41,029 bases of DNA, taken from positions 1 to 41,029 of IMG/VR virus record IMGVR_UViG_3300031707_000052; one strand, given 5' to 3'. The notes beneath the pieces were generated by a model. That model was not told the DNA's origin. It saw only the letters and a list, made by a program, of their open reading frames with translations, and searched no databases. Shown here piece after piece: positions 1 through 41,029 of the stretch. How positions within the stretch are numbered: the stretch's first letter is position 1; every line of letters starts with the position of its first letter. The stretch comes from a virus. Both the position numbers and the translations under genes were made by a program.

Positions 1-35
1 CGAAGCCGGCGGCGAAGAAGAACTCGCTGTTCTAA
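1..35 (+). CDS. 3' end of an unidentified gene (partial)
   Basis: Only the last ten codons are in the window. Reading from base 3 they give KPAAKKNSLF followed by TAA at 33-35. A short Lys/Ala tail ending in a hydrophobic or aromatic residue is common in phage ssDNA-binding and recombination proteins, but nothing else supports that identity. The reading frame is inferred from its plausible composition and the stop codon. Confidence 0.4.
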   Translation, partial: KPAAKKNSLF

Positions 36-48
36 CGAGCGAAGTAAC

Positions 49-124
49 CGGCTCTCATCAATTCAGGTTCTCCGCTAGGTGCTAACCGCAAGAACCCGGC
101 GCGCCCAGCGAAGGATGAGAGCCG
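49..124. repeat. 11-bp inverted repeat with structured loop upstream of the ATPase gene
   Basis: CGGCTCTCATC at 49-59 is the exact reverse complement of GATGAGAGCCG at 114-124. Inside the 54-nt loop GGTTCT (66-71) can pair with AGAACC (91-96), giving a nested stem. The element fills most of the 131-nt gap between the first stop codon and the GTG start at 167. There is no T-tract, so it is not a typical intrinsic terminator. It could be an RNA structure in the leader, a small RNA, or a protein-binding palindrome. It was checked as a tRNA and rejected because no T-loop motif is present. Confidence 0.6.
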
Positions 125-166
125 TGTAGTTCGCCCGACAGGAACCGATTTCAGGAGGGGACTACC

Positions 167-2407
167 GTGAAGATCACGATGAGTGGGATGAAGGCGACCG
201 ACCGCGTCCTCGACCTCGGCGCGCTGAACATCCTGTCGGCCCCCAACGGGACGGGGAAATCAGCACTCGCCGATGCCCTCCGCTTCCTCGCCTTGGGGCA
301 CGTCCCGGCGCTCGGCCGCACGCCCTCCGCGACGGCCGCCCTGATGCGCGGCTCGGACCTGGCGGTGACGGTGACGCTCGACGACGGGCGGACGGTAGAG
401 CGGACCCTCTCGCGCACCGCCGCGGGGACGTACCGGACGGGGGTCGCCTGCTCCTGGCTCGCGAAGGCGAAGGCGTCGGAACATGAGGCCGAGGTCCTGC
501 GCCTGTTCGGACGCGAGGAGGCCGACGTCGCCGAGGCCCTCGACATCCGGCAGCTTCTCTCCGCCACTCCCCAGCAGCGGGCCGCGCGGATCGCGACGCT
601 GCTGGAGGCCGGACGGTCGAGCGCGACGTCGCGGCTCGAAGGGATCGGGCGCGGAATGATCGCCCGCCTGGTCAACCTCCCCGAGGAGCGGCTCCCGAAG
701 GACTCGGGGGCGGCCTTCGAGCTGGTCGCCGAGCCGCAGCAGGAGGCGTGGGGCGAGATCCGCGCGACGGTCAAGGCTCGGGTCGAGGCCGGGCTGGAGA
801 ACGCCATCGCGTGGGCCAACGAGGAGAAGAGGCGCGCCGCGGACGGCGTCCAGAAGCGCATCCAGGCGAAGGCGGAGATCGAGCGGCGGCTGGCGAGTCT
901 CCCGGCGGCTGCCGGCGACGTGAAGGCGCTGGAGGCGGAGCGGACCCGGCTGGAGCAGCAGATCGGAGGGGCCCGGGAGCGGCTCGCGGAAGCCGGCCGG
1001 AAGGTAGCGATGATCGCAAGCGCCCGGGGCGAGGTCGCGGGCCGGAAGGCTCAGCTCGCCGAGGCCGTGGCGGCCATCCGCAAGGCGCAGCTCGACGCCG
1101 GGGACGTCTCGGACGCGGCGCTGGCGGAGGTGCAGGGGAAGCTCGACAACTTCAAGTTCGGCCCCACCGAGACGATCTTCGCCGCGAAACTGAAGGCGGC
1201 GCGGGACAAGGCCGCGGCCGTCGAGGAGAAGGCCAAGCGGATGCCGCCCCGCCCGGAACTCCCGAGCCAGGCGGAAGAGACCGCGCGCGTCGAGGACCTG
1301 GAGCGCCAGTTCAAGGCGGCGACGGACTCCCCGTGGGCGGAGATCGGCGTGATCGGCAAGGCCCTCGCCAAGTCGACAACCGAGACGACGAAGAAACACG
1401 GGATGCGGCTTCAGGCGCTCGCGCGGAAGTGGGGTGGCGCGGACCCCGAGGAGATCGGCGCGGCTCTCGACAAGGCGTCGAAGGCGCTGGAGGCGAAGCA
1501 CGCGGCCGTCGAGAAAGCGATGCTGGCGGAGAAGAAGTACGAGGACGACCTGGCACGGCTGAAGGCGGAGCAGGTTGCCGCCGACGCCGCGGTGGACGAC
1601 CTCGTCGACGTCATCGAGAAGAAACGGCTGGATCAGCAAGCGGCTATCGAGGTCGAGCGCGCCAAGCTCATCAAGACCCGCGACGCCATCGCCCTGTCTC
1701 TCGACCGCATCACGTCGGCCGCCACCGCTCGCGACCACGCCCGGCACGCGCTGGAGCACGCCGAGCGGCGGGTGGCCGAGCTGGGCGCGGCTCCCGAGGC
1801 CGTCGCCGACGATACCCCGGCGCTGGCCGCCTCCCTCGTCAAGGTCCAGTCCTCCCTCGCCTCCCTCGGCGCGGCCGGCGCGGTCAAGGCGGAGCTCGCC
1901 TCCATCGCCCGGGAGATCGAGCGGGAGGAGGCCCTCCGGCAGGTCTGCGCGGCGGTGGAGTACAGCCTGCAGCGTTCGCGCGAGCAGGAGATAACGGACG
2001 CGGGGGGGCCGCTTCTTTCGATCATGGGCACCTCCCTCGCCGCAGCCGGTCGAAAAGAGGCCGCGTACTTCAGGGCCTCGAAGTCGGCCGTCGAGATCGG
2101 CTGGCGGCACGGGGACGGGACGGAGGTCTCCGTCGCTTCCATGTCCGGGGGGGAGTACGTCCTCTTCGCGGCCGCCCTCACCGCGGCGACGATCATCCTC
2201 CGGGGCGCGCCGCTCCGGGTCCTCCTGGTGGAGGCCGGGGAGACGGACGACACGAACCTTCGCGCGCTCCTGCGCGGGATTGAGGCGGTGGCGGATCGGC
2301 TCTCGACGGTGATCGTCTCGACGCAGCAGCCGGTCGAGGTCGCCCCCGGCTGGAACGTGGTGACGCTCGACCGGACGGTGGCGGAGGTGGCGGAGGCGTC
2401 GGCGTGA
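167..2407 (+). CDS. SMC/Rad50-like AAA ATPase (recombination or DNA repair)
   Basis: A 746-aa protein with a split ABC-type ATPase head. The Walker A motif APNGTGKS is at residues 25-32, and the ABC signature SGGE at 660-663 is followed by a Walker B-like strand near 684-692. The middle 400 residues are Ala/Glu/Lys/Arg-rich heptad-like sequence expected to form a long antiparallel coiled coil. No CxxC zinc hook is visible, so it is not a canonical SbcC/Rad50. The Walker B region reads VLLVEAGE, with Glu where Asp is usual and two extra residues before the catalytic Glu. The GTG start follows AGGAGGGG (153-160) at six-base spacing. Phage relatives usually act with a nuclease in recombination or replication. 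No partner nuclease is in the window, although one could lie upstream. The general class is secure, the exact role is not. Confidence 0.85.
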   Translation: MKITMSGMKATDRVLDLGALNILSAPNGTGKSALADALRFLALGHVPALGRTPSATAALMRGSDLAVTVTLDDGRTVERTLSRTAAGTYRTGVACSWLAKAKASEHEAEVLRLFGREEADVAEALDIRQLLSATPQQRAARIATLLEAGRSSATSRLEGIGRGMIARLVNLPEERLPKDSGAAFELVAEPQQEAWGEIRATVKARVEAGLENAIAWANEEKRRAADGVQKRIQAKAEIERRLASLPAAAGDVKALEAERTRLEQQIGGARERLAEAGRKVAMIASARGEVAGRKAQLAEAVAAIRKAQLDAGDVSDAALAEVQGKLDNFKFGPTETIFAAKLKAARDKAAAVEEKAKRMPPRPELPSQAEETARVEDLERQFKAATDSPWAEIGVIGKALAKSTTETTKKHGMRLQALARKWGGADPEEIGAALDKASKALEAKHAAVEKAMLAEKKYEDDLARLKAEQVAADAAVDDLVDVIEKKRLDQQAAIEVERAKLIKTRDAIALSLDRITSAATARDHARHALEHAERRVAELGAAPEAVADDTPALAASLVKVQSSLASLGAAGAVKAELASIAREIEREEALRQVCAAVEYSLQRSREQEITDAGGPLLSIMGTSLAAAGRKEAAYFRASKSAVEIGWRHGDGTEVSVASMSGGEYVLFAAALTAATIILRGAPLRVLLVEAGETDDTNLRALLRGIEAVADRLSTVIVSTQQPVEVAPGWNVVTLDRTVAEVAEASA

Positions 2408-2429
2408 ACCATTTTGCGGGGAGATTCCC

Positions 2430-3416
2430 ATGCCGTGCGTCACCGTCGCGACTCAGGCCGAACTCGATGCGGCGATCACCGCGAAGGCCGAGTGCATCCA
2501 CATCGAGGCGGACGGCGAATTCCGCTGCGAGGTCTCGGCCAGTCTGCAATTCGAGATCAGCGGCAAGGCGCGATTCTACGTCGAGGCGTGGGACTCCTCC
2601 CAGCCGCACGTCGTGGCGTGGGGGTCCTCCCAGCCGCACGTCGTGGCGTGGGGGTCCTCCCAGCCGCACGTCGTGGCGTGGGGGTCCTCCCAGCCGCACG
2701 TCGTGGCGTGGGACTCCTCCCAGCCGCACGTCGTGGCGCGGGGGTCCTCCCAGCCGCACGTCGTGGCGCGGGGGTCCTCCCAGCCGCACGTCGAGGCGTG
2801 GGACTCCTCCCAGCCGCACGTCGTGGCGTGGGGGTCCTCCCAGCCGCACGTCGAGGCGTGGGGCTCCTCCCAGCCGCACGTCGAGGCGTGGGGGTCCTCC
2901 CAGCCGCACGTCGAGGCGTGGGGCCATTCGATGCTCTCGATCTTCGGCGCGGTCGCGATCAAGGCCGCGAAGACCGTGTACGTCCTCCTGCGCGGAAAAG
3001 GCGCGAAGGTAACGGGCGGGATCGTGCGGCGCGTCGAGGTCGGAACGGCTGCCGAGTGGTGCGCGTACTACGGCGTCGAGGTCAAGGGCAAAGTCGCCAT
3101 CCTCTACAAGGCGCTCAATGAGGACTACCACTCGCCGCACGGCACGCTGTATGCGCCCGGGACTGTGCCCGTCGCGCCTGACTGGGACGGCGGGAAGGCC
3201 GAGTGCGGCGGCGGCCTGCACTTCTCGCCGACCCCGGGACACGCACGCGAATTCCACGACTCGGCCAAGCGGTATTGCGCCTGCCCCGTCGCGCTCAAAG
3301 ACATCGTGGTCCACCCGGACGGCCAGTATCCGCAGAAGGTCAAGGCAACGGGCTGCTGCGCGGCGGTGTGGGAATGCGACGTGAACGGAAAGAGGATCGA
3401 GGCGAAGAAGGCGTAG
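2430..3416 (+). CDS. Repeat protein with DUF7666-like C-terminal region
   Basis: A 328-aa protein in three parts. Residues 1-50 form a small beta-rich N-terminal segment. Residues about 51-165 are eleven near-identical decapeptides of the form AWGSSQPHVV or AWDSSQPHVE. Residues about 175-328 form a Cys/His-containing C-terminal domain that includes HFSPTPGHA and CACPVALKDI, resembling the domain found at the end of similar decapeptide-repeat proteins in phages and actinobacteria (DUF7666 by recollection). The regular ten-residue period suggests a stacked beta structure related to pentapeptide-repeat helices. The ATG is preceded by GGGGAGA eight bases upstream. The function is unknown. The repeats alternate Gly/Asp, Trp/Arg and Val/Glu, suggesting expansion by unequal recombination. 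Confidence is high that it is a gene and moderate for the family. Confidence 0.8.
   Translation: MPCVTVATQAELDAAITAKAECIHIEADGEFRCEVSASLQFEISGKARFYVEAWDSSQPHVVAWGSSQPHVVAWGSSQPHVVAWGSSQPHVVAWDSSQPHVVARGSSQPHVVARGSSQPHVEAWDSSQPHVVAWGSSQPHVEAWGSSQPHVEAWGSSQPHVEAWGHSMLSIFGAVAIKAAKTVYVLLRGKGAKVTGGIVRRVEVGTAAEWCAYYGVEVKGKVAILYKALNEDYHSPHGTLYAPGTVPVAPDWDGGKAECGGGLHFSPTPGHAREFHDSAKRYCACPVALKDIVVHPDGQYPQKVKATGCCAAVWECDVNGKRIEAKKA
2581..2910 (+). repeat. Eleven tandem 30-bp repeats in coding sequence
   Basis: Eleven head-to-tail 30-bp units, each ending in CAGCCGCACG, plus a truncated twelfth unit at 2911-2924. Variation is limited to a few positions: T or C in the Trp/Arg codon, GGG/GGC/GAC in the Gly/Asp codon, and T or A in the Val/Glu codon. 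The units keep the reading frame, so copy number can change without a frameshift. Confidence 0.95.
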
Positions 3417-3423
3417 CGATTCC

Positions 3424-3451
3424 AGCCCGTGCCGTGGGGACGTCACGGGCT
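3424..3451. other. Perfect 8-bp hairpin after the repeat-protein gene
   Basis: AGCCCGTG (3424-3431) and CACGGGCT (3444-3451) are perfect reverse complements separated by 12 nt. The hairpin lies in the 66-bp gap between the repeat protein and the winged-helix gene. No T-run follows, so it may be a processing or stability stem rather than a terminator. Confidence 0.5.
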
Positions 3452-3482
3452 TCGATGCGGCGGCTGGGGCTCCCGGGGACGT

Positions 3483-4121
3483 ATGCACAGTGCTAACATC
3501 GACAACTCGGAGCGCCTGCAAAGCGTGACGACCCTGATCTTCTCGCGTGGCGAGCAGGGCATCACGACGCGGGAGATCGACCGCACCGCGGATTGCGTGG
3601 CCGTGTCGGCGATCGTCGACGAGATCCGCGACAACGGCTTCCTGATCTCCTGCCGTCACGACGGGAAGACCGAGAAGGGCCGGCAGGTCTACCGTTACTG
3701 GTACGCCGGCTACGACCAGGACGCGGACATCCACGCGAAGAAGCGCACGGACAAGTCCTACTTCCCCCGCGGCCCCCACCCCACCGTCCACCTCGCCTCC
3801 GATCCTCCGACCCCCCTCGCGGACTCTGACGGCTCTTCGCCTACCGAACTCGGGTACGCCGAGATCCTGAACCCCCCGCCCGACGTCCCGTCGCACCTGA
3901 TAGGAGAGGTCATCCGGTTCGAGCGGATGCCGGAGGAGGAGAGACGGCGGTACCAGCGCGTGTGCGAGGGGCACGCCGCGGACGGGACGTGCCTCCTCTG
4001 CGCCTGGATCATCGCCGGCGACCACGACGACGTCCTGCCGTCCTACGCGCGGAAGGCCCACGTGCTCGTCTGCGCCGATCCTTCGTTGCCCTCGAATGTC
4101 GAGTTATGCCTATCGGGTTGA
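3483..4121 (+). CDS. Winged-helix domain protein of unknown function
   Basis: A 212-aa protein. Residues about 10-70 have the pattern of a winged helix: a first helix (LQSVTTLIFSRG), a TREID turn, a recognition helix (SAIVDEIRDNGFL), then a wing ending in YRYWYAG. This layout is typical of proteins that sense or bind DNA near phage replication genes. The C-terminal half is Pro-rich in the middle and ends with a Cys/His segment (CEGHAADGTCLLC), possibly a small metal site resembling the CxxH/CxxC ribbons of phage hypothetical proteins. The ATG at 3483 was chosen over an upstream in-frame ATG because the conserved-looking protein begins there. A Shine-Dalgarno match is weak (GGGGAC). Likely DNA-binding, but target and role are unknown. 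Confidence 0.7.
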   Translation: MHSANIDNSERLQSVTTLIFSRGEQGITTREIDRTADCVAVSAIVDEIRDNGFLISCRHDGKTEKGRQVYRYWYAGYDQDADIHAKKRTDKSYFPRGPHPTVHLASDPPTPLADSDGSSPTELGYAEILNPPPDVPSHLIGEVIRFERMPEEERRRYQRVCEGHAADGTCLLCAWIIAGDHDDVLPSYARKAHVLVCADPSLPSNVELCLSG

Positions 4122-4151
4122 CTCCCAAAGGTCCACCCGTAGCGGAGGACA

Positions 4152-4490
4152 ATGCACATGGCAAGAACCGGTGCCTTTGAATTTCGACTCGCTGTCAAGG
4201 CGGTAAATGGGGAGGTCCCCGGCGATTACCTTTGGATCGAACCCGGCGAGTGGGCGTGGATAGACCTGCGTACTTCGGGAGGCAACGGATGGTGCGTTAT
4301 TATTCGGTGTCCTGATTGCGGTTGCTGCGGGACACTGTGGCGGATTGACCGGGGACACAACATCGACGCGGAGGGCAATGTCAGTCCGAGCGTTCTCGAA
4401 ACGTGTCAGCATAACTGCGGATTCCACACGATGCCGACAAAACTACTCGGATATATGGAAAAAAGGCCACTGGGTACTGTCGTTCTCTAA
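4152..4490 (+). CDS. Small Cys/His-rich hypothetical protein
   Basis: A 112-aa protein, moderately lower in GC than its neighbours. It has a clear ribosome site (GCGGAGGAC) just before the ATG. Cys and His residues are grouped as CPDCGCC near residues 53-59 and CQHNC near 85-89, which could form one zinc site. No known family is recognised. A second ATG two codons downstream is an alternative start. The gene stands alone, followed by a 192-bp gap. Confidence 0.65.
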   Translation: MHMARTGAFEFRLAVKAVNGEVPGDYLWIEPGEWAWIDLRTSGGNGWCVIIRCPDCGCCGTLWRIDRGHNIDAEGNVSPSVLETCQHNCGFHTMPTKLLGYMEKRPLGTVVL

Positions 4491-4682
4491 CGCTACCCGT
4501 AGTTGCTTGGGAGTTAACCGGATAGGCATATGCCGAGTATCTCGGGCAGAGCCAGGCCCCCCCGGCCGATGCCGTCGCGTTCCCGCAGCGCGACGGAATC
4601 GGAAGGTCATCTCGTGGGACCCCCTCCCCCGCGGCGACCGCCGGGGCGGCTTGATTCTGCCACCCTCTCAGGAGACGCGACC
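4491..4682. other. Non-coding gap with an 8-bp GC hairpin
   Basis: This 192-bp gap has no convincing gene. CCGTCGCG (4572-4579) and CGCGACGG (4589-4596) form a perfect 8-bp stem with a 9-nt loop, and a second imperfect GC-rich stem is possible around 4626-4650. The ribosome site of the next gene (CAGGAGAC) ends the gap. No convincing promoter hexamers were found by eye. Confidence 0.45.
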
Positions 4683-5126
4683 ATGGCGAAAAAGTACCCG
4701 CTGGCGAAGCGCGGAACGATGGCCGAAGCGGCCGGCGTCAAACTCGACGACGAGGCCGAGACGATCACGCTGACGAATCCGGCCACTGGGAAGTCCGTCA
4801 CGCTCACGCCCGAACAAATGAAGCGGGCGGCGGGACGCATCAAACCCGTCCAATCCCACCTCCCCGGCATGGAGCCGGTGACGATCCCGGAGGTCGAGGA
4901 GGCGGCGAAGGCGTTCGCGGAGGCGAAGGAGGACCAGGCGGACGCGGCGGAGATCGCGAAGAACCGGGAGGAGGCCCTCATCAAAAAGATGCGGGCCCAC
5001 GAGATCCGGTTCTATCACAAGAACGGAATCCGGATCGAGATCTCCGAGACCGAGAAGGCCAAGGTGAAGGAAGACCAGAAGCGGCCGAAGCGCGACGAGC
5101 GCCGGCACCCCAACGCGACGGAGTGA
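4683..5126 (+). CDS. Charged coiled-coil-like hypothetical protein
   Basis: A 147-aa hydrophilic protein that starts MAKKYPLAKRG. The first 60 residues contain an ITLTNPATGKSVTLTPEQ beta segment, the rest is Glu/Lys/Ala-rich helix (VEEAAKAFAEAKEDQADAAE) ending in a very basic tail (KEDQKRPKRDERRHP). The ATG follows CAGGAGAC at eight-base spacing. It sits directly upstream of the endonuclease VII-like gene, its TGA ending two bases before that start codon, so the two are probably translated together. No family is recognised. The basic tail suggests nucleic-acid contact. Confidence 0.7.
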   Translation: MAKKYPLAKRGTMAEAAGVKLDDEAETITLTNPATGKSVTLTPEQMKRAAGRIKPVQSHLPGMEPVTIPEVEEAAKAFAEAKEDQADAAEIAKNREEALIKKMRAHEIRFYHKNGIRIEISETEKAKVKEDQKRPKRDERRHPNATE

Positions 5127-5128
5127 TC

Positions 5129-5923
5129 ATGACCCGCTTCGCCGCCCGTGAACGGAAGGCACTCGACGCGCTCATCGTGGGGGCCGTGCGATTCCCCAAG
5201 CAGATGATCAAGGGGATCCCCGCGGCTACTCGCGCGCCGTCCCGTTTCGCCGCCAAACTGGCTTCGCTTCGCGGCGACCGCATCGAGTGGCAGGAGGGCC
5301 TCGGGACCCTGGGCGGTGATTCAACAACAAGCCGAGGTAACGGGAAAATAAGCAAATCTGACGCCGTGGAAAACGAATCGCCAAGAAGATCATATAACAG
5401 ATTATATCGACTGAAGAATAGGAAGCGGTTGGCCGAGCGCCGTAGGGCGTGGCTGTTAAAGCATAAAGAAAGTACCAGGGAATATCATCGGATGTATCGA
5501 CCGAAGCACAAAGACATCATCAACGAAAACCACAGGAGGTGGGAGAGTAAGAACAAGAAAAAGATTAGTGAGAAGAGAAAGGCTTATCGCCTAAAGAATA
5601 GAGAGGCGGTTCTTATGCGGGAAAAAGCGCGTCGCAAAGGGAACAGAAAGTATCGCGCGGCGCGCCAACTTTGGAAGCGCCACAAAATGACCGTTCAAGA
5701 TTATGAGGCCATGTATGCCAAACAGGGTGGATTATGTGCAATCTGCGGTGGATGCAATCCACCCAGTCTGAATAATCGCACCCTCCACGTCGATCACGAC
5801 CACAAAACCAATCGAGTACGTGGCCTCTTGTGTTTGCACTGCAACACCGGCGTCGGGCATTTCAGAGATTCCCCGGAGAGGTTAATTAAGGCGGCGGAAT
5901 ATATTTCGAGCCACCAATCATGA
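5129..5923 (+). CDS. Endonuclease VII-like HNH nuclease fused to a high-GC N-terminus
   Basis: A 264-aa protein. Residues 203-250 carry the recombination endonuclease VII signature: CAIC (203-206), the His/Asp centre HVDHDH (220-225) and a second Cys pair C235/C238, with the usual RGLLC and YIS elements. This His-Me finger family cuts branched or specific duplex DNA and often behaves as a free-standing homing nuclease. Residues about 85-180 are a repetitive Arg/Lys/Tyr-rich linker, typical of DNA-wrapping segments in such nucleases. Residues 1-65 are different: high-GC coding like the surrounding phage genes and no similarity to the nuclease. Base composition drops sharply near 5320. The likely history is insertion of a mobile HNH gene into a resident gene, leaving a fused front end. 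The ATG has GGAG five bases upstream. Confidence 0.85.
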   Translation: MTRFAARERKALDALIVGAVRFPKQMIKGIPAATRAPSRFAAKLASLRGDRIEWQEGLGTLGGDSTTSRGNGKISKSDAVENESPRRSYNRLYRLKNRKRLAERRRAWLLKHKESTREYHRMYRPKHKDIINENHRRWESKNKKKISEKRKAYRLKNREAVLMREKARRKGNRKYRAARQLWKRHKMTVQDYEAMYAKQGGLCAICGGCNPPSLNNRTLHVDHDHKTNRVRGLLCLHCNTGVGHFRDSPERLIKAAEYISSHQS

Positions 5924-6450
5924 GCAGACCCGACTTCATTCAGTTCGGCGAGGGATGCGTCAGCGGTTGTATCTCGGGCCCTCTTCCTAATAAGTCCAAT
6001 TCCCGCCGGCTGTTCATTCAGCGGGGCCGGCTGCGCTCGATCAAGGAACAGGCGGCGCTCGACTGGCTCGCGGCCTTCGACGTGGCGGCGAGAGCGGGGC
6101 AGGCGCCCGCGGAACTCTCGAGGCTCACCAAGAAAGAGCGCGCCAAACTCCGCTACTCCCTCACCGCCACCGTCTATCAGGCGAACCTCCGGCGGGATCT
6201 CGACATCGAGCTTCTCTGCGATGCGCTCCAGAAGTCGGGCGTGATCGCGAATGACCGGGCGATCTGGGATAAGCACTCTCGGAGGGAGATAGACCGGGAG
6301 AATCCGAGGACGGAGTTTGTGGTGAGGCCTCTAACCGTCGCCGAGGTGCGCGAAGCCAAGAAGGCGAAGCCGGGATGCCGGCATCGGTGGGTGAGGGAAG
6401 GCGACGAACGCATCTGCTTGAAGTGCCAGAAGGCCGAGGAGGCGCGGTGA
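5920..6450 (+). CDS. rusA: RusA-like Holliday junction resolvase
   Basis: A 176-aa protein that matches the RusA pattern: an N-terminal Pro/Asn/Ser/Arg loop (GPLPNKSNSRR, residues 20-30) and an acidic cluster with D93, D95, D101 and D112 (DLDIELLCDAL, then SGVIANDRAIWD). RusA enzymes are dimeric, metal-dependent nucleases that resolve four-way junctions during phage replication and packaging. The usual Asn after the DxD is Ile here, so activity is likely but not certain. The C-terminus has an added CRHRW...CLKCQ segment resembling a small zinc ribbon. The ATG overlaps the end of the endonuclease VII-like gene by four bases, and the stop overlaps the methyltransferase GTG, so translation is coupled on both sides. 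Confidence 0.7.
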   Translation: MSRPDFIQFGEGCVSGCISGPLPNKSNSRRLFIQRGRLRSIKEQAALDWLAAFDVAARAGQAPAELSRLTKKERAKLRYSLTATVYQANLRRDLDIELLCDALQKSGVIANDRAIWDKHSRREIDRENPRTEFVVRPLTVAEVREAKKAKPGCRHRWVREGDERICLKCQKAEEAR

Positions 6451-7157
6451 AGCCCTACTACGAATCAGGCGGAATTACGATTTACCACGGGGATTGCAGG
6501 GAGATTCTGCCGGCCGGCCTTGAATACGATACCGTAATTTCAGATCCGCCGTATGGAATTCATTACAACGAGGAAGACGAGCCGCAAGCGAAGCACGTTG
6601 CCTCTCATCGTTGTCAGGTCGCCTCGGTTTTTGGAGATGATAAGCCGTTCGATCCGCGCCCCTGGATTGACCGCCCCGCGATTCTTTGGGGGGCCAACTG
6701 CTATTCAGACAAACTTCCGGCGCTGCCAACGTGGCTGGTCTGGGATAAGGTGACGCGCAACGGCCTAAAATTGCGAATCGCCGAATGCGAGTTTGCGTGG
6801 ACGAATTGCGTGGCTCGATCACAAGTCTTTCGCTACTTGTGGTCGGGCGCGTATCGGCAAGAGGAACGCGGCGAATATTGGCACCCGACGCAAAAGCCCG
6901 TGGACCTTATGCGGTGGTGTATTTCCCTTGCTCGTCCTGTGCCGACTATCATCTTGGACCCCTTCATGGGCTCCGGCACCACCCTCCGCGCCGCGAAGGA
7001 CCTGGGCCGCAAGGCCATCGGCATCGAGATCGAGGAAAAGTATTGCGAGATCGCCGCATTAAGATTGCAACAGCAGGTTATCGAGTTTCCCAGAAATGAA
7101 AAGCAAAGAGCCGGAATACAGGGCAGCCTACTGGAAACGCTGGGCGACAATCCATAG
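6447..7157 (+). CDS. Beta-class DNA methyltransferase (N6-adenine or N4-cytosine)
   Basis: A 236-aa enzyme. Motif IV DPPY is at residues 33-36 and motif I (LDPFMGSGTT) is at 170-179, giving the IV-before-I order of the beta class, and HPTQKP at 146-151 is the usual motif just before motif I. Such enzymes transfer a methyl group from S-adenosylmethionine to adenine N6 or cytosine N4. DPPY does not distinguish the two. The GTG start overlaps the resolvase stop (GTGA). An upstream ATG would add 24 residues of Arg-rich out-of-frame-like sequence. No cognate restriction gene is recognisable next door, so it probably modifies phage DNA for protection or regulation. Codon use is mosaic: the centre (about 6540-6900) is AT-richer than the end. 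Confidence 0.9.
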   Translation: MKPYYESGGITIYHGDCREILPAGLEYDTVISDPPYGIHYNEEDEPQAKHVASHRCQVASVFGDDKPFDPRPWIDRPAILWGANCYSDKLPALPTWLVWDKVTRNGLKLRIAECEFAWTNCVARSQVFRYLWSGAYRQEERGEYWHPTQKPVDLMRWCISLARPVPTIILDPFMGSGTTLRAAKDLGRKAIGIEIEEKYCEIAALRLQQQVIEFPRNEKQRAGIQGSLLETLGDNP

Positions 7158-7674
7158 GCCGTCACCGAGAAAAGATTGCTCGGAATGTGGGGATGCATTC
7201 TTCCCGCACGGTCCGCAGCAACGATGTAATAAATGCCGCGCGAGTATTTGCCCACAATGCGGAATGAGTTTTATGACGAATGTCCGCAGAAGAAAGTTCT
7301 GCGGTCGTCGCTGTTTGGCGCTGGCTTACATTGCAACGCTTCACGCCAACAGGGGGAAAAAACCCCGCACGTTCTATAGCCGGAACCGAAATAAACACGG
7401 TAGCGCCGAGGAACGCGAATGGCGCTTAGCCGTCTTTGTGCGGGATAATTACGTGTGTTTAGAGTGCGGGGCACGCGGCGGGAAACTTAGCGCCGACCAC
7501 ATAGAACCGTGGTGGAAAAGACCGGACCTCCGGTTTGAATTATCTAACGGAAGAACGCTCTGCCGTGATTGCCACCGGAAAACGCCGACTTACGGATGGC
7601 GCGGCTACTGGATGCGACGGCGAGAGGAGATCGCCGCGAAGCGCCTTGCGCAGGAGTGCCTGTTCACGGCCTAG
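7096..7674 (+). CDS. HNH endonuclease with zinc-ribbon N-terminus
   Basis: A 192-aa protein overlapping the end of the methyltransferase by 62 bases in another frame. It has four Cys pairs before the nuclease domain: CSEC (28-31), CNKC (44-47), CPQC (52-55) and CGRRC (69-73), likely two zinc ribbons for DNA binding. The HNH domain follows: FVRDNYVCLECG with C121/C124, the DHI core at 134-136, and CRDCH at 156-160. The AT-rich composition contrasts with the surrounding genome and marks recent arrival. It may be a homing endonuclease. Pairing with the adjacent methyltransferase as a restriction system is possible but unproven. No strong ribosome site precedes the ATG, so translation may depend on the upstream gene. 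Confidence 0.85.
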   Translation: MKSKEPEYRAAYWKRWATIHRPSPRKDCSECGDAFFPHGPQQRCNKCRASICPQCGMSFMTNVRRRKFCGRRCLALAYIATLHANRGKKPRTFYSRNRNKHGSAEEREWRLAVFVRDNYVCLECGARGGKLSADHIEPWWKRPDLRFELSNGRTLCRDCHRKTPTYGWRGYWMRRREEIAAKRLAQECLFTA

Positions 7675-7699
7675 CAGTTCGTGCAAATGGAGAGCCCGC

Positions 7700-7873
7700 A
7701 TGATCCCCCGCCTCCTCCTCGTCTCGCTCCTCTGCCTCGTCTGCGGGGCACTGGGGGTGGTGATCGCCTACCTCTTCGTGGGGGATCGGCAGCCGGGGTA
7801 TCTGATCGTCGCGGGGTCGGCGGGGATGCTGGGCGCGCTTAGGTGGACGGAACAGGACAGGAGGGGGCCATGA
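7700..7873 (+). CDS. Small two-helix membrane protein
   Basis: A 57-aa protein with a hydrophobic helix at about residues 3-27 (LLLVSLLCLVCGALGVVIAY) and a second, shorter hydrophobic stretch at about 33-46. The tail is charged (EQDRRGP). It begins a chain of overlapping small genes: its stop shares bases with the start of the next gene (ATGA). The size and topology could suit a holin, but there is no endolysin nearby and the position among early genes argues against lysis. Membrane protein of unknown role. Confidence 0.6.
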   Translation: MIPRLLLVSLLCLVCGALGVVIAYLFVGDRQPGYLIVAGSAGMLGALRWTEQDRRGP

Positions 7874-8229
7874 GCATGACGCGCGAGGAAATCGAGAAGA
7901 TGACGGACGCAAAAATAGCCGCGTATCTTGGCAGAAAGGTTATGGGGTATGAAGATCGTTCGCACAAGTCGCTGGGTCCGCGAGATGCGGCCTATACGTT
8001 AGATGAACGAATGATAAATTGGGACCCGACCAATAATCTCAACCAAGCCATCGAAGCGGCGGAGAAGGTGGGGCTGGAACAGGAGGGGCTTTCGTTCGGC
8101 TTGGTCTGGAATAGCGCCTCGCGCAAGTGGATGGCCGGCTGGGGAGCCGTAGCGGGGTGGGTTTCCCATGAGACCCCCGCGCTCGCCGTCTGCCGCGCGG
8201 TGATCGCAGCATGGGAGGCACGCACATGA
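7870..8229 (+). CDS. Phage ABA-sandwich domain protein
   Basis: A 119-aa protein with the layout of the small phage alpha-beta-alpha sandwich family: an N-terminal helix ending in AAYLGRKVMGY, a middle INWDPTNNLNQAIEAAEKV helix, a central beta strand pair around FGLVWN, and a C-terminal helix that begins SHETPALAVCRAVIAAWEA. Proteins with this domain are frequent in early regions of phages, and their function is unknown. The ATG overlaps the preceding stop, and its own stop overlaps the next start, so it is translationally coupled on both sides. Confidence 0.65.
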   Translation: MSMTREEIEKMTDAKIAAYLGRKVMGYEDRSHKSLGPRDAAYTLDERMINWDPTNNLNQAIEAAEKVGLEQEGLSFGLVWNSASRKWMAGWGAVAGWVSHETPALAVCRAVIAAWEART

Positions 8230-8504
8230 AGCCCGACCTCGACAAGTTGGCGGATGCGGCCTGTGATGCTGCGGACAATCCGGGTGCTAAAGCGTACACT
8301 TTTTGCCGTAACCTCGCCCGCGCCGTCGCGGAGGCGGTGATTGCAGACGACGAGTTTGCCGCCAAGGTGGCAATAGATTGCCACGATCCACAAGGACATG
8401 ACCCGCGATGGTGCCCGACGTGCGCCGCGCGTTCCGACGGCATCGAGGATTACCGCGAGGCCCTCAAGCGCGACCTACTCGGCCCGCAGGAGCAGCAGAC
8501 ATGA
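8226..8504 (+). CDS. Small hypothetical protein with CxxC
   Basis: A 92-aa protein whose ATG overlaps the preceding TGA. It is mostly helical, with a WCPTC pair near residue 66 preceded by HDPQGH, a possible one-site zinc knuckle. No family is recognised. Part of the chain of overlapping early genes between 7.7 and 9.1 kb. Confidence 0.55.
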   Translation: MKPDLDKLADAACDAADNPGAKAYTFCRNLARAVAEAVIADDEFAAKVAIDCHDPQGHDPRWCPTCAARSDGIEDYREALKRDLLGPQEQQT

Positions 8505-8713
8505 AGACCGATTCCGAATGGGAGGCCGAGGACCGCCGGTTGATTTATGCGAATGAACCGCGCCGACTGTATCGTGCGATCCAGGCGGATGTTCTGCGCC
8601 ATTGCATTGAGATCGCCACCCGCTGCGAGATGGCCTACGACATCCGCGCCGAGATAGAGGCGGAACTGGACGACATCGAGCGGGACGACAAGCAGGAGCG
8701 CACCAATGGATAG
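8501..8713 (+). CDS. Small acidic helical hypothetical protein
   Basis: A 70-aa protein with alternating Glu/Asp and Arg/Lys residues and predicted to be mostly helical, ending EAELDDIERDDKQERTNG. The ATG overlaps the previous stop by four bases and the C-terminus overlaps the next start by eight. Unknown function. Support comes from the gene-chain spacing rather than from homology. Confidence 0.5.
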   Translation: MKTDSEWEAEDRRLIYANEPRRLYRAIQADVLRHCIEIATRCEMAYDIRAEIEAELDDIERDDKQERTNG

Positions 8714-9071
8714 ATTCGCACACGCATACCGCAACAGCGGCCAGCCGCTACAGGGGTGCCATCCCGACTGCCCCGCCTGCGAGATCGACGCGCTGAAATC
8801 CACAATGGTCGAGGCCGCCCGCGAGTACGAGGAGCAGATCGTCGCGCTGAAGGCGCAAATAGGCGACCTAAAGGTAGCCTACGGGCAGATGGAAATTAAC
8901 AGGGACGCGCTGAAGGCCGAAGTGTGCTCCCAGAAAAGCAACGTCGAGTTCCTCGACAAAGAGGTGACGAGGCGGAGAAAAGAGAACGAGGAACAAGCGG
9001 GGAAGATCGGGCGGCTGACTGCATGGAAAACCTCTGTTGAGGCCGAGTGGAAAGCCAAAACCATTCGCTGA
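8706..9071 (+). CDS. Coiled-coil hypothetical protein with N-terminal Cys/His knuckle
   Basis: A 121-aa protein. Residues 18-25 read CHPDCPAC, a compact Cys/His cluster that could bind zinc. From about residue 30 to 105 the sequence is a continuous heptad-like helix (EEQIVALKAQIGDLKVAYG...), expected to form a coiled coil and dimerise. Proteins of this form occur among early phage genes without a known role. Confidence 0.55.
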   Translation: MDRFAHAYRNSGQPLQGCHPDCPACEIDALKSTMVEAAREYEEQIVALKAQIGDLKVAYGQMEINRDALKAEVCSQKSNVEFLDKEVTRRRKENEEQAGKIGRLTAWKTSVEAEWKAKTIR

Positions 9072-9121
9072 AGTGCAGGTACAAGAGGTGTCACGGAGGG
9101 CAACAGAACAAGGAGGACGCC

Positions 9122-9298
9122 ATGATTGCCAGAACCGCAGACGAAGTAAAGGCGCGGCTGCACATGATCGAAAGGGTAACCGAGCGACTTCAAGAGATTA
9201 CCGAGTCTCGGGAGCCGCGAAAAGAACTGCGCGCATACCTCGACGAATTAGAGGGCGAGTGGAGATCCCTTCTGTACGTGGAGGGGGCGGAACTATAG
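9122..9298 (+). CDS. Very small helical hypothetical protein
   Basis: A 58-aa protein with an excellent ribosome site (AAGGAGGACGCC) directly before the ATG. The sequence is amphipathic helix rich in Glu and Arg (MIERVTERLQEITESREP). An in-frame ATG at 9047 exists but lacks a ribosome site. Unknown role. Confidence 0.6.
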   Translation: MIARTADEVKARLHMIERVTERLQEITESREPRKELRAYLDELEGEWRSLLYVEGAEL

Positions 9299-9362
9299 TC
9301 GCCTTGGCGGCAGCAGAGGTGTCGCGGGTGGTAGCAATTTGTGCAAATCAGGAGGAGTGACG

Positions 9363-9839
9363 ATGCCCGGACCACTCGCGAAGGCGGCGCTGAATCTGGC
9401 GAAGGAGATCGAGAAGGCGGAGGAGGCGCACATCGTGGAGGTGGCGGGGTTCCTGCGCAATCAGGACCACGCGTCGAAGTTGATAGCGGAGCGTGCGGCT
9501 GTGATCGAGGACTCCCGCGAGACCAACCGCCGGCTGCGCCTGGACCTCGAGGCCGCGGAAGCCGTCCGGAAGGACCTGCTCGGGAGGCAGGAGAGGAACA
9601 GGGTACGGGCGGAACTGGTCCGGGCCTTCCTCGCGCAGGCGGAGAAGTGCCAGTTCTCGGACCCGGAGGGGCACCGGCTGGAGATGAACGACGCGTTCTT
9701 CAAGATGAGGGCCGCCTTCACCGACACGCCCCCGAAGACGGCGGTGGCGGTGCCGCTGGGGATCGCGATCGAGGCGAGCAACCGGGCGATAAAACGACGT
9801 GGCGGCTGGACGGGGATCCCGCAGGTAGACCGTGTGTAA
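9363..9839 (+). CDS. Helical hypothetical protein
   Basis: A 158-aa protein preceded by AGGAGGAG and starting MPGPLAKAALNLAKEIEKAEE. Two long Ala/Glu/Arg helices (residues 5-90) are followed by a less charged segment with FSDPEGHRLEMNDAFFKMRAAF and a basic end. No known family is recognised. It lies directly upstream of the replication-associated genes and could be an early regulator or virion-internal protein, but there is no direct evidence. Confidence 0.6.
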   Translation: MPGPLAKAALNLAKEIEKAEEAHIVEVAGFLRNQDHASKLIAERAAVIEDSRETNRRLRLDLEAAEAVRKDLLGRQERNRVRAELVRAFLAQAEKCQFSDPEGHRLEMNDAFFKMRAAFTDTPPKTAVAVPLGIAIEASNRAIKRRGGWTGIPQVDRV

Positions 9840-9868
9840 GGCGCCCGGGAGACTGGGGGAGAAAGGCA

Positions 9869-10093
9869 GTGACGAGGATGTCCCAGTTGGACCACGACCG
9901 GCTGCTCCAGCGGCAGCGTCCCGACAGACTCGTGGGGGACGCCGTCCGGGTGTACCTGGAGATCGCGGACGAGCAGGGCGCGCCCCCGGATGTTGTGGCC
10001 TTCGCCGACATGTTCGGGAACCTCCGCGGCCAGGTCGCGAGGCGGATCCGGACGGCGGTGGCGACGCGGAGAAAAGGGCGGCACGGCCCGTAA
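9869..10093 (+). CDS. Small hypothetical protein
   Basis: A 74-aa protein starting at GTG 9869 with GGGGGAGA upstream at about seven-base spacing; ATG 9878 is the alternative start. It is helical, with a basic C-terminus (RRIRTAVATRRKGRHGP) that suggests nucleic-acid binding. The same CTGGGGGAGAAAGG leader precedes the gene at 13186, so the two share a ribosome-site cassette. Confidence 0.5.
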   Translation: MTRMSQLDHDRLLQRQRPDRLVGDAVRVYLEIADEQGAPPDVVAFADMFGNLRGQVARRIRTAVATRRKGRHGP

Positions 10094-10167
10094 AGCGCAT
10101 GGGGTTGCGCCAGGATCGGCGGGGACGGGCGCGAAGAGGCAGGGACGAGGAAGAGGGCGAGGGCAAC

Positions 10168-11004
10168 ATGAACGTCGGCTACTACAAGGTCTGGCGAAAG
10201 GCCACCGAGGGGAAGCTCTGGAACGCCAAACCCTATGATCCGTGGCACGCCTTCGAGTACTTGATCGCGCGTGCCGCGTGGAAAGATCACGAGGTCTGGT
10301 ACCAGACAACGGCCATCCAGCTCCATCGCGGGCAGCTCGCGACCACCGAAAGACAGCTCGCTCGCGACTGGGGATGGGGCCGATGCAAGGTGAAGACCTT
10401 CCTAAAATCCCTCCAACAATCAGACATGATTCAGACAGCACCCAAGCAACATTTCTCGACTTTTACCCCAAAACTCAACCAACAATCAGCCAGCGAATCA
10501 GCCACAAATCAGCCACGCTACATGATTATAACTGTTTCAAATTACGAGACTTATCAAGGCAACGGTGAGGAACCCGACCACAAATCAGCCACCGCATCAA
10601 CCGAAAATCAGCCGCAACCCAGCCAATGCCCAGCCACAGACCAGCCACAGACCAGCCAATGCCCAGCCACGAGAGAAGAAGTTAAAAAGAATAGACAAGA
10701 AGGTAATAAGAACGCGGCGCCTGCGCCTCCGCCGCTGACTGCGGCTCCGGCGCCGCAAAACGGCACCCAACAGCCCGACGGCCCGACCGCCAACGACGAC
10801 CCCCCCGTCCCCGACTCTGCCGTCGAGCACTTCAACGCCGGCCGCCTCCGCGAGGCCCTCACCGACTGCGTCGACGCCGGCTGCTACTACAACGCCCGAC
10901 GCCTGGCCATGAAGCTCGGCGACCTCAAGGAGATGGAACGGATCACAAAGAAGATCGAGGAGGTCCGGAATGAAGCGCAAAACGAAGAAAAAGGGCGTAA
11001 TTAA
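10168..11004 (+). CDS. Replisome-organizer-like protein (replication initiator)
   Basis: A 278-aa protein. Residues 1-130 resemble the N-terminal domain of phage replisome organizers of the DnaD/replication-initiator type: an aromatic start (YYKVWRKATEGKLWN), the RGQLATTERQLARDWGWG helix-turn-helix at about 55-72, a recognition helix (CKVKTFLKSLQQSDMI), and a beta wing that ends MIITVSNYETYQ. Residues 131-215 are a Gln/Pro/Thr-rich low-complexity linker of unusual, AT-richer composition. Residues 216-278 form a helical C-terminus that could bind a helicase or loader. Such proteins bind iterons at the origin and recruit host replication factors. Its own middle region holds the repeats that look like that origin. 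The ATG follows AGAGGGCGAGGGC. Confidence in the replication role is moderate to good. Confidence 0.75.
   Translation: MNVGYYKVWRKATEGKLWNAKPYDPWHAFEYLIARAAWKDHEVWYQTTAIQLHRGQLATTERQLARDWGWGRCKVKTFLKSLQQSDMIQTAPKQHFSTFTPKLNQQSASESATNQPRYMIITVSNYETYQGNGEEPDHKSATASTENQPQPSQCPATDQPQTSQCPATREEVKKNRQEGNKNAAPAPPPLTAAPAPQNGTQQPDGPTANDDPPVPDSAVEHFNAGRLREALTDCVDAGCYYNARRLAMKLGDLKEMERITKKIEEVRNEAQNEEKGRN
10484..10713. other. Putative replication origin: iterons flanking AT-rich DNA
   Basis: AATCAGCC is repeated five times: 10484, 10496 and 10507 (almost contiguous, with the extended form AATCAGCCACNN), then 10583 and 10606. Between the two clusters lies an AT-rich stretch (10519-10558). After the second cluster come further CCAGCCACAGA and CCAGCCAATGC repeats (10619-10670) and then a purine-rich, AT-rich strand (10671-10713). 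Iterons followed by a purine-strand AT-rich block inside the initiator gene is the arrangement of the lambda origin in gene O. The identification is by analogy. Confidence 0.5.
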
Positions 11005-11527
11005 AAGCCAGCGAAAGCTCACCCCGAGGCAGGATATAGCCTTGGTGAAACTTCTGGCCGGCGCGACCGACGTCCAGGCAGCGAAGGCCGCGGGAGTCGA
11101 CCGCGTTACGGTCTACACCTGGCGGCACGACTTCCCCGACTTCGCGGCCGAACTCCGGAAGCGCCAGGACGAGATGTACGACCGCGCCATGCGGACGCTC
11201 TACACCGGGCTCGAGCGGGCGGCTAAGACGGTCGTCGCGCTCACCCGCGGCCGCGACGAGGCGGTGCGGCTGCGCGCGGCCGACTCCGTCCTCGATCGCG
11301 TTGCCAAGATCATGTACGGCGAGAAGGGACCGAGTCCTCCTCCTGGCGAAAGCCTCTCCGACCGGGTGCGCGAGATCGCGATCGCGATCGCCGCTTACCA
11401 CGGGGCGAAGAAGGGGGCGGAGTCGGCAAAGCCGGTTGCGGTCAAGGTCATCGACGTCGCGGCGCCGGCGCTCCCCGCGCCGCCCGCGAACGGCAACGGG
11501 AAGGCGGCGAGGGACGTGACGCTATGA
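10970..11527 (+). CDS. terS: Terminase small subunit
   Basis: A 185-aa protein with an N-terminal basic region followed by a helix-turn-helix (LTPRQDIALVKLLAGATDVQAAKAAGVDRVTVYTWR in segments, residues 17-52) of the phBC6A51/small-terminase kind, which recognises the packaging site. Residues 60-115 form helices suited to ring assembly and the C-terminus is an Ala/Pro-rich tail that could contact the large subunit. It overlaps the end of the replisome-organizer gene by 35 bases and its stop overlaps the terminase large ATG (ATGA). Position directly before the large subunit makes the call firm. Confidence 0.85.
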   Translation: MKRKTKKKGVIKSQRKLTPRQDIALVKLLAGATDVQAAKAAGVDRVTVYTWRHDFPDFAAELRKRQDEMYDRAMRTLYTGLERAAKTVVALTRGRDEAVRLRAADSVLDRVAKIMYGEKGPSPPPGESLSDRVREIAIAIAAYHGAKKGAESAKPVAVKVIDVAAPALPAPPANGNGKAARDVTL

Positions 11528-13158
11528 TTGGATCACTCGACCAGTACACCAACATATCCGCCGTCAACGATCGGATGTTCTTCATCCAGGAGTCGCTCCA
11601 CGTTCGCGACAAGCAGGACGCCGTGGTGCCCTTCCGGCTCAACTTCGTGCAGCGGCACATCCTGCTCGCCAAGCAGCAGGCATTCGACGCGGGCAAGGCG
11701 GCGCGGTTCGTGATCCTGAAGGCGCGGCGGATGGGCGTCACGACGCTCGAGCAGGGGCTCAACTTCTTCGACGTGGTCATGCGCGAGAACCGGGAGGTCA
11801 TCACCCTCGCCCACGATGCCGACAACACCGAGAAGATTTTCCGGATCGCGAACCTGTTCTACGAGCGGATGCCGGAGGCGGATCGCCCGGCGCGGCTCAC
11901 GTCCCACAACAAGCGCGAGCTGAGCTTGCCGCGCAAGAACTCGATCTTCTCTATCGCCACCGCCGGCTCTCACGCGCCTGCGCGCGGCGGAACCCTCTCG
12001 CGCGTCCACTGGTCGGAGGTCGCGTGGTCGCCCGGAGACATTGACGCCCAGCGGGGGTTGCTCGCGGGGCTCACGGAGGCGGCGTCGAACGGAAGCGTCA
12101 CGCTCGAGTCGACCCCCAACGGGATCGGCAACCTGTTTCACCAGCTCTGCGTCGATGCCGGGAAGGGCGTCGGCCCCTGGACGCTCATCTTCGTCCCCTG
12201 GTTCCGCGACCCGTCCTACTCGATCCCGCAGACGGACGAGTCGGCGCGGGCGCTTGAAGTGTCATATACCGACGAGGAGAAATTCCTGGTCACGAAGCAC
12301 GCGCTCAACCCCGCGCAGATCGCATGGCGGCGCGCGAAGATCGCGGACCTGACCGTAGGCGGGGATGCCCGCCTCTTCGCCCAGGAGTACCCCGAGGACG
12401 TCGAGACCTGTTTCCTTGTCTCCGGCCTGCACTTCTTCAGCCTCGATGCGCTGAAGAAGATCGAGGGCGTCCCGGCACCCGCCTCAAAGCGCGATGTTGC
12501 CGGCGATCGGCCAGGGACGGGCGGCGTCGTCGAGATCTACGTCGAGCCGGTGAAGGGCAAGGCCTACTGCGTCGGCTGCGACGTCGCCGGCGGCGGCGCG
12601 TCGGGCAACGAGTCCTACGCCGCGGTGATGGATGTCGAGACGTGCGAGCAGGTCGCGGCGTTGCACGGGCGCTGGCTACCCGAGACGTTCGCCGGCCACG
12701 CCGCGGATATCGCCCACTACTACAACGACGCCCTCCTCGCCGTCGAGGCGAACAATCACGGGCACTCGACGCTCAACACGCTCCGGAACGTCCTGCGCTA
12801 CCCGCACCTGTACTGCCTCGTGGACTACAGGACAGGTGAGAAGGCCGACGAGCCGGGCTGGAAGACGGACCCCCGGACGCGCCCCCTGATGCTGGGCGAG
12901 CTGCGCCAGGGCGTCGAGCAGGGCTGGATGAAGATCCGCGACGGGACGTTCCTCGCCCAGTGCCGGACATTCAAGCTCGACCGTGACGAGGAGAAGTACA
13001 AGGCGGCGCCCGGCTGTCATGACGACTCGGTGATCGCGTGGGCGATCGCCATCCAGGCGCGGAAGGATCGACAGCCGGCGCCCACCGTCACCGGCCCGTC
13101 GAACGTGGGGCAGATCGCGCGGACATTCGCAACGGGTGGGCCCAGGAGGATCTTCTAA
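11524..13158 (+). CDS. terL: Terminase large subunit
   Basis: A 544-aa packaging motor and nuclease. The ATPase has a Walker A variant KARRMGVTT (residues 66-74) and a Walker B-like VHWSEV with catalytic E165. The coupling motif region follows with TLESTPNG (193-200). The RNase H-like nuclease has D353 (GCDVAGGG), E408 (LLAVEAN) and D500/D501 (GCHDDSVIAWA). It translocates DNA into the prohead through the portal and cuts the concatemer. The Gly-poor Walker A (ARRMG rather than GxxxxGK) is common in this terminase group. The length is typical. The start overlaps the small-subunit stop. Confidence 0.95.
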   Translation: MIGSLDQYTNISAVNDRMFFIQESLHVRDKQDAVVPFRLNFVQRHILLAKQQAFDAGKAARFVILKARRMGVTTLEQGLNFFDVVMRENREVITLAHDADNTEKIFRIANLFYERMPEADRPARLTSHNKRELSLPRKNSIFSIATAGSHAPARGGTLSRVHWSEVAWSPGDIDAQRGLLAGLTEAASNGSVTLESTPNGIGNLFHQLCVDAGKGVGPWTLIFVPWFRDPSYSIPQTDESARALEVSYTDEEKFLVTKHALNPAQIAWRRAKIADLTVGGDARLFAQEYPEDVETCFLVSGLHFFSLDALKKIEGVPAPASKRDVAGDRPGTGGVVEIYVEPVKGKAYCVGCDVAGGGASGNESYAAVMDVETCEQVAALHGRWLPETFAGHAADIAHYYNDALLAVEANNHGHSTLNTLRNVLRYPHLYCLVDYRTGEKADEPGWKTDPRTRPLMLGELRQGVEQGWMKIRDGTFLAQCRTFKLDRDEEKYKAAPGCHDDSVIAWAIAIQARKDRQPAPTVTGPSNVGQIARTFATGGPRRIF

Positions 13159-13185
13159 GCCTGGGGGAGAAAGGGAAGGGGATTG

Positions 13186-13398
13186 ATGCCGTCGTCGAAG
13201 CGCGAATGGAAGCGGCGCTATGTTTTGCTGAGACCGCACCGGGACGCGGCCCTCGAGGACGCCGCGCTCCAGGAGGGCTGGACGGTCTCGGTTTTGATCC
13301 GCCACCTGATCGAGCGCTATCTGAGGCACCGGAAATGTGCCGGAAAAGCGGACATTTTTTACAGGGAAAAGGGGGGGGATAAGAGTCCCATCATCTAG
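13186..13398 (+). CDS. Small ribbon-helix-helix-like protein
   Basis: A 70-aa basic protein. After MPSSKREWKRRYVLLRP there is a helix (RDAALEDAALQEG), a turn, and a second helix (VSVLIRHLIERYLRH), which is a plausible ribbon-helix-helix layout for DNA binding. It is wedged between the terminase and portal genes, with a GGGGGAGAAAGGG leader. It could be a small late regulator that acts on this region. No clear family match. Confidence 0.5.
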   Translation: MPSSKREWKRRYVLLRPHRDAALEDAALQEGWTVSVLIRHLIERYLRHRKCAGKADIFYREKGGDKSPII

Positions 13399-13404
13399 AT
13401 TCTT

Positions 13405-13469
13405 CTGCGCCCAGATGCTTTCATGCAGCCTGCACGGGCCAGTCGGCTGCATCGGAAGAGAGGGCGCAG
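13405..13469 (+). promoter_or_regulatory. Long hairpin covering the portal ribosome site
   Basis: Three stacked stems: CTGCGCCC (13405-13412) with GGGCGCAG (13462-13469); CTTTC (13418-13422) with GGAAG (13454-13458, one G-T wobble); ATGCAGCC (13423-13430) with GGCTGCAT (13445-13452); loop 13431-13444. The ribosome site AGAGAGGG (13457-13464) of the portal GTG at 13474 lies in the 3' arm, so folding would hide it. A translational control element is inferred. Confidence 0.55.
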
Positions 13470-13473
13470 CGAT

Positions 13474-15027
13474 GTGAGCAAGCGAGCAAGTTCTTCCCGG
13501 CCACGCCAACCGGAATCACTGGCGGCCCCCGCGGCTCCCGCTTCCCCGTCGTCTGCGCCCGCCTCTCCCGCCCCATCCGCCATCGGCGGCTCACTCCTCA
13601 AGCAGCTCATCGGCTTCGCCCAGACCTCGCCCATGGTCCGCAAGGTGATCGGGGTCTTCAACCCGTTGGAGGTCACGCATCGCCGGCGCGTCCAGATGCG
13701 CAACGATCCGGACATCGCCTTCGGCACCGCGCTCATCCGCGCGCCGATCGTCAACCTGCGCTGGTCGATCGAGTCGCGCGACGAGGAGGTCTCCGCATTC
13801 CTCGACCGCGTCCTGCGCCCCCGGTACCGCCAGCTCGCGCTCGCGGCCTCGCGCGCGATCATGTACGGGTTCTCCGTCGTCGAGAAGTGCTGGGCCTCCG
13901 AGCCCGTCACGGTCTACGACGAGGACAAGAAGACGCACGCGGAGACGACGAAGCGCTACCCCTCCGCCTGGCGCATCGCCCGATTCAAGGCGATCGCCAA
14001 CGAGACGGTCAAGTTTGTGATCGACGAGGCGGCCGACGACTGGAGCGGGATTGAGCAGAACCAGAAGAGCGGGACAAAGGTCAAGGTCGGGAAGGAACGC
14101 GCGATCCTCTGGTCCTTCCGACGCGACGACGTGGACGGCGCCTTGGCGGGCATGCCGCTCTACGACCAGTGCTACGAGCCGTGGTACTGGGACGCGGCGC
14201 TCGCGATGTTCACCAACCGCTACTTCGAGCGCAAGGCGGACCCCGCCTACAAGGGGCGCGCGCATCCGACGCTCACGATCAACGGGCAGCCGGTGGACGG
14301 CTACGAGTACCTCGGCCAGCAGGCGCTTGCCCTGCGCTCCGGAGGCTACATCGGCCTCCCCTCCGTGCGCGACCCCCAGACGAAAGAGCTGCTCTTCGAC
14401 CTGGAGCTCCTCGCCGACGACAAGCGGGGCGACATGTTCGACGGGCGGGCAAACGTCCTGTCGGTCAAGAAGCTGCGCGGCCTGCTCATCACCGACAAGG
14501 CGGCGACCAACACGGGCGACACGGGCACGAAGAGCCAGGCCGAGGTCCACCAGGACGTGATGGGCGGGATGCTCGAGGAGATCCTCGCGGAGTACGTCGA
14601 GGAGGTCGTCGAGAGCCAGGTGCTGATGGACATCGCGACATTCAACTTCGGCGCCGAGCGCGCCCGCGATGCCGCCCCCCGGATCAAGAGCGCGGGCCTC
14701 TCCGGCGAGACGAAGACGATCATGGCGGACGTGTTCAAGGCCATGATCCAGGCCGAGCAGCTCGCCGGATCCACCGCCGGCCAGGTGTCGCTGCTCAAGC
14801 GCATCGACGCCGACGCGATCATGAAGCAGATCGGCGTGCCGGCCAAGTCCGCGGAGGAGATCGACGCGATGGCCGCGGAGGACAAGAAGGCGGCGGACGA
14901 ACAGGCGAAGGCAGACGCGAAAGCCGCGGCGGAGGCGGAAAAGAACATCGGGAATGAGACGGCGCTCAAGCCCGGGCAGGAAGACGCGATCGCCGCCCAG
15001 ATGAAGGCGCGCGGAACGACTCAGTAG
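13474..15027 (+). CDS. Portal protein (DUF935/Mu gp29-like)
   Basis: A 517-aa protein from GTG 13474, preceded by AGAGAGGG at nine bases. An upstream in-frame ATG at 13423 would add 17 residues but lies inside the hairpin and lacks a ribosome site. After a Pro/Ala/Ser-rich N-terminus the protein reads as the DUF935 portal family: NPLEVTHRRRVQMRNDPDIA, then APIVNLRWSIES, FGFSVVEKCW-like helix near residue 130, the YWDAALAMFTNRYFERKADP stem region, and an Ala/Glu/Lys-rich tail. Portal proteins form the dodecameric ring at the head vertex for DNA entry and tail attachment. Its position right after the terminase supports this. The gene ends just before a terminator. Confidence 0.85.
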   Translation: MSKRASSSRPRQPESLAAPAAPASPSSAPASPAPSAIGGSLLKQLIGFAQTSPMVRKVIGVFNPLEVTHRRRVQMRNDPDIAFGTALIRAPIVNLRWSIESRDEEVSAFLDRVLRPRYRQLALAASRAIMYGFSVVEKCWASEPVTVYDEDKKTHAETTKRYPSAWRIARFKAIANETVKFVIDEAADDWSGIEQNQKSGTKVKVGKERAILWSFRRDDVDGALAGMPLYDQCYEPWYWDAALAMFTNRYFERKADPAYKGRAHPTLTINGQPVDGYEYLGQQALALRSGGYIGLPSVRDPQTKELLFDLELLADDKRGDMFDGRANVLSVKKLRGLLITDKAATNTGDTGTKSQAEVHQDVMGGMLEEILAEYVEEVVESQVLMDIATFNFGAERARDAAPRIKSAGLSGETKTIMADVFKAMIQAEQLAGSTAGQVSLLKRIDADAIMKQIGVPAKSAEEIDAMAAEDKKAADEQAKADAKAAAEAEKNIGNETALKPGQEDAIAAQMKARGTTQ

Positions 15028-15031
15028 CAGA

Positions 15032-15055
15032 GGTCGGGGTGTCCCGGCCCTTTTT
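15032..15055 (+). terminator. Rho-independent terminator after portal gene
   Basis: GGTCGGG (15032-15038), a GTGT loop, CCCGGCC (15043-15049) with one G-T wobble, then CTTTTT. It lies five bases after the portal stop codon and separates the packaging block from the accessory block at 15.1-22.9 kb. Confidence 0.75.
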
Positions 15056-15110
15056 GGACTGATGGCGCGCGGCTGAAGCATTCCGCGCACCGCAACGATG
15101 GGAGGCCAAC

Positions 15111-15746
15111 ATGGGCCGCGTTTACTTCGACAAGGCGAAGGGGCAGGGCGCGTACCGGATCGGCAACTACGCCCAGCTCGTCGACGGCGACGTCCTGGGC
15201 ATCGGCGACAAGAACTACGAGTTCGACAACAATGCCTCCGTGGGGGTCGGCAACGTCAAGGTGACGATCGGCGGGACCAACGCCGCGACCGCGATCAACC
15301 TCCGGAACGCGATCAACACGACCCCGCCCACGCATCCGGTCGTTGCCACGATCGACACGGTCGACGACGCCACCGTCAACTTCGTCGCCACCTACGGCGG
15401 GCCGGCGGGCAACCTCGCGATCGTCGACGACACGACGGGCGGGTCCAACCTCCCCTCCGGCGCCGTGATGACCGGCGGCGAGAGCGACGGCAACCAGAAG
15501 ATCGCCCGGGGCGAGTACGTCGTCACCGCCATCGACGAGGACGCCGGTCGCGTCCGGATCGAGACGAGCCGCACGTCCCCCCGCTTCCCGCAGATCGTCG
15601 TGAAGACCGACGACGGCGAGATCGAGGTCCCCGTGACGGGCAACTGGGAGGTCGTCGGCTCCGCGCTCGTCTACACGTTCGACGACGCGAGCGGCGGGGT
15701 GAACCCGGACGAGGACGACGTCGTGACCTGGCTGGTCTTCGAGTAG
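15111..15746 (+). CDS. Beta-rich structural-looking protein
   Basis: A 211-aa acidic protein preceded by GGGAGGCC. The N-terminus (FDKAKGQGAYRIGNY) is followed by repeated beta-like stretches and an internal segment (NAATAINLRNAINTT) often seen in phage and flagellin-like filament proteins where an alpha helix follows a Val/Thr-rich strand. The C-terminus is rich in Asp and ends DDVVTWLVFE. No catalytic motif was seen. The first gene after the terminator, it probably encodes a virion surface or head-decorating protein, but the assignment is by composition only. Confidence 0.55.
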   Translation: MGRVYFDKAKGQGAYRIGNYAQLVDGDVLGIGDKNYEFDNNASVGVGNVKVTIGGTNAATAINLRNAINTTPPTHPVVATIDTVDDATVNFVATYGGPAGNLAIVDDTTGGSNLPSGAVMTGGESDGNQKIARGEYVVTAIDEDAGRVRIETSRTSPRFPQIVVKTDDGEIEVPVTGNWEVVGSALVYTFDDASGGVNPDEDDVVTWLVFE

Positions 15747-15759
15747 CCTCCTGAAAGGG

Positions 15760-15789
15760 GCCTCTCCCGTCGCGTGAGGCGGGAGGGGC
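15760..15789. other. 10-bp GC hairpin between genes
   Basis: GCCTCTCCCG (15760-15769) can pair with CGGGAGGGGC (15780-15789) with one wobble, with a 10-nt loop. No T-run follows, and the ribosome site of the glycosyltransferase lies 14 bases downstream. It may protect the mRNA or slow transcription. Confidence 0.5.
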
Positions 15790-15817
15790 AACCCTTCGGG
15801 GACTGGAGGATCGCCGA

Positions 15818-16828
15818 GTGAAGTTCTTCTCGATCGGGACCCACGCCTCGCTCTTGGAGGAGATCGCCGGCACGCTCCGGCGGCTCGGCCATGTCGTCGA
15901 GAGCATCTCCTTCTCGGCGCACGAGTGGATCTTCGGCCGGCAGCCTGCAGCCTCCTGCGGCCCGATCACGAAAGAGAACTGGGCGACGCTCGATCCCGCG
16001 ACGTTCGCCAAGTGGTTCGCCCCGCGCGCCGGGGAGTTCGATGCGGTCATCGCCTCCTACCCCGCGTCCATGGCGATGCTCTTCCGGGACATCGACAAGC
16101 CGGTCATCGTCTACGCGGCAGCGCGCTACGAGGGGCCGTGGCAGGAAGACGCAGAGAAGTGGGGCGCGCTCAATGACCTCCTGCGAAACGAGCGCGTCCA
16201 TCTCGCCGCGAACAGTCACTATGACCAGGCCTATCTCGCTCACTTCCTCGGCGTCGAGCCCCTGCGGATTCCCTGCCGATGCGACTACGTGGGCGGCGCG
16301 CGCTGGCGCGCGCTCGAAGGCCCGCTCCTCGCCAAGACGCGCGACTCGAAGGCCCTGACGCTCGCGCTCGCCGAGGTCCCCAACCTGCGAACGATGGGGC
16401 ACTACGCATGGGCGGACCTCGCGCGCGCGCTCGCGATCGTTCACCTGCCCTACAACGCGTCGACCATGAGCGGCATCGAGCAGTACCGGATGGGGATCCC
16501 CCTGCTGGTCCCGACGCCCGACTTCCTGCTCGCCTTGCGCGCGGAAGTGGGGCTGCTGTCGGAATTGTCCTGGCCGCGGCGCCTCCAGTCGTCGCTCGTC
16601 GTCGGCGATCCGAACAACGGGAGCGACGCGAGCGTCCGCGAGTGGATCCGCAAGGCCGACTATTACACCGCCCCCGGGGTGGTCCAGTTCGGATCGTGGG
16701 AACACCTGCGAGACCTGCTCGCCCATGCCGACTTCGCCGAGCGGAGTGCGATCATGCGGGCGGAGAACGATCACGAGCGCGAGGTCGCGCTCGAGTGCTG
16801 GGACGACCTTCTACGGGAACTCGTGTAA
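15818..16828 (+). CDS. Glycosyltransferase-like protein (GT-B style)
   Basis: A 336-aa protein from GTG, with TGGAGGATCG upstream. The first half has the pattern of a GT-B N-domain (KFFSIGTHASLLEEIAGTLRRLGH) and the second half has the donor-binding segment expected in such enzymes (SGIEQYRMGIPLLVPTPDF, about residues 213-231), where the Glu would contact the nucleotide sugar. Substrate and acceptor cannot be read from the sequence. In this context the likely acceptor is a virion protein or host surface sugar. It is the first of four transferase-like genes in the window. Confidence in the family is moderate. Confidence 0.6.
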   Translation: MKFFSIGTHASLLEEIAGTLRRLGHVVESISFSAHEWIFGRQPAASCGPITKENWATLDPATFAKWFAPRAGEFDAVIASYPASMAMLFRDIDKPVIVYAAARYEGPWQEDAEKWGALNDLLRNERVHLAANSHYDQAYLAHFLGVEPLRIPCRCDYVGGARWRALEGPLLAKTRDSKALTLALAEVPNLRTMGHYAWADLARALAIVHLPYNASTMSGIEQYRMGIPLLVPTPDFLLALRAEVGLLSELSWPRRLQSSLVVGDPNNGSDASVREWIRKADYYTAPGVVQFGSWEHLRDLLAHADFAERSAIMRAENDHEREVALECWDDLLRELV

Positions 16829-16841
16829 GGGAGAGCCGCTC

Positions 16842-18407
16842 ATGGTTCACAGCCTCGCCCAGATCCGCGCGCTGGTCAATCATCACAACGGCCAGCGGGT
16901 CATCATCGACGGGACGGCGATCATCTACGAGTACGACGCCGACTCGCTGGCGGCGGACAACGGGGTCTCCATCCTCAAGCCGGCGAACATCCTGCCGCTA
17001 CAGGCGGGGCGCTGGCTGCTCATCTCGGGCGGCGCGGGCGCGAACTCCGCGCATGCCGCCACCCTCATCGTCAAGCAGGACGGGACGGGCGACTTCACCA
17101 CGATCCAGGCGGCCATCGACGCGCTCGCCGCGCGCACGATCCCTGGCGGGACGATCTTCGTCCACGATGGCGAGTACGCTGAGGATCTGGTCTTCCCCGG
17201 CGACGTCAACATGCTCCTGATCGCCGCCGGCCGGGAGAATAGCGAGGGGGCCAGCGGGTTCAGTTACGACAACCCCGTCGTGACCATCTCCACGCCGCAG
17301 GCCGGGAACGCGATCACCGTGGGCTCGCCCTACGACGAGCTTTTCGTCGGCGGGGAGATCACGCTCCGCGGCTTCCGGCTCTACGAGTCCTACATGCCCG
17401 TCACGGGCTCGAACCTCGTGAAGCATCTCGGCGCGGGCGCGCGCGTCATCCTCGAAGACTGCTACGCCTACGGGTATCACAACTTCGTGGATGACGCGGA
17501 ATCCGTCTACGCCAACGTCTCGGTGAAGCTGGTGAACTCCAGCGTCATCCTCAGCGACGCCCTCGCCCCGGGCGGGCACATCTGGAAGGGGCAGGGCGGC
17601 GAGGGCGGTGGCGGTCTGATGACGCTCATCCGGTCGACCGTGATGCAGTCGTCCTACGACGGCGACGCGCTCTACTCGGACACCGACGGCCTGCGGATCG
17701 AGATGGAGGACTCCACGCTCGACATCTCTGGCGATGCGAGCATCGGGTCGATCGACCTCCACGGGAACGGCGGGTGGACCAGCGGGATCAACTTGATCGG
17801 CGCGTATGCCGCCACGGTCAGCATTGCCGAGGCCCGGATGGTCGGCGGGTTCGTCTACTCGATGAACCCCGACGCCTGGATCGACTTCGGCGGCGGCTCC
17901 CCCGCGTACGACAATCACCACCTCGACCGGATGGCCTTCACGGGCGTCGAGGTCGTCGTCAGCGACTATGGCGTCCTCTCGGCGGTCGGGTGCTACTTCC
18001 GTCAGCTCTGGCTCCAGTCCGGGCCGGGGAAGCACATCATCCAGGGATGCCGGTTCACGAGCGAGAGCCTCGACGAACAGTACGCCCTCAAGATCGCCGG
18101 CGCCGACTATGTCGTCGTGAACGGCTGCATCTTCGACCTCCTGACCGGCACCGGGTACGACATGGGGATCATGATGGGCGACGGGCAGGTCCCCGCGAGT
18201 TACTGCGTCGTCGAGAGCAACATCTTCATCCGCGACGAGTATGACCAGGTCGCCGTCGAGGAGGGCGCGGGCAGCGATTACAACTCCTACTCGTGCAACT
18301 CGTACATCGGCTGGGGCGCGGTCCCGGGCGTGGGCGAACTCCTCGGGATGATCCTGGAAGGCGTGAATGACAAGGTGGATGGCTACGGAAACGGGGGGCC
18401 GGTGTGA
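16842..18407 (+). CDS. Parallel beta-helix tail spike or fibre
   Basis: A 521-aa protein from ATG 16842. An N-terminal domain of about 70 residues precedes the segment TLIVKQDGTGDFTTIQAAID, the classic entry to a pectin-lyase-like right-handed beta helix (residues about 75-95). The helix then continues with short, alternating beta turns containing Asn/Ser/Asp (EDSTLDISGD, NGCIFDL, ESNIFIRDE), to about residue 500. Such proteins are phage receptor-binding spikes and often cleave or bind polysaccharide. No definite catalytic pair could be assigned. It follows the glycosyltransferase by 13 bases and its stop overlaps the next start, so it is in the same operon. Confidence 0.8.
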   Translation: MVHSLAQIRALVNHHNGQRVIIDGTAIIYEYDADSLAADNGVSILKPANILPLQAGRWLLISGGAGANSAHAATLIVKQDGTGDFTTIQAAIDALAARTIPGGTIFVHDGEYAEDLVFPGDVNMLLIAAGRENSEGASGFSYDNPVVTISTPQAGNAITVGSPYDELFVGGEITLRGFRLYESYMPVTGSNLVKHLGAGARVILEDCYAYGYHNFVDDAESVYANVSVKLVNSSVILSDALAPGGHIWKGQGGEGGGGLMTLIRSTVMQSSYDGDALYSDTDGLRIEMEDSTLDISGDASIGSIDLHGNGGWTSGINLIGAYAATVSIAEARMVGGFVYSMNPDAWIDFGGGSPAYDNHHLDRMAFTGVEVVVSDYGVLSAVGCYFRQLWLQSGPGKHIIQGCRFTSESLDEQYALKIAGADYVVVNGCIFDLLTGTGYDMGIMMGDGQVPASYCVVESNIFIRDEYDQVAVEEGAGSDYNSYSCNSYIGWGAVPGVGELLGMILEGVNDKVDGYGNGGPV

Positions 18408-18559
18408 TGACGCCTCCTGACCCGGCATGCTCGGTCTGCAATACCGTTCTCTCCGTCGTCGAGCGGGAGCGGATGAAGGGCGTCGGCATTCGGCGCAAGG
18501 TGCTGTGCGAGCGGTGCGCATCGGCGACGCGGAAGATGAAGGCACGGAGGACAGCGTGA
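18407..18559 (+). CDS. 50-aa zinc-ribbon-like protein
   Basis: A small gene overlooked by length filters. The ATG overlaps the spike stop codon (TGATG) and the TGA overlaps the GTG of the next gene (GTGA). The 50 residues contain two Cys pairs, CSVC at 8-11 and LCERC with C34 and C37, separated by a helix, with a basic C-terminus (SATRKMKARRTA). This is the layout of a treble-clef or zinc-ribbon mini-protein. The coupled starts and stops are the main support. The function is unknown. Confidence 0.6.
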   Translation: MTPPDPACSVCNTVLSVVERERMKGVGIRRKVLCERCASATRKMKARRTA

Positions 18560-19356
18560 TCCGACTCGTGACCGGGTACTGGCGCGTGGACGATCCCGTT
18601 CGGCGGGCCGAACTGGATCGGTGTCTGAAGGCCAATGGCGAGAACCAGCACATCGCCTCGATCGATCTGGTGTGCGAGAGCAGCGGGAATCCCGGCATCG
18701 AAGCGCCGCACGATTATGAGCGCTTCCCCGAGAAGTTCTACGTCTGGGACTCGTCCATGCTCGTCGGCCCCCGCTGCCACCTCTCCGGCCGCGAGACCTA
18801 CCGGCAACTATTCGACCTGGAGAATCGGGCCTGCGGCTGGGAGCGGGTCCCCCCTCCCGGGTACGGCTACTCGAAGACGACCGCCGGCTGGATGAACGTG
18901 GCGGAGAGAGACCTCGTCATCGTCGCCAACGCCGACATCGTCTTCGATGAGACGGTCGCGCTTCTCGAGGAGTGCGTCGACGCCGACACGCTCGCCTGCA
19001 TCTCGCGCACCGAGCGGAACGGGATGCCGCCCTTCTGGGACGTGACGCACCCGGAGAACTTCGGCAACCCGAAGAAGCACTGGCCCGACAATTCGCAGGA
19101 CGCCTGGGCGTTCCGCGCGCCCATCCGGGACTTCTCCTGCGACTGGGCGATGGGCGTTCTCGGCTGCGACAACCGGCTGGCGACGGAAGCGAAGGCCGCG
19201 GGCATGCGGCTCGTCAATCCGTTCCCGGCGGTCAAGGCGTGGCACGTCCACGAGGCGAAGCGGCCGGTGGTCAGGAAGCGCCCGTGCGTGGGCGGACCGT
19301 TCACCGATGTCCCGCCGACTGCGGGGCTTTTCGAGCGGGCGGCTGCCCGCGCATAG
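18556..19356 (+). CDS. Glycosyltransferase-like protein (GT-A style)
   Basis: A 266-aa protein from GTG 18556 overlapping the 50-aa gene. The N-terminus (IRLVTGYWRVDDPVRRAELDRCLKAN in part) and the strand VIVANADIVFD (residues 121-131) match the nucleotide-sugar site of GT-A enzymes, where the Asp pair holds a metal and UDP or a similar donor. Two Trp/Asp-rich loops follow (CDWAMGVLGCDNRL), then a KAWHVHE motif common in phage-encoded members of this group. The acceptor is unknown. Related genes are often next to fibre and spike genes, as here, consistent with sugar addition to virion or host structures. Confidence 0.7.
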   Translation: MIRLVTGYWRVDDPVRRAELDRCLKANGENQHIASIDLVCESSGNPGIEAPHDYERFPEKFYVWDSSMLVGPRCHLSGRETYRQLFDLENRACGWERVPPPGYGYSKTTAGWMNVAERDLVIVANADIVFDETVALLEECVDADTLACISRTERNGMPPFWDVTHPENFGNPKKHWPDNSQDAWAFRAPIRDFSCDWAMGVLGCDNRLATEAKAAGMRLVNPFPAVKAWHVHEAKRPVVRKRPCVGGPFTDVPPTAGLFERAAARA

Positions 19357-19371
19357 GGACAGGAGACTGAC

Positions 19372-19725
19372 ATGTCGACACCCTTTAGCATCGGGGACCT
19401 CGCGCGCGGGACGGTCGTCTCCGGCGACGCCGACTACTACGACGAGTACGGCGTCCCGACGCAGACGGAAGCCGCGTTCCCGACGCACCGGAAGACCCGC
19501 CGACAGGGCACGCTCCGGATCAAGGTCGCGTGTGACGAGGCCGTGGGCGTCGGCATCCTCGACGTGGCAAGCGGGGCGGTCGAGTGGCTCGACGACGGCG
19601 ACCCGCTCATCCCCGGTTGCCTGCGCCAGTGGGACATGGCGGCCAAGGGCGAGTACGAGTTCAACGTGGTCTTCACCGCGACGGCGACGGTCCGGCAACT
19701 GTACTGCGACTGCGTCGAGCGGTAG
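19372..19725 (+). CDS. Small beta-rich virion-type protein
   Basis: A 117-aa protein with CAGGAGACTGAC upstream. It is acidic and largely beta, with a central KTRRQGTLRIKVACDEAVGV strand pair and a C-terminus ending LYCDCVER. The strand pattern would suit a jelly-roll or Ig-like small virion protein. No family is recognised. Confidence 0.5.
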   Translation: MSTPFSIGDLARGTVVSGDADYYDEYGVPTQTEAAFPTHRKTRRQGTLRIKVACDEAVGVGILDVASGAVEWLDDGDPLIPGCLRQWDMAAKGEYEFNVVFTATATVRQLYCDCVER

Positions 19726-19754
19726 AAGCGGCGCGGCTCCAAGAGGAGAGAGAC

Positions 19755-20429
19755 ATGAGTCACCTACACGGGAACCCGCCGCAGGGCGTTGCGAGCAAGG
19801 CGAAGTTGCGGGCGCTCACGGTAGACGTGACGGCGGAGAGGGTAGCGCGGATCGCGGCGGATGCTGCCGAGGCCTTCGCACGCACCTACGTGGACAACTA
19901 CATCCGGGCAGAGGCCGCGATCAACGGGGGCCGGGTCGTCTATTCCAGCGCGACGGAGATCCGTCAGCAGCAGCAGACGGGGCGGGTCATCTTCATCGAG
20001 GACGAGGACGTCCTGATCGGCGACTCGGGCGTGACGCGCGCGCCCGGGGACAAGTTGATCACGTCCACCGGGACGGAGGCAGCGGGCGCGGCCGTCGCGA
20101 ACTCGACCTACTACGTCTACCGCGCGAACAGCAAGTCGTCCTACGCGGCGAACCTGCTCGCCTTGTGCGCGACCGCGCCCACCCGGCTCAATGGAATCCT
20201 GATGCTCGGGACGACGGGCAACGCGATCCACTGGCGCTACGTCGGGATGCTGCGCACGAACGCGGCGGCGCAGTTCACCCCCGAGGGCGTGTGGGACGAG
20301 ATCGAGACGTTCCTCGGCAACATCCACCTTGCCGGCGGCTTCACGCTCATCACGACCTCGGCGGGCGCGTGGCTCAGACCGCCGGGGGTGTTCGACAACT
20401 TGCAGGACTCGCAACTCGCGGCGCTGTAA
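19755..20429 (+). CDS. Fibre-associated protein sharing a module with the downstream fibre
   Basis: A 224-aa protein with AGAGGAGAGAGAC upstream. The N-terminus is helical (TAERVARIAADAAEAFART). Residues about 110-180 (STYYVYRANSKSSYAA..., ATAPTRLNGILMLGTTGN, WRYVGMLRTNAAAQFT) are clearly similar to residues about 140-200 of the fibre encoded at 20721 (THYYVYRSNSSASYAP, TAPSTYLGNLYL, YVGDCYTNAATQYT). The shared module is also common in other phage structural proteins as a beta sandwich. It probably forms part of the same appendage or a paralogous one. Confidence 0.6.
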   Translation: MSHLHGNPPQGVASKAKLRALTVDVTAERVARIAADAAEAFARTYVDNYIRAEAAINGGRVVYSSATEIRQQQQTGRVIFIEDEDVLIGDSGVTRAPGDKLITSTGTEAAGAAVANSTYYVYRANSKSSYAANLLALCATAPTRLNGILMLGTTGNAIHWRYVGMLRTNAAAQFTPEGVWDEIETFLGNIHLAGGFTLITTSAGAWLRPPGVFDNLQDSQLAAL

Positions 20430-20445
20430 CCCGGAGCGCAGGACG

Positions 20446-20718
20446 ATGGCCGAGACTACGATCCCGCTGGTGATCCGGGACGGGGCGACGCATGACGATC
20501 TTGCGCTTGCCGTCATCGACTTAGTGCGGAAGGTCGCCGGCCCGGATTCGGCGGTGATCATCGCGTTTGCGACTCCGCCGAAGCCGGACGGGACTGGCGA
20601 CTGGCGCGTCCGCTGGGACGGGGACATTTCGACGGTGCTGCGGTTGACGCGGACGACGAGTGACCTTGTATTGGACAAGTTCTTGCCTGTCATGAAGCAG
20701 AACCAGAAGGAGGGTTGA
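20446..20718 (+). CDS. Small hypothetical protein
   Basis: A 90-aa protein from ATG 20446, with GGAGCGCAGG upstream. Mixed alpha-beta sequence (IPLVIRDGATHDDLALAVIDL). Its stop codon lies two bases before the fibre ATG and AAGGAGGG inside its last codons is the fibre ribosome site. The function is unknown. Confidence 0.5.
   Translation: MAETTIPLVIRDGATHDDLALAVIDLVRKVAGPDSAVIIAFATPPKPDGTGDWRVRWDGDISTVLRLTRTTSDLVLDKFLPVMKQNQKEG
20644..20672 (+). promoter_or_regulatory. Possible sigma-70-like promoter for the fibre gene
   Basis: TTGACG at 20644-20649 and TGTATT at 20667-20672 are separated by 17 bp, and the predicted start point is about 40 bp before the fibre ATG. The match to TTGACA is 5 of 6 and to TATAAT 4 of 6. 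It is inside the coding region of the 90-aa gene and may be chance. Confidence 0.3.
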
Positions 20719-20720
20719 CG

Positions 20721-22502
20721 ATGTTCAAGCGCATCACCGCCGTTTCCGCCGGGCTCGTCTTCGCCGTCGCCGTCTTGCTCGGCGCGAACGCGGTCAACCG
20801 CTACGTCGGGTACGGGGGCGCGGCTCCTCGGCAGCACATCGTTGCCGACACCGATGCGGCGAAACCGGCTGGCTCGCAGATCGGCGACACCGTTTTCTGC
20901 AAGGACACGTTCTACACCTACACCTGGACCGGAACCGCGTGGGCCGCGCCCGGCATGGCGCGGGCGGACCTGCAACTCGTCCTGACCAACACCACGACGA
21001 TCACGAGCAACCCCTACGGGGGCACGCGAGCCTACATCAACGGCGAGATCGTCACGATCACCGGGTTGACGTGCCTGACGTCCGCGAACGTCATCAGCGC
21101 GACGGGCACCGACTCCGGCGCGGCGGCTGCGGCGAGTACGCATTACTACGTCTACCGGAGCAATTCATCCGCCTCCTACGCGCCGGGTACCGTGAAGAAT
21201 TGCGCGACTGCGCCGAGTACCTATCTCGGCAACCTCTACCTCGCCGCGACCGGCAACGGGGCGAACTGGCTGTACGTCGGCGACTGCTATACGAACGCGG
21301 CGACGCAGTATACCTACGTGGTCAGTCACTACAACTATTGCGACCCCGCCACAACCGATCTTACTCTTCGCCCGACCACCTCTTCCACGACAGGAGTAAT
21401 TTACAAGGGTGCCGACCGATTCATCCATAATTTCGCTCTCGCTGGCACAGACGGCTTCAATACTTTCGTCGGCGTTAATGCCGGCAATTTCACGATGACC
21501 GGCTCGACGGGTACTCAGGGCTCCTACAATTCCGTGGGGGCGGGGGTTAGTGCCCTCCAATCGAACACGACCGGCTACTTCAACTCCGTGGGGGCGGGGG
21601 TGTATGCCCTCCGCGCGAACACGACCGGCTACAACAATTCCGTGGGGGCGGGGGTTAGTGCCCTCTACGCGAACACGACCGGCTACAACAATTCCGTGGG
21701 GGCGGGGGTGTATGCCCTCTACTCGAACACGACCGGCGCCAACAATTCCGTGGGGGCGGGGGCTAGTGCCCTCTGCTTGAACACGACCGGCTACAACAAT
21801 TCCGTGGGGGCGGGGTATGAGGCCCTCTACGCGAACACGACCGGCGCCAACAATTCCGTGGGGGCGGGGTATCGGGCCCTCTACGCGCTGCGCCCCACCA
21901 GTCTCGCCGTCTCCGCTATCGCTGATTACTCCGGGACTGTCGCGGGAACGGTCAAGGCCACCTCCGTCGGCCACGGTCTACCCGCAGGGCCCACGGCCGG
22001 GATCGGGGTCTACGGAACCACCACCTATAACGGGACCTACACAATAACTTATATCGACGCGGATAATTTTTACTTCACCCACGCATGGGGCGCGACTTCT
22101 ACGGGTTGGTGGGGGAAGGACGCTGAAGGCAAAAACAATACGGCGACGGGCTACCAGGCTGGGCGGACTCTTGTAACTGGCGATTCCTGCACATTCCTCG
22201 GCTATAGCGCGGGCTATCATGCCAGCCAACTCGCATCAGCATCCAATTCGATGGCCCTGGGAAATGGCGCGTACACCACGCAGTCGAACCAGATCGCTTA
22301 CGGAAACGCTGCCATTACGCTCAACTCGTTTAACGGCGTCATGGCCTGCGCCACGGACACGCTCCGGTTGACGACGGCGAAGACCCCGGCGACGTCGGGT
22401 GCGGCGGGGACGCAGGGCGATATATGCTGGGATGCGAATTACGTCTACGTGTGCATCGCCACGAACTCGTGGAAGCGCGCGGCAATCGCCGCCGGGTGGT
22501 AA
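20721..22502 (+). CDS. Repeat-bearing fibre protein with an N-terminal signal sequence
   Basis: A 593-aa protein. Residues 1-25 (MFKRITAVSAGLVFAVAVLL) are a basic N-terminus followed by a hydrophobic stretch, a Sec-type signal peptide or membrane anchor. After residue 140 the module shared with the upstream protein appears. Residues about 270-390 hold seven 18-aa repeats built on NSVGAG-ALxxNTTGxN, the hexapeptide-like repeats found in tail fibres and trimeric adhesins. The C-terminus carries further NTATGYQAGRTL and NSMALGNGAYTT units, then a beta-rich end similar to those preceding intramolecular-chaperone domains, but no chaperone domain is visible. Signal peptides are unusual on phage fibres, so it may be secreted or surface-anchored instead. 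AAGGAGGG precedes the start. Confidence 0.75.
   Translation: MFKRITAVSAGLVFAVAVLLGANAVNRYVGYGGAAPRQHIVADTDAAKPAGSQIGDTVFCKDTFYTYTWTGTAWAAPGMARADLQLVLTNTTTITSNPYGGTRAYINGEIVTITGLTCLTSANVISATGTDSGAAAAASTHYYVYRSNSSASYAPGTVKNCATAPSTYLGNLYLAATGNGANWLYVGDCYTNAATQYTYVVSHYNYCDPATTDLTLRPTTSSTTGVIYKGADRFIHNFALAGTDGFNTFVGVNAGNFTMTGSTGTQGSYNSVGAGVSALQSNTTGYFNSVGAGVYALRANTTGYNNSVGAGVSALYANTTGYNNSVGAGVYALYSNTTGANNSVGAGASALCLNTTGYNNSVGAGYEALYANTTGANNSVGAGYRALYALRPTSLAVSAIADYSGTVAGTVKATSVGHGLPAGPTAGIGVYGTTTYNGTYTITYIDADNFYFTHAWGATSTGWWGKDAEGKNNTATGYQAGRTLVTGDSCTFLGYSAGYHASQLASASNSMALGNGAYTTQSNQIAYGNAAITLNSFNGVMACATDTLRLTTAKTPATSGAAGTQGDICWDANYVYVCIATNSWKRAAIAAGW
21531..21887 (+). repeat. Seven 54-bp repeats in the fibre gene
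   Basis: The string TCCGTGGGGGCGGG starts at 21531 and recurs every 54 bp (21585, 21639, 21693, 21747, 21801, 21855). Each unit encodes 18 residues of the form NSVGAGVxALxxNTTGxN. Most changes between units fall at the same few codons (Val-Ser, Val-Tyr, Ala-Ser, Tyr-Glu, Tyr-Arg after the GAG; the codons before Asn; Tyr or Ala after TTG). Confidence 0.95.
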
Positions 22503-22520
22503 CGAAATAGGAGCGGTACC

Positions 22521-22943
22521 ATGCGCCTTTTCCTCCTCTCCCTCTCGCTCCTGTGCTGCTCATGCGCCCTCACGCGCACCGTCTCCGAGCGCGACGTGAG
22601 CAAAGTTCTCGGACGGGAAGTCATCGTCGTTTACGGGACGAACGACGGATGGGAAACGCGGAATTCCGACACGCTCTACGTGTATCTGGAGCGGGGATGG
22701 CAATGGGAGCCGCACTACTACACGTGGGGCGCAATCGCCACCCTCGCGGCCAACGCCGCAGACCGCGATGCCGGAGAGGTGATGGACGCCATCGAGATCC
22801 CGAGGCGATTCATGTACGTGCCGGGGGACAGCAAGATCGACGCGACGCGGGTGCAGGCGAGGCTGGAAGGTGCGCTGCCGAGCCATTTTACGTTCCAGAA
22901 TACGAGCCCTGGGTGGCCGACTTTCTATTGGCGAGGTAGGTGA
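22521..22943 (+). CDS. Phage lipoprotein
   Basis: A 140-aa protein with a short basic start and a hydrophobic run LFLLSLSLLCCSCALTR that contains lipobox-like sequences (LCCS/LCCSC), so a Cys near residues 12-15 would be lipid-modified after signal peptidase II cleavage. The mature part has a WETRNSDTLYVYLERGWQWEP stretch and a HYYTWG loop, with no recognised domain. Surface lipoproteins made by phages often block receptors and stop superinfection or help lysis, but there is no direct evidence here. Its stop TGA is shared with the head morphogenesis start region (GGTGATG). It closes the accessory block. Confidence 0.7.
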   Translation: MRLFLLSLSLLCCSCALTRTVSERDVSKVLGREVIVVYGTNDGWETRNSDTLYVYLERGWQWEPHYYTWGAIATLAANAADRDAGEVMDAIEIPRRFMYVPGDSKIDATRVQARLEGALPSHFTFQNTSPGWPTFYWRGR

Positions 22944-25132
22944 TGTCGACGCTCGACCCGGCTGAAAAAGATTTCCGCGCGCTCCTCTCCGACTCGGGGA
23001 CGGTCGCCGCGTTGGGCGACATCTACGAGCGGGCGGCGCGCCGCATCGTCGCCGAGCTCGCCGCCGGCGTCTCCCGCCCGGGCGCGGCCCGCGCGCGCGA
23101 GTTGCTCGCCCGGATCGACGAGATCCTCGGCGATCTCGATCCGCGGAAGCAGTCATCCGTCCGGAAGTGGATCGTCGAGAACGCCCGGAAGGCGTACGTG
23201 CTGGGCGACCAGGCGGCGACGAAGCAGATCCGGGACGTGCTAGCCCGGCTGCCCGACAAGGGGCGGGCGGAGTTCGGAGAGGTCGATACGTCGTGGACCG
23301 TCATCAACAACAACGCCATGCGCGGGATCGCCGCGGCGATGTCCGCGACCCTCGGCCAGGCGAAGGCGCAGATGTCCTCCTTCCTGACGACCACGATCCG
23401 GCAGACGCAGGTTGCCGGCAATCTCTCGGAGGCGATCCTCCAGACGACGACGGGCGGCCTCCTCCGCGGCGTCGCCGGCCAGTCGATCAAGGACGACATC
23501 GCGTCCATCCTGCTCGAAGGGAAGGTTGATCCGGCGGTGAGGCAGCGGCTTTCCGAAGTCGGCTACCGGGGCGACATGTTCGACAAGTTCGAGCGGATCG
23601 CGCGCGGGGAACTGATCACGGTGGGCGGCAAGACCTTCAACGTCCGGACGTACGCGGACCTGGTGGCACGGACGCAGATGAAGGAGCTACACAAGACCGC
23701 GACGCTCGTCCGGGGCCAGCGGAACGGCTTCAACCACGTCCGGATGTCGTGGCACCCGATGGAGGAGCCCGACGAGTGCACTCCGTTCGCCGGGAAGATC
23801 TTCTACTTCGGGCCGCTGCCGCAGGACCCGCTGGGGTTCCCCCGGTTCAACATGCTGCCGAGCAACGGGGACTTCCACCCCAACTGTGCTCCTGCTGGCA
23901 CGATGATCACGACGAGTCGGGGGCGTGTGCCCATCGAGCAGATCGCAGAGGGGATGAAGGTCCTGACGCACGAGGGGCGATTCCGGCGCGTGACGGGGAC
24001 GATGCGGCGTCTCTTCGCGGGGATGCTCTATGGCGTCAACGGTGTGCGTCTAAGCGGCGGGCACCCCGTCCTGACGAATCGCGGGTGGATCTCAGCGCGC
24101 CAGATTGGCGTAGGCGAGAAGTCGTCCCCTGAACTCCCCGAGGCGTTGCGGGTTGGGATGGCTCGGGAACGGAATGCGGAATACCCGCCAGCCTTGCAGC
24201 GCAAGAGCCGAGTCGCGCTTGGCGTCGCTGGTTCGCTTCGAGGGTTTGGCGTGGAAAGAGGAATCAACCTCGATGCAGACCTGCGTGGATGGGAAGGCAA
24301 AATCAGCGACGTACCTCCCGATGGCGCGCATGAACTCGAAATGGAAACCGGCCTCGGTGAGTATGGCAATGGCGATCTTCTCGGGGCCGCTCGGCTTCTT
24401 CCGGAACGCGAGCGCGTAGCCGGCGCTCATCTTCTCTCGGATGGTTGGATCGAGGGACGGGTTATCCTGGATCATGCGCCGTCGATTGCGTGCGAAGGCC
24501 CGGGAAGTCTTATCTGTAATGCTTCCGGGCGCGCCTCCGCCACGGGGACGTGTCTTGATTCCGAACCGCTTGAAATGATCCAGCATCGTATGGCCGGAGC
24601 GGGACTTGTAGCCAATTTCTACGGCCAACTGAGAGAGCGTGCGGCCGGTCTCGTAACGTCGGCGCAGGAAGTCGCCAAGGGGCTCGCCGATTCGATCCGA
24701 GATTTTCGCGATGATCTCGCGGCGCCGCGCTTCCTCTCGGCACTTCCAGGAGCAGACCTTGACGTGAACGGGGCGGACGTGGCAGATGGGGCACATTGTT
24801 TTCATAACGTTATGGTAGCAGTAGCGGACGGCTACGTCAAGCCCCGAATCTCTCGGCGCTGGTTCGCGGGCTGGCTCTACAATTTCTCTGTTGCCGAGGA
24901 CGAGAGTTACATCGCCAACGGCGTGGTCGTTCACAATTGCGTCCACCGCTTCTCCCTCTGGTCGACGGCCGGGGTGGGCGGGGCGCAGATCGCGCGCGAG
25001 CTCGCGTGGGTGCAGCGAATCCCCGCGTCCTTCTTCGGCAAGACGGGCGCCGAGGTCCGGAAGCTGATGAAGGCAATGGGCCCGGCGGCGGTGGCGGAGA
25101 TCTCGAAGCCCTCGATGGAGGCGGCGGCGTGA
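22943..25132 (+). CDS. Head morphogenesis protein (Mu gpF-like) interrupted by an intein
   Basis: The 729-aa precursor contains a phage head morphogenesis protein split by a 351-aa intein. The N-extein (314 aa) is mainly helical and contains the Mu F-type core: NVRTYADLVARTQMKELH, then HVRMSWHPMEEPDECTPFAGK and GDFHPN. The C-extein (64 aa) begins CVHRF. The spliced sequence HPNCVHR restores the HPNC motif that is typical of the family, and total mature length is 378 aa. Such proteins are minor head components that act near the portal during assembly. GAGG at 22933 sits six bases before ATG 22943; an adjacent GTG at 22940 is an alternative. The intein is described separately. The 238 codons in the middle of the intein lie back-to-back with a separate gene on the opposite strand. 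Confidence 0.9.
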   Translation: MSTLDPAEKDFRALLSDSGTVAALGDIYERAARRIVAELAAGVSRPGAARARELLARIDEILGDLDPRKQSSVRKWIVENARKAYVLGDQAATKQIRDVLARLPDKGRAEFGEVDTSWTVINNNAMRGIAAAMSATLGQAKAQMSSFLTTTIRQTQVAGNLSEAILQTTTGGLLRGVAGQSIKDDIASILLEGKVDPAVRQRLSEVGYRGDMFDKFERIARGELITVGGKTFNVRTYADLVARTQMKELHKTATLVRGQRNGFNHVRMSWHPMEEPDECTPFAGKIFYFGPLPQDPLGFPRFNMLPSNGDFHPNCAPAGTMITTSRGRVPIEQIAEGMKVLTHEGRFRRVTGTMRRLFAGMLYGVNGVRLSGGHPVLTNRGWISARQIGVGEKSSPELPEALRVGMARERNAEYPPALQRKSRVALGVAGSLRGFGVERGINLDADLRGWEGKISDVPPDGAHELEMETGLGEYGNGDLLGAARLLPERERVAGAHLLSDGWIEGRVILDHAPSIACEGPGSLICNASGRASATGTCLDSEPLEMIQHRMAGAGLVANFYGQLRERAAGLVTSAQEVAKGLADSIRDFRDDLAAPRFLSALPGADLDVNGADVADGAHCFHNVMVAVADGYVKPRISRRWFAGWLYNFSVAEDESYIANGVVVHNCVHRFSLWSTAGVGGAQIARELAWVQRIPASFFGKTGAEVRKLMKAMGPAAVAEISKPSMEAAA
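24092..24805 (-). CDS. Vsr/DUF559-like homing endonuclease, antisense inside the intein
   Basis: A complete 237-aa gene on the minus strand, from ATG at 24805-24803 to TGA at 24094-24092. Residues 5-22 form a C4 zinc finger (C5, C8, C18, C22). Residues about 56-82 form a helix-turn-helix (TLSQLAVEIGYKSRSGHTML). The nuclease domain occupies residues 139-215 and looks like the PD-(D/E)xK-type fold of Vsr/DUF559 proteins: E142, D168 in VADF, E179 and D181 in IEVD, H185, and a KRD with D198, then GWRVFRIP. Zinc finger plus HTH plus Vsr-like nuclease is the layout of free-standing homing endonucleases, including those found near split inteins in phages (EDxHD family, Dassa and colleagues 2009). 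Codons are in exact register with the intein codons on the other strand, so TTA, CTA and TCA are absent. It carries its own promoter and no ribosome site. Confidence 0.85.
   Translation of the reverse strand: MKTMCPICHVRPVHVKVCSWKCREEARRREIIAKISDRIGEPLGDFLRRRYETGRTLSQLAVEIGYKSRSGHTMLDHFKRFGIKTRPRGGGAPGSITDKTSRAFARNRRRMIQDNPSLDPTIREKMSAGYALAFRKKPSGPEKIAIAILTEAGFHFEFMRAIGRYVADFAFPSTQVCIEVDSSFHAKPSKRTSDAKRDSALALQGWRVFRIPFPSHPNPQRLGEFRGRLLAYANLAR
24812..24840 (-). promoter_or_regulatory. Sigma-70-like promoter for the antisense endonuclease
   Basis: On the minus strand TTGACG (24840-24835), a 17-bp spacer, and TACCAT (24817-24812). The match is 5 of 6 to TTGACA and 4 of 6 to TATAAT, with optimal spacing. 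The predicted start point, about seven bases after the -10, falls on the ATG at 24805, implying a leaderless mRNA and explaining the lack of a ribosome site. It is encoded within the intein. Confidence 0.6.
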
Positions 25133-25281
25133 ACGCCGAGGCGAAGCCAACGTCTATCGCCTGTTACGAGGTCGCGGCCCTGATGCGCGGCGCGACCCGG
25201 GCGCGGATCAATCACGGAGGCAAGCAGTACGAGCTGAGGATCACGGACCGGGGAGGTCTGATCCTCGTGCGAATCGCGTAA
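25129..25281 (+). CDS. HemP-like small protein
   Basis: A 50-aa protein starting at GTG 25129, overlapping the head morphogenesis stop (GTGA). The sequence follows the pattern of the hemin-uptake HemP family: a short helix (CYEVAALMRGATRARI), then INHGGKQYELRITDRGGLIL, with the paired strands and a GGLIL end in place of the usual GKLILTK. HemP proteins are short and appear in iron-related operons, but phage versions occur without such genes and their role is unknown. No other iron gene is near. The gene is followed directly by a strong terminator. Confidence 0.6.
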   Translation: MNAEAKPTSIACYEVAALMRGATRARINHGGKQYELRITDRGGLILVRIA

Positions 25282-25293
25282 GTCCCGTAAGCC

Positions 25294-25345
25294 AAAAGCC
25301 AAGGGAGTCTCCGGAGCGAAAGCCCCGGGGCCCTTGGCTTTTTTT
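25294..25345 (+). terminator. Strong Rho-independent terminator
   Basis: AAAAGCCAAGGG (25294-25305) pairs perfectly with CCCTTGGCTTTT (25331-25342), 12 bp, and is followed by a T-run to 25345. The 25-nt loop can form an inner CCGG/CCGG pair. It lies only 8 bases before the ribosome site of the next gene, with no room for a promoter between them. Confidence 0.9.
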
Positions 25346-25363
25346 ATTCCCGTGAGGTGGACC

Positions 25364-26965
25364 GTGATCAAGAGCGAAGGCGGGAAGTGGGTCCTGTACA
25401 CGCAGGACGGGAAGAAGGTGCTCGGGCGCTTCGCCTCCGAGGCCGAGGCGAAGAAGCGCGAGGCGCAGGTCAAGTGGTTCAAGGGCGCGGACCATTCCGC
25501 CGAGCCCGCCGACGCCGAGGAGCTCGCCGCCGGCCACACCGAGATACAGACCCTCGTTTTCGCGAAGGCGAAGTTCCCCTCGGCCGACGAGGCGCTCGCC
25601 TGGTGCAAGTCCCACGACTTCTCCGCCGGGACGAGCCGGGACACGGAGGACTCCTTCCGCATCCGCCAGAAGCCGCCCGAGGATTTCGTCTCCGGCTCCT
25701 TCCGCACGATCCGCATCGCCGAGGGGATCTCCGCCGTCATCGGGCACCCGAAGAAGCGTGACCACTCCGTTTTCCTGCTGGGGCCGAAGTCGGACTTCAT
25801 CGCCAAGGGCGCCGGGCGTTTCGTGAAGGATATCGCCAGCGTGGGGAGGTGGATCCACCCCGACACGGGGCAAGAGATCGAGTTCACGTTGGATCGGCTG
25901 AATCGCCTGGCCGCCGAATCGAACCGGTTCCGGCAGAACGAAAACGAGATCCCCTTTCCCGACGGCCACTCCTTCTCCGTCATGAAAAGCCTCGGCGATT
26001 GGCCGGGACCCTTCGTCGTCGAGGCCGGCCGACTCTGGGGAGTCGTCGCCCCGAAGGGCAAGGAGGTCCTCGACCGCGTCGCCGACGGCCGCATCAAGCG
26101 CGTCTCGGCGCGGATCCAGTTCGACCACGTCGACACGAAGGGCAACACCTACCCCGAAGTTTTGACGCACGTCTGCGCAACGGATTACCCCGTCTTGACG
26201 GGTCAACGGGACTTCCAGTCGCTCTCGGTGGTCGAGGGTGATGCGGGTCCCTGTTCGGTTTTGCCGCTGATCCCCGCTGAAGAGGCCGGGGGCGCGGAGA
26301 AAGGAGCCGGGATGGATCGCAAGGCGATGTTGGCGTCCCTCGCCGCCCTGAGCCTCTCGCCGGAGGTTCTCGGGCTCACGGAGGACGCGCAGGAGAAGGA
26401 CATCTTCGAGGCGCTCGGGAAGCGGACGCCGCCGCTCGACGAGAAGGCCACGAAGAAGGTCGTCGACGAGGCCCTCGCGCTCGTCGGGATCGAGCTCAAG
26501 GCCCGCAACCTCAAGATCGAGGCCGGGAAGGTCGTCGAGCTCGCCGCCAAGCCGCCCGCCGAGGAGACCGAGGAGACGAAGGCGCTCCGCGCTCGGGTCG
26601 CCGAGATGAACGCCACGCTCGGCCGCCAGCGGATCGAGAAGGCGAAGCAGGTCGTCGCCCTCGCGGTCAAGGACGGCCGGCTGCCGCCCGCGGTCGAGAA
26701 GGCCGCCCTCCAGCTCCTCTCCGTCGAGGGGAAGGCGAAGGCGATCGAGCTGTCCGCGGACGGGAAGGACCTGAAGGACGCGGACGTCGAGACCGCGCCG
26801 CTCGTCGAGCAGATCCTCGCGTCGCTCCCCCGCTGGGACGCGAAGCACCTGACCCAGCTCTCGGCCGAGCAGAAGACGAAGGCCGAGGAGCTGTCCTCGC
26901 GCGGGGCCAAGGCCATGCGCAAGGCGCAGGGCCGCGCGGAGCCCAAGAAGGAGGAGAAGGCGTAA
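25364..26965 (+). CDS. Mu gpI-like prohead protease/scaffold
   Basis: A 533-aa protein starting at GTG 25364, with GAGGTGG just upstream. The N-terminal 30 residues (KWVLYTQDGKKVLGRFASEA) form a small beta hairpin common on such proteins. Residues about 100-290 are the Mu I-type protease domain: FDHVDTKGNTYPE, GRIKRVSARIQF and VLTHVCATDYPVLTG strands, and a SLSVV end. The second half (residues about 330-533) is a helical Lys/Glu/Ala-rich scaffold region (LRARVAEMNATLGRQRIEKA). These proteins assemble the prohead and are then cut. The catalytic residues cannot be assigned with confidence by eye. It precedes decoration and capsid genes. Confidence 0.8.
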   Translation: MIKSEGGKWVLYTQDGKKVLGRFASEAEAKKREAQVKWFKGADHSAEPADAEELAAGHTEIQTLVFAKAKFPSADEALAWCKSHDFSAGTSRDTEDSFRIRQKPPEDFVSGSFRTIRIAEGISAVIGHPKKRDHSVFLLGPKSDFIAKGAGRFVKDIASVGRWIHPDTGQEIEFTLDRLNRLAAESNRFRQNENEIPFPDGHSFSVMKSLGDWPGPFVVEAGRLWGVVAPKGKEVLDRVADGRIKRVSARIQFDHVDTKGNTYPEVLTHVCATDYPVLTGQRDFQSLSVVEGDAGPCSVLPLIPAEEAGGAEKGAGMDRKAMLASLAALSLSPEVLGLTEDAQEKDIFEALGKRTPPLDEKATKKVVDEALALVGIELKARNLKIEAGKVVELAAKPPAEETEETKALRARVAEMNATLGRQRIEKAKQVVALAVKDGRLPPAVEKAALQLLSVEGKAKAIELSADGKDLKDADVETAPLVEQILASLPRWDAKHLTQLSAEQKTKAEELSSRGAKAMRKAQGRAEPKKEEKA

Positions 26966-27040
26966 CGGCGGGATGGACGGGGCCGGGCCGCGACTGTGAC
27001 GGCCGCCCGCATCGAAGGAACGATCGAAGGAGGACACGGA

Positions 27041-27493
27041 ATGATCCCCGAACTGGGAGCCAACGGGATGCCGGGCATCACCGACGAGCGCGTGCAGGAG
27101 AGCCACGAGTTCCTCCGCGACGTCAACCACGTCGCGATCAAGGGCATCGTGATCGCGGCCGGGACCGAGGACCCCGACCACGTCGACAAGGAGTTCGTCC
27201 TCCAGCCGGGACTGGTGCTCGTCCGCATCGAGACCGGCCCGCACGCCGGGAAGTTCACCAACCCCGACAACGCGTACGCCGCGCCGTACGACGACGACAT
27301 CGTCGAGGCCGTCATCCTCGACCGCTACATCAACACGATGTCGAAGACCGGCGCCCCCGAGGACAAGCAGGCGGCCGGCGTGTGGCACGGGCGGGTCGAC
27401 CGCGACCAGCTCTTCTACGGCGCGTCCGACCCCAGCCGCATCGAGGCCCTGGAGGCCGCGATGAAGCTGGTCCTCGTCGAGGAGGACGTCTAG
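27041..27493 (+). CDS. Capsid decoration protein
   Basis: A 150-aa protein with GAAGGAGGACAC just before ATG 27041. It contains a beta-tulip-like layout (VNHVAIKGIVIAAGTED, FVLQPGLVLVRIETG) resembling lambda gpD-type head stabilisers, with a central Gly-rich turn and a helical end (RIEALEAAMKLVLVEE). It would bind the capsid at threefold sites and stabilise the full head. Position between protease and capsid genes fits this role. Confidence 0.7.
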   Translation: MIPELGANGMPGITDERVQESHEFLRDVNHVAIKGIVIAAGTEDPDHVDKEFVLQPGLVLVRIETGPHAGKFTNPDNAYAAPYDDDIVEAVILDRYINTMSKTGAPEDKQAAGVWHGRVDRDQLFYGASDPSRIEALEAAMKLVLVEEDV

Positions 27494-27574
27494 CCGTCCG
27501 GTGGAAGCCGCGAGCCGCCCCCGGCCGGTAGAAGTGGGCAGGCGTGATGGAGGCTGTGATTCGGAGGAGACGAG

Positions 27575-28579
27575 ATGGACAACGACCTTCTGAAGCTGGA
27601 GTTCTTCGACGGCATGATCGCCGAGCGCAAGACGCCGGCGAGCCTGCTGCTCACCTCCCGCAACATCCTTCCCGTCGTCGAGGACGTCGGGCAGACGGTG
27701 GCATGGGACATCGAGACGGCGGAGATGGACGTGCAGGGTTTCCAGGGGTTGGCGGCCTCCGCCGGCGTCCGGAAACTGGGGAAGATCAAGCACCGCACGG
27801 CCAGCCTCGCCCGGACGTTCATCTCCAAACGGATTCCCGGAAACGCCCTCATCGACCTCCGCGCCCCCGGCTCGATGACCCGCGAGGCGCTCGCCGAGGC
27901 AAAGGTCGCCCGGGAGACGAACAGCCTGCTCTCCTTCCTGGACCGCCAGGATGAGTACATGCGCGCGCGCGCCCTCCAGGGCGTGATCGCCATGGTGATC
28001 GACGGCGTCGCCTACGACGTCGACTACGGCTTCCTCGGCGGCGACCATGACATCACCCCCGCGCCGCGCTGGAGCGACACCGGGGCCGACATCGAGACCG
28101 ACATCGCCCTCGCCGTCAAGGCGATCGCCCAGGACAGCGGCAGGGATGCCGTCTACGCCCTGTGCGGCTCGGACGTCATCGCCGCGATCATGAAGAACGA
28201 TCGCGTCACCGAGTACTTCGCCAAGACCGCGGCCGGCACGGCCTACATGCAGACCCGGAGCATGGGGCAGTTCCAGGGCCTCGAGTGGCTCGTCGACGAC
28301 CAGGTCTACAAGCCCGACGGCGGCAGCATGACGCCCTTTGTCGATCCGAAGGATGTCATCATCTTCCCCGCCCCGGACGCCGACTGGGGCGAGTTCCGCG
28401 TCGGTTCGGATGCCATCCCCACCGACGATCGCATCTCCCCTCCGATCGAGAAGGTCGGCCGGTACGTCTACGCCAACTGCCAGATCAACCCGGCGAGCAT
28501 CGAACTGTTCGCCGGCTGTGTGCGGCTCCCGATCATCCGGAACGTCGGGGCCATCGCCGTGATCCACGCCCTGCCGTAG
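27575..28579 (+). CDS. Major capsid protein (lambda gpE-like, HK97 fold)
   Basis: A 334-aa protein with a strong ribosome site (GGAGGAG). It has the signatures of the lambda E family: TASLARTFISKRIPGNALI and LRAPGSMTREALAEAKVARE (residues 68-113 in part), a helix LSFLDRQDEYMRARALQG, then VDYGFLGG and the C-terminal P-domain strand block (DPKDVIIFPAPDADWGEF). The 334 residues match the usual length of about 340. This protein forms the icosahedral shell. It is followed by a very stable hairpin in the 100-bp gap before the next gene. Confidence 0.9.
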   Translation: MDNDLLKLEFFDGMIAERKTPASLLLTSRNILPVVEDVGQTVAWDIETAEMDVQGFQGLAASAGVRKLGKIKHRTASLARTFISKRIPGNALIDLRAPGSMTREALAEAKVARETNSLLSFLDRQDEYMRARALQGVIAMVIDGVAYDVDYGFLGGDHDITPAPRWSDTGADIETDIALAVKAIAQDSGRDAVYALCGSDVIAAIMKNDRVTEYFAKTAAGTAYMQTRSMGQFQGLEWLVDDQVYKPDGGSMTPFVDPKDVIIFPAPDADWGEFRVGSDAIPTDDRISPPIEKVGRYVYANCQINPASIELFAGCVRLPIIRNVGAIAVIHALP

Positions 28580-28621
28580 TGAACGGCTGAGGGCAGATCC
28601 TACTCCGTGTGATGCACGGAA

Positions 28622-28667
28622 GGGGGGCGGGGACCGGACCCGCAAGGGACCGTGAGCCCCGCCCCCC
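28622..28667 (+). other. Very stable GC hairpin after the capsid gene
   Basis: GGGGGGCGGGG (28622-28632) pairs with CCCCGCCCCCC (28657-28667) for 11 bp, with an inner GGACCC-GCAA-GGGACC stem (one mismatch). There is no T-run. It lies between the capsid and connector genes, four bases before the GGAGGAG ribosome site, so it may stabilise the capsid mRNA 3' end or limit expression of the next genes. Confidence 0.7.
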
Positions 28668-28682
28668 GTGGAGGAGTGACCG

Positions 28683-29192
28683 ATGGACCTGGACGCGACG
28701 GTCTCCGGAGTCGCCGCCAATTCGTACATCGACCTCTACGAGGCCGGAGACCTCATGGAGGCGTTCGAGCAGATCGACGCGTGGGACGAGCTCGACCAGG
28801 AGGAGCAGGAGCGGCTGCTCTACCGGGGCACCCGCCTCCTCGACGCCTACAAGTCCTGGGGTCTCCGGGCAATCGCCGGCCAGGCGCTCGCGTTCCCCCG
28901 CAAGCGCGACGGGGGGCTTGTCCCCCGGGATGTCAAGCTCGCGCTCATGGAATGCGTGGACTTCGAGCTGGAGGGGAGCGGGTCGGGGCTCAAGCGTCAG
29001 CAGGCCGAGGGCGTGACCTCGGTGTCCGTCCTCGGGAAGTCCATGACGTTCGCCGCGGACTCGTCCCGCCTCCCCGCGGGCGCGCGCGTGCTGCTCGACG
29101 AGCTGTACCTCTCCGGCCAGGAGCCCATCGTCCTCAACCGGCGCGAGCGCAGGCATCCGCGCCGATGCAAGGATGAGAGCCTCTTCGGGTGA
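28683..29192 (+). CDS. Head-tail adaptor protein
   Basis: A 169-aa protein with GGAGGAG upstream. It has the pattern of the helical head-completion or adaptor family (also called DnaT-like): VSGVAANSYIDLYEAGD..., DELDQEEQERLLYRGTRLLDAY, then WGLRAIAGQALAFPRKRDGG (about residues 59-78), and a C-terminal tail that runs through SGQEPIVLN. These proteins form a ring under the portal that receives the tail. It comes directly after the capsid gene, the usual place. Confidence 0.8.
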   Translation: MDLDATVSGVAANSYIDLYEAGDLMEAFEQIDAWDELDQEEQERLLYRGTRLLDAYKSWGLRAIAGQALAFPRKRDGGLVPRDVKLALMECVDFELEGSGSGLKRQQAEGVTSVSVLGKSMTFAADSSRLPAGARVLLDELYLSGQEPIVLNRRERRHPRRCKDESLFG

Positions 29193-29196
29193 CCGC

Positions 29197-29571
29197 ATGT
29201 TCGGCGTCGCGAACGAAAAGCTCCTGATGCACAAGCCGGCCTCGCGCGACGTCGCGAATGAGGTCGCCTACGAGATCGTCACGGCCGAGGACGGGGACAT
29301 CGCCTACCTGCGTGTCGCGATGACCCGGAAGGTCCGCACCATCAAGACCCGGGACGGCAAGGAGATCGCCTGCGACGGGTCGATCGCGTTCGACGCGAAG
29401 ACCGAGGCGGGCCGGCTCCTGGAGGTCGGGTGGCTCGTCTCCGATGCGCACGGGAAGGTCTACGAAGTCGTCACCCGCTCGGATGACTCAACCTTCGGCG
29501 AGGAGGACGCGACCTGCGACCTCCAGTTGACCCGGAAAAAGGTGGACCTCGGTCTGGATGAGCCCTCGTGA
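29197..29571 (+). CDS. Head closure or head-tail joining protein
   Basis: A 124-aa protein. ATG 29197 was chosen because the conserved-looking sequence begins there (MFGVANEKLLMHKPASRDV), while the in-frame ATG at 29173 lies within the preceding gene. The chain is largely beta with a central KTRDGKEIACDG turn, a typical head-closure fold. Its stop overlaps the next GTG (GTGA). The function is inferred from gene order. Confidence 0.6.
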   Translation: MFGVANEKLLMHKPASRDVANEVAYEIVTAEDGDIAYLRVAMTRKVRTIKTRDGKEIACDGSIAFDAKTEAGRLLEVGWLVSDAHGKVYEVVTRSDDSTFGEEDATCDLQLTRKKVDLGLDEPS

Positions 29572-30137
29572 GCAAGGACGATGTTTTCTCCATCGATATC
29601 GCCGCGTTCGACAAGTCGATCCGGCAGGTCCGCAAGAATCTGAAGATGCTGGAGTGGGCGTTCAAGCTCGCGGTCTACCAGGCGATCAAGGAATACGCCG
29701 AGAAGTTCATCGCCAAGGCGCAGAATCGCGCGCCCGCGGGCGAAGGGAACCTCCGGGGCAGCGCGACGGTTGTCCCGACGACCGACGCGACAGGCGAGAC
29801 GGTGGGCGTGGTGGCCGGCTTCAACATCGTCTATGCCCACATGCGGGACGTCGGCGGAACGATCCGGCCGGTACGCGCGAAGGCCCTGTTCATCCCGCTG
29901 CGGAAGGGCGCGCGGCCGGGCGACAAGTCGCTCAAGTGGGGCGTGGACTTCGTGCTCGCGCAGGTCGTCGTCCAGAAGGGCAACCTGTATTTCTCGATCA
30001 CCGTCGACGAGGCAAAGGTGGAGTACCCCTTGTGGGTCTCCCTGAGATTCCGGGAGATCACCAAGGGGGAGCGCGGCGAGGTTCTCTCGAAGACGCCGCC
30101 GGCAGCGTGGTCCGAGTCATCGACACCGGGAGCGTGA
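29568..30137 (+). CDS. HK97 gp10-like tail completion protein
   Basis: A 189-aa protein starting at GTG overlapping the preceding stop. Residues about 45-75 (AEKFIAKAQNRAPAGEGNLRGSATV) match the HK97 gp10 signature of helix, RAPxxxGxLRxS, then a beta sheet with NIVYAHMRDVGGTIRP. These proteins sit at the head-tail neck or the tail end and control tube joining. The C-terminus is basic and longer than average for the family. Confidence 0.75.
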   Translation: MSKDDVFSIDIAAFDKSIRQVRKNLKMLEWAFKLAVYQAIKEYAEKFIAKAQNRAPAGEGNLRGSATVVPTTDATGETVGVVAGFNIVYAHMRDVGGTIRPVRAKALFIPLRKGARPGDKSLKWGVDFVLAQVVVQKGNLYFSITVDEAKVEYPLWVSLRFREITKGERGEVLSKTPPAAWSESSTPGA

Positions 30138-30141
30138 TGCC

Positions 30142-30645
30142 GTGGAACAGCGGATTCTACAGGCCGGATTCGTGGAGGCGCTCTCCGGCGCGATCGCCGA
30201 TCGCTTCCGCTTCTCCGTCGCCCGGCTCGGCGCCGACCTCCCGCTGCGCACGGGCGTCCACGTCTTCGCCGAGGACATGCCGGAGGTGGAGGAGATCGCC
30301 AGGACCGCGGGCCCGGCCTACGGGGACGAGCATCCCGCGCTTGCGCTCTACGACCAGGGCGGCCTCGGGAATTCCATCTCCTCGTCCCACGGCGGCCGGC
30401 TGGAATGGACGATCCGCTTCGTCCTGCGCCGCGGCACGAATACCGCGCGCGTCGACGCCCTGCTCGACGAGTTCTATGCGTGGGCGCAGAACCGCCTCCG
30501 CGGCGTGCGGCTCACGTCCGGTCACAAGATCGTCTCGGTAGTTCCGTCGTCGAAGCCGGTAGGCGTGGTCATCGAGGGCGACCGTCACGCTTTCGCTTCG
30601 GCGACTCTCCGTTTCCTCGGCGTCGCCCTTCCTGTTGGAGCCTGA
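30142..30645 (+). CDS. Tail terminator-like protein
   Basis: A 167-aa protein from GTG 30142, with GGGAG nine bases upstream. The mixed alpha-beta layout (a leading helix, strands LRTGVHVFAEDM, GGRLEWTIRFVL, then ALLDEFYAWAQNRLRG) fits the small tail-terminator ring proteins that cap the tail tube before the tube gene. The call is based on size and position, with only general similarity. Confidence 0.55.
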   Translation: MEQRILQAGFVEALSGAIADRFRFSVARLGADLPLRTGVHVFAEDMPEVEEIARTAGPAYGDEHPALALYDQGGLGNSISSSHGGRLEWTIRFVLRRGTNTARVDALLDEFYAWAQNRLRGVRLTSGHKIVSVVPSSKPVGVVIEGDRHAFASATLRFLGVALPVGA

Positions 30646-30648
30646 GCC

Positions 30649-31458
30649 ATGGTCGAGGAAGCGAACGTCCCCGCTGCAGACCCGAGGAATCACCAGACAG
30701 CGGCGAAGCTGTCCGTCTGGTTCCGGCCCTACGGGTCGACCGACGACAAGGACTGGATCGAGTTCGGGAACATCATCGATCCCGACATGACGCCCACGGT
30801 GGAGAAGCTGGAGCACTCCTCCAACCGCCGCGGCCTCCGGACGGTCGACCGGACGGCCATCATCTCGCGGAAGCTGGAGCTCAACTTCTCGATCGACGAG
30901 ATCAACCGCCAGAACCTCCGCTTCGCCTTCCAGGGCGAAGACAAGGGGGCCGCCTCGGTGGATGCGCACGACTCCGACAACTTCCCGAACCCCGGCGCCG
31001 GGAACGCCATCGACCTCGGCCAGACCGGGCTCAAGGCCGGCTCCGTCGTCGTCCGCAGCGCGATCGACGAGGACGACGTCGTCTACGTCGAGGGCTACGA
31101 CTACACCGTCGACGAGTCCACCGGGATCGTCACGATCGAGTACGGCGGGGACCTGGCCGACGAGTCCGCCTACGGCGTCGAGGAAGTCCACATCACTTGG
31201 GCGAAGACGCTCGGCGCCCGGAAGATGGCCGTCTTCTCCGAGGAGATCATCGGCGAGGTCAAGCTCCAGAACCTCCCGCCCGGCGGCCACCAGGTCATCT
31301 TCACCCTGCCCAACGCCACCGTCTCGAACAACGGCGCGCTCGCGTTCGGCGACGGCTCGAAGTGGCAGGAGATGCCCCTCACCGTCCTCGCGCTCGAGGA
31401 CAACGCGGGCGAGCTCTGCTACCTCAACGAGATCAACAAGGCCGACCGCCTCGACTAG
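30649..31458 (+). CDS. Major tail tube protein
   Basis: A 269-aa protein. It contains beta-strand blocks: SVWFRPYGSTDDKDWIEFGN, DPDMTPTVEKLEHSSN, TAIISRKLELNFSIDEIN, and KMAVFSEEIIGEVKLQNLP, typical of tail tube proteins. A 60-residue insert around residues 100-180 has an acidic, Ig-like loop (VVYVEGYDYTVDESTGIVTI) similar to add-on domains on siphophage tubes. It is followed by the tail chaperone genes, which makes the assignment robust. Confidence 0.85.
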   Translation: MVEEANVPAADPRNHQTAAKLSVWFRPYGSTDDKDWIEFGNIIDPDMTPTVEKLEHSSNRRGLRTVDRTAIISRKLELNFSIDEINRQNLRFAFQGEDKGAASVDAHDSDNFPNPGAGNAIDLGQTGLKAGSVVVRSAIDEDDVVYVEGYDYTVDESTGIVTIEYGGDLADESAYGVEEVHITWAKTLGARKMAVFSEEIIGEVKLQNLPPGGHQVIFTLPNATVSNNGALAFGDGSKWQEMPLTVLALEDNAGELCYLNEINKADRLD

Positions 31459-31500
31459 GGCGGCGGCGATCCGGGGTCCTGAGCCGAAAGGAGACGATCC

Positions 31501-31965
31501 GTGGTGGACGAGGCCGCGAAGGTTCCGGAGATGGGCGCGATCCCGCCGGCGATGGCGAAGGGGACGATCCTCGTCCAGCTCGCCAAGCCCGTGGAAGGCA
31601 AGGCGACGGTGCTCGTCGAGAAGTGGTCCTTCACGAAGGCGATCGCCGTGCTTGCCATGATGGGACGCTCCTTCGACACCCTCCCCCGGGCGGTGATCGA
31701 CGAGTTCGCCAAGGGCGACTGGCGGGCTCACGTCTCGGATCTGGCGGCGGCGCTCGGCGAGCGGCTCCTCGATGTCGTCGAGGAGTCCGTCCGCAAGGAG
31801 GACCGCGGCATCATCCGTTCCGCGCTGCTCGACTCGGAGGACGGCCTCGGCATCCTCGAGGCCGTCTTCGAGTGCAACCTCACGGAGCGATTCGTGGGAA
31901 AAGCGGTGGCCCTCGTGTCGAAGTCCCTCGCAAAGTTCGCCGCGGCGGTGCGGAGTACACGATAG
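31501..31965 (+). CDS. Tail assembly chaperone G
   Basis: A 154-aa protein from GTG 31501, with AAAGGAG at seven bases. It is mostly helical (MAKGTILVQLAKPVEGK, then KWSFTKAIAVLAMMGRSFD), the general layout of lambda G-like chaperones that coat the tape measure. The stop TAG at 31963-31965 is bypassed on a fraction of ribosomes by a -1 shift at 31896-31902, giving the fused product described next. Confidence 0.75.
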   Translation: MVDEAAKVPEMGAIPPAMAKGTILVQLAKPVEGKATVLVEKWSFTKAIAVLAMMGRSFDTLPRAVIDEFAKGDWRAHVSDLAAALGERLLDVVEESVRKEDRGIIRSALLDSEDGLGILEAVFECNLTERFVGKAVALVSKSLAKFAAAVRSTR

Positions 31966-32348
31966 AGTCCGCCGTCGGTGCCATCTGCGCGGCCGGGCTC
32001 GCGACGGTGGCCGAGGTGCTCGACTACGAGGGCCGCTGGAGCTTCGAGCTGATCGAGACCATGCTGCCCGTCGCCATCGAGATCGAGGCGAACCGGGTGG
32101 ATTGCATGGCGCGGGCGGTGATGGGGGGACTGGCCGGGGTGCTCACGAAGGAAGGCGCGGACATCTTCCGGAAGGACTTGGAGGACGTGCGCGCGGGCGT
32201 GCGGAAGGCGCAGAGGGCGACGCGCGGATTGCCTCCGGAGCCGGAGACGCCAGCGATCGAGCGGTTTATCGCCGGGCTGCGGAAGGTCGCGGCGACAGGT
32301 GGCGGAAAAGGTCGCGGGCGCGCGGGCGCCCGGCATGGGAGACGGTGA
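31501..32348 (+). CDS. Tail assembly chaperone GT, made by -1 frameshift
   Basis: The zero frame reads ...GTG GGA AAA GCG...; the heptamer G GGA AAA at 31896-31902 has the XXXYYYZ form in the correct phase, as in lambda (GGGAAAG). After a -1 slip reading continues SGGPRVEVPRK and stays open through YTIESAVGAICAAGLATVAE to TGA at 32346-32348. The product is 282 aa, with 134 from G and 148 from the T part, whose helices (SFELIETMLPVAIEIEANR, CMARAVMGG) are separate from G. The T region has no start codon or ribosome site of its own. G-T binds the tape measure and recruits tube protein. Frameshift efficiency cannot be told from the sequence. Confidence 0.8.
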
Positions 32349-32351
32349 GCC

Positions 32352-34115
32352 ATGGCCGGCGATCATAATGCAGGGTCGGTCTGGGTGCAGTTCAAGGGCG
32401 CGGTCTCCGGCCTGGTGAACGGCTTCAAGCAGGCGCTCGGCGGACTCGATACGTTCGAGCGGGGTGCCAACAAGTCCTTCGCCCGCATCGCCAAGTTCTC
32501 CAACAAGCTCCTTCACGTCCAGTTCGCGGCGATGAGCCTGATGCAGGCGTTCGGGTCGGAGACGTCGGGCCTCGGGCAGGCGGTCAAGTTCGCGTCCGCT
32601 GGCATCGCCACCTTTGCGATCACGGCGTCCATCCTCCCGGGGTCCGTCGGGCTCCTTATCGCCGTGCTCGCCGGCCTCGCCACCGCCTTCGCCGGCTTCC
32701 TCGCGCCCAGTGAGGAGGCGAAGGCCGCCCTGGAGCGGACGCAGAAGGTGATCAAGGCGTCGAAGGACAGCTACGGCGACCTCAACAACGACCTGCGGAA
32801 GATCGAGAACGACTTCTCCACGCGCCGCATGATCGGGACGCTTCTCGGCGAAGACCTGTCCAAGATCAAGGTCGAGGAGGCGATCGCGAAGGTCAAGCGG
32901 TTCAAGGAGACGATCGACGCGAGCCGGGGGGCCGTCGAGGAGATGGAGGCGTCGGTCAAGAAGCTCCTGGCCAATGTGCCGAAGGAACGGGCAGCGGACG
33001 CAAGTGCCAGGTCGGGTTCGTGGGGCAATTGGGGGGACGTGGCAAATAAGGCCGCCGGCATTGACACCCGAACTTCCTCGGAGAAGGCGGCGGCTGAGCT
33101 CGAAAAGAAGATCACCGCCGAGAAGGCGAAGCAGTACGAGATCGCGATGAAGGAGCTGAAGGCCGCCTTCGACGTCGTCGTCGAGCGGGTGAAGGCGGGG
33201 CTGGCGATGAAGGCGCAGGCTTCCGCGGCCCTTGCGATCGCCATGACAGCGGACGAGCGGGCGCACAGCGAGGCGGATACCGGCCGCGAGCTGGAGGCTC
33301 AGGCCGAGGCACTCCTCAAGATCCAGGAGGCGTTCGCGGCGCGGCAGAAGTCGCTCGTCGAGTTCGACCGCGCGTTGGGCGTGCAGCGTGCCCTGGAGAG
33401 CGTCAATGCGGTCCTGCTGCAGCCCGGGAAGTACCTCGTCGAGCTGCTCAACGAGGGCACGCGAATCGCGCAGGAGCAGGCGCGACAGGCCGAGATGAAC
33501 GCGTGGGCCGGGACCACCGGGCCGATGAGCGTCGAGGACCGGATGGGAATCGTGGAAGCATCGCAAGCGGCTAAGGAGAAGGCGCGGAAAAAACTAGAAG
33601 ACATGCAGGAAGATTTCAGGACGCTCGTCTCTGACCCCTTCTCTCACTCCCTCGCTGACGGCGTCCGGGACGGCATCCTCGCGGGGTCGGACGCGCTGGA
33701 GATGGTTCGGAACACGGGCGAGAACATGTTCCGCGAGTCGATCACGACGCTCGTGGAGTTCGGCCGGAAGAACCTCGCCACCGCGCTCACCGACCTCCTC
33801 GGCGCCGGCGGGGAAGTGATGGGGTCGCTGATGGCCGGCGTGATGGGGGTGGTGGGCTTTTTCATGTCGGGCCGGGGCGGGAAGAGCGGCTCGCAGTCCT
33901 GGAGCAGCGTCTCGGGCATCACCTCGACGGCCGCCAACCGAGGCATCGTCGCCGGCCCCTCGTCGGTGGCGATCGCCGCCGTGGGCGACGACCTGGCGCG
34001 CGCGTTCGCCCCCGTGGTCTCTCGCCTCGACTCCCTCATCGGGATCGGTACGGCGATCGCATCGAAGGTGGGCGGTGGCGGCGGCCTCTCGTACGCAGGG
34101 GATGTGCCCTCATGA
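32352..34115 (+). CDS. Tail tape measure protein
   Basis: A 587-aa protein, starting three bases after the GT stop. It has a tail-tip-like N-terminus (VQFKGAVSGLVNGFKQALGG), a hydrophobic segment of about 40 residues near 76-117 (FASAGIATFAITASILPGSVG), then a long helical Ala/Glu/Lys/Arg-rich part with a second hydrophobic Gly-rich region near 490-520 (GEVMGSLMAGVMGVVGFFM). These features are typical of tape measure proteins, which set tail length and help membrane passage of DNA. At 587 residues the tail is short to medium for a siphovirus (using about 0.15 nm per residue, roughly 90 nm). Confidence 0.85.
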   Translation: MAGDHNAGSVWVQFKGAVSGLVNGFKQALGGLDTFERGANKSFARIAKFSNKLLHVQFAAMSLMQAFGSETSGLGQAVKFASAGIATFAITASILPGSVGLLIAVLAGLATAFAGFLAPSEEAKAALERTQKVIKASKDSYGDLNNDLRKIENDFSTRRMIGTLLGEDLSKIKVEEAIAKVKRFKETIDASRGAVEEMEASVKKLLANVPKERAADASARSGSWGNWGDVANKAAGIDTRTSSEKAAAELEKKITAEKAKQYEIAMKELKAAFDVVVERVKAGLAMKAQASAALAIAMTADERAHSEADTGRELEAQAEALLKIQEAFAARQKSLVEFDRALGVQRALESVNAVLLQPGKYLVELLNEGTRIAQEQARQAEMNAWAGTTGPMSVEDRMGIVEASQAAKEKARKKLEDMQEDFRTLVSDPFSHSLADGVRDGILAGSDALEMVRNTGENMFRESITTLVEFGRKNLATALTDLLGAGGEVMGSLMAGVMGVVGFFMSGRGGKSGSQSWSSVSGITSTAANRGIVAGPSSVAIAAVGDDLARAFAPVVSRLDSLIGIGTAIASKVGGGGGLSYAGDVPS

Positions 34116-34849
34116 TGACCCGCGGCCTCCTCATCACCGCGACGGGCTCGCGCTACCTCGAGTACGCGCGCTGGCAGGTCCACCACCTCCGGGCGATCGG
34201 CTGGGATCACCCCATCCGCGTGATGACCGACGTCCCCGGCGCGATCATCCCCGGGGCGCTCGTCGACCGCATCTCCCCGCCCTCCGGCTGCCGGGGGCCC
34301 TGGTGGAGCCGGGGCATCCGGGTCCGGGCGTACGAGCTGAGCCCGTGGGACCTGACCCTCTGCCACGACGCCGACATGGTCCCCCGCGACATCGAGGACG
34401 TCTGGCACTTCGCGCAGAGGGGCGAATTCTGCGTCACGATCAACAAGGAGCGGCCCCGGCTGGGCGATGCCTGGTTTGCCACGGAACACTCGAAATCGTT
34501 GACCCTGGCCGAAGCTGGCGCGGATTCCACGCACTACAGTGGCGGGTGCGTCCTGTTCGCGAAATCCCCGCGCGCCGAGTCGATCTACAAGGCGTGGGCG
34601 GCCGAGTGGGACAGGGACCCGACGCAGGACGAGCCGGCGCTCGCCCGCGCCCTCGCGCGCCTGCGCGAGAAGCCCGTGGAGATCCCCATGACGTACAACT
34701 GGTCCCCCGGCGAGCATGATGGGATCGAGTCCGTCATGGAGTCCTACCGGCGCGAGCGGTGCATCCACATCTGGGCGCAAAAACCCGTGATCCTTCCGCA
34801 GGTCTACGGCGCCCTCCTGGGCGTCACCGCTGAAAGGGCGACCGCATGA
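34112..34849 (+). CDS. Glycosyltransferase-like protein in the tail operon
   Basis: A 245-aa protein whose ATG overlaps the tape measure stop. Residues 80-95 carry DLTLCHDADMVPRDIEDV, with a DAD (86-88) that fits a GT-A metal and donor site. The N-terminus (GLLITATGSRYLEYARWQVHHL) resembles those of phage glycosyltransferases that begin with a nucleotide-binding strand. Further motifs SGGCVLFAKSPRA and PMTYNWSPGEHDG are typical of this family of small transferases. Its location between tape measure and tail-tip genes suggests an acceptor on the virion, but this is inference. Confidence 0.75.
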   Translation: MMTRGLLITATGSRYLEYARWQVHHLRAIGWDHPIRVMTDVPGAIIPGALVDRISPPSGCRGPWWSRGIRVRAYELSPWDLTLCHDADMVPRDIEDVWHFAQRGEFCVTINKERPRLGDAWFATEHSKSLTLAEAGADSTHYSGGCVLFAKSPRAESIYKAWAAEWDRDPTQDEPALARALARLREKPVEIPMTYNWSPGEHDGIESVMESYRRERCIHIWAQKPVILPQVYGALLGVTAERATA

Positions 34850-35679
34850 GCACCTACAACCTGTCCGTCCGCGGCGTGATCGCTGCGACGTCCGCCGACG
34901 GCCCGGGACCCAAGGACTACACGCTCGCGGGGACGGTCAAGCCCGCGTCCTGCCACCTGTCCGGGACCATCCGGGAGATCCGGGGCGGCGCGGTCGTCGT
35001 GCAGTCCGGGGTGGTCCATCTCGACGAGTACGACGCGCCCCCCTACTCGATCCCCCTGGGGTCCCCCGTGGACATCGACAGGGCCGTGGTGACGCTCACC
35101 CACAAGGACGACCGCGGGACGGACCCGACGAAGCGCGGCGTGGTCGCGGCGATCGACTACGACGGGGAGGGGATCGAGCTGGACTACGCGCCCCTCCTGG
35201 CCGGCGAGACCCTCGACGTCAACTACCAGGTCACGGAGTACCCGCTGGCATCGGCGGGCCACGGGGCGATCCTCACTCTCTACTCGGCGACGAAGGTCCG
35301 CCTCTCATGGGACGGCGTCCTCCTCCCCGGGGAGTCGATCACCGCGTCCTTCGAGCTGATCGACTTCGAGGCGCTCGGAGACGACATCAAGGAGGCCCTC
35401 TTCCGGCTGGAGAACCTCCTGGGCTACGCCGGCGCGAACTACGTCCAGGATCTCATCACCCGCGACGATGCCGGCAACAAGGTTTCCTTCCGGATCCGCG
35501 TCTTCGACTCGAAGGCGAACGCCGAGAACGCGACGCTCGACCTCCCGGCCGGCGACGGGCTGGAGACGGGCGAGCATCGCCGCATCACCATCTCGCAGGA
35601 GATCGACACGCCGACCAATGATCGCATCTCCTCCCTTGGCGTCGAGACGGACGTCCTCGCAACCCCGGGAGTGGATTAG
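34846..35679 (+). CDS. Tail protein, beta-rich
   Basis: A 277-aa protein. Its start overlaps the preceding stop (ATGA). It has many beta strands (GAVVVQSGVVHLDEY, AVVTLTHKDD, TKVRLSWDGVLLPGESITASFE) of an Ig-like or fibronectin-type layout, then a helix around LEALG-type DDIKEALFRLENLLGY. It is probably a distal tail or tip component, assigned by position after the tape measure. Confidence 0.55.
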   Translation: MSTYNLSVRGVIAATSADGPGPKDYTLAGTVKPASCHLSGTIREIRGGAVVVQSGVVHLDEYDAPPYSIPLGSPVDIDRAVVTLTHKDDRGTDPTKRGVVAAIDYDGEGIELDYAPLLAGETLDVNYQVTEYPLASAGHGAILTLYSATKVRLSWDGVLLPGESITASFELIDFEALGDDIKEALFRLENLLGYAGANYVQDLITRDDAGNKVSFRIRVFDSKANAENATLDLPAGDGLETGEHRRITISQEIDTPTNDRISSLGVETDVLATPGVD

Positions 35680-35685
35680 ACCCCC

Positions 35686-36282
35686 ATGGACTTCAACGCA
35701 CCCGGTTTGATCCAGCACGGCGCCGGCCCCATGGCGCCGATCGATCGGTACGACGCATGGGAGCCCGTGACCTCCAAGGGGGATCCCCGCCTGTTCCCCG
35801 CGCGCGGGGGCGGCCGGCGGATGCGCCACCCGTTCCTCGATCACCTCGTCTACCCGCGGATGCCCGACAAGACGCTCAACTTCGGCTTCGATGTCCTGCG
35901 GCGCGTGCCCTCGACGATCCTCAAGACCGCCGGCGCGACCGCCTCGGCGAAGTACCCGGAGCTGCCCGACGACATCAAGATCACGGAGATCTGGCTCGCC
36001 GAGCAGCTCTCGACGATCACCGGCCTCTTCCACCAGTTCCACCGCTACTGGACGTACATGCTCCCACCCGGGCGCTACTGCGGCTGGCAGCCGCGGGATC
36101 TGACGCCGAAATCCTACTTCGTCGAGATCCTCGAGGTCCGCCTGGGCTCGGCCGAGGAGTTCAACGTCGAGGAGCTGGGCGACCGGCGGCCGTGGATGAT
36201 GCGCGAGCAGCTCTCCGTGACGTTCCGGCTCATCCGGGACGTGTCCTACCCGGCCGGCGTCGTAGCTTCCGTCGGCCTCTGA
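35686..36282 (+). CDS. Minor tail protein
   Basis: A 198-aa protein of mixed composition. Aromatic-rich stretches (FHQFHRYWTYMLPPGRYCGWQP, in parts) and a RPWMMREQLSVTFRLIRDVSYP strand end are typical of the small distal tail proteins of siphophages. No family is recognised by sequence. The ribosome site is weak. Confidence 0.5.
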   Translation: MDFNAPGLIQHGAGPMAPIDRYDAWEPVTSKGDPRLFPARGGGRRMRHPFLDHLVYPRMPDKTLNFGFDVLRRVPSTILKTAGATASAKYPELPDDIKITEIWLAEQLSTITGLFHQFHRYWTYMLPPGRYCGWQPRDLTPKSYFVEILEVRLGSAEEFNVEELGDRRPWMMREQLSVTFRLIRDVSYPAGVVASVGL

Positions 36283-36290
36283 GGTGACGC

Positions 36291-37682
36291 ATGCGCGCAG
36301 GCGACTACCGTCCGGATCACCAGCGGGTCAACCGGCACGTCGATCCGCGCCTCGGGACGCGGAATCCGGCCGAGCCGCTTTCGCAGGCGAACGCCAACGT
36401 CACGATCAACAAGACGGCCGCCCCCCTCGGGCGCGCGGGAGCGGGCCCGGGATCGCCCATCCTCGCCGGCCTCGGCGACCAGCAGCAGTTCCAACTCTCC
36501 TCCGACGACCTGCTCACGGGCGTCTACCTCTTCCAGGACCCCGCGGCGATCGGCCTCAACCTCAAGTCGACCTGCTCGACCCTGGCCGCATACCTCTACG
36601 GCCTCGACATCCTCGCCGGATCCGGGCAGACCGTGGCGGGAAGCCCCGCGACCGGCGCCGCCCGAAACTTCCTCCGCATCGTCTCCCGGCGCGGGACGGT
36701 GGACAAGGAATTCTGGATCAAGTCCATCGACGCCGACGCCGTGACCGTGAAGACGCAGGCGACGCTCGATCCCGCGACCCTCGACCCCGTCCCCGTGACG
36801 GATGCGATCGCCAGCCTCGGCTCCGGCGCCTGGCACGACATCGCGATCGGCTTCTTCGCCTCCTGGATCGACGAGATGGGCCAGCCGGGGTACGGGGGGG
36901 CGGCCTTCGTCAGCCTCTTCGACACCGACACGGCAACGGAGGGGGTGGGCGGGGACGTCGAGCCGGTCAACCAGCAGCCGATCGCGAGCGTCACGTCGAT
37001 GCGGCTCTCGAATGCCCCGGGCCTCAAGCGGATCACGGCGCGCTTCCGGTCGAAGATCGACTCGGTCTACTTCGTCGACGTCCCCTTCGAGGTGCTCCTG
37101 ACCTACGAGGCCGGCGGCGTCTGCCTGCCCCCGGTGATCGATCCGTGCTCCGATGTGCTCCTCAAGCACGGGGCGAGCCTCCCGAACAACACGCCGGCGG
37201 CCGCGAGCGTCGAGGGGTATCCCACGGAGGCCGGCGCATTCGGCTCCGCCATCGTCCGGGACCTCCTGATCATCGCCGTCCGGGCCGCGGCCGTGGGGGA
37301 TAGCCCCACCCTCTTCGTCCGCCGATGGACGACGGCGCCGTCCGGGACGGACCTGTCGGGCGCGCAGGCCCAGCAGGGCGCCGATTCGGAATACATCCCC
37401 CTGGCGCTCGCGAGCGACTCTCCGGCGATGGGGAGCCCCTACCAGGCCCCCCGGATCTACGCCATCGCCCTCGACGTCGGCAATGAAAGGCTCGCCAATG
37501 TCGCCGCGCTGACTGTCCAGGTCAAGGACGGCGAGCTCCTCAGCGAGGCCGTGTTCGTCGTCGGCCCAAAGCTCAGGGACATCGCCTTCTACCCGCCCGG
37601 TGAGGCGGGAGGCGGAAGCGGTTGCTGCGGCCCGGCCGGTTGCGTCGCGGACGACGACGACCTCCCCGACCCCAGCACGTAA
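36291..37682 (+). CDS. Large minor tail protein
   Basis: A 463-aa protein with GAGGTGA four bases upstream. It is largely beta with repeated hydrophobic strands (FLRIVSRRGTVDKEFWIK, HDIAIGFFASWIDEMG, FRSKIDSVYFVDVPFEVLL), typical of tail-tip or baseplate-hub-associated proteins. A Cys pair near the C-terminus (GCCGPAGC) precedes an acidic tail. It has no recognisable catalytic motif. Assigned by position. Confidence 0.5.
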   Translation: MRAGDYRPDHQRVNRHVDPRLGTRNPAEPLSQANANVTINKTAAPLGRAGAGPGSPILAGLGDQQQFQLSSDDLLTGVYLFQDPAAIGLNLKSTCSTLAAYLYGLDILAGSGQTVAGSPATGAARNFLRIVSRRGTVDKEFWIKSIDADAVTVKTQATLDPATLDPVPVTDAIASLGSGAWHDIAIGFFASWIDEMGQPGYGGAAFVSLFDTDTATEGVGGDVEPVNQQPIASVTSMRLSNAPGLKRITARFRSKIDSVYFVDVPFEVLLTYEAGGVCLPPVIDPCSDVLLKHGASLPNNTPAAASVEGYPTEAGAFGSAIVRDLLIIAVRAAAVGDSPTLFVRRWTTAPSGTDLSGAQAQQGADSEYIPLALASDSPAMGSPYQAPRIYAIALDVGNERLANVAALTVQVKDGELLSEAVFVVGPKLRDIAFYPPGEAGGGSGCCGPAGCVADDDDLPDPST

Positions 37683-37695
37683 CGGAGGATCGACC

Positions 37696-38508
37696 ATGCA
37701 GCCGGTCTGCACCTGCATCATGCCCGTGCTCGCGCGACGCGCGCAGTTTCTCGCGTCCGCCATCCGGCGATGGGCGGTGGGGCAGAGGGGAATCGAGACG
37801 GAGCTCCTTATCGTGGTCGACCCGGGAGAACTGGATGCGATTCGGGCTGTCGTCCCGCTCAGGCCAGACGTCCATGTCATCCAGTGCGACTCCCGGATCC
37901 TCGGCCGGAAGTACGAGGCGGGGATCCACGCGGCCGCCGGCGCCTACTGCGCGAAGTGGGATGACGACGACTGGTACGGGCCCACCCGGCTTGCTCGGCA
38001 GATCGAGCCCCTCGCCCTCGGCAAGGCGGACATCGTCTCGCTGCGGGAACTACATGCGGTGCTCATCCCGGATGGGACGTTCTGGACCTCGAACCACACG
38101 CACCGGCACGCCTACCATGACGGGACGCTCGTCGGCCGGAAGGACTGCCTGAAATATGCATCGTTCGGGAACTGCTCCCTCGGCGAATCCGCGATCTTCG
38201 TCCGGAAGGCGCAGAAGGCCGGGGCCCGCCACGTCACGATCGACGCCGGCGAGGACTTCGTCTACTGCCGGCACTCCTGCAACGCCTGGCGTTTCGAGAT
38301 CTCGAAGCACTTCTCCGGCCCCGTCCCCAAGCCGGCGTGGTTCCCGGATGCGGACCTGGCCGAGATGAAGGCGATCCCGCTTCCCCCGCCGGCGCCGCAG
38401 CTCGCCGTGCCGGTTCGCCGCGTCGTCCGAACGTTGCCGCCTCATCCGTTCCAGCGTCTCCCTCTTCCGGGCTCTCCATGCGCTCCCTGCTCCCCGGCTC
38501 ACTCCTGA
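37696..38508 (+). CDS. GT2-type glycosyltransferase
   Basis: A 270-aa protein from ATG 37696, with CGGAGGAT upstream. The N-terminal half has a nucleotide-binding strand (PVCTCIMPVLARRAQFLASAI), the ILGRKYEAGIHAAAGAYCAKWDDDDW block (residues 69-93 in part), in which the DDDD at 89-92 is the metal-binding centre typical of GT2, and a GEDFVYCRH second acidic motif. The Pro-rich C-terminal tail overlaps the next gene start by 31 bases. Such enzymes add sugars to proteins or polysaccharides. Here the acceptor is unknown. Confidence 0.75.
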   Translation: MQPVCTCIMPVLARRAQFLASAIRRWAVGQRGIETELLIVVDPGELDAIRAVVPLRPDVHVIQCDSRILGRKYEAGIHAAAGAYCAKWDDDDWYGPTRLARQIEPLALGKADIVSLRELHAVLIPDGTFWTSNHTHRHAYHDGTLVGRKDCLKYASFGNCSLGESAIFVRKAQKAGARHVTIDAGEDFVYCRHSCNAWRFEISKHFSGPVPKPAWFPDADLAEMKAIPLPPPAPQLAVPVRRVVRTLPPHPFQRLPLPGSPCAPCSPAHS

Positions 38509-40124
38509 ATGCGATCGCCGGTTCCGCCGTCCGGTATCCGGCCTTCCGGGTGCTGGTCTGGGACCCGGCGGCAGTGTCTATCGGCGACGTCGCCGCGGGG
38601 CGGCCGTCCATCCCGCCGGTTGACCTCTCCGCCTTCTGCGAGAGGATCGACCTCTCGGAGAACGTGGGGTTCGAGCAGCAGGACGACGTCTCGACGCCCT
38701 CCGCGCGCTTCACCTTCCGGGCGCTGGGGGCGGGGGGCGGCGTCCAGTTCCGGCGCGGGATGATCGACGACGGGGTGATCGTCCGGGTCTACCAGGGGGA
38801 CCGGCGCGTCGCCATCGACGACTGGATCCCGATCTTCACCGGGACCTTCCGCGGGCGCCCGGGCGAGGACGGGGGCACGCGCGACGGGGCGTCCTCGGGA
38901 TTCAGCGCCACCGCTTTCGGGCGCGAGGAGCGGTATCTCAATCTGGATGTCACCACCTCCGCCTTCGACCGCGGGACCGACCTCGGGACGATCGCCCGGA
39001 CGGTGGCCCTCGACCACATGGGCCTCTCGATCGACGAGATCCTCTTCGGGACTCAGGCGGTCGTCACCTGGCACCAGACCAACCAGATTGTCGAGGAGAA
39101 CGCGCTTTCCGCGCTCTGGCACCTCCTGTTCCCGGCGGGCAAGAAGCCGCGCTTCGACGCCCTCGGCCGCCTCTGCGCGATCGACTCGCGATTCGACAAG
39201 GCGCCCGCCCGAATCCTGTCGGCGGGGGACCATTGCGTCGTCTCCCGGATCGCGACCCCGAACGACGTGGAGGTCTATAACTCGGTCGTGATGCGGGGGC
39301 TGTCGGCCACGCTTTCCAAGGCGCTACAGGACGAGCAACTCATCACCACGCTCTCGGCGGTCACGGGGTTCTTCGATTCCGACTACAAAAAGGACGTCTG
39401 GTATTCAGAGGACCGGACGCAGCGGGTCCAGAACACCCGGCTCGTCACGAAGAAAAAGATTTGGTGGAGTCACGGGGATTGGAGCGAGAGCGACGAGTTC
39501 CACGGGCGGGTGGAGATCGACACGCGGTACCTGCGGAATGCCAGGATCATCATTCTCGTCAACTGGATCGCGTCGCAGATATCCGTGGCGGTCGTCGACT
39601 ACTACTTCCACACGGGGAGCATTCTCGCCAGCATTATAAGCGGCGTGACCTTTAACTCAGCCGCCAACTACCGGTTGCTCGCGCAAATCTCCAGCATGGC
39701 GTCCCTCGCCCTGCTCCTCTGGTCCATGCAGTTCATCGGCCGGGGCGAGTACGAGGTCTGGGGCCGCCCCTACGAGTACGTCTACCAGGAGCTCGTCACC
39801 CGCCACCAGGTCGAAGGGCTCGCCCCGGAAGAGGTCCGCGAGGTCGAGTACCGCAACGACTTCCTCAGCGACATGGAGGACCTCGACGCCGCGGCCTTCG
39901 AGCGGCTGAAGCGCGAGGTCGTCAAGAACCAGGTCTACGAGATCGTCCTCCTCGACGACCCCGCGCTCGAGGTGGACGACGTGATCCAGACAATGAACGG
40001 GGACCGGTACTACATCACGTCCATCTCCCGGACGCTCGCGCGCGAGGGGGCCCCGACGATGCACGTGACGGCGTGGAAGATCGTCGACGGGGCGCTCAAT
40101 GCGCTCCTCGCCCCGGCTGCCTGA
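38478..40124 (+). CDS. Tail tip/baseplate-associated protein
   Basis: A 548-aa protein from ATG 38478. Its N-terminal part is beta-rich with IDDWIPIFTGTFRGRPGED and the FDRGTDLGTIARTVALDHMG block, resembling the internal hub domains of siphophage tail-tip proteins. The central part has a hydrophobic stretch (IIILVNWIASQISVAVVDYY) and the end has a strand-rich domain ending HVTAWKIVDGA. The start lies within the end of the glycosyltransferase gene in another frame. No strong ribosome site was found, so translation is probably coupled. Assigned by position before the fibre. Confidence 0.6.
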   Translation: MRSLLPGSLLNAIAGSAVRYPAFRVLVWDPAAVSIGDVAAGRPSIPPVDLSAFCERIDLSENVGFEQQDDVSTPSARFTFRALGAGGGVQFRRGMIDDGVIVRVYQGDRRVAIDDWIPIFTGTFRGRPGEDGGTRDGASSGFSATAFGREERYLNLDVTTSAFDRGTDLGTIARTVALDHMGLSIDEILFGTQAVVTWHQTNQIVEENALSALWHLLFPAGKKPRFDALGRLCAIDSRFDKAPARILSAGDHCVVSRIATPNDVEVYNSVVMRGLSATLSKALQDEQLITTLSAVTGFFDSDYKKDVWYSEDRTQRVQNTRLVTKKKIWWSHGDWSESDEFHGRVEIDTRYLRNARIIILVNWIASQISVAVVDYYFHTGSILASIISGVTFNSAANYRLLAQISSMASLALLLWSMQFIGRGEYEVWGRPYEYVYQELVTRHQVEGLAPEEVREVEYRNDFLSDMEDLDAAAFERLKREVVKNQVYEIVLLDDPALEVDDVIQTMNGDRYYITSISRTLAREGAPTMHVTAWKIVDGALNALLAPAA

Positions 40125-40134
40125 TAGGTGAAAT

Positions 40135-41029
40135 ATGAAACGATACGGAGCATCGACTGAGCGCACTTACGCGGCCGTCTTCAAGGTCCGGACGGGTTGC
40201 GGCCCGCCTCTTCTGGTTCCCGTCACCCGGGTGCCGGCTGAATTGCTCCCGCCCAGCGGGACGCCGCACACGCATCCCGAGGCGGATGTCATCCAGTTGC
40301 CGGGGCATCTCGCGGGCAAGGCGGATGCCTCGCATGCCCATCCGGGATACTGCGCGACTTCGGACGCGCGCCTCAGTGACGCCCGGACTCCGATGACGCA
40401 CGGCCATGGGCAATCGGATGTCTCGGGCCTCCCGGATGCACTGGCGGGCAAATGCGGGGCATCCGACGCCCGGCTCTCCGATGCGCGTGCCCCCACGGCG
40501 CATGCCCATTTACCGTCCGATGTCACCGGGACTGCGGTCGTGACCTCGGATGCCCGGCTTTCGGATTCTCGGGCACCGACCGCCCACGGCCATCCGCAGT
40601 CCGAAGTGACGGGGCTGACGGATGCCCTTTCGGGCAAGGAGACGGCGGGGACCGCGGCGGGCGAGCGGGCGGACCATGAGAGCGACTTCTCCCACGGCCT
40701 GCTGCACAGCAATTCGCTGGACCACTCGAACGCCCAGGACCACAGCAACGCGGGCGATCATGCGCACGCGAACAAATCCACCCTCGATACCTACGCGCAG
40801 ACAGAGGAGAACCTCGCCGACGCCGTGTCGAAGAGGCACTCGAATTCCCTCGATCACAGCAATGCCGCGGACCACTCCAATACGAGCGACCCCTCGGCGG
40901 GGGAGAAGGCGGCACTCGCGGGGACGAGCGGGACGCCGGGGAGTGGGAACAAGTTCGTGACGGATGGGGATTCCCGCAACGCGAATGCGCGGACGCCCAC
41001 GGCCCACAACCAGGACGCATCAACGATCA
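40135..41029 (+). CDS. Tail fibre with SDARLSDAR-type repeats (partial, runs off the window)
   Basis: From ATG 40135 the frame stays open to the last base, giving at least 298 residues. Repeats of the form SDARLSDARTPTAHGH recur four times (about residues 76-160 and at the window end), each with an AGK or SGK joint, and a second repeat family HSNSLDHSNAADHSN follows. These are signatures of phage tail fibre shafts (also seen in collagen-like and Mu/P2-type fibres), where the HxH motifs hold iron or zinc in trimer cores. The N-terminus is unusual in carrying an FKVRTGCGPP strand. The C-terminal receptor domain is outside the window. Confidence 0.8.
   Translation, partial: MKRYGASTERTYAAVFKVRTGCGPPLLVPVTRVPAELLPPSGTPHTHPEADVIQLPGHLAGKADASHAHPGYCATSDARLSDARTPMTHGHGQSDVSGLPDALAGKCGASDARLSDARAPTAHAHLPSDVTGTAVVTSDARLSDSRAPTAHGHPQSEVTGLTDALSGKETAGTAAGERADHESDFSHGLLHSNSLDHSNAQDHSNAGDHAHANKSTLDTYAQTEENLADAVSKRHSNSLDHSNAADHSNTSDPSAGEKAALAGTSGTPGSGNKFVTDGDSRNANARTPTAHNQDASTI

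Follow-up and report, generated by a model that had tools for sequence, protein, structure and literature searches.

We show that a gene for an EDxHD/Vsr-like nuclease lies antisense, codon against codon, inside an unbroken intein that interrupts a phage minor head gene, and that in relatives sharing this layout both overlapping frames are under selection. The window (the whole stretch of DNA analysed, 41,029 nt) is most satisfactorily read as containing a mobile intein with an independently expressed antisense homing nuclease gene, the intein frame over that gene being merely held open. We regard this reading as very likely, with the reservation that splicing, transcription and cleavage are inferred.

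The 41-kb phage record carries a head module around the intein-bearing gene (Table 1). The host gene forms a single unbroken 730-aa ORF and is thus not divided into two ORFs; residues 25-317 of the precursor match the minor head protein family phrog_4611 (E 3.5e-20). All that is expected of an intein is present, namely C1, GGHPV with His60 (block B), VVVHN, Cys+1 and one frame running through the host gene. The profile for the intein C-terminal region, TIGR01443, was matched above the family cut-off, and Hint_2 slightly short of it (E 4e-6). By motifs and frame the element is therefore an intein, a Hint protein-splicing element; that it splices is inferred from the intact motifs. Its upstream junction, HPN/C (the slash marking the insertion point), recurs as the empty site of intein-free Vibrio phages.

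Table 1. Features of the intein-bearing head gene, its antisense nuclease gene and the surrounding head module.
Feature	Position	Strand	Remarks
Terminase large subunit	11524-13158		head module
Portal	13423-15027		head module
Minor head (MuF-type) gene, intein-interrupted	22940..25132	+	730-aa precursor; phrog_4611; head-module setting
N-extein, ends ...GDFHPN	22940..23884	+	
Intein, 351 codons, Cys1 to Asn351 (VVVHN), then Cys+1	23885..24937	+	aligned with five other MuF-site inteins
Hint N-terminal part, blocks A and B (CAPAGTMITT ... GGHPVLTNRGW)	23885..24091	+	outside the nuclease gene
EDxHD/Vsr-like (DUF559) homing endonuclease gene, 237 aa plus TGA	24092..24805	-	PF04480, AlphaFold2, Foldseek; cleavage inferred
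Catalytic core, residues 142-210 (E142, D168, E179, D181, H185, D198)	24176..24382	-	nuclease
C4 zinc-finger-like motif (C5, C8, C18, C22)	24740..24793	-	nuclease N-terminus
Hint C-terminal part (WLYNFSVAEDESYIANGVVVHN)	24806..24937	+	TIGR01443; contains the antisense promoter-like site
Sigma-70-like promoter match, TTGACG-17-TACCAT, TG before -10	24812..24840	-	sole antisense-strand match in 22000-41029
C-extein, begins Cys+1 (CVHRF...)	24938..25129	+	
Major head protein	27575-28579		head module

The middle 238 codons of the intein are the exact antisense of the nuclease gene. The encoded protein matched PF04480 (DUF559) above the cut-off (E 2.2e-10), and its AlphaFold2 model reached a pLDDT of 85.8. 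When the model was submitted to Foldseek, the first hit was the catalytic domain of I-Bth0305I (3r3p; TM 0.71 by target) and the fifth was Vsr (1vsr); the nuclease family profile retrieved 3hrl, AbaSI, PvuRts1I and 3r3p. The protein satisfies the EDxHD/Vsr-like definition, an E...D...E-x-D-x3-H...D core in a Vsr-like fold. All six core residues were invariant in a four-sequence alignment, D168, E179, D181 and H185 also among 30 relatives, and a comparable four-Cys N-terminus was invariant across five aligned same-strand nucleases. Family match and model thus demonstrate, beyond chance, that the minus strand encodes an EDxHD/Vsr-like nuclease, although cleavage by it is inferred.

The opposite strand of the same segment offers no comparable protein. 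Family profile searches returned no match above cut-off for the plus-strand middle, and the in-frame endonuclease domain of a canonical homing-endonuclease intein is absent, the nuclease of the window being antisense. A Pfam match to 'Reoviral Sigma1/Sigma2' in this segment (E 8e-4, below cut-off) was rejected as a composition artefact. The plus-strand middle was modelled at pLDDT 20-30, as against up to 88 at the Hint ends (77-88 for residues 1-40 of the N part), a result that rests on a three-sequence alignment and is only supportive. Across its middle the intein frame thus likely encodes an unstructured linker, as the model predicts. The first-pass annotation, made without database searches, had proposed all the coordinates of the intein and the nuclease gene, the splice, zinc-finger and core residues, the exact codon-against-codon register without TTA, CTA or TCA, and a middle readout lacking homology of its own; all of these held. 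It had also named, as an outcome that would refute it, a plus-strand middle matching a known intein endonuclease, and none was matched above cut-off.

Does the open intein frame exceed what chance would allow? Because the codons of both frames face each other exactly, stops in the intein frame require TTA, CTA or TCA in the nuclease gene, and the window gene contains none of the three. From the phage's own codon usage 2.1 antisense stops are expected there against 0 seen (P(0)=0.11), and the GC-rich window has further long shadow ORFs, for example one of 1162 aa at 25241-28729. By itself the open intein frame of the window is therefore not significant and could be chance, so that the case rests on relatives.

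Such relatives were found by tblastn. With the nuclease and the precursor as separate queries, both searches led to one region in Vibrio phages 1.266.O and 1.082.O, the two matches lying on opposite strands. Vibrio phage 1.265.O also has an intein with an antisense nuclease, and the IMG/VR contigs L010 and L017 carry the layout too. In all of these Vibrio phages and contigs the intein interrupts a MuF/minor-head gene at a site of the HPN/C type, and the antisense gene lies in the identical codon register. A MuF intein with an antisense protein of a different family (196 aa) occurs, with site and register unchanged, in the Gordonia phages Lennon, Thing3, Sitar, Nordenberg, Barsten and SchottB. 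This protein matches phrog_5046 (labelled HNH endonuclease; E 1.2e-15), has homologs in Caulobacter and cyanobacterial phages that carry the annotation homing or HNH endonuclease, and contains a motif, AAYVAAFIDGEG, that is LAGLIDADG-like by eye. Its assignment was made through PHROG and tblastn; Pfam gave no match for the 359-aa Gordonia antisense ORF and only an irrelevant one (E 0.13) for the trimmed form. Since the Gordonia protein belongs to a different family, the antisense layout exists with at least two unrelated nucleases. Every antisense nuclease found sits in an intein at identical codons. In the Vibrio and Gordonia records that we examined, the antisense gene is unannotated.

No close relatives of the window itself were present in the collections searched; those available are about 30% identical or, in the case of Gordonia, non-homologous. 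In IMG/VR, neither the window nuclease nor the 1.265.O nuclease returned any match as a single query sequence; alignments were required. A single scan of genome contigs yielded only DUF559 genes that looked free-standing. Four loci (L019, L020, L022 and L025) have long opposite-strand ORFs; as none has an intein end motif, these were taken, without closer inspection, to be probable GC-rich shadows.

In the AT-rich relatives the absence of stops can no longer be ascribed to chance. Calculated from the codon usage of each phage (for L017, from a short contig stretch only), the number of intein-strand stops expected opposite the nuclease is 13.8 in 1.266.O (P = 1.7e-8), 14.4 in 1.265.O (P = 5.7e-9) and 10.7 in L017 (P = 2e-6), and in each case 0 were seen. 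Thus, these relatives keep the intein frame stop-free beyond chance.

Substitutions between relatives reveal which frame is selected for its amino acids. Between Lennon and Barsten, the 73 differences within the nuclease gene are distributed 16/6/51 over its three codon positions (P 2e-10). In intein codons 1-37, the differences are 13 synonymous versus 6 non-synonymous in the intein frame and 1 versus 18 in the antisense frame. In codons 76-233 this relation is inverted, with 5 synonymous versus 46 non-synonymous changes in the intein frame and 42 versus 9 in the antisense frame. In the Hint C part the counts are 11 versus 13 for the intein frame and 0 versus 24 for the antisense frame. The Vibrio pair 1.266.O and 1.082.O differs at nuclease third positions in 8 of 10 cases, with omega 0.18 for the nuclease and 2.8 for the intein frame, and a deeper comparison with 1.265.O agrees with this pattern. 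In these relatives, therefore, the selected frame switches at the segment borders, from the intein frame at the Hint ends to the nuclease frame in the middle, and the substitution patterns together with stop avoidance establish dual selection on the overlapping frames.

One could argue that the plus-strand middle is a real, fast-evolving intein domain and the antisense ORF merely its shadow. In favour of this view, the plus frame is open throughout, and in tblastn the precursor aligns through the middle to the Vibrio phages. However, homology and confident fold belong to the minus frame and neither to the plus frame; part of the plus-strand similarity is the antisense image of the catalytic motif (IEVDGRGH, faced by ..INLD..); and the substitutions in the middle spare the nuclease sequence but not that of the plus protein. 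This alternative is all but excluded.

The relatives also bear on the other claims of the first-pass annotation. It had held that a decaying minus frame opposite a conserved plus frame would refute it, and both Lennon versus Barsten and the Vibrio pairs showed the opposite. Its view of a single undescribed case had to be corrected, the layout being a recurring class. Its Cys1 intein was confirmed for the window, whereas Ala1 is the apparent start in the Vibrio members and in both IMG/VR contigs. Its proposals that the nuclease gene entered a mini-intein, and that the arrangement is a step toward split inteins, are conjecture.

The variation at position 1 raises the possibility that splicing has been lost and that the interrupted minor-head gene has ceased to function or been replaced. 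Indeed, L017 has no Cys at position 1, and the Vibrio inteins and L010 begin with Ala, with L017 seemingly alike; for the Vibrio inteins this start follows from the empty alleles, which read HPN/CRST. Inteins of the KlbA type likewise begin with Ala, and such Ala1 inteins splice. Against a loss of splicing, the splice motifs and Cys+1 are retained in all of these inteins, the Gordonia Hint N part accumulates mainly synonymous changes in the intein frame (the 13 versus 6 given above), and excision from the Vibrio precursor, HPN-[ACLKG...VLVHN]-CRST, would yield exactly the protein of the empty alleles. We therefore consider this explanation very unlikely.

Sequence comparisons further show that the intein moves horizontally in these relatives, independently of its flanks. 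Barsten and SchottB have zero differences over nt 2376-3205, which correspond to the intein, and differ by roughly 15% in the flanks on both sides. Between 1.266.O and 1.082.O the intein differs by about 1.4% and the MuF alleles by 14.5% (160/1107), with a sharp divergence break at the intein 3' end. About 21 V. breoganii phages whose MuF is 90-97% identical are without the intein and have the empty site.

These data argue against the idea that the nuclease gene is an inert passenger inserted into a small intein in antisense orientation, with a frame open by chance and no nuclease-driven mobility. The window taken alone would permit it, given the low number of stops expected and the other long shadow ORFs. 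Yet the AT-rich members remain open despite 11-14 expected stops, two nuclease families share the layout at a single site, horizontal transfer does not extend beyond the intein, and the nuclease is under purifying selection; an inert passenger is thus very unlikely. A less remote alternative, which we nevertheless hold to be unlikely, is that the nuclease is active in another role, the exclusion of competing phages, and that ordinary recombination among phages spreads the intein. Such exclusion is a role of some free-standing homing nucleases of phages; our searches found free-standing EDxHD/DUF559 nucleases in other phages, and the V. breoganii phage head genes are mosaic. The transfer tracts, however, match the intein ends and are bordered by diverged exteins on both sides, which ordinary recombination would not predict, and every occurrence lies inside an intein at identical codons.

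Expression of the nuclease apart from the head gene is inferred from sequence alone, without transcription data, and the sites described here are consensus matches, not measured activity. In the window, 1.265.O, L010 and L017, the best antisense-strand promoter-like site lies directly upstream of the nuclease start. In the window this site ends 6 nt before the ATG, whose A is 7 nt past the -10, and there is no Shine-Dalgarno site; since the ATG nearly abuts the promoter-like -10, the mRNA may be leaderless. The other three combine TTGAAA-16-TATACT with GGAGG (1.265.O), a perfect TTGACA-17-TATAAT (12/12 consensus) with AGGAG (L010), and TTGTAA-17-TACAAT with an AGAGG-like site (L017). In 1.266.O, AGGAG is present and no promoter exceeded the threshold. 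Shine-Dalgarno matches are strong (5/6) in 1.266.O, 1.265.O, L010 and L017. The Gordonia antisense genes gave no sigma-70 match.

Taken together, the favoured reading of a mobile intein with an antisense homing nuclease suggests the following course of events. The nuclease gene overlaps the intein where inteins usually carry their endonuclease, on the opposite strand, and would be expressed alone from a promoter within the coding sequence of the intein C-terminal part. In a cell infected by two phages, the nuclease would cut the intein-free head gene at the HPN/C codons, and repair would copy the intein with its antisense nuclease gene into the cut allele, a step that has left its sequence signature in relatives. 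Protein splicing, inferred from the intact motifs, would then restore the head protein. As the relatives indicate, the nuclease frame would be selected for its amino acids and the intein frame only against stops, remaining open as the nuclease avoids TTA, CTA and TCA codons.

A sister class has the nuclease on the same strand. We found 60 distinct loci at which a related EDxHD subfamily lies in the +1 frame within unbroken phage inteins of helicases and a clamp loader. At these loci 6-33 intein-frame stops are expected per locus and none was seen. Across 15 pairs, substitutions at nuclease positions number 599/469/1073, favouring the nuclease, and intein-frame changes are nearly all non-synonymous. 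Two exceptions to the rule of a +1 frame, L114 and L116, have a related EDxHD nuclease in frame with the intein. In the nuclease tree the +1 class clusters (93/80) and the antisense class is unresolved; the tree neither shows nor excludes a single origin of the antisense nucleases.

A bolder interpretation, towards which we lean by a modest margin, is that these elements form a widespread, previously unrecognised class of mobile phage inteins that are unbroken but overprinted out of frame by their homing endonuclease, either antisense at the MuF HPN/C site (with at least two nuclease families) or in +1 in helicase and clamp-loader genes. The intein frame would be kept open for splicing only, an arrangement that would free nuclease expression from translation of the precursor and could lead readily to split inteins. 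The textbook intein is an in-frame mosaic of a splicing and an endonuclease domain; here a nuclease occupies one strand and an obligatorily open frame the other, under different selection on the two strands, an arrangement maintained in several phage lineages. The layout shows how expression of a homing nuclease could be uncoupled from that of the late structural gene around it, and provides an intermediate on which ideas of how split inteins arose can be tested. With a substitution pattern that switches strand at domain borders, it also offers the study of antisense gene overlap a natural test case, and annotation overlooks such antisense nucleases.

An antisense nuclease gene in an intein is undescribed in the open-access literature that we searched, a scope that did not include the preprint by Gosselin et al., Gorbalenya 1998 or Dassa 2009. 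The Gosselin preprint (bioRxiv 2025.01.02.630785), on actinobacteriophage inteins of 'non-canonical architecture', and Gorbalenya 1998 are cited for overlapping frames in PMC11855218, and the preprint could possibly already cover the Gordonia MuF intein.

Among known systems, the canonical PI-SceI-type intein shares with the window a homing endonuclease that interrupts the Hint domain at the customary position, insertion at conserved codons, and movement with its nuclease. Intein nucleases are, according to a review (PMC3943268), in-frame fusions; in contrast, the window nuclease is a free protein of the opposite strand, over which the intein frame has no recognisable domain. Dassa et al. (2009) reportedly described 'fractured genes', in which split inteins are accompanied by free-standing nuclease genes of the Vsr-like (EDxHD) kind. 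These have in common with the window the nuclease superfamily, a free nuclease gene between the Hint halves and a mostly phage setting, but the window intein is unsplit, with one frame through both halves and the nuclease antisense. The ShiLan-type insertion (PMC11855218), which is actively homing and comes closest to the window among the papers searched, resembles it in having a nuclease in an alternative frame and in leaving the host frame open across the insertion. It differs in that its out-of-frame nuclease is a same-strand HNH protein and its authors found no intein splicing domain, whereas the window combines such a domain with an antisense EDxHD nuclease. Finally, the closest structural match of the antisense protein is I-Bth0305I (3r3p), the founding EDxHD homing endonuclease. 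I-Bth0305I is encoded by a group I intron on the sense strand, whereas the nuclease of the window is encoded antisense within an intein.

In 60 distinct phage inteins the intein ORF is unbroken, and an EDxHD nuclease gene overlaps it on the same strand, shifted to the +1 frame; the host genes are helicase, SNF2-like and clamp-loader genes. The intein ORFs of this class contain no stops, against 6-33 expected per locus. At L114 and L116 the EDxHD nuclease instead appears to be in frame with its intein. Canonical and overprinted versions therefore apparently coexist in the EDxHD family.

Within the MuF intein of the Gordonia phages L125, L126 and L129-L131 we found an antisense nuclease of 196 aa, unannotated in the phage records, whose C-terminal end overlaps coding sequence on the Hint block B side. 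Its phrog_5046 label is HNH, yet the motif looks LAGLIDADG-like.

Opposite head genes of the window runs a 1162-aa antisense ORF, which is likely a GC-rich shadow and offers a useful caution that, in this genome, an open antisense frame comes cheap. A virion structural protein encoded in the window, matching phrog_23837, contains a series of NSVGAG.ALxxNTTGxN repeats.

Coordinates and loci of the features
Feature	Locus	Coordinates	Strand
1162-aa antisense ORF	window	25241-28729	-
Virion structural protein	window	20715-22502	+
Apparent Ala-start intein	L002	2585-3607	
MuF protein ORF	L010	1966-4395	-
+1-frame EDxHD class	L005-L007, L013, L016, L037-L113		same as intein

Minor-head genes of V. 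breoganii phages (L119-L124, L002/L003) are mosaics of diverged alleles, and the same intein occupies differing mosaics in Vibrio phages 1.082.O and 1.266.O.

Whereas the window intein begins with Cys, the apparent first residue is Ala in the MuF-site inteins of L002, L004 and the IMG/VR contigs L010 and L017 (junctions, marked by a slash, HPN/ACLKG, HWN/ACARG, HFQ/AICEG and HFN/AVASG, respectively); the L017 intein start has no Cys nearby at all. The C-terminus of the L010 MuF protein (residues 740-791) matches the ADP-ribosyltransferase family PF03496 (E 1.1e-5), resembling known MuF fusions.

Follow-up and report, generated by a model that had tools for sequence, protein, structure and literature searches.

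In the textbook picture an intein is read in one frame, the homing endonuclease and the splicing domains arise from one message, and the level of the nuclease is tied to that of the host protein. The locus described here raises the question of how a nuclease is expressed when its gene lies inside an intein on the strand opposite to the splicing domains. The locus is part of a 41,029-nucleotide stretch of viral DNA (positions 1 to 41,029 of IMG/VR record IMGVR_UViG_3300031707_000052), which is referred to in its entirety as the window. A first-pass annotation had proposed that the nuclease is transcribed from a dedicated antisense promoter into a leaderless mRNA, and that collision with sense transcription could time a switch from homing to head production. 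We examined these proposals computationally.

Results

The interrupted gene encodes a MuF-type minor head protein (positions 22940 to 25132, plus strand; phrog_4611, E 3.5e-20), and its intein occupies 351 codons (23885 to 24937, plus strand). The borders of the intein are fixed by a contig, L074, that carries the empty site: it reads HPN|CVHR with no insert, and its flanks are 93-95% identical to those of the window. Compared with this allele, the insertion is precise and in frame, and its absence from so similar a sequence indicates that the intein is mobile. The N-terminal splicing domain (23885 to 24091, plus strand) was recognized by alignment to Vibrio inteins and by a Hint_2 match (E 7e-6, slightly under the Pfam cut-off), and its blocks A and B are present with Cys1 and the block-B His (CAPAGTMITT... 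and GGHPVLT). The C-terminal splicing domain (24806 to 24937, plus strand), whose codons contain the antisense promoter-like site described below, has blocks F and G that read LYNFSVAEDESYIANGVVVHN|C, ending in HN before Cys+1, and the TIGR01443 profile for the intein C-terminal region scores 29 bits there against a cut-off of 15.6. Protein splicing of the intein is predicted from these blocks and profile matches.

The flank of the insertion differs from that of the empty allele in an uneven way. Ten of the 20 differences within the 443 nt upstream of the insertion sit in the 34 nt before the intein (window 23850-23884 versus L074 410-443; P 6e-7). A cluster next to the insertion is what would be expected for gene conversion with a short donor flank, and it looks like a co-conversion tract from homing. 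It may be taken as an indirect sign of homing, in which the empty allele is cut by the nuclease and then converted.

The minus-strand frame within the intein (24092 to 24805) encodes a protein of 237 amino acids, P0001, which we assign as an endonuclease on the basis of a DUF559 profile match (PF04480; E 2e-10, 40.8 bits, cut-off 20.6) and of its GC content by codon position. Its N-terminal part is a Cys-rich, zinc-finger-like stretch and its C-terminal part is the DUF559 domain with an intact IEVD...H motif; the ADF...IEVD...H residues are kept, and the catalytic-type residues D168, E179, D181 and H185 are invariant. A profile of P0001 and its relatives matches PDB entries 3hrl, an endonuclease-like protein, and 3r3p, a mobile intron protein (E 2.7e-4), which we take to be I-Bth0305I of the EDxHD endonucleases. 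Structure prediction from the single sequence was uninformative (pLDDT 49), and no close relatives of the nuclease were found in IMG/VR or in GTDB genomes. The nuclease of a classical bifunctional intein is in frame with the splicing domains, whereas that of the window is on the minus strand.

Long antisense frames are plentiful in GC-rich genomes, and many are present in the list of open reading frames of the window, so the nuclease frame could in principle be a mere shadow of the sense intein that encodes nothing. The composition of the DNA argues against this. For codon positions 1, 2 and 3, the N-terminal extein has a GC content of.65/.46/.93, and the mid-intein one of.75/.51/.58 when read in sense and.58/.51/.75 when read in antisense; that is, the middle of the intein shows a coding-like pattern in the minus frame and an inverted one in the sense frame. 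Likewise, codon scores are +18 bits for the antisense frame and -75 bits for the sense frame, which is open throughout the nuclease region. The nuclease is the coding frame of the intein middle. A codon-usage scan of the window revealed a single sustained minus-strand coding run, at 24101-24700, which fits the first-pass statement that all other genes are read from the plus strand. No minus-strand terminator was predicted in the region scanned below the nuclease stop codon, and given this the antisense RNA may continue into the upstream head sequence.

The DUF559 match also speaks against a shadow frame, as do homologous proteins on the same strand in Vibrio phages. In each of the Vibrio phages 1.266.O, 1.082.O and 1.265.O, a head gene with a hint domain has a gene for a DUF559 nuclease on its antisense strand, and the three cases share the head gene, the insertion point and the codon phase of the window. 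Their nucleases are about 30% identical to that of the window, and their start codons lie 132-135 nt from the C-terminal end of the intein; no nucleases of this type were found in IMG/VR. The Vibrio nuclease genes contain no TTA, CTA or TCA codons, which would place a stop in the sense frame, against 13.4 and 14.2 expected (P 3.5e-8 and 1.2e-8), indicating that the sense frame is kept open. The corresponding values for the two GC-rich cases are P 0.4 and 0.19, and the test is powerless there. Of the few differences between the Vibrio pair, 8/10 are at antisense third positions.

A second, different nuclease family (phrog_5046, E 2e-15, with weak similarity to I-MsoI) lies antisense in the MuF intein of Gordonia phages Lennon, Sitar, Nordenberg, Thing3, Barsten and SchottB. 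The search of IMG/VR for nucleases of this type returned one weak, incomplete match only. The Lennon and Barsten nucleases have 73 differences, distributed 51/16/6 over antisense positions 3/1/2; 52 are in synonymous codons when the antisense frame is read, versus 66 nonsynonymous when the intein frame is read. This predominance of antisense third-position substitutions indicates purifying selection and an antisense frame that is kept as a protein. On the codon-position GC and the substitution patterns of the Vibrio and Gordonia pairs, we reject the shadow frame, which we regard as extremely improbable. A separate observation on the same pair is that the intein regions of Lennon and Barsten differ by 12-31% and the head-protein parts by 2-4%, which suggests that the Gordonia intein moved independently of the head gene.

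None of the Gordonia and Vibrio records that we examined annotates its antisense nuclease gene, so others have probably been missed as well; among the Gordonia loci, this concerns the endonuclease genes that lie antisense within the MuF head genes of Lennon (L010), Barsten (L011), SchottB (L076) and Thing3 (L077). The arrangement itself must be rare, given that in 57 IMG/VR inteins collected by intein profile search the detectable DUF559-type nucleases are in frame, with the exception of a dnaX case in L055. Two IMG/VR contigs, L007 (3085-5097, with the nuclease at 3632-4438) and L055 (4859-6253, with the nuclease at 5409-6203), have dnaX-type inteins whose DUF559-type nuclease is on the same strand in the +1 frame, and they represent a second kind of hidden off-frame endonuclease arrangement. 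The MuF intein of L008 (2576-4816) has a related DUF559 nuclease in frame, which is the conventional arrangement and makes it useful for comparing sense and antisense versions.

The promoter-like sequence proposed upstream of the nuclease is present on the minus strand. It consists of a -35-like hexamer, TTGACG (24835 to 24840), which matches TTGACA at 5/6 positions, a 17-bp spacer, TAGCCGTCCGCTACTGC (24818 to 24834), and a -10-like hexamer, TACCAT (24812 to 24817), which fits TANNNT. The spacing lies within the 16-18 bp of sigma-70 promoters, and the last bases of the spacer, TGC, form an extended -10 (TGn). The first-pass annotation had placed the -10 hexamer seven bases before the ATG, but only six bases, AACGTT (24811-24806), separate it from the nuclease ATG (24805-24803); it is the seventh base downstream, the usual start, that coincides with the A of the ATG, so the predicted transcription start at 24805 on the minus strand stands. 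A 12-bp palindrome, CATAACGTTATG (24803 to 24814), reaches from the end of the -10 hexamer across the start codon. It is a possible operator, though 41 kb of sequence will often contain palindromes this long by chance.

We next consider how unusual this site is. Scored with a sigma-70 matrix in three variants, it ranks first among about 82,000 positions on both strands, with a score of 11.9 against 9.2 for the runner-up; the matrix is E. coli-type, its base frequencies were varied between the variants, and its fit to the host is assumed. A strict hexamer scan found 2 sites in 6 kb versus 0.5 ± 0.7 in shuffles, and just 2 sites of at least 9/12 in the whole window, while in a loose identity count of at least 9/12 the nuclease site ties with seven others. 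TANNNT occurs 5-7 nt ahead of 5/884 ATGs in the window.

These numbers bear on a simpler explanation, namely that the hexamers arose by chance from the codons of the C-intein and from donor DNA of low GC content, and that the nuclease is expressed from a distant antisense promoter or by minus-strand read-through. Windows simulated with the same dinucleotide content attain a score of 11.86 somewhere in 12% of cases, which means that it is the location of the site, not its existence, that is unlikely. Synonymous recoding of the sense codons yields such a site in 0.1% of recodings with the codon usage of the phage, in 2.7% with that of the intein and in 3.9% with uniform usage; the value for intein usage (P 0.027) favors the chance explanation, and part of the AT-richness at the site may be donor-derived. 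The first T of TACCAT is due to a sense GTA codon, which accounts for 0.9% of the Val codons of this phage. Against chance stands the position of the site, ranked first in the window and in exact register with the start of its sole antisense gene; we estimate the chance of so good a site within about 60 nt of that gene at about 1e-4. Within 170 nt upstream of the nuclease, no other antisense site scores above 3.3, and the nuclease lacks the Shine-Dalgarno sequence that a longer transcript would need.

A comparison of 43 intein C-terminal ends (37 controls without an antisense gene and six case loci) points both ways. The antisense site of the window is the most extreme of the 43 relative to its own locus (p 0.0014), followed among the cases by 1.265.O at rank 3 (0.009), 1.082.O at 6, 1.266.O at 9, Lennon at 10 and Barsten at 24. 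One control end without an antisense gene attains 0.009, almost as extreme, and strings resembling promoters tend to turn up opposite the codons of C-inteins. The window site is thus exceptional; those of Vibrio and Gordonia lend support but are individually weaker, and the E. coli-type matrix is unsuited to Gordonia. Taken with the evidence on location, we consider a chance origin of the hexamers unlikely, if far from negligible.

Translation signals at the nuclease start are consistent with a dedicated promoter that would yield a leaderless mRNA. As the first-pass annotation had noted, there is no Shine-Dalgarno sequence there, not even of 3 nt, versus at least 4 nt at 28/31 other genes of the window, whose start codons were picked generously. 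The first 60 nt of the predicted mRNA are less structured than 200/200 shuffles (z +2.1). A top-ranked site in register with the 24805 ATG, the absence of a Shine-Dalgarno sequence and an unstructured 5' end thus lend the proposed antisense promoter and leaderless mRNA support at the level of sequence. It is also conceivable that the promoter is real and that translation begins at the second ATG (24796), giving a 9-nt leader and an mRNA that is not strictly leaderless. The protein begins MKTMCPIC, and CPIC, its first recognizable motif, comes after the second Met; moreover, a Shine-Dalgarno sequence is absent at both ATGs. However, a 9-nt leader is too short for the usual ribosome-binding site and a 5'-terminal AUG is preferred for leaderless starts, which makes initiation at the second ATG quite unlikely.

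The related loci add further support for the dedicated promoter, from upstream promoter-like sites in the Vibrio phages and from a leaderless-type -10 in the independent Gordonia case. The antisense sigma-70-like sites of the Vibrio phages have a -10 that ends 49-50 nt before the ATG, namely TTGAAA-16-TATACT in 1.265.O (rank 1 of 11,978 positions) and TGTACA-17-TATTCT in the other two (ranks 9 and 6 of 12,946), and their nuclease genes have Shine-Dalgarno leaders (AGGAG, GGAGG). The window and the Vibrio phages therefore have an antisense promoter-like site in common, with neither its position nor leaderlessness conserved. In Gordonia, both sequence types read TACGAT-N6-ATG at the nuclease start, despite an identity of just 68% between the alleles over the 100 nt upstream, and no other of the 91 ATGs of the Gordonia locus has such a match. 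The spacing is that of the window, and it is also the leaderless register described for mycobacteria (PMC3898074).

Discussion

Our best reading of this locus, which we hold to be quite probably correct, is that a dedicated antisense promoter of the sigma-70 type produces a leaderless endonuclease mRNA separate from the head gene. In this view the intein's homing endonuclease has a gene to itself, encoded on the other strand. A promoter embedded in the C-terminal splicing-domain codons (24840-24812) would start a minus-strand transcript at, or within 1-2 bases of, the ATG at 24805, and this transcript would serve as the leaderless mRNA. The head gene would be read from the plus strand, with the whole intein translated in frame and then spliced out, and the middle of the intein, complementary to the nuclease gene, would be tolerated as a linker. 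Produced independently of the head gene, the nuclease would cleave head genes that lack the intein, for instance the one in L074, and in this way lead to homing. If the antisense promoter is active, the nuclease is decoupled from sense transcription, as had been proposed. This reading assumes that the host uses an E. coli-like sigma-70 and accepts leaderless mRNA; in E. coli itself, leaderless mRNAs are rare and poorly translated (PMC3898074).

We would expect strong late sense transcription to silence the antisense promoter, so that the nuclease is made earlier or from weakly transcribed copies. The first-pass annotation had gone further in giving the promoter a regulatory role, with polymerase collision timing the switch between homing and head production; on such a view the head gene would be held down, by collision or by antisense RNA, until the nuclease is no longer made. 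The geometry would allow this, with promoter and gene head-on inside an essential head gene. On the other hand, the arrangement persists in Vibrio and Gordonia phages with differing promoter positions and leaders, which argues for nuclease expression as its function over a precisely placed collision; no regulatory site was found in the window and the promoter is unlike the homing site. A regulatory role of this kind seems very unlikely to us. Autorepression through a homing-site-like operator was considered separately and rejected; the best 20-nt match is 13/20, which 60% of random stretches attain.

Considering all cases, it is probable that phage MuF inteins recurrently carry an antisense, codon-aligned homing endonuclease, from at least two unrelated families, with its promoter in the codons of the C-terminal splicing domain, such that one strand encodes mobility and the other splicing, each expressed independently. 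An antisense nuclease with its own promoter would be uncoupled from the host protein, which would explain how it might be produced without relying on the late transcription of the head gene. It would also mean that one stretch of DNA is constrained jointly by a promoter, by an enzyme encoded antisense and by a frame that is either splicing domain or open linker. Since cultured phages are available (Vibrio 1.265.O and Gordonia Lennon), the question of the promoter is directly testable.

We found no description of an antisense or opposite-strand endonuclease in an intein in the largely open-access literature searched. Several known systems resemble parts of the arrangement. I-Bth0305I (3r3p) is related to the window nuclease by the profile match (E 2.7e-4) and, unlike it, is the product of a sense-strand gene in an intron. 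The leaderless TANNNT promoters of Mycobacterium have TANNNT placed for transcription to start at the start codon (PMC3898074); the window site differs in having a -35 match as well. The hidden HNH of ShiLan in phage methylases likewise occupies another frame of an open insertion, lacks a Shine-Dalgarno sequence and has been suggested to use leaderless initiation, but it is on the same strand, without splicing domains, and no promoter was proposed for it (PMC11855218). Nuclear group I introns of Didymium (I-DsqI, PMC9548176) and Porphyra (PMC2585584) have an endonuclease gene opposite to the interrupted gene with a presumed promoter of its own; these, however, are RNA introns of eukaryotic rDNA, which have no need of an open protein frame.

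In phage T4, I-TevI to III have endonuclease-specific promoters inside the interrupted genes, all on the sense strand, and segD, the one antisense T4 endonuclease gene, is free-standing and without a recognizable promoter (PMC2988022). The td intron with I-TevI is similar in that an endonuclease in a self-splicing element is expressed from a dedicated promoter within the gene that the element interrupts, and different in being an intron, in being on the same strand as td and in having a Shine-Dalgarno sequence that is sequestered in a hairpin; its late promoter overlaps a homing-site-like operator, and no such operator was found in the window (PMC2988022). Finally, classical bifunctional inteins, such as the MuF intein of L008, resemble the window in having Hint splicing domains inserted at HPN|C of MuF, and the L008 intein also shares the DUF559-type nuclease. 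Their nuclease is in frame, whereas that of the window is an antisense gene with its own start codon and its own promoter-like site.
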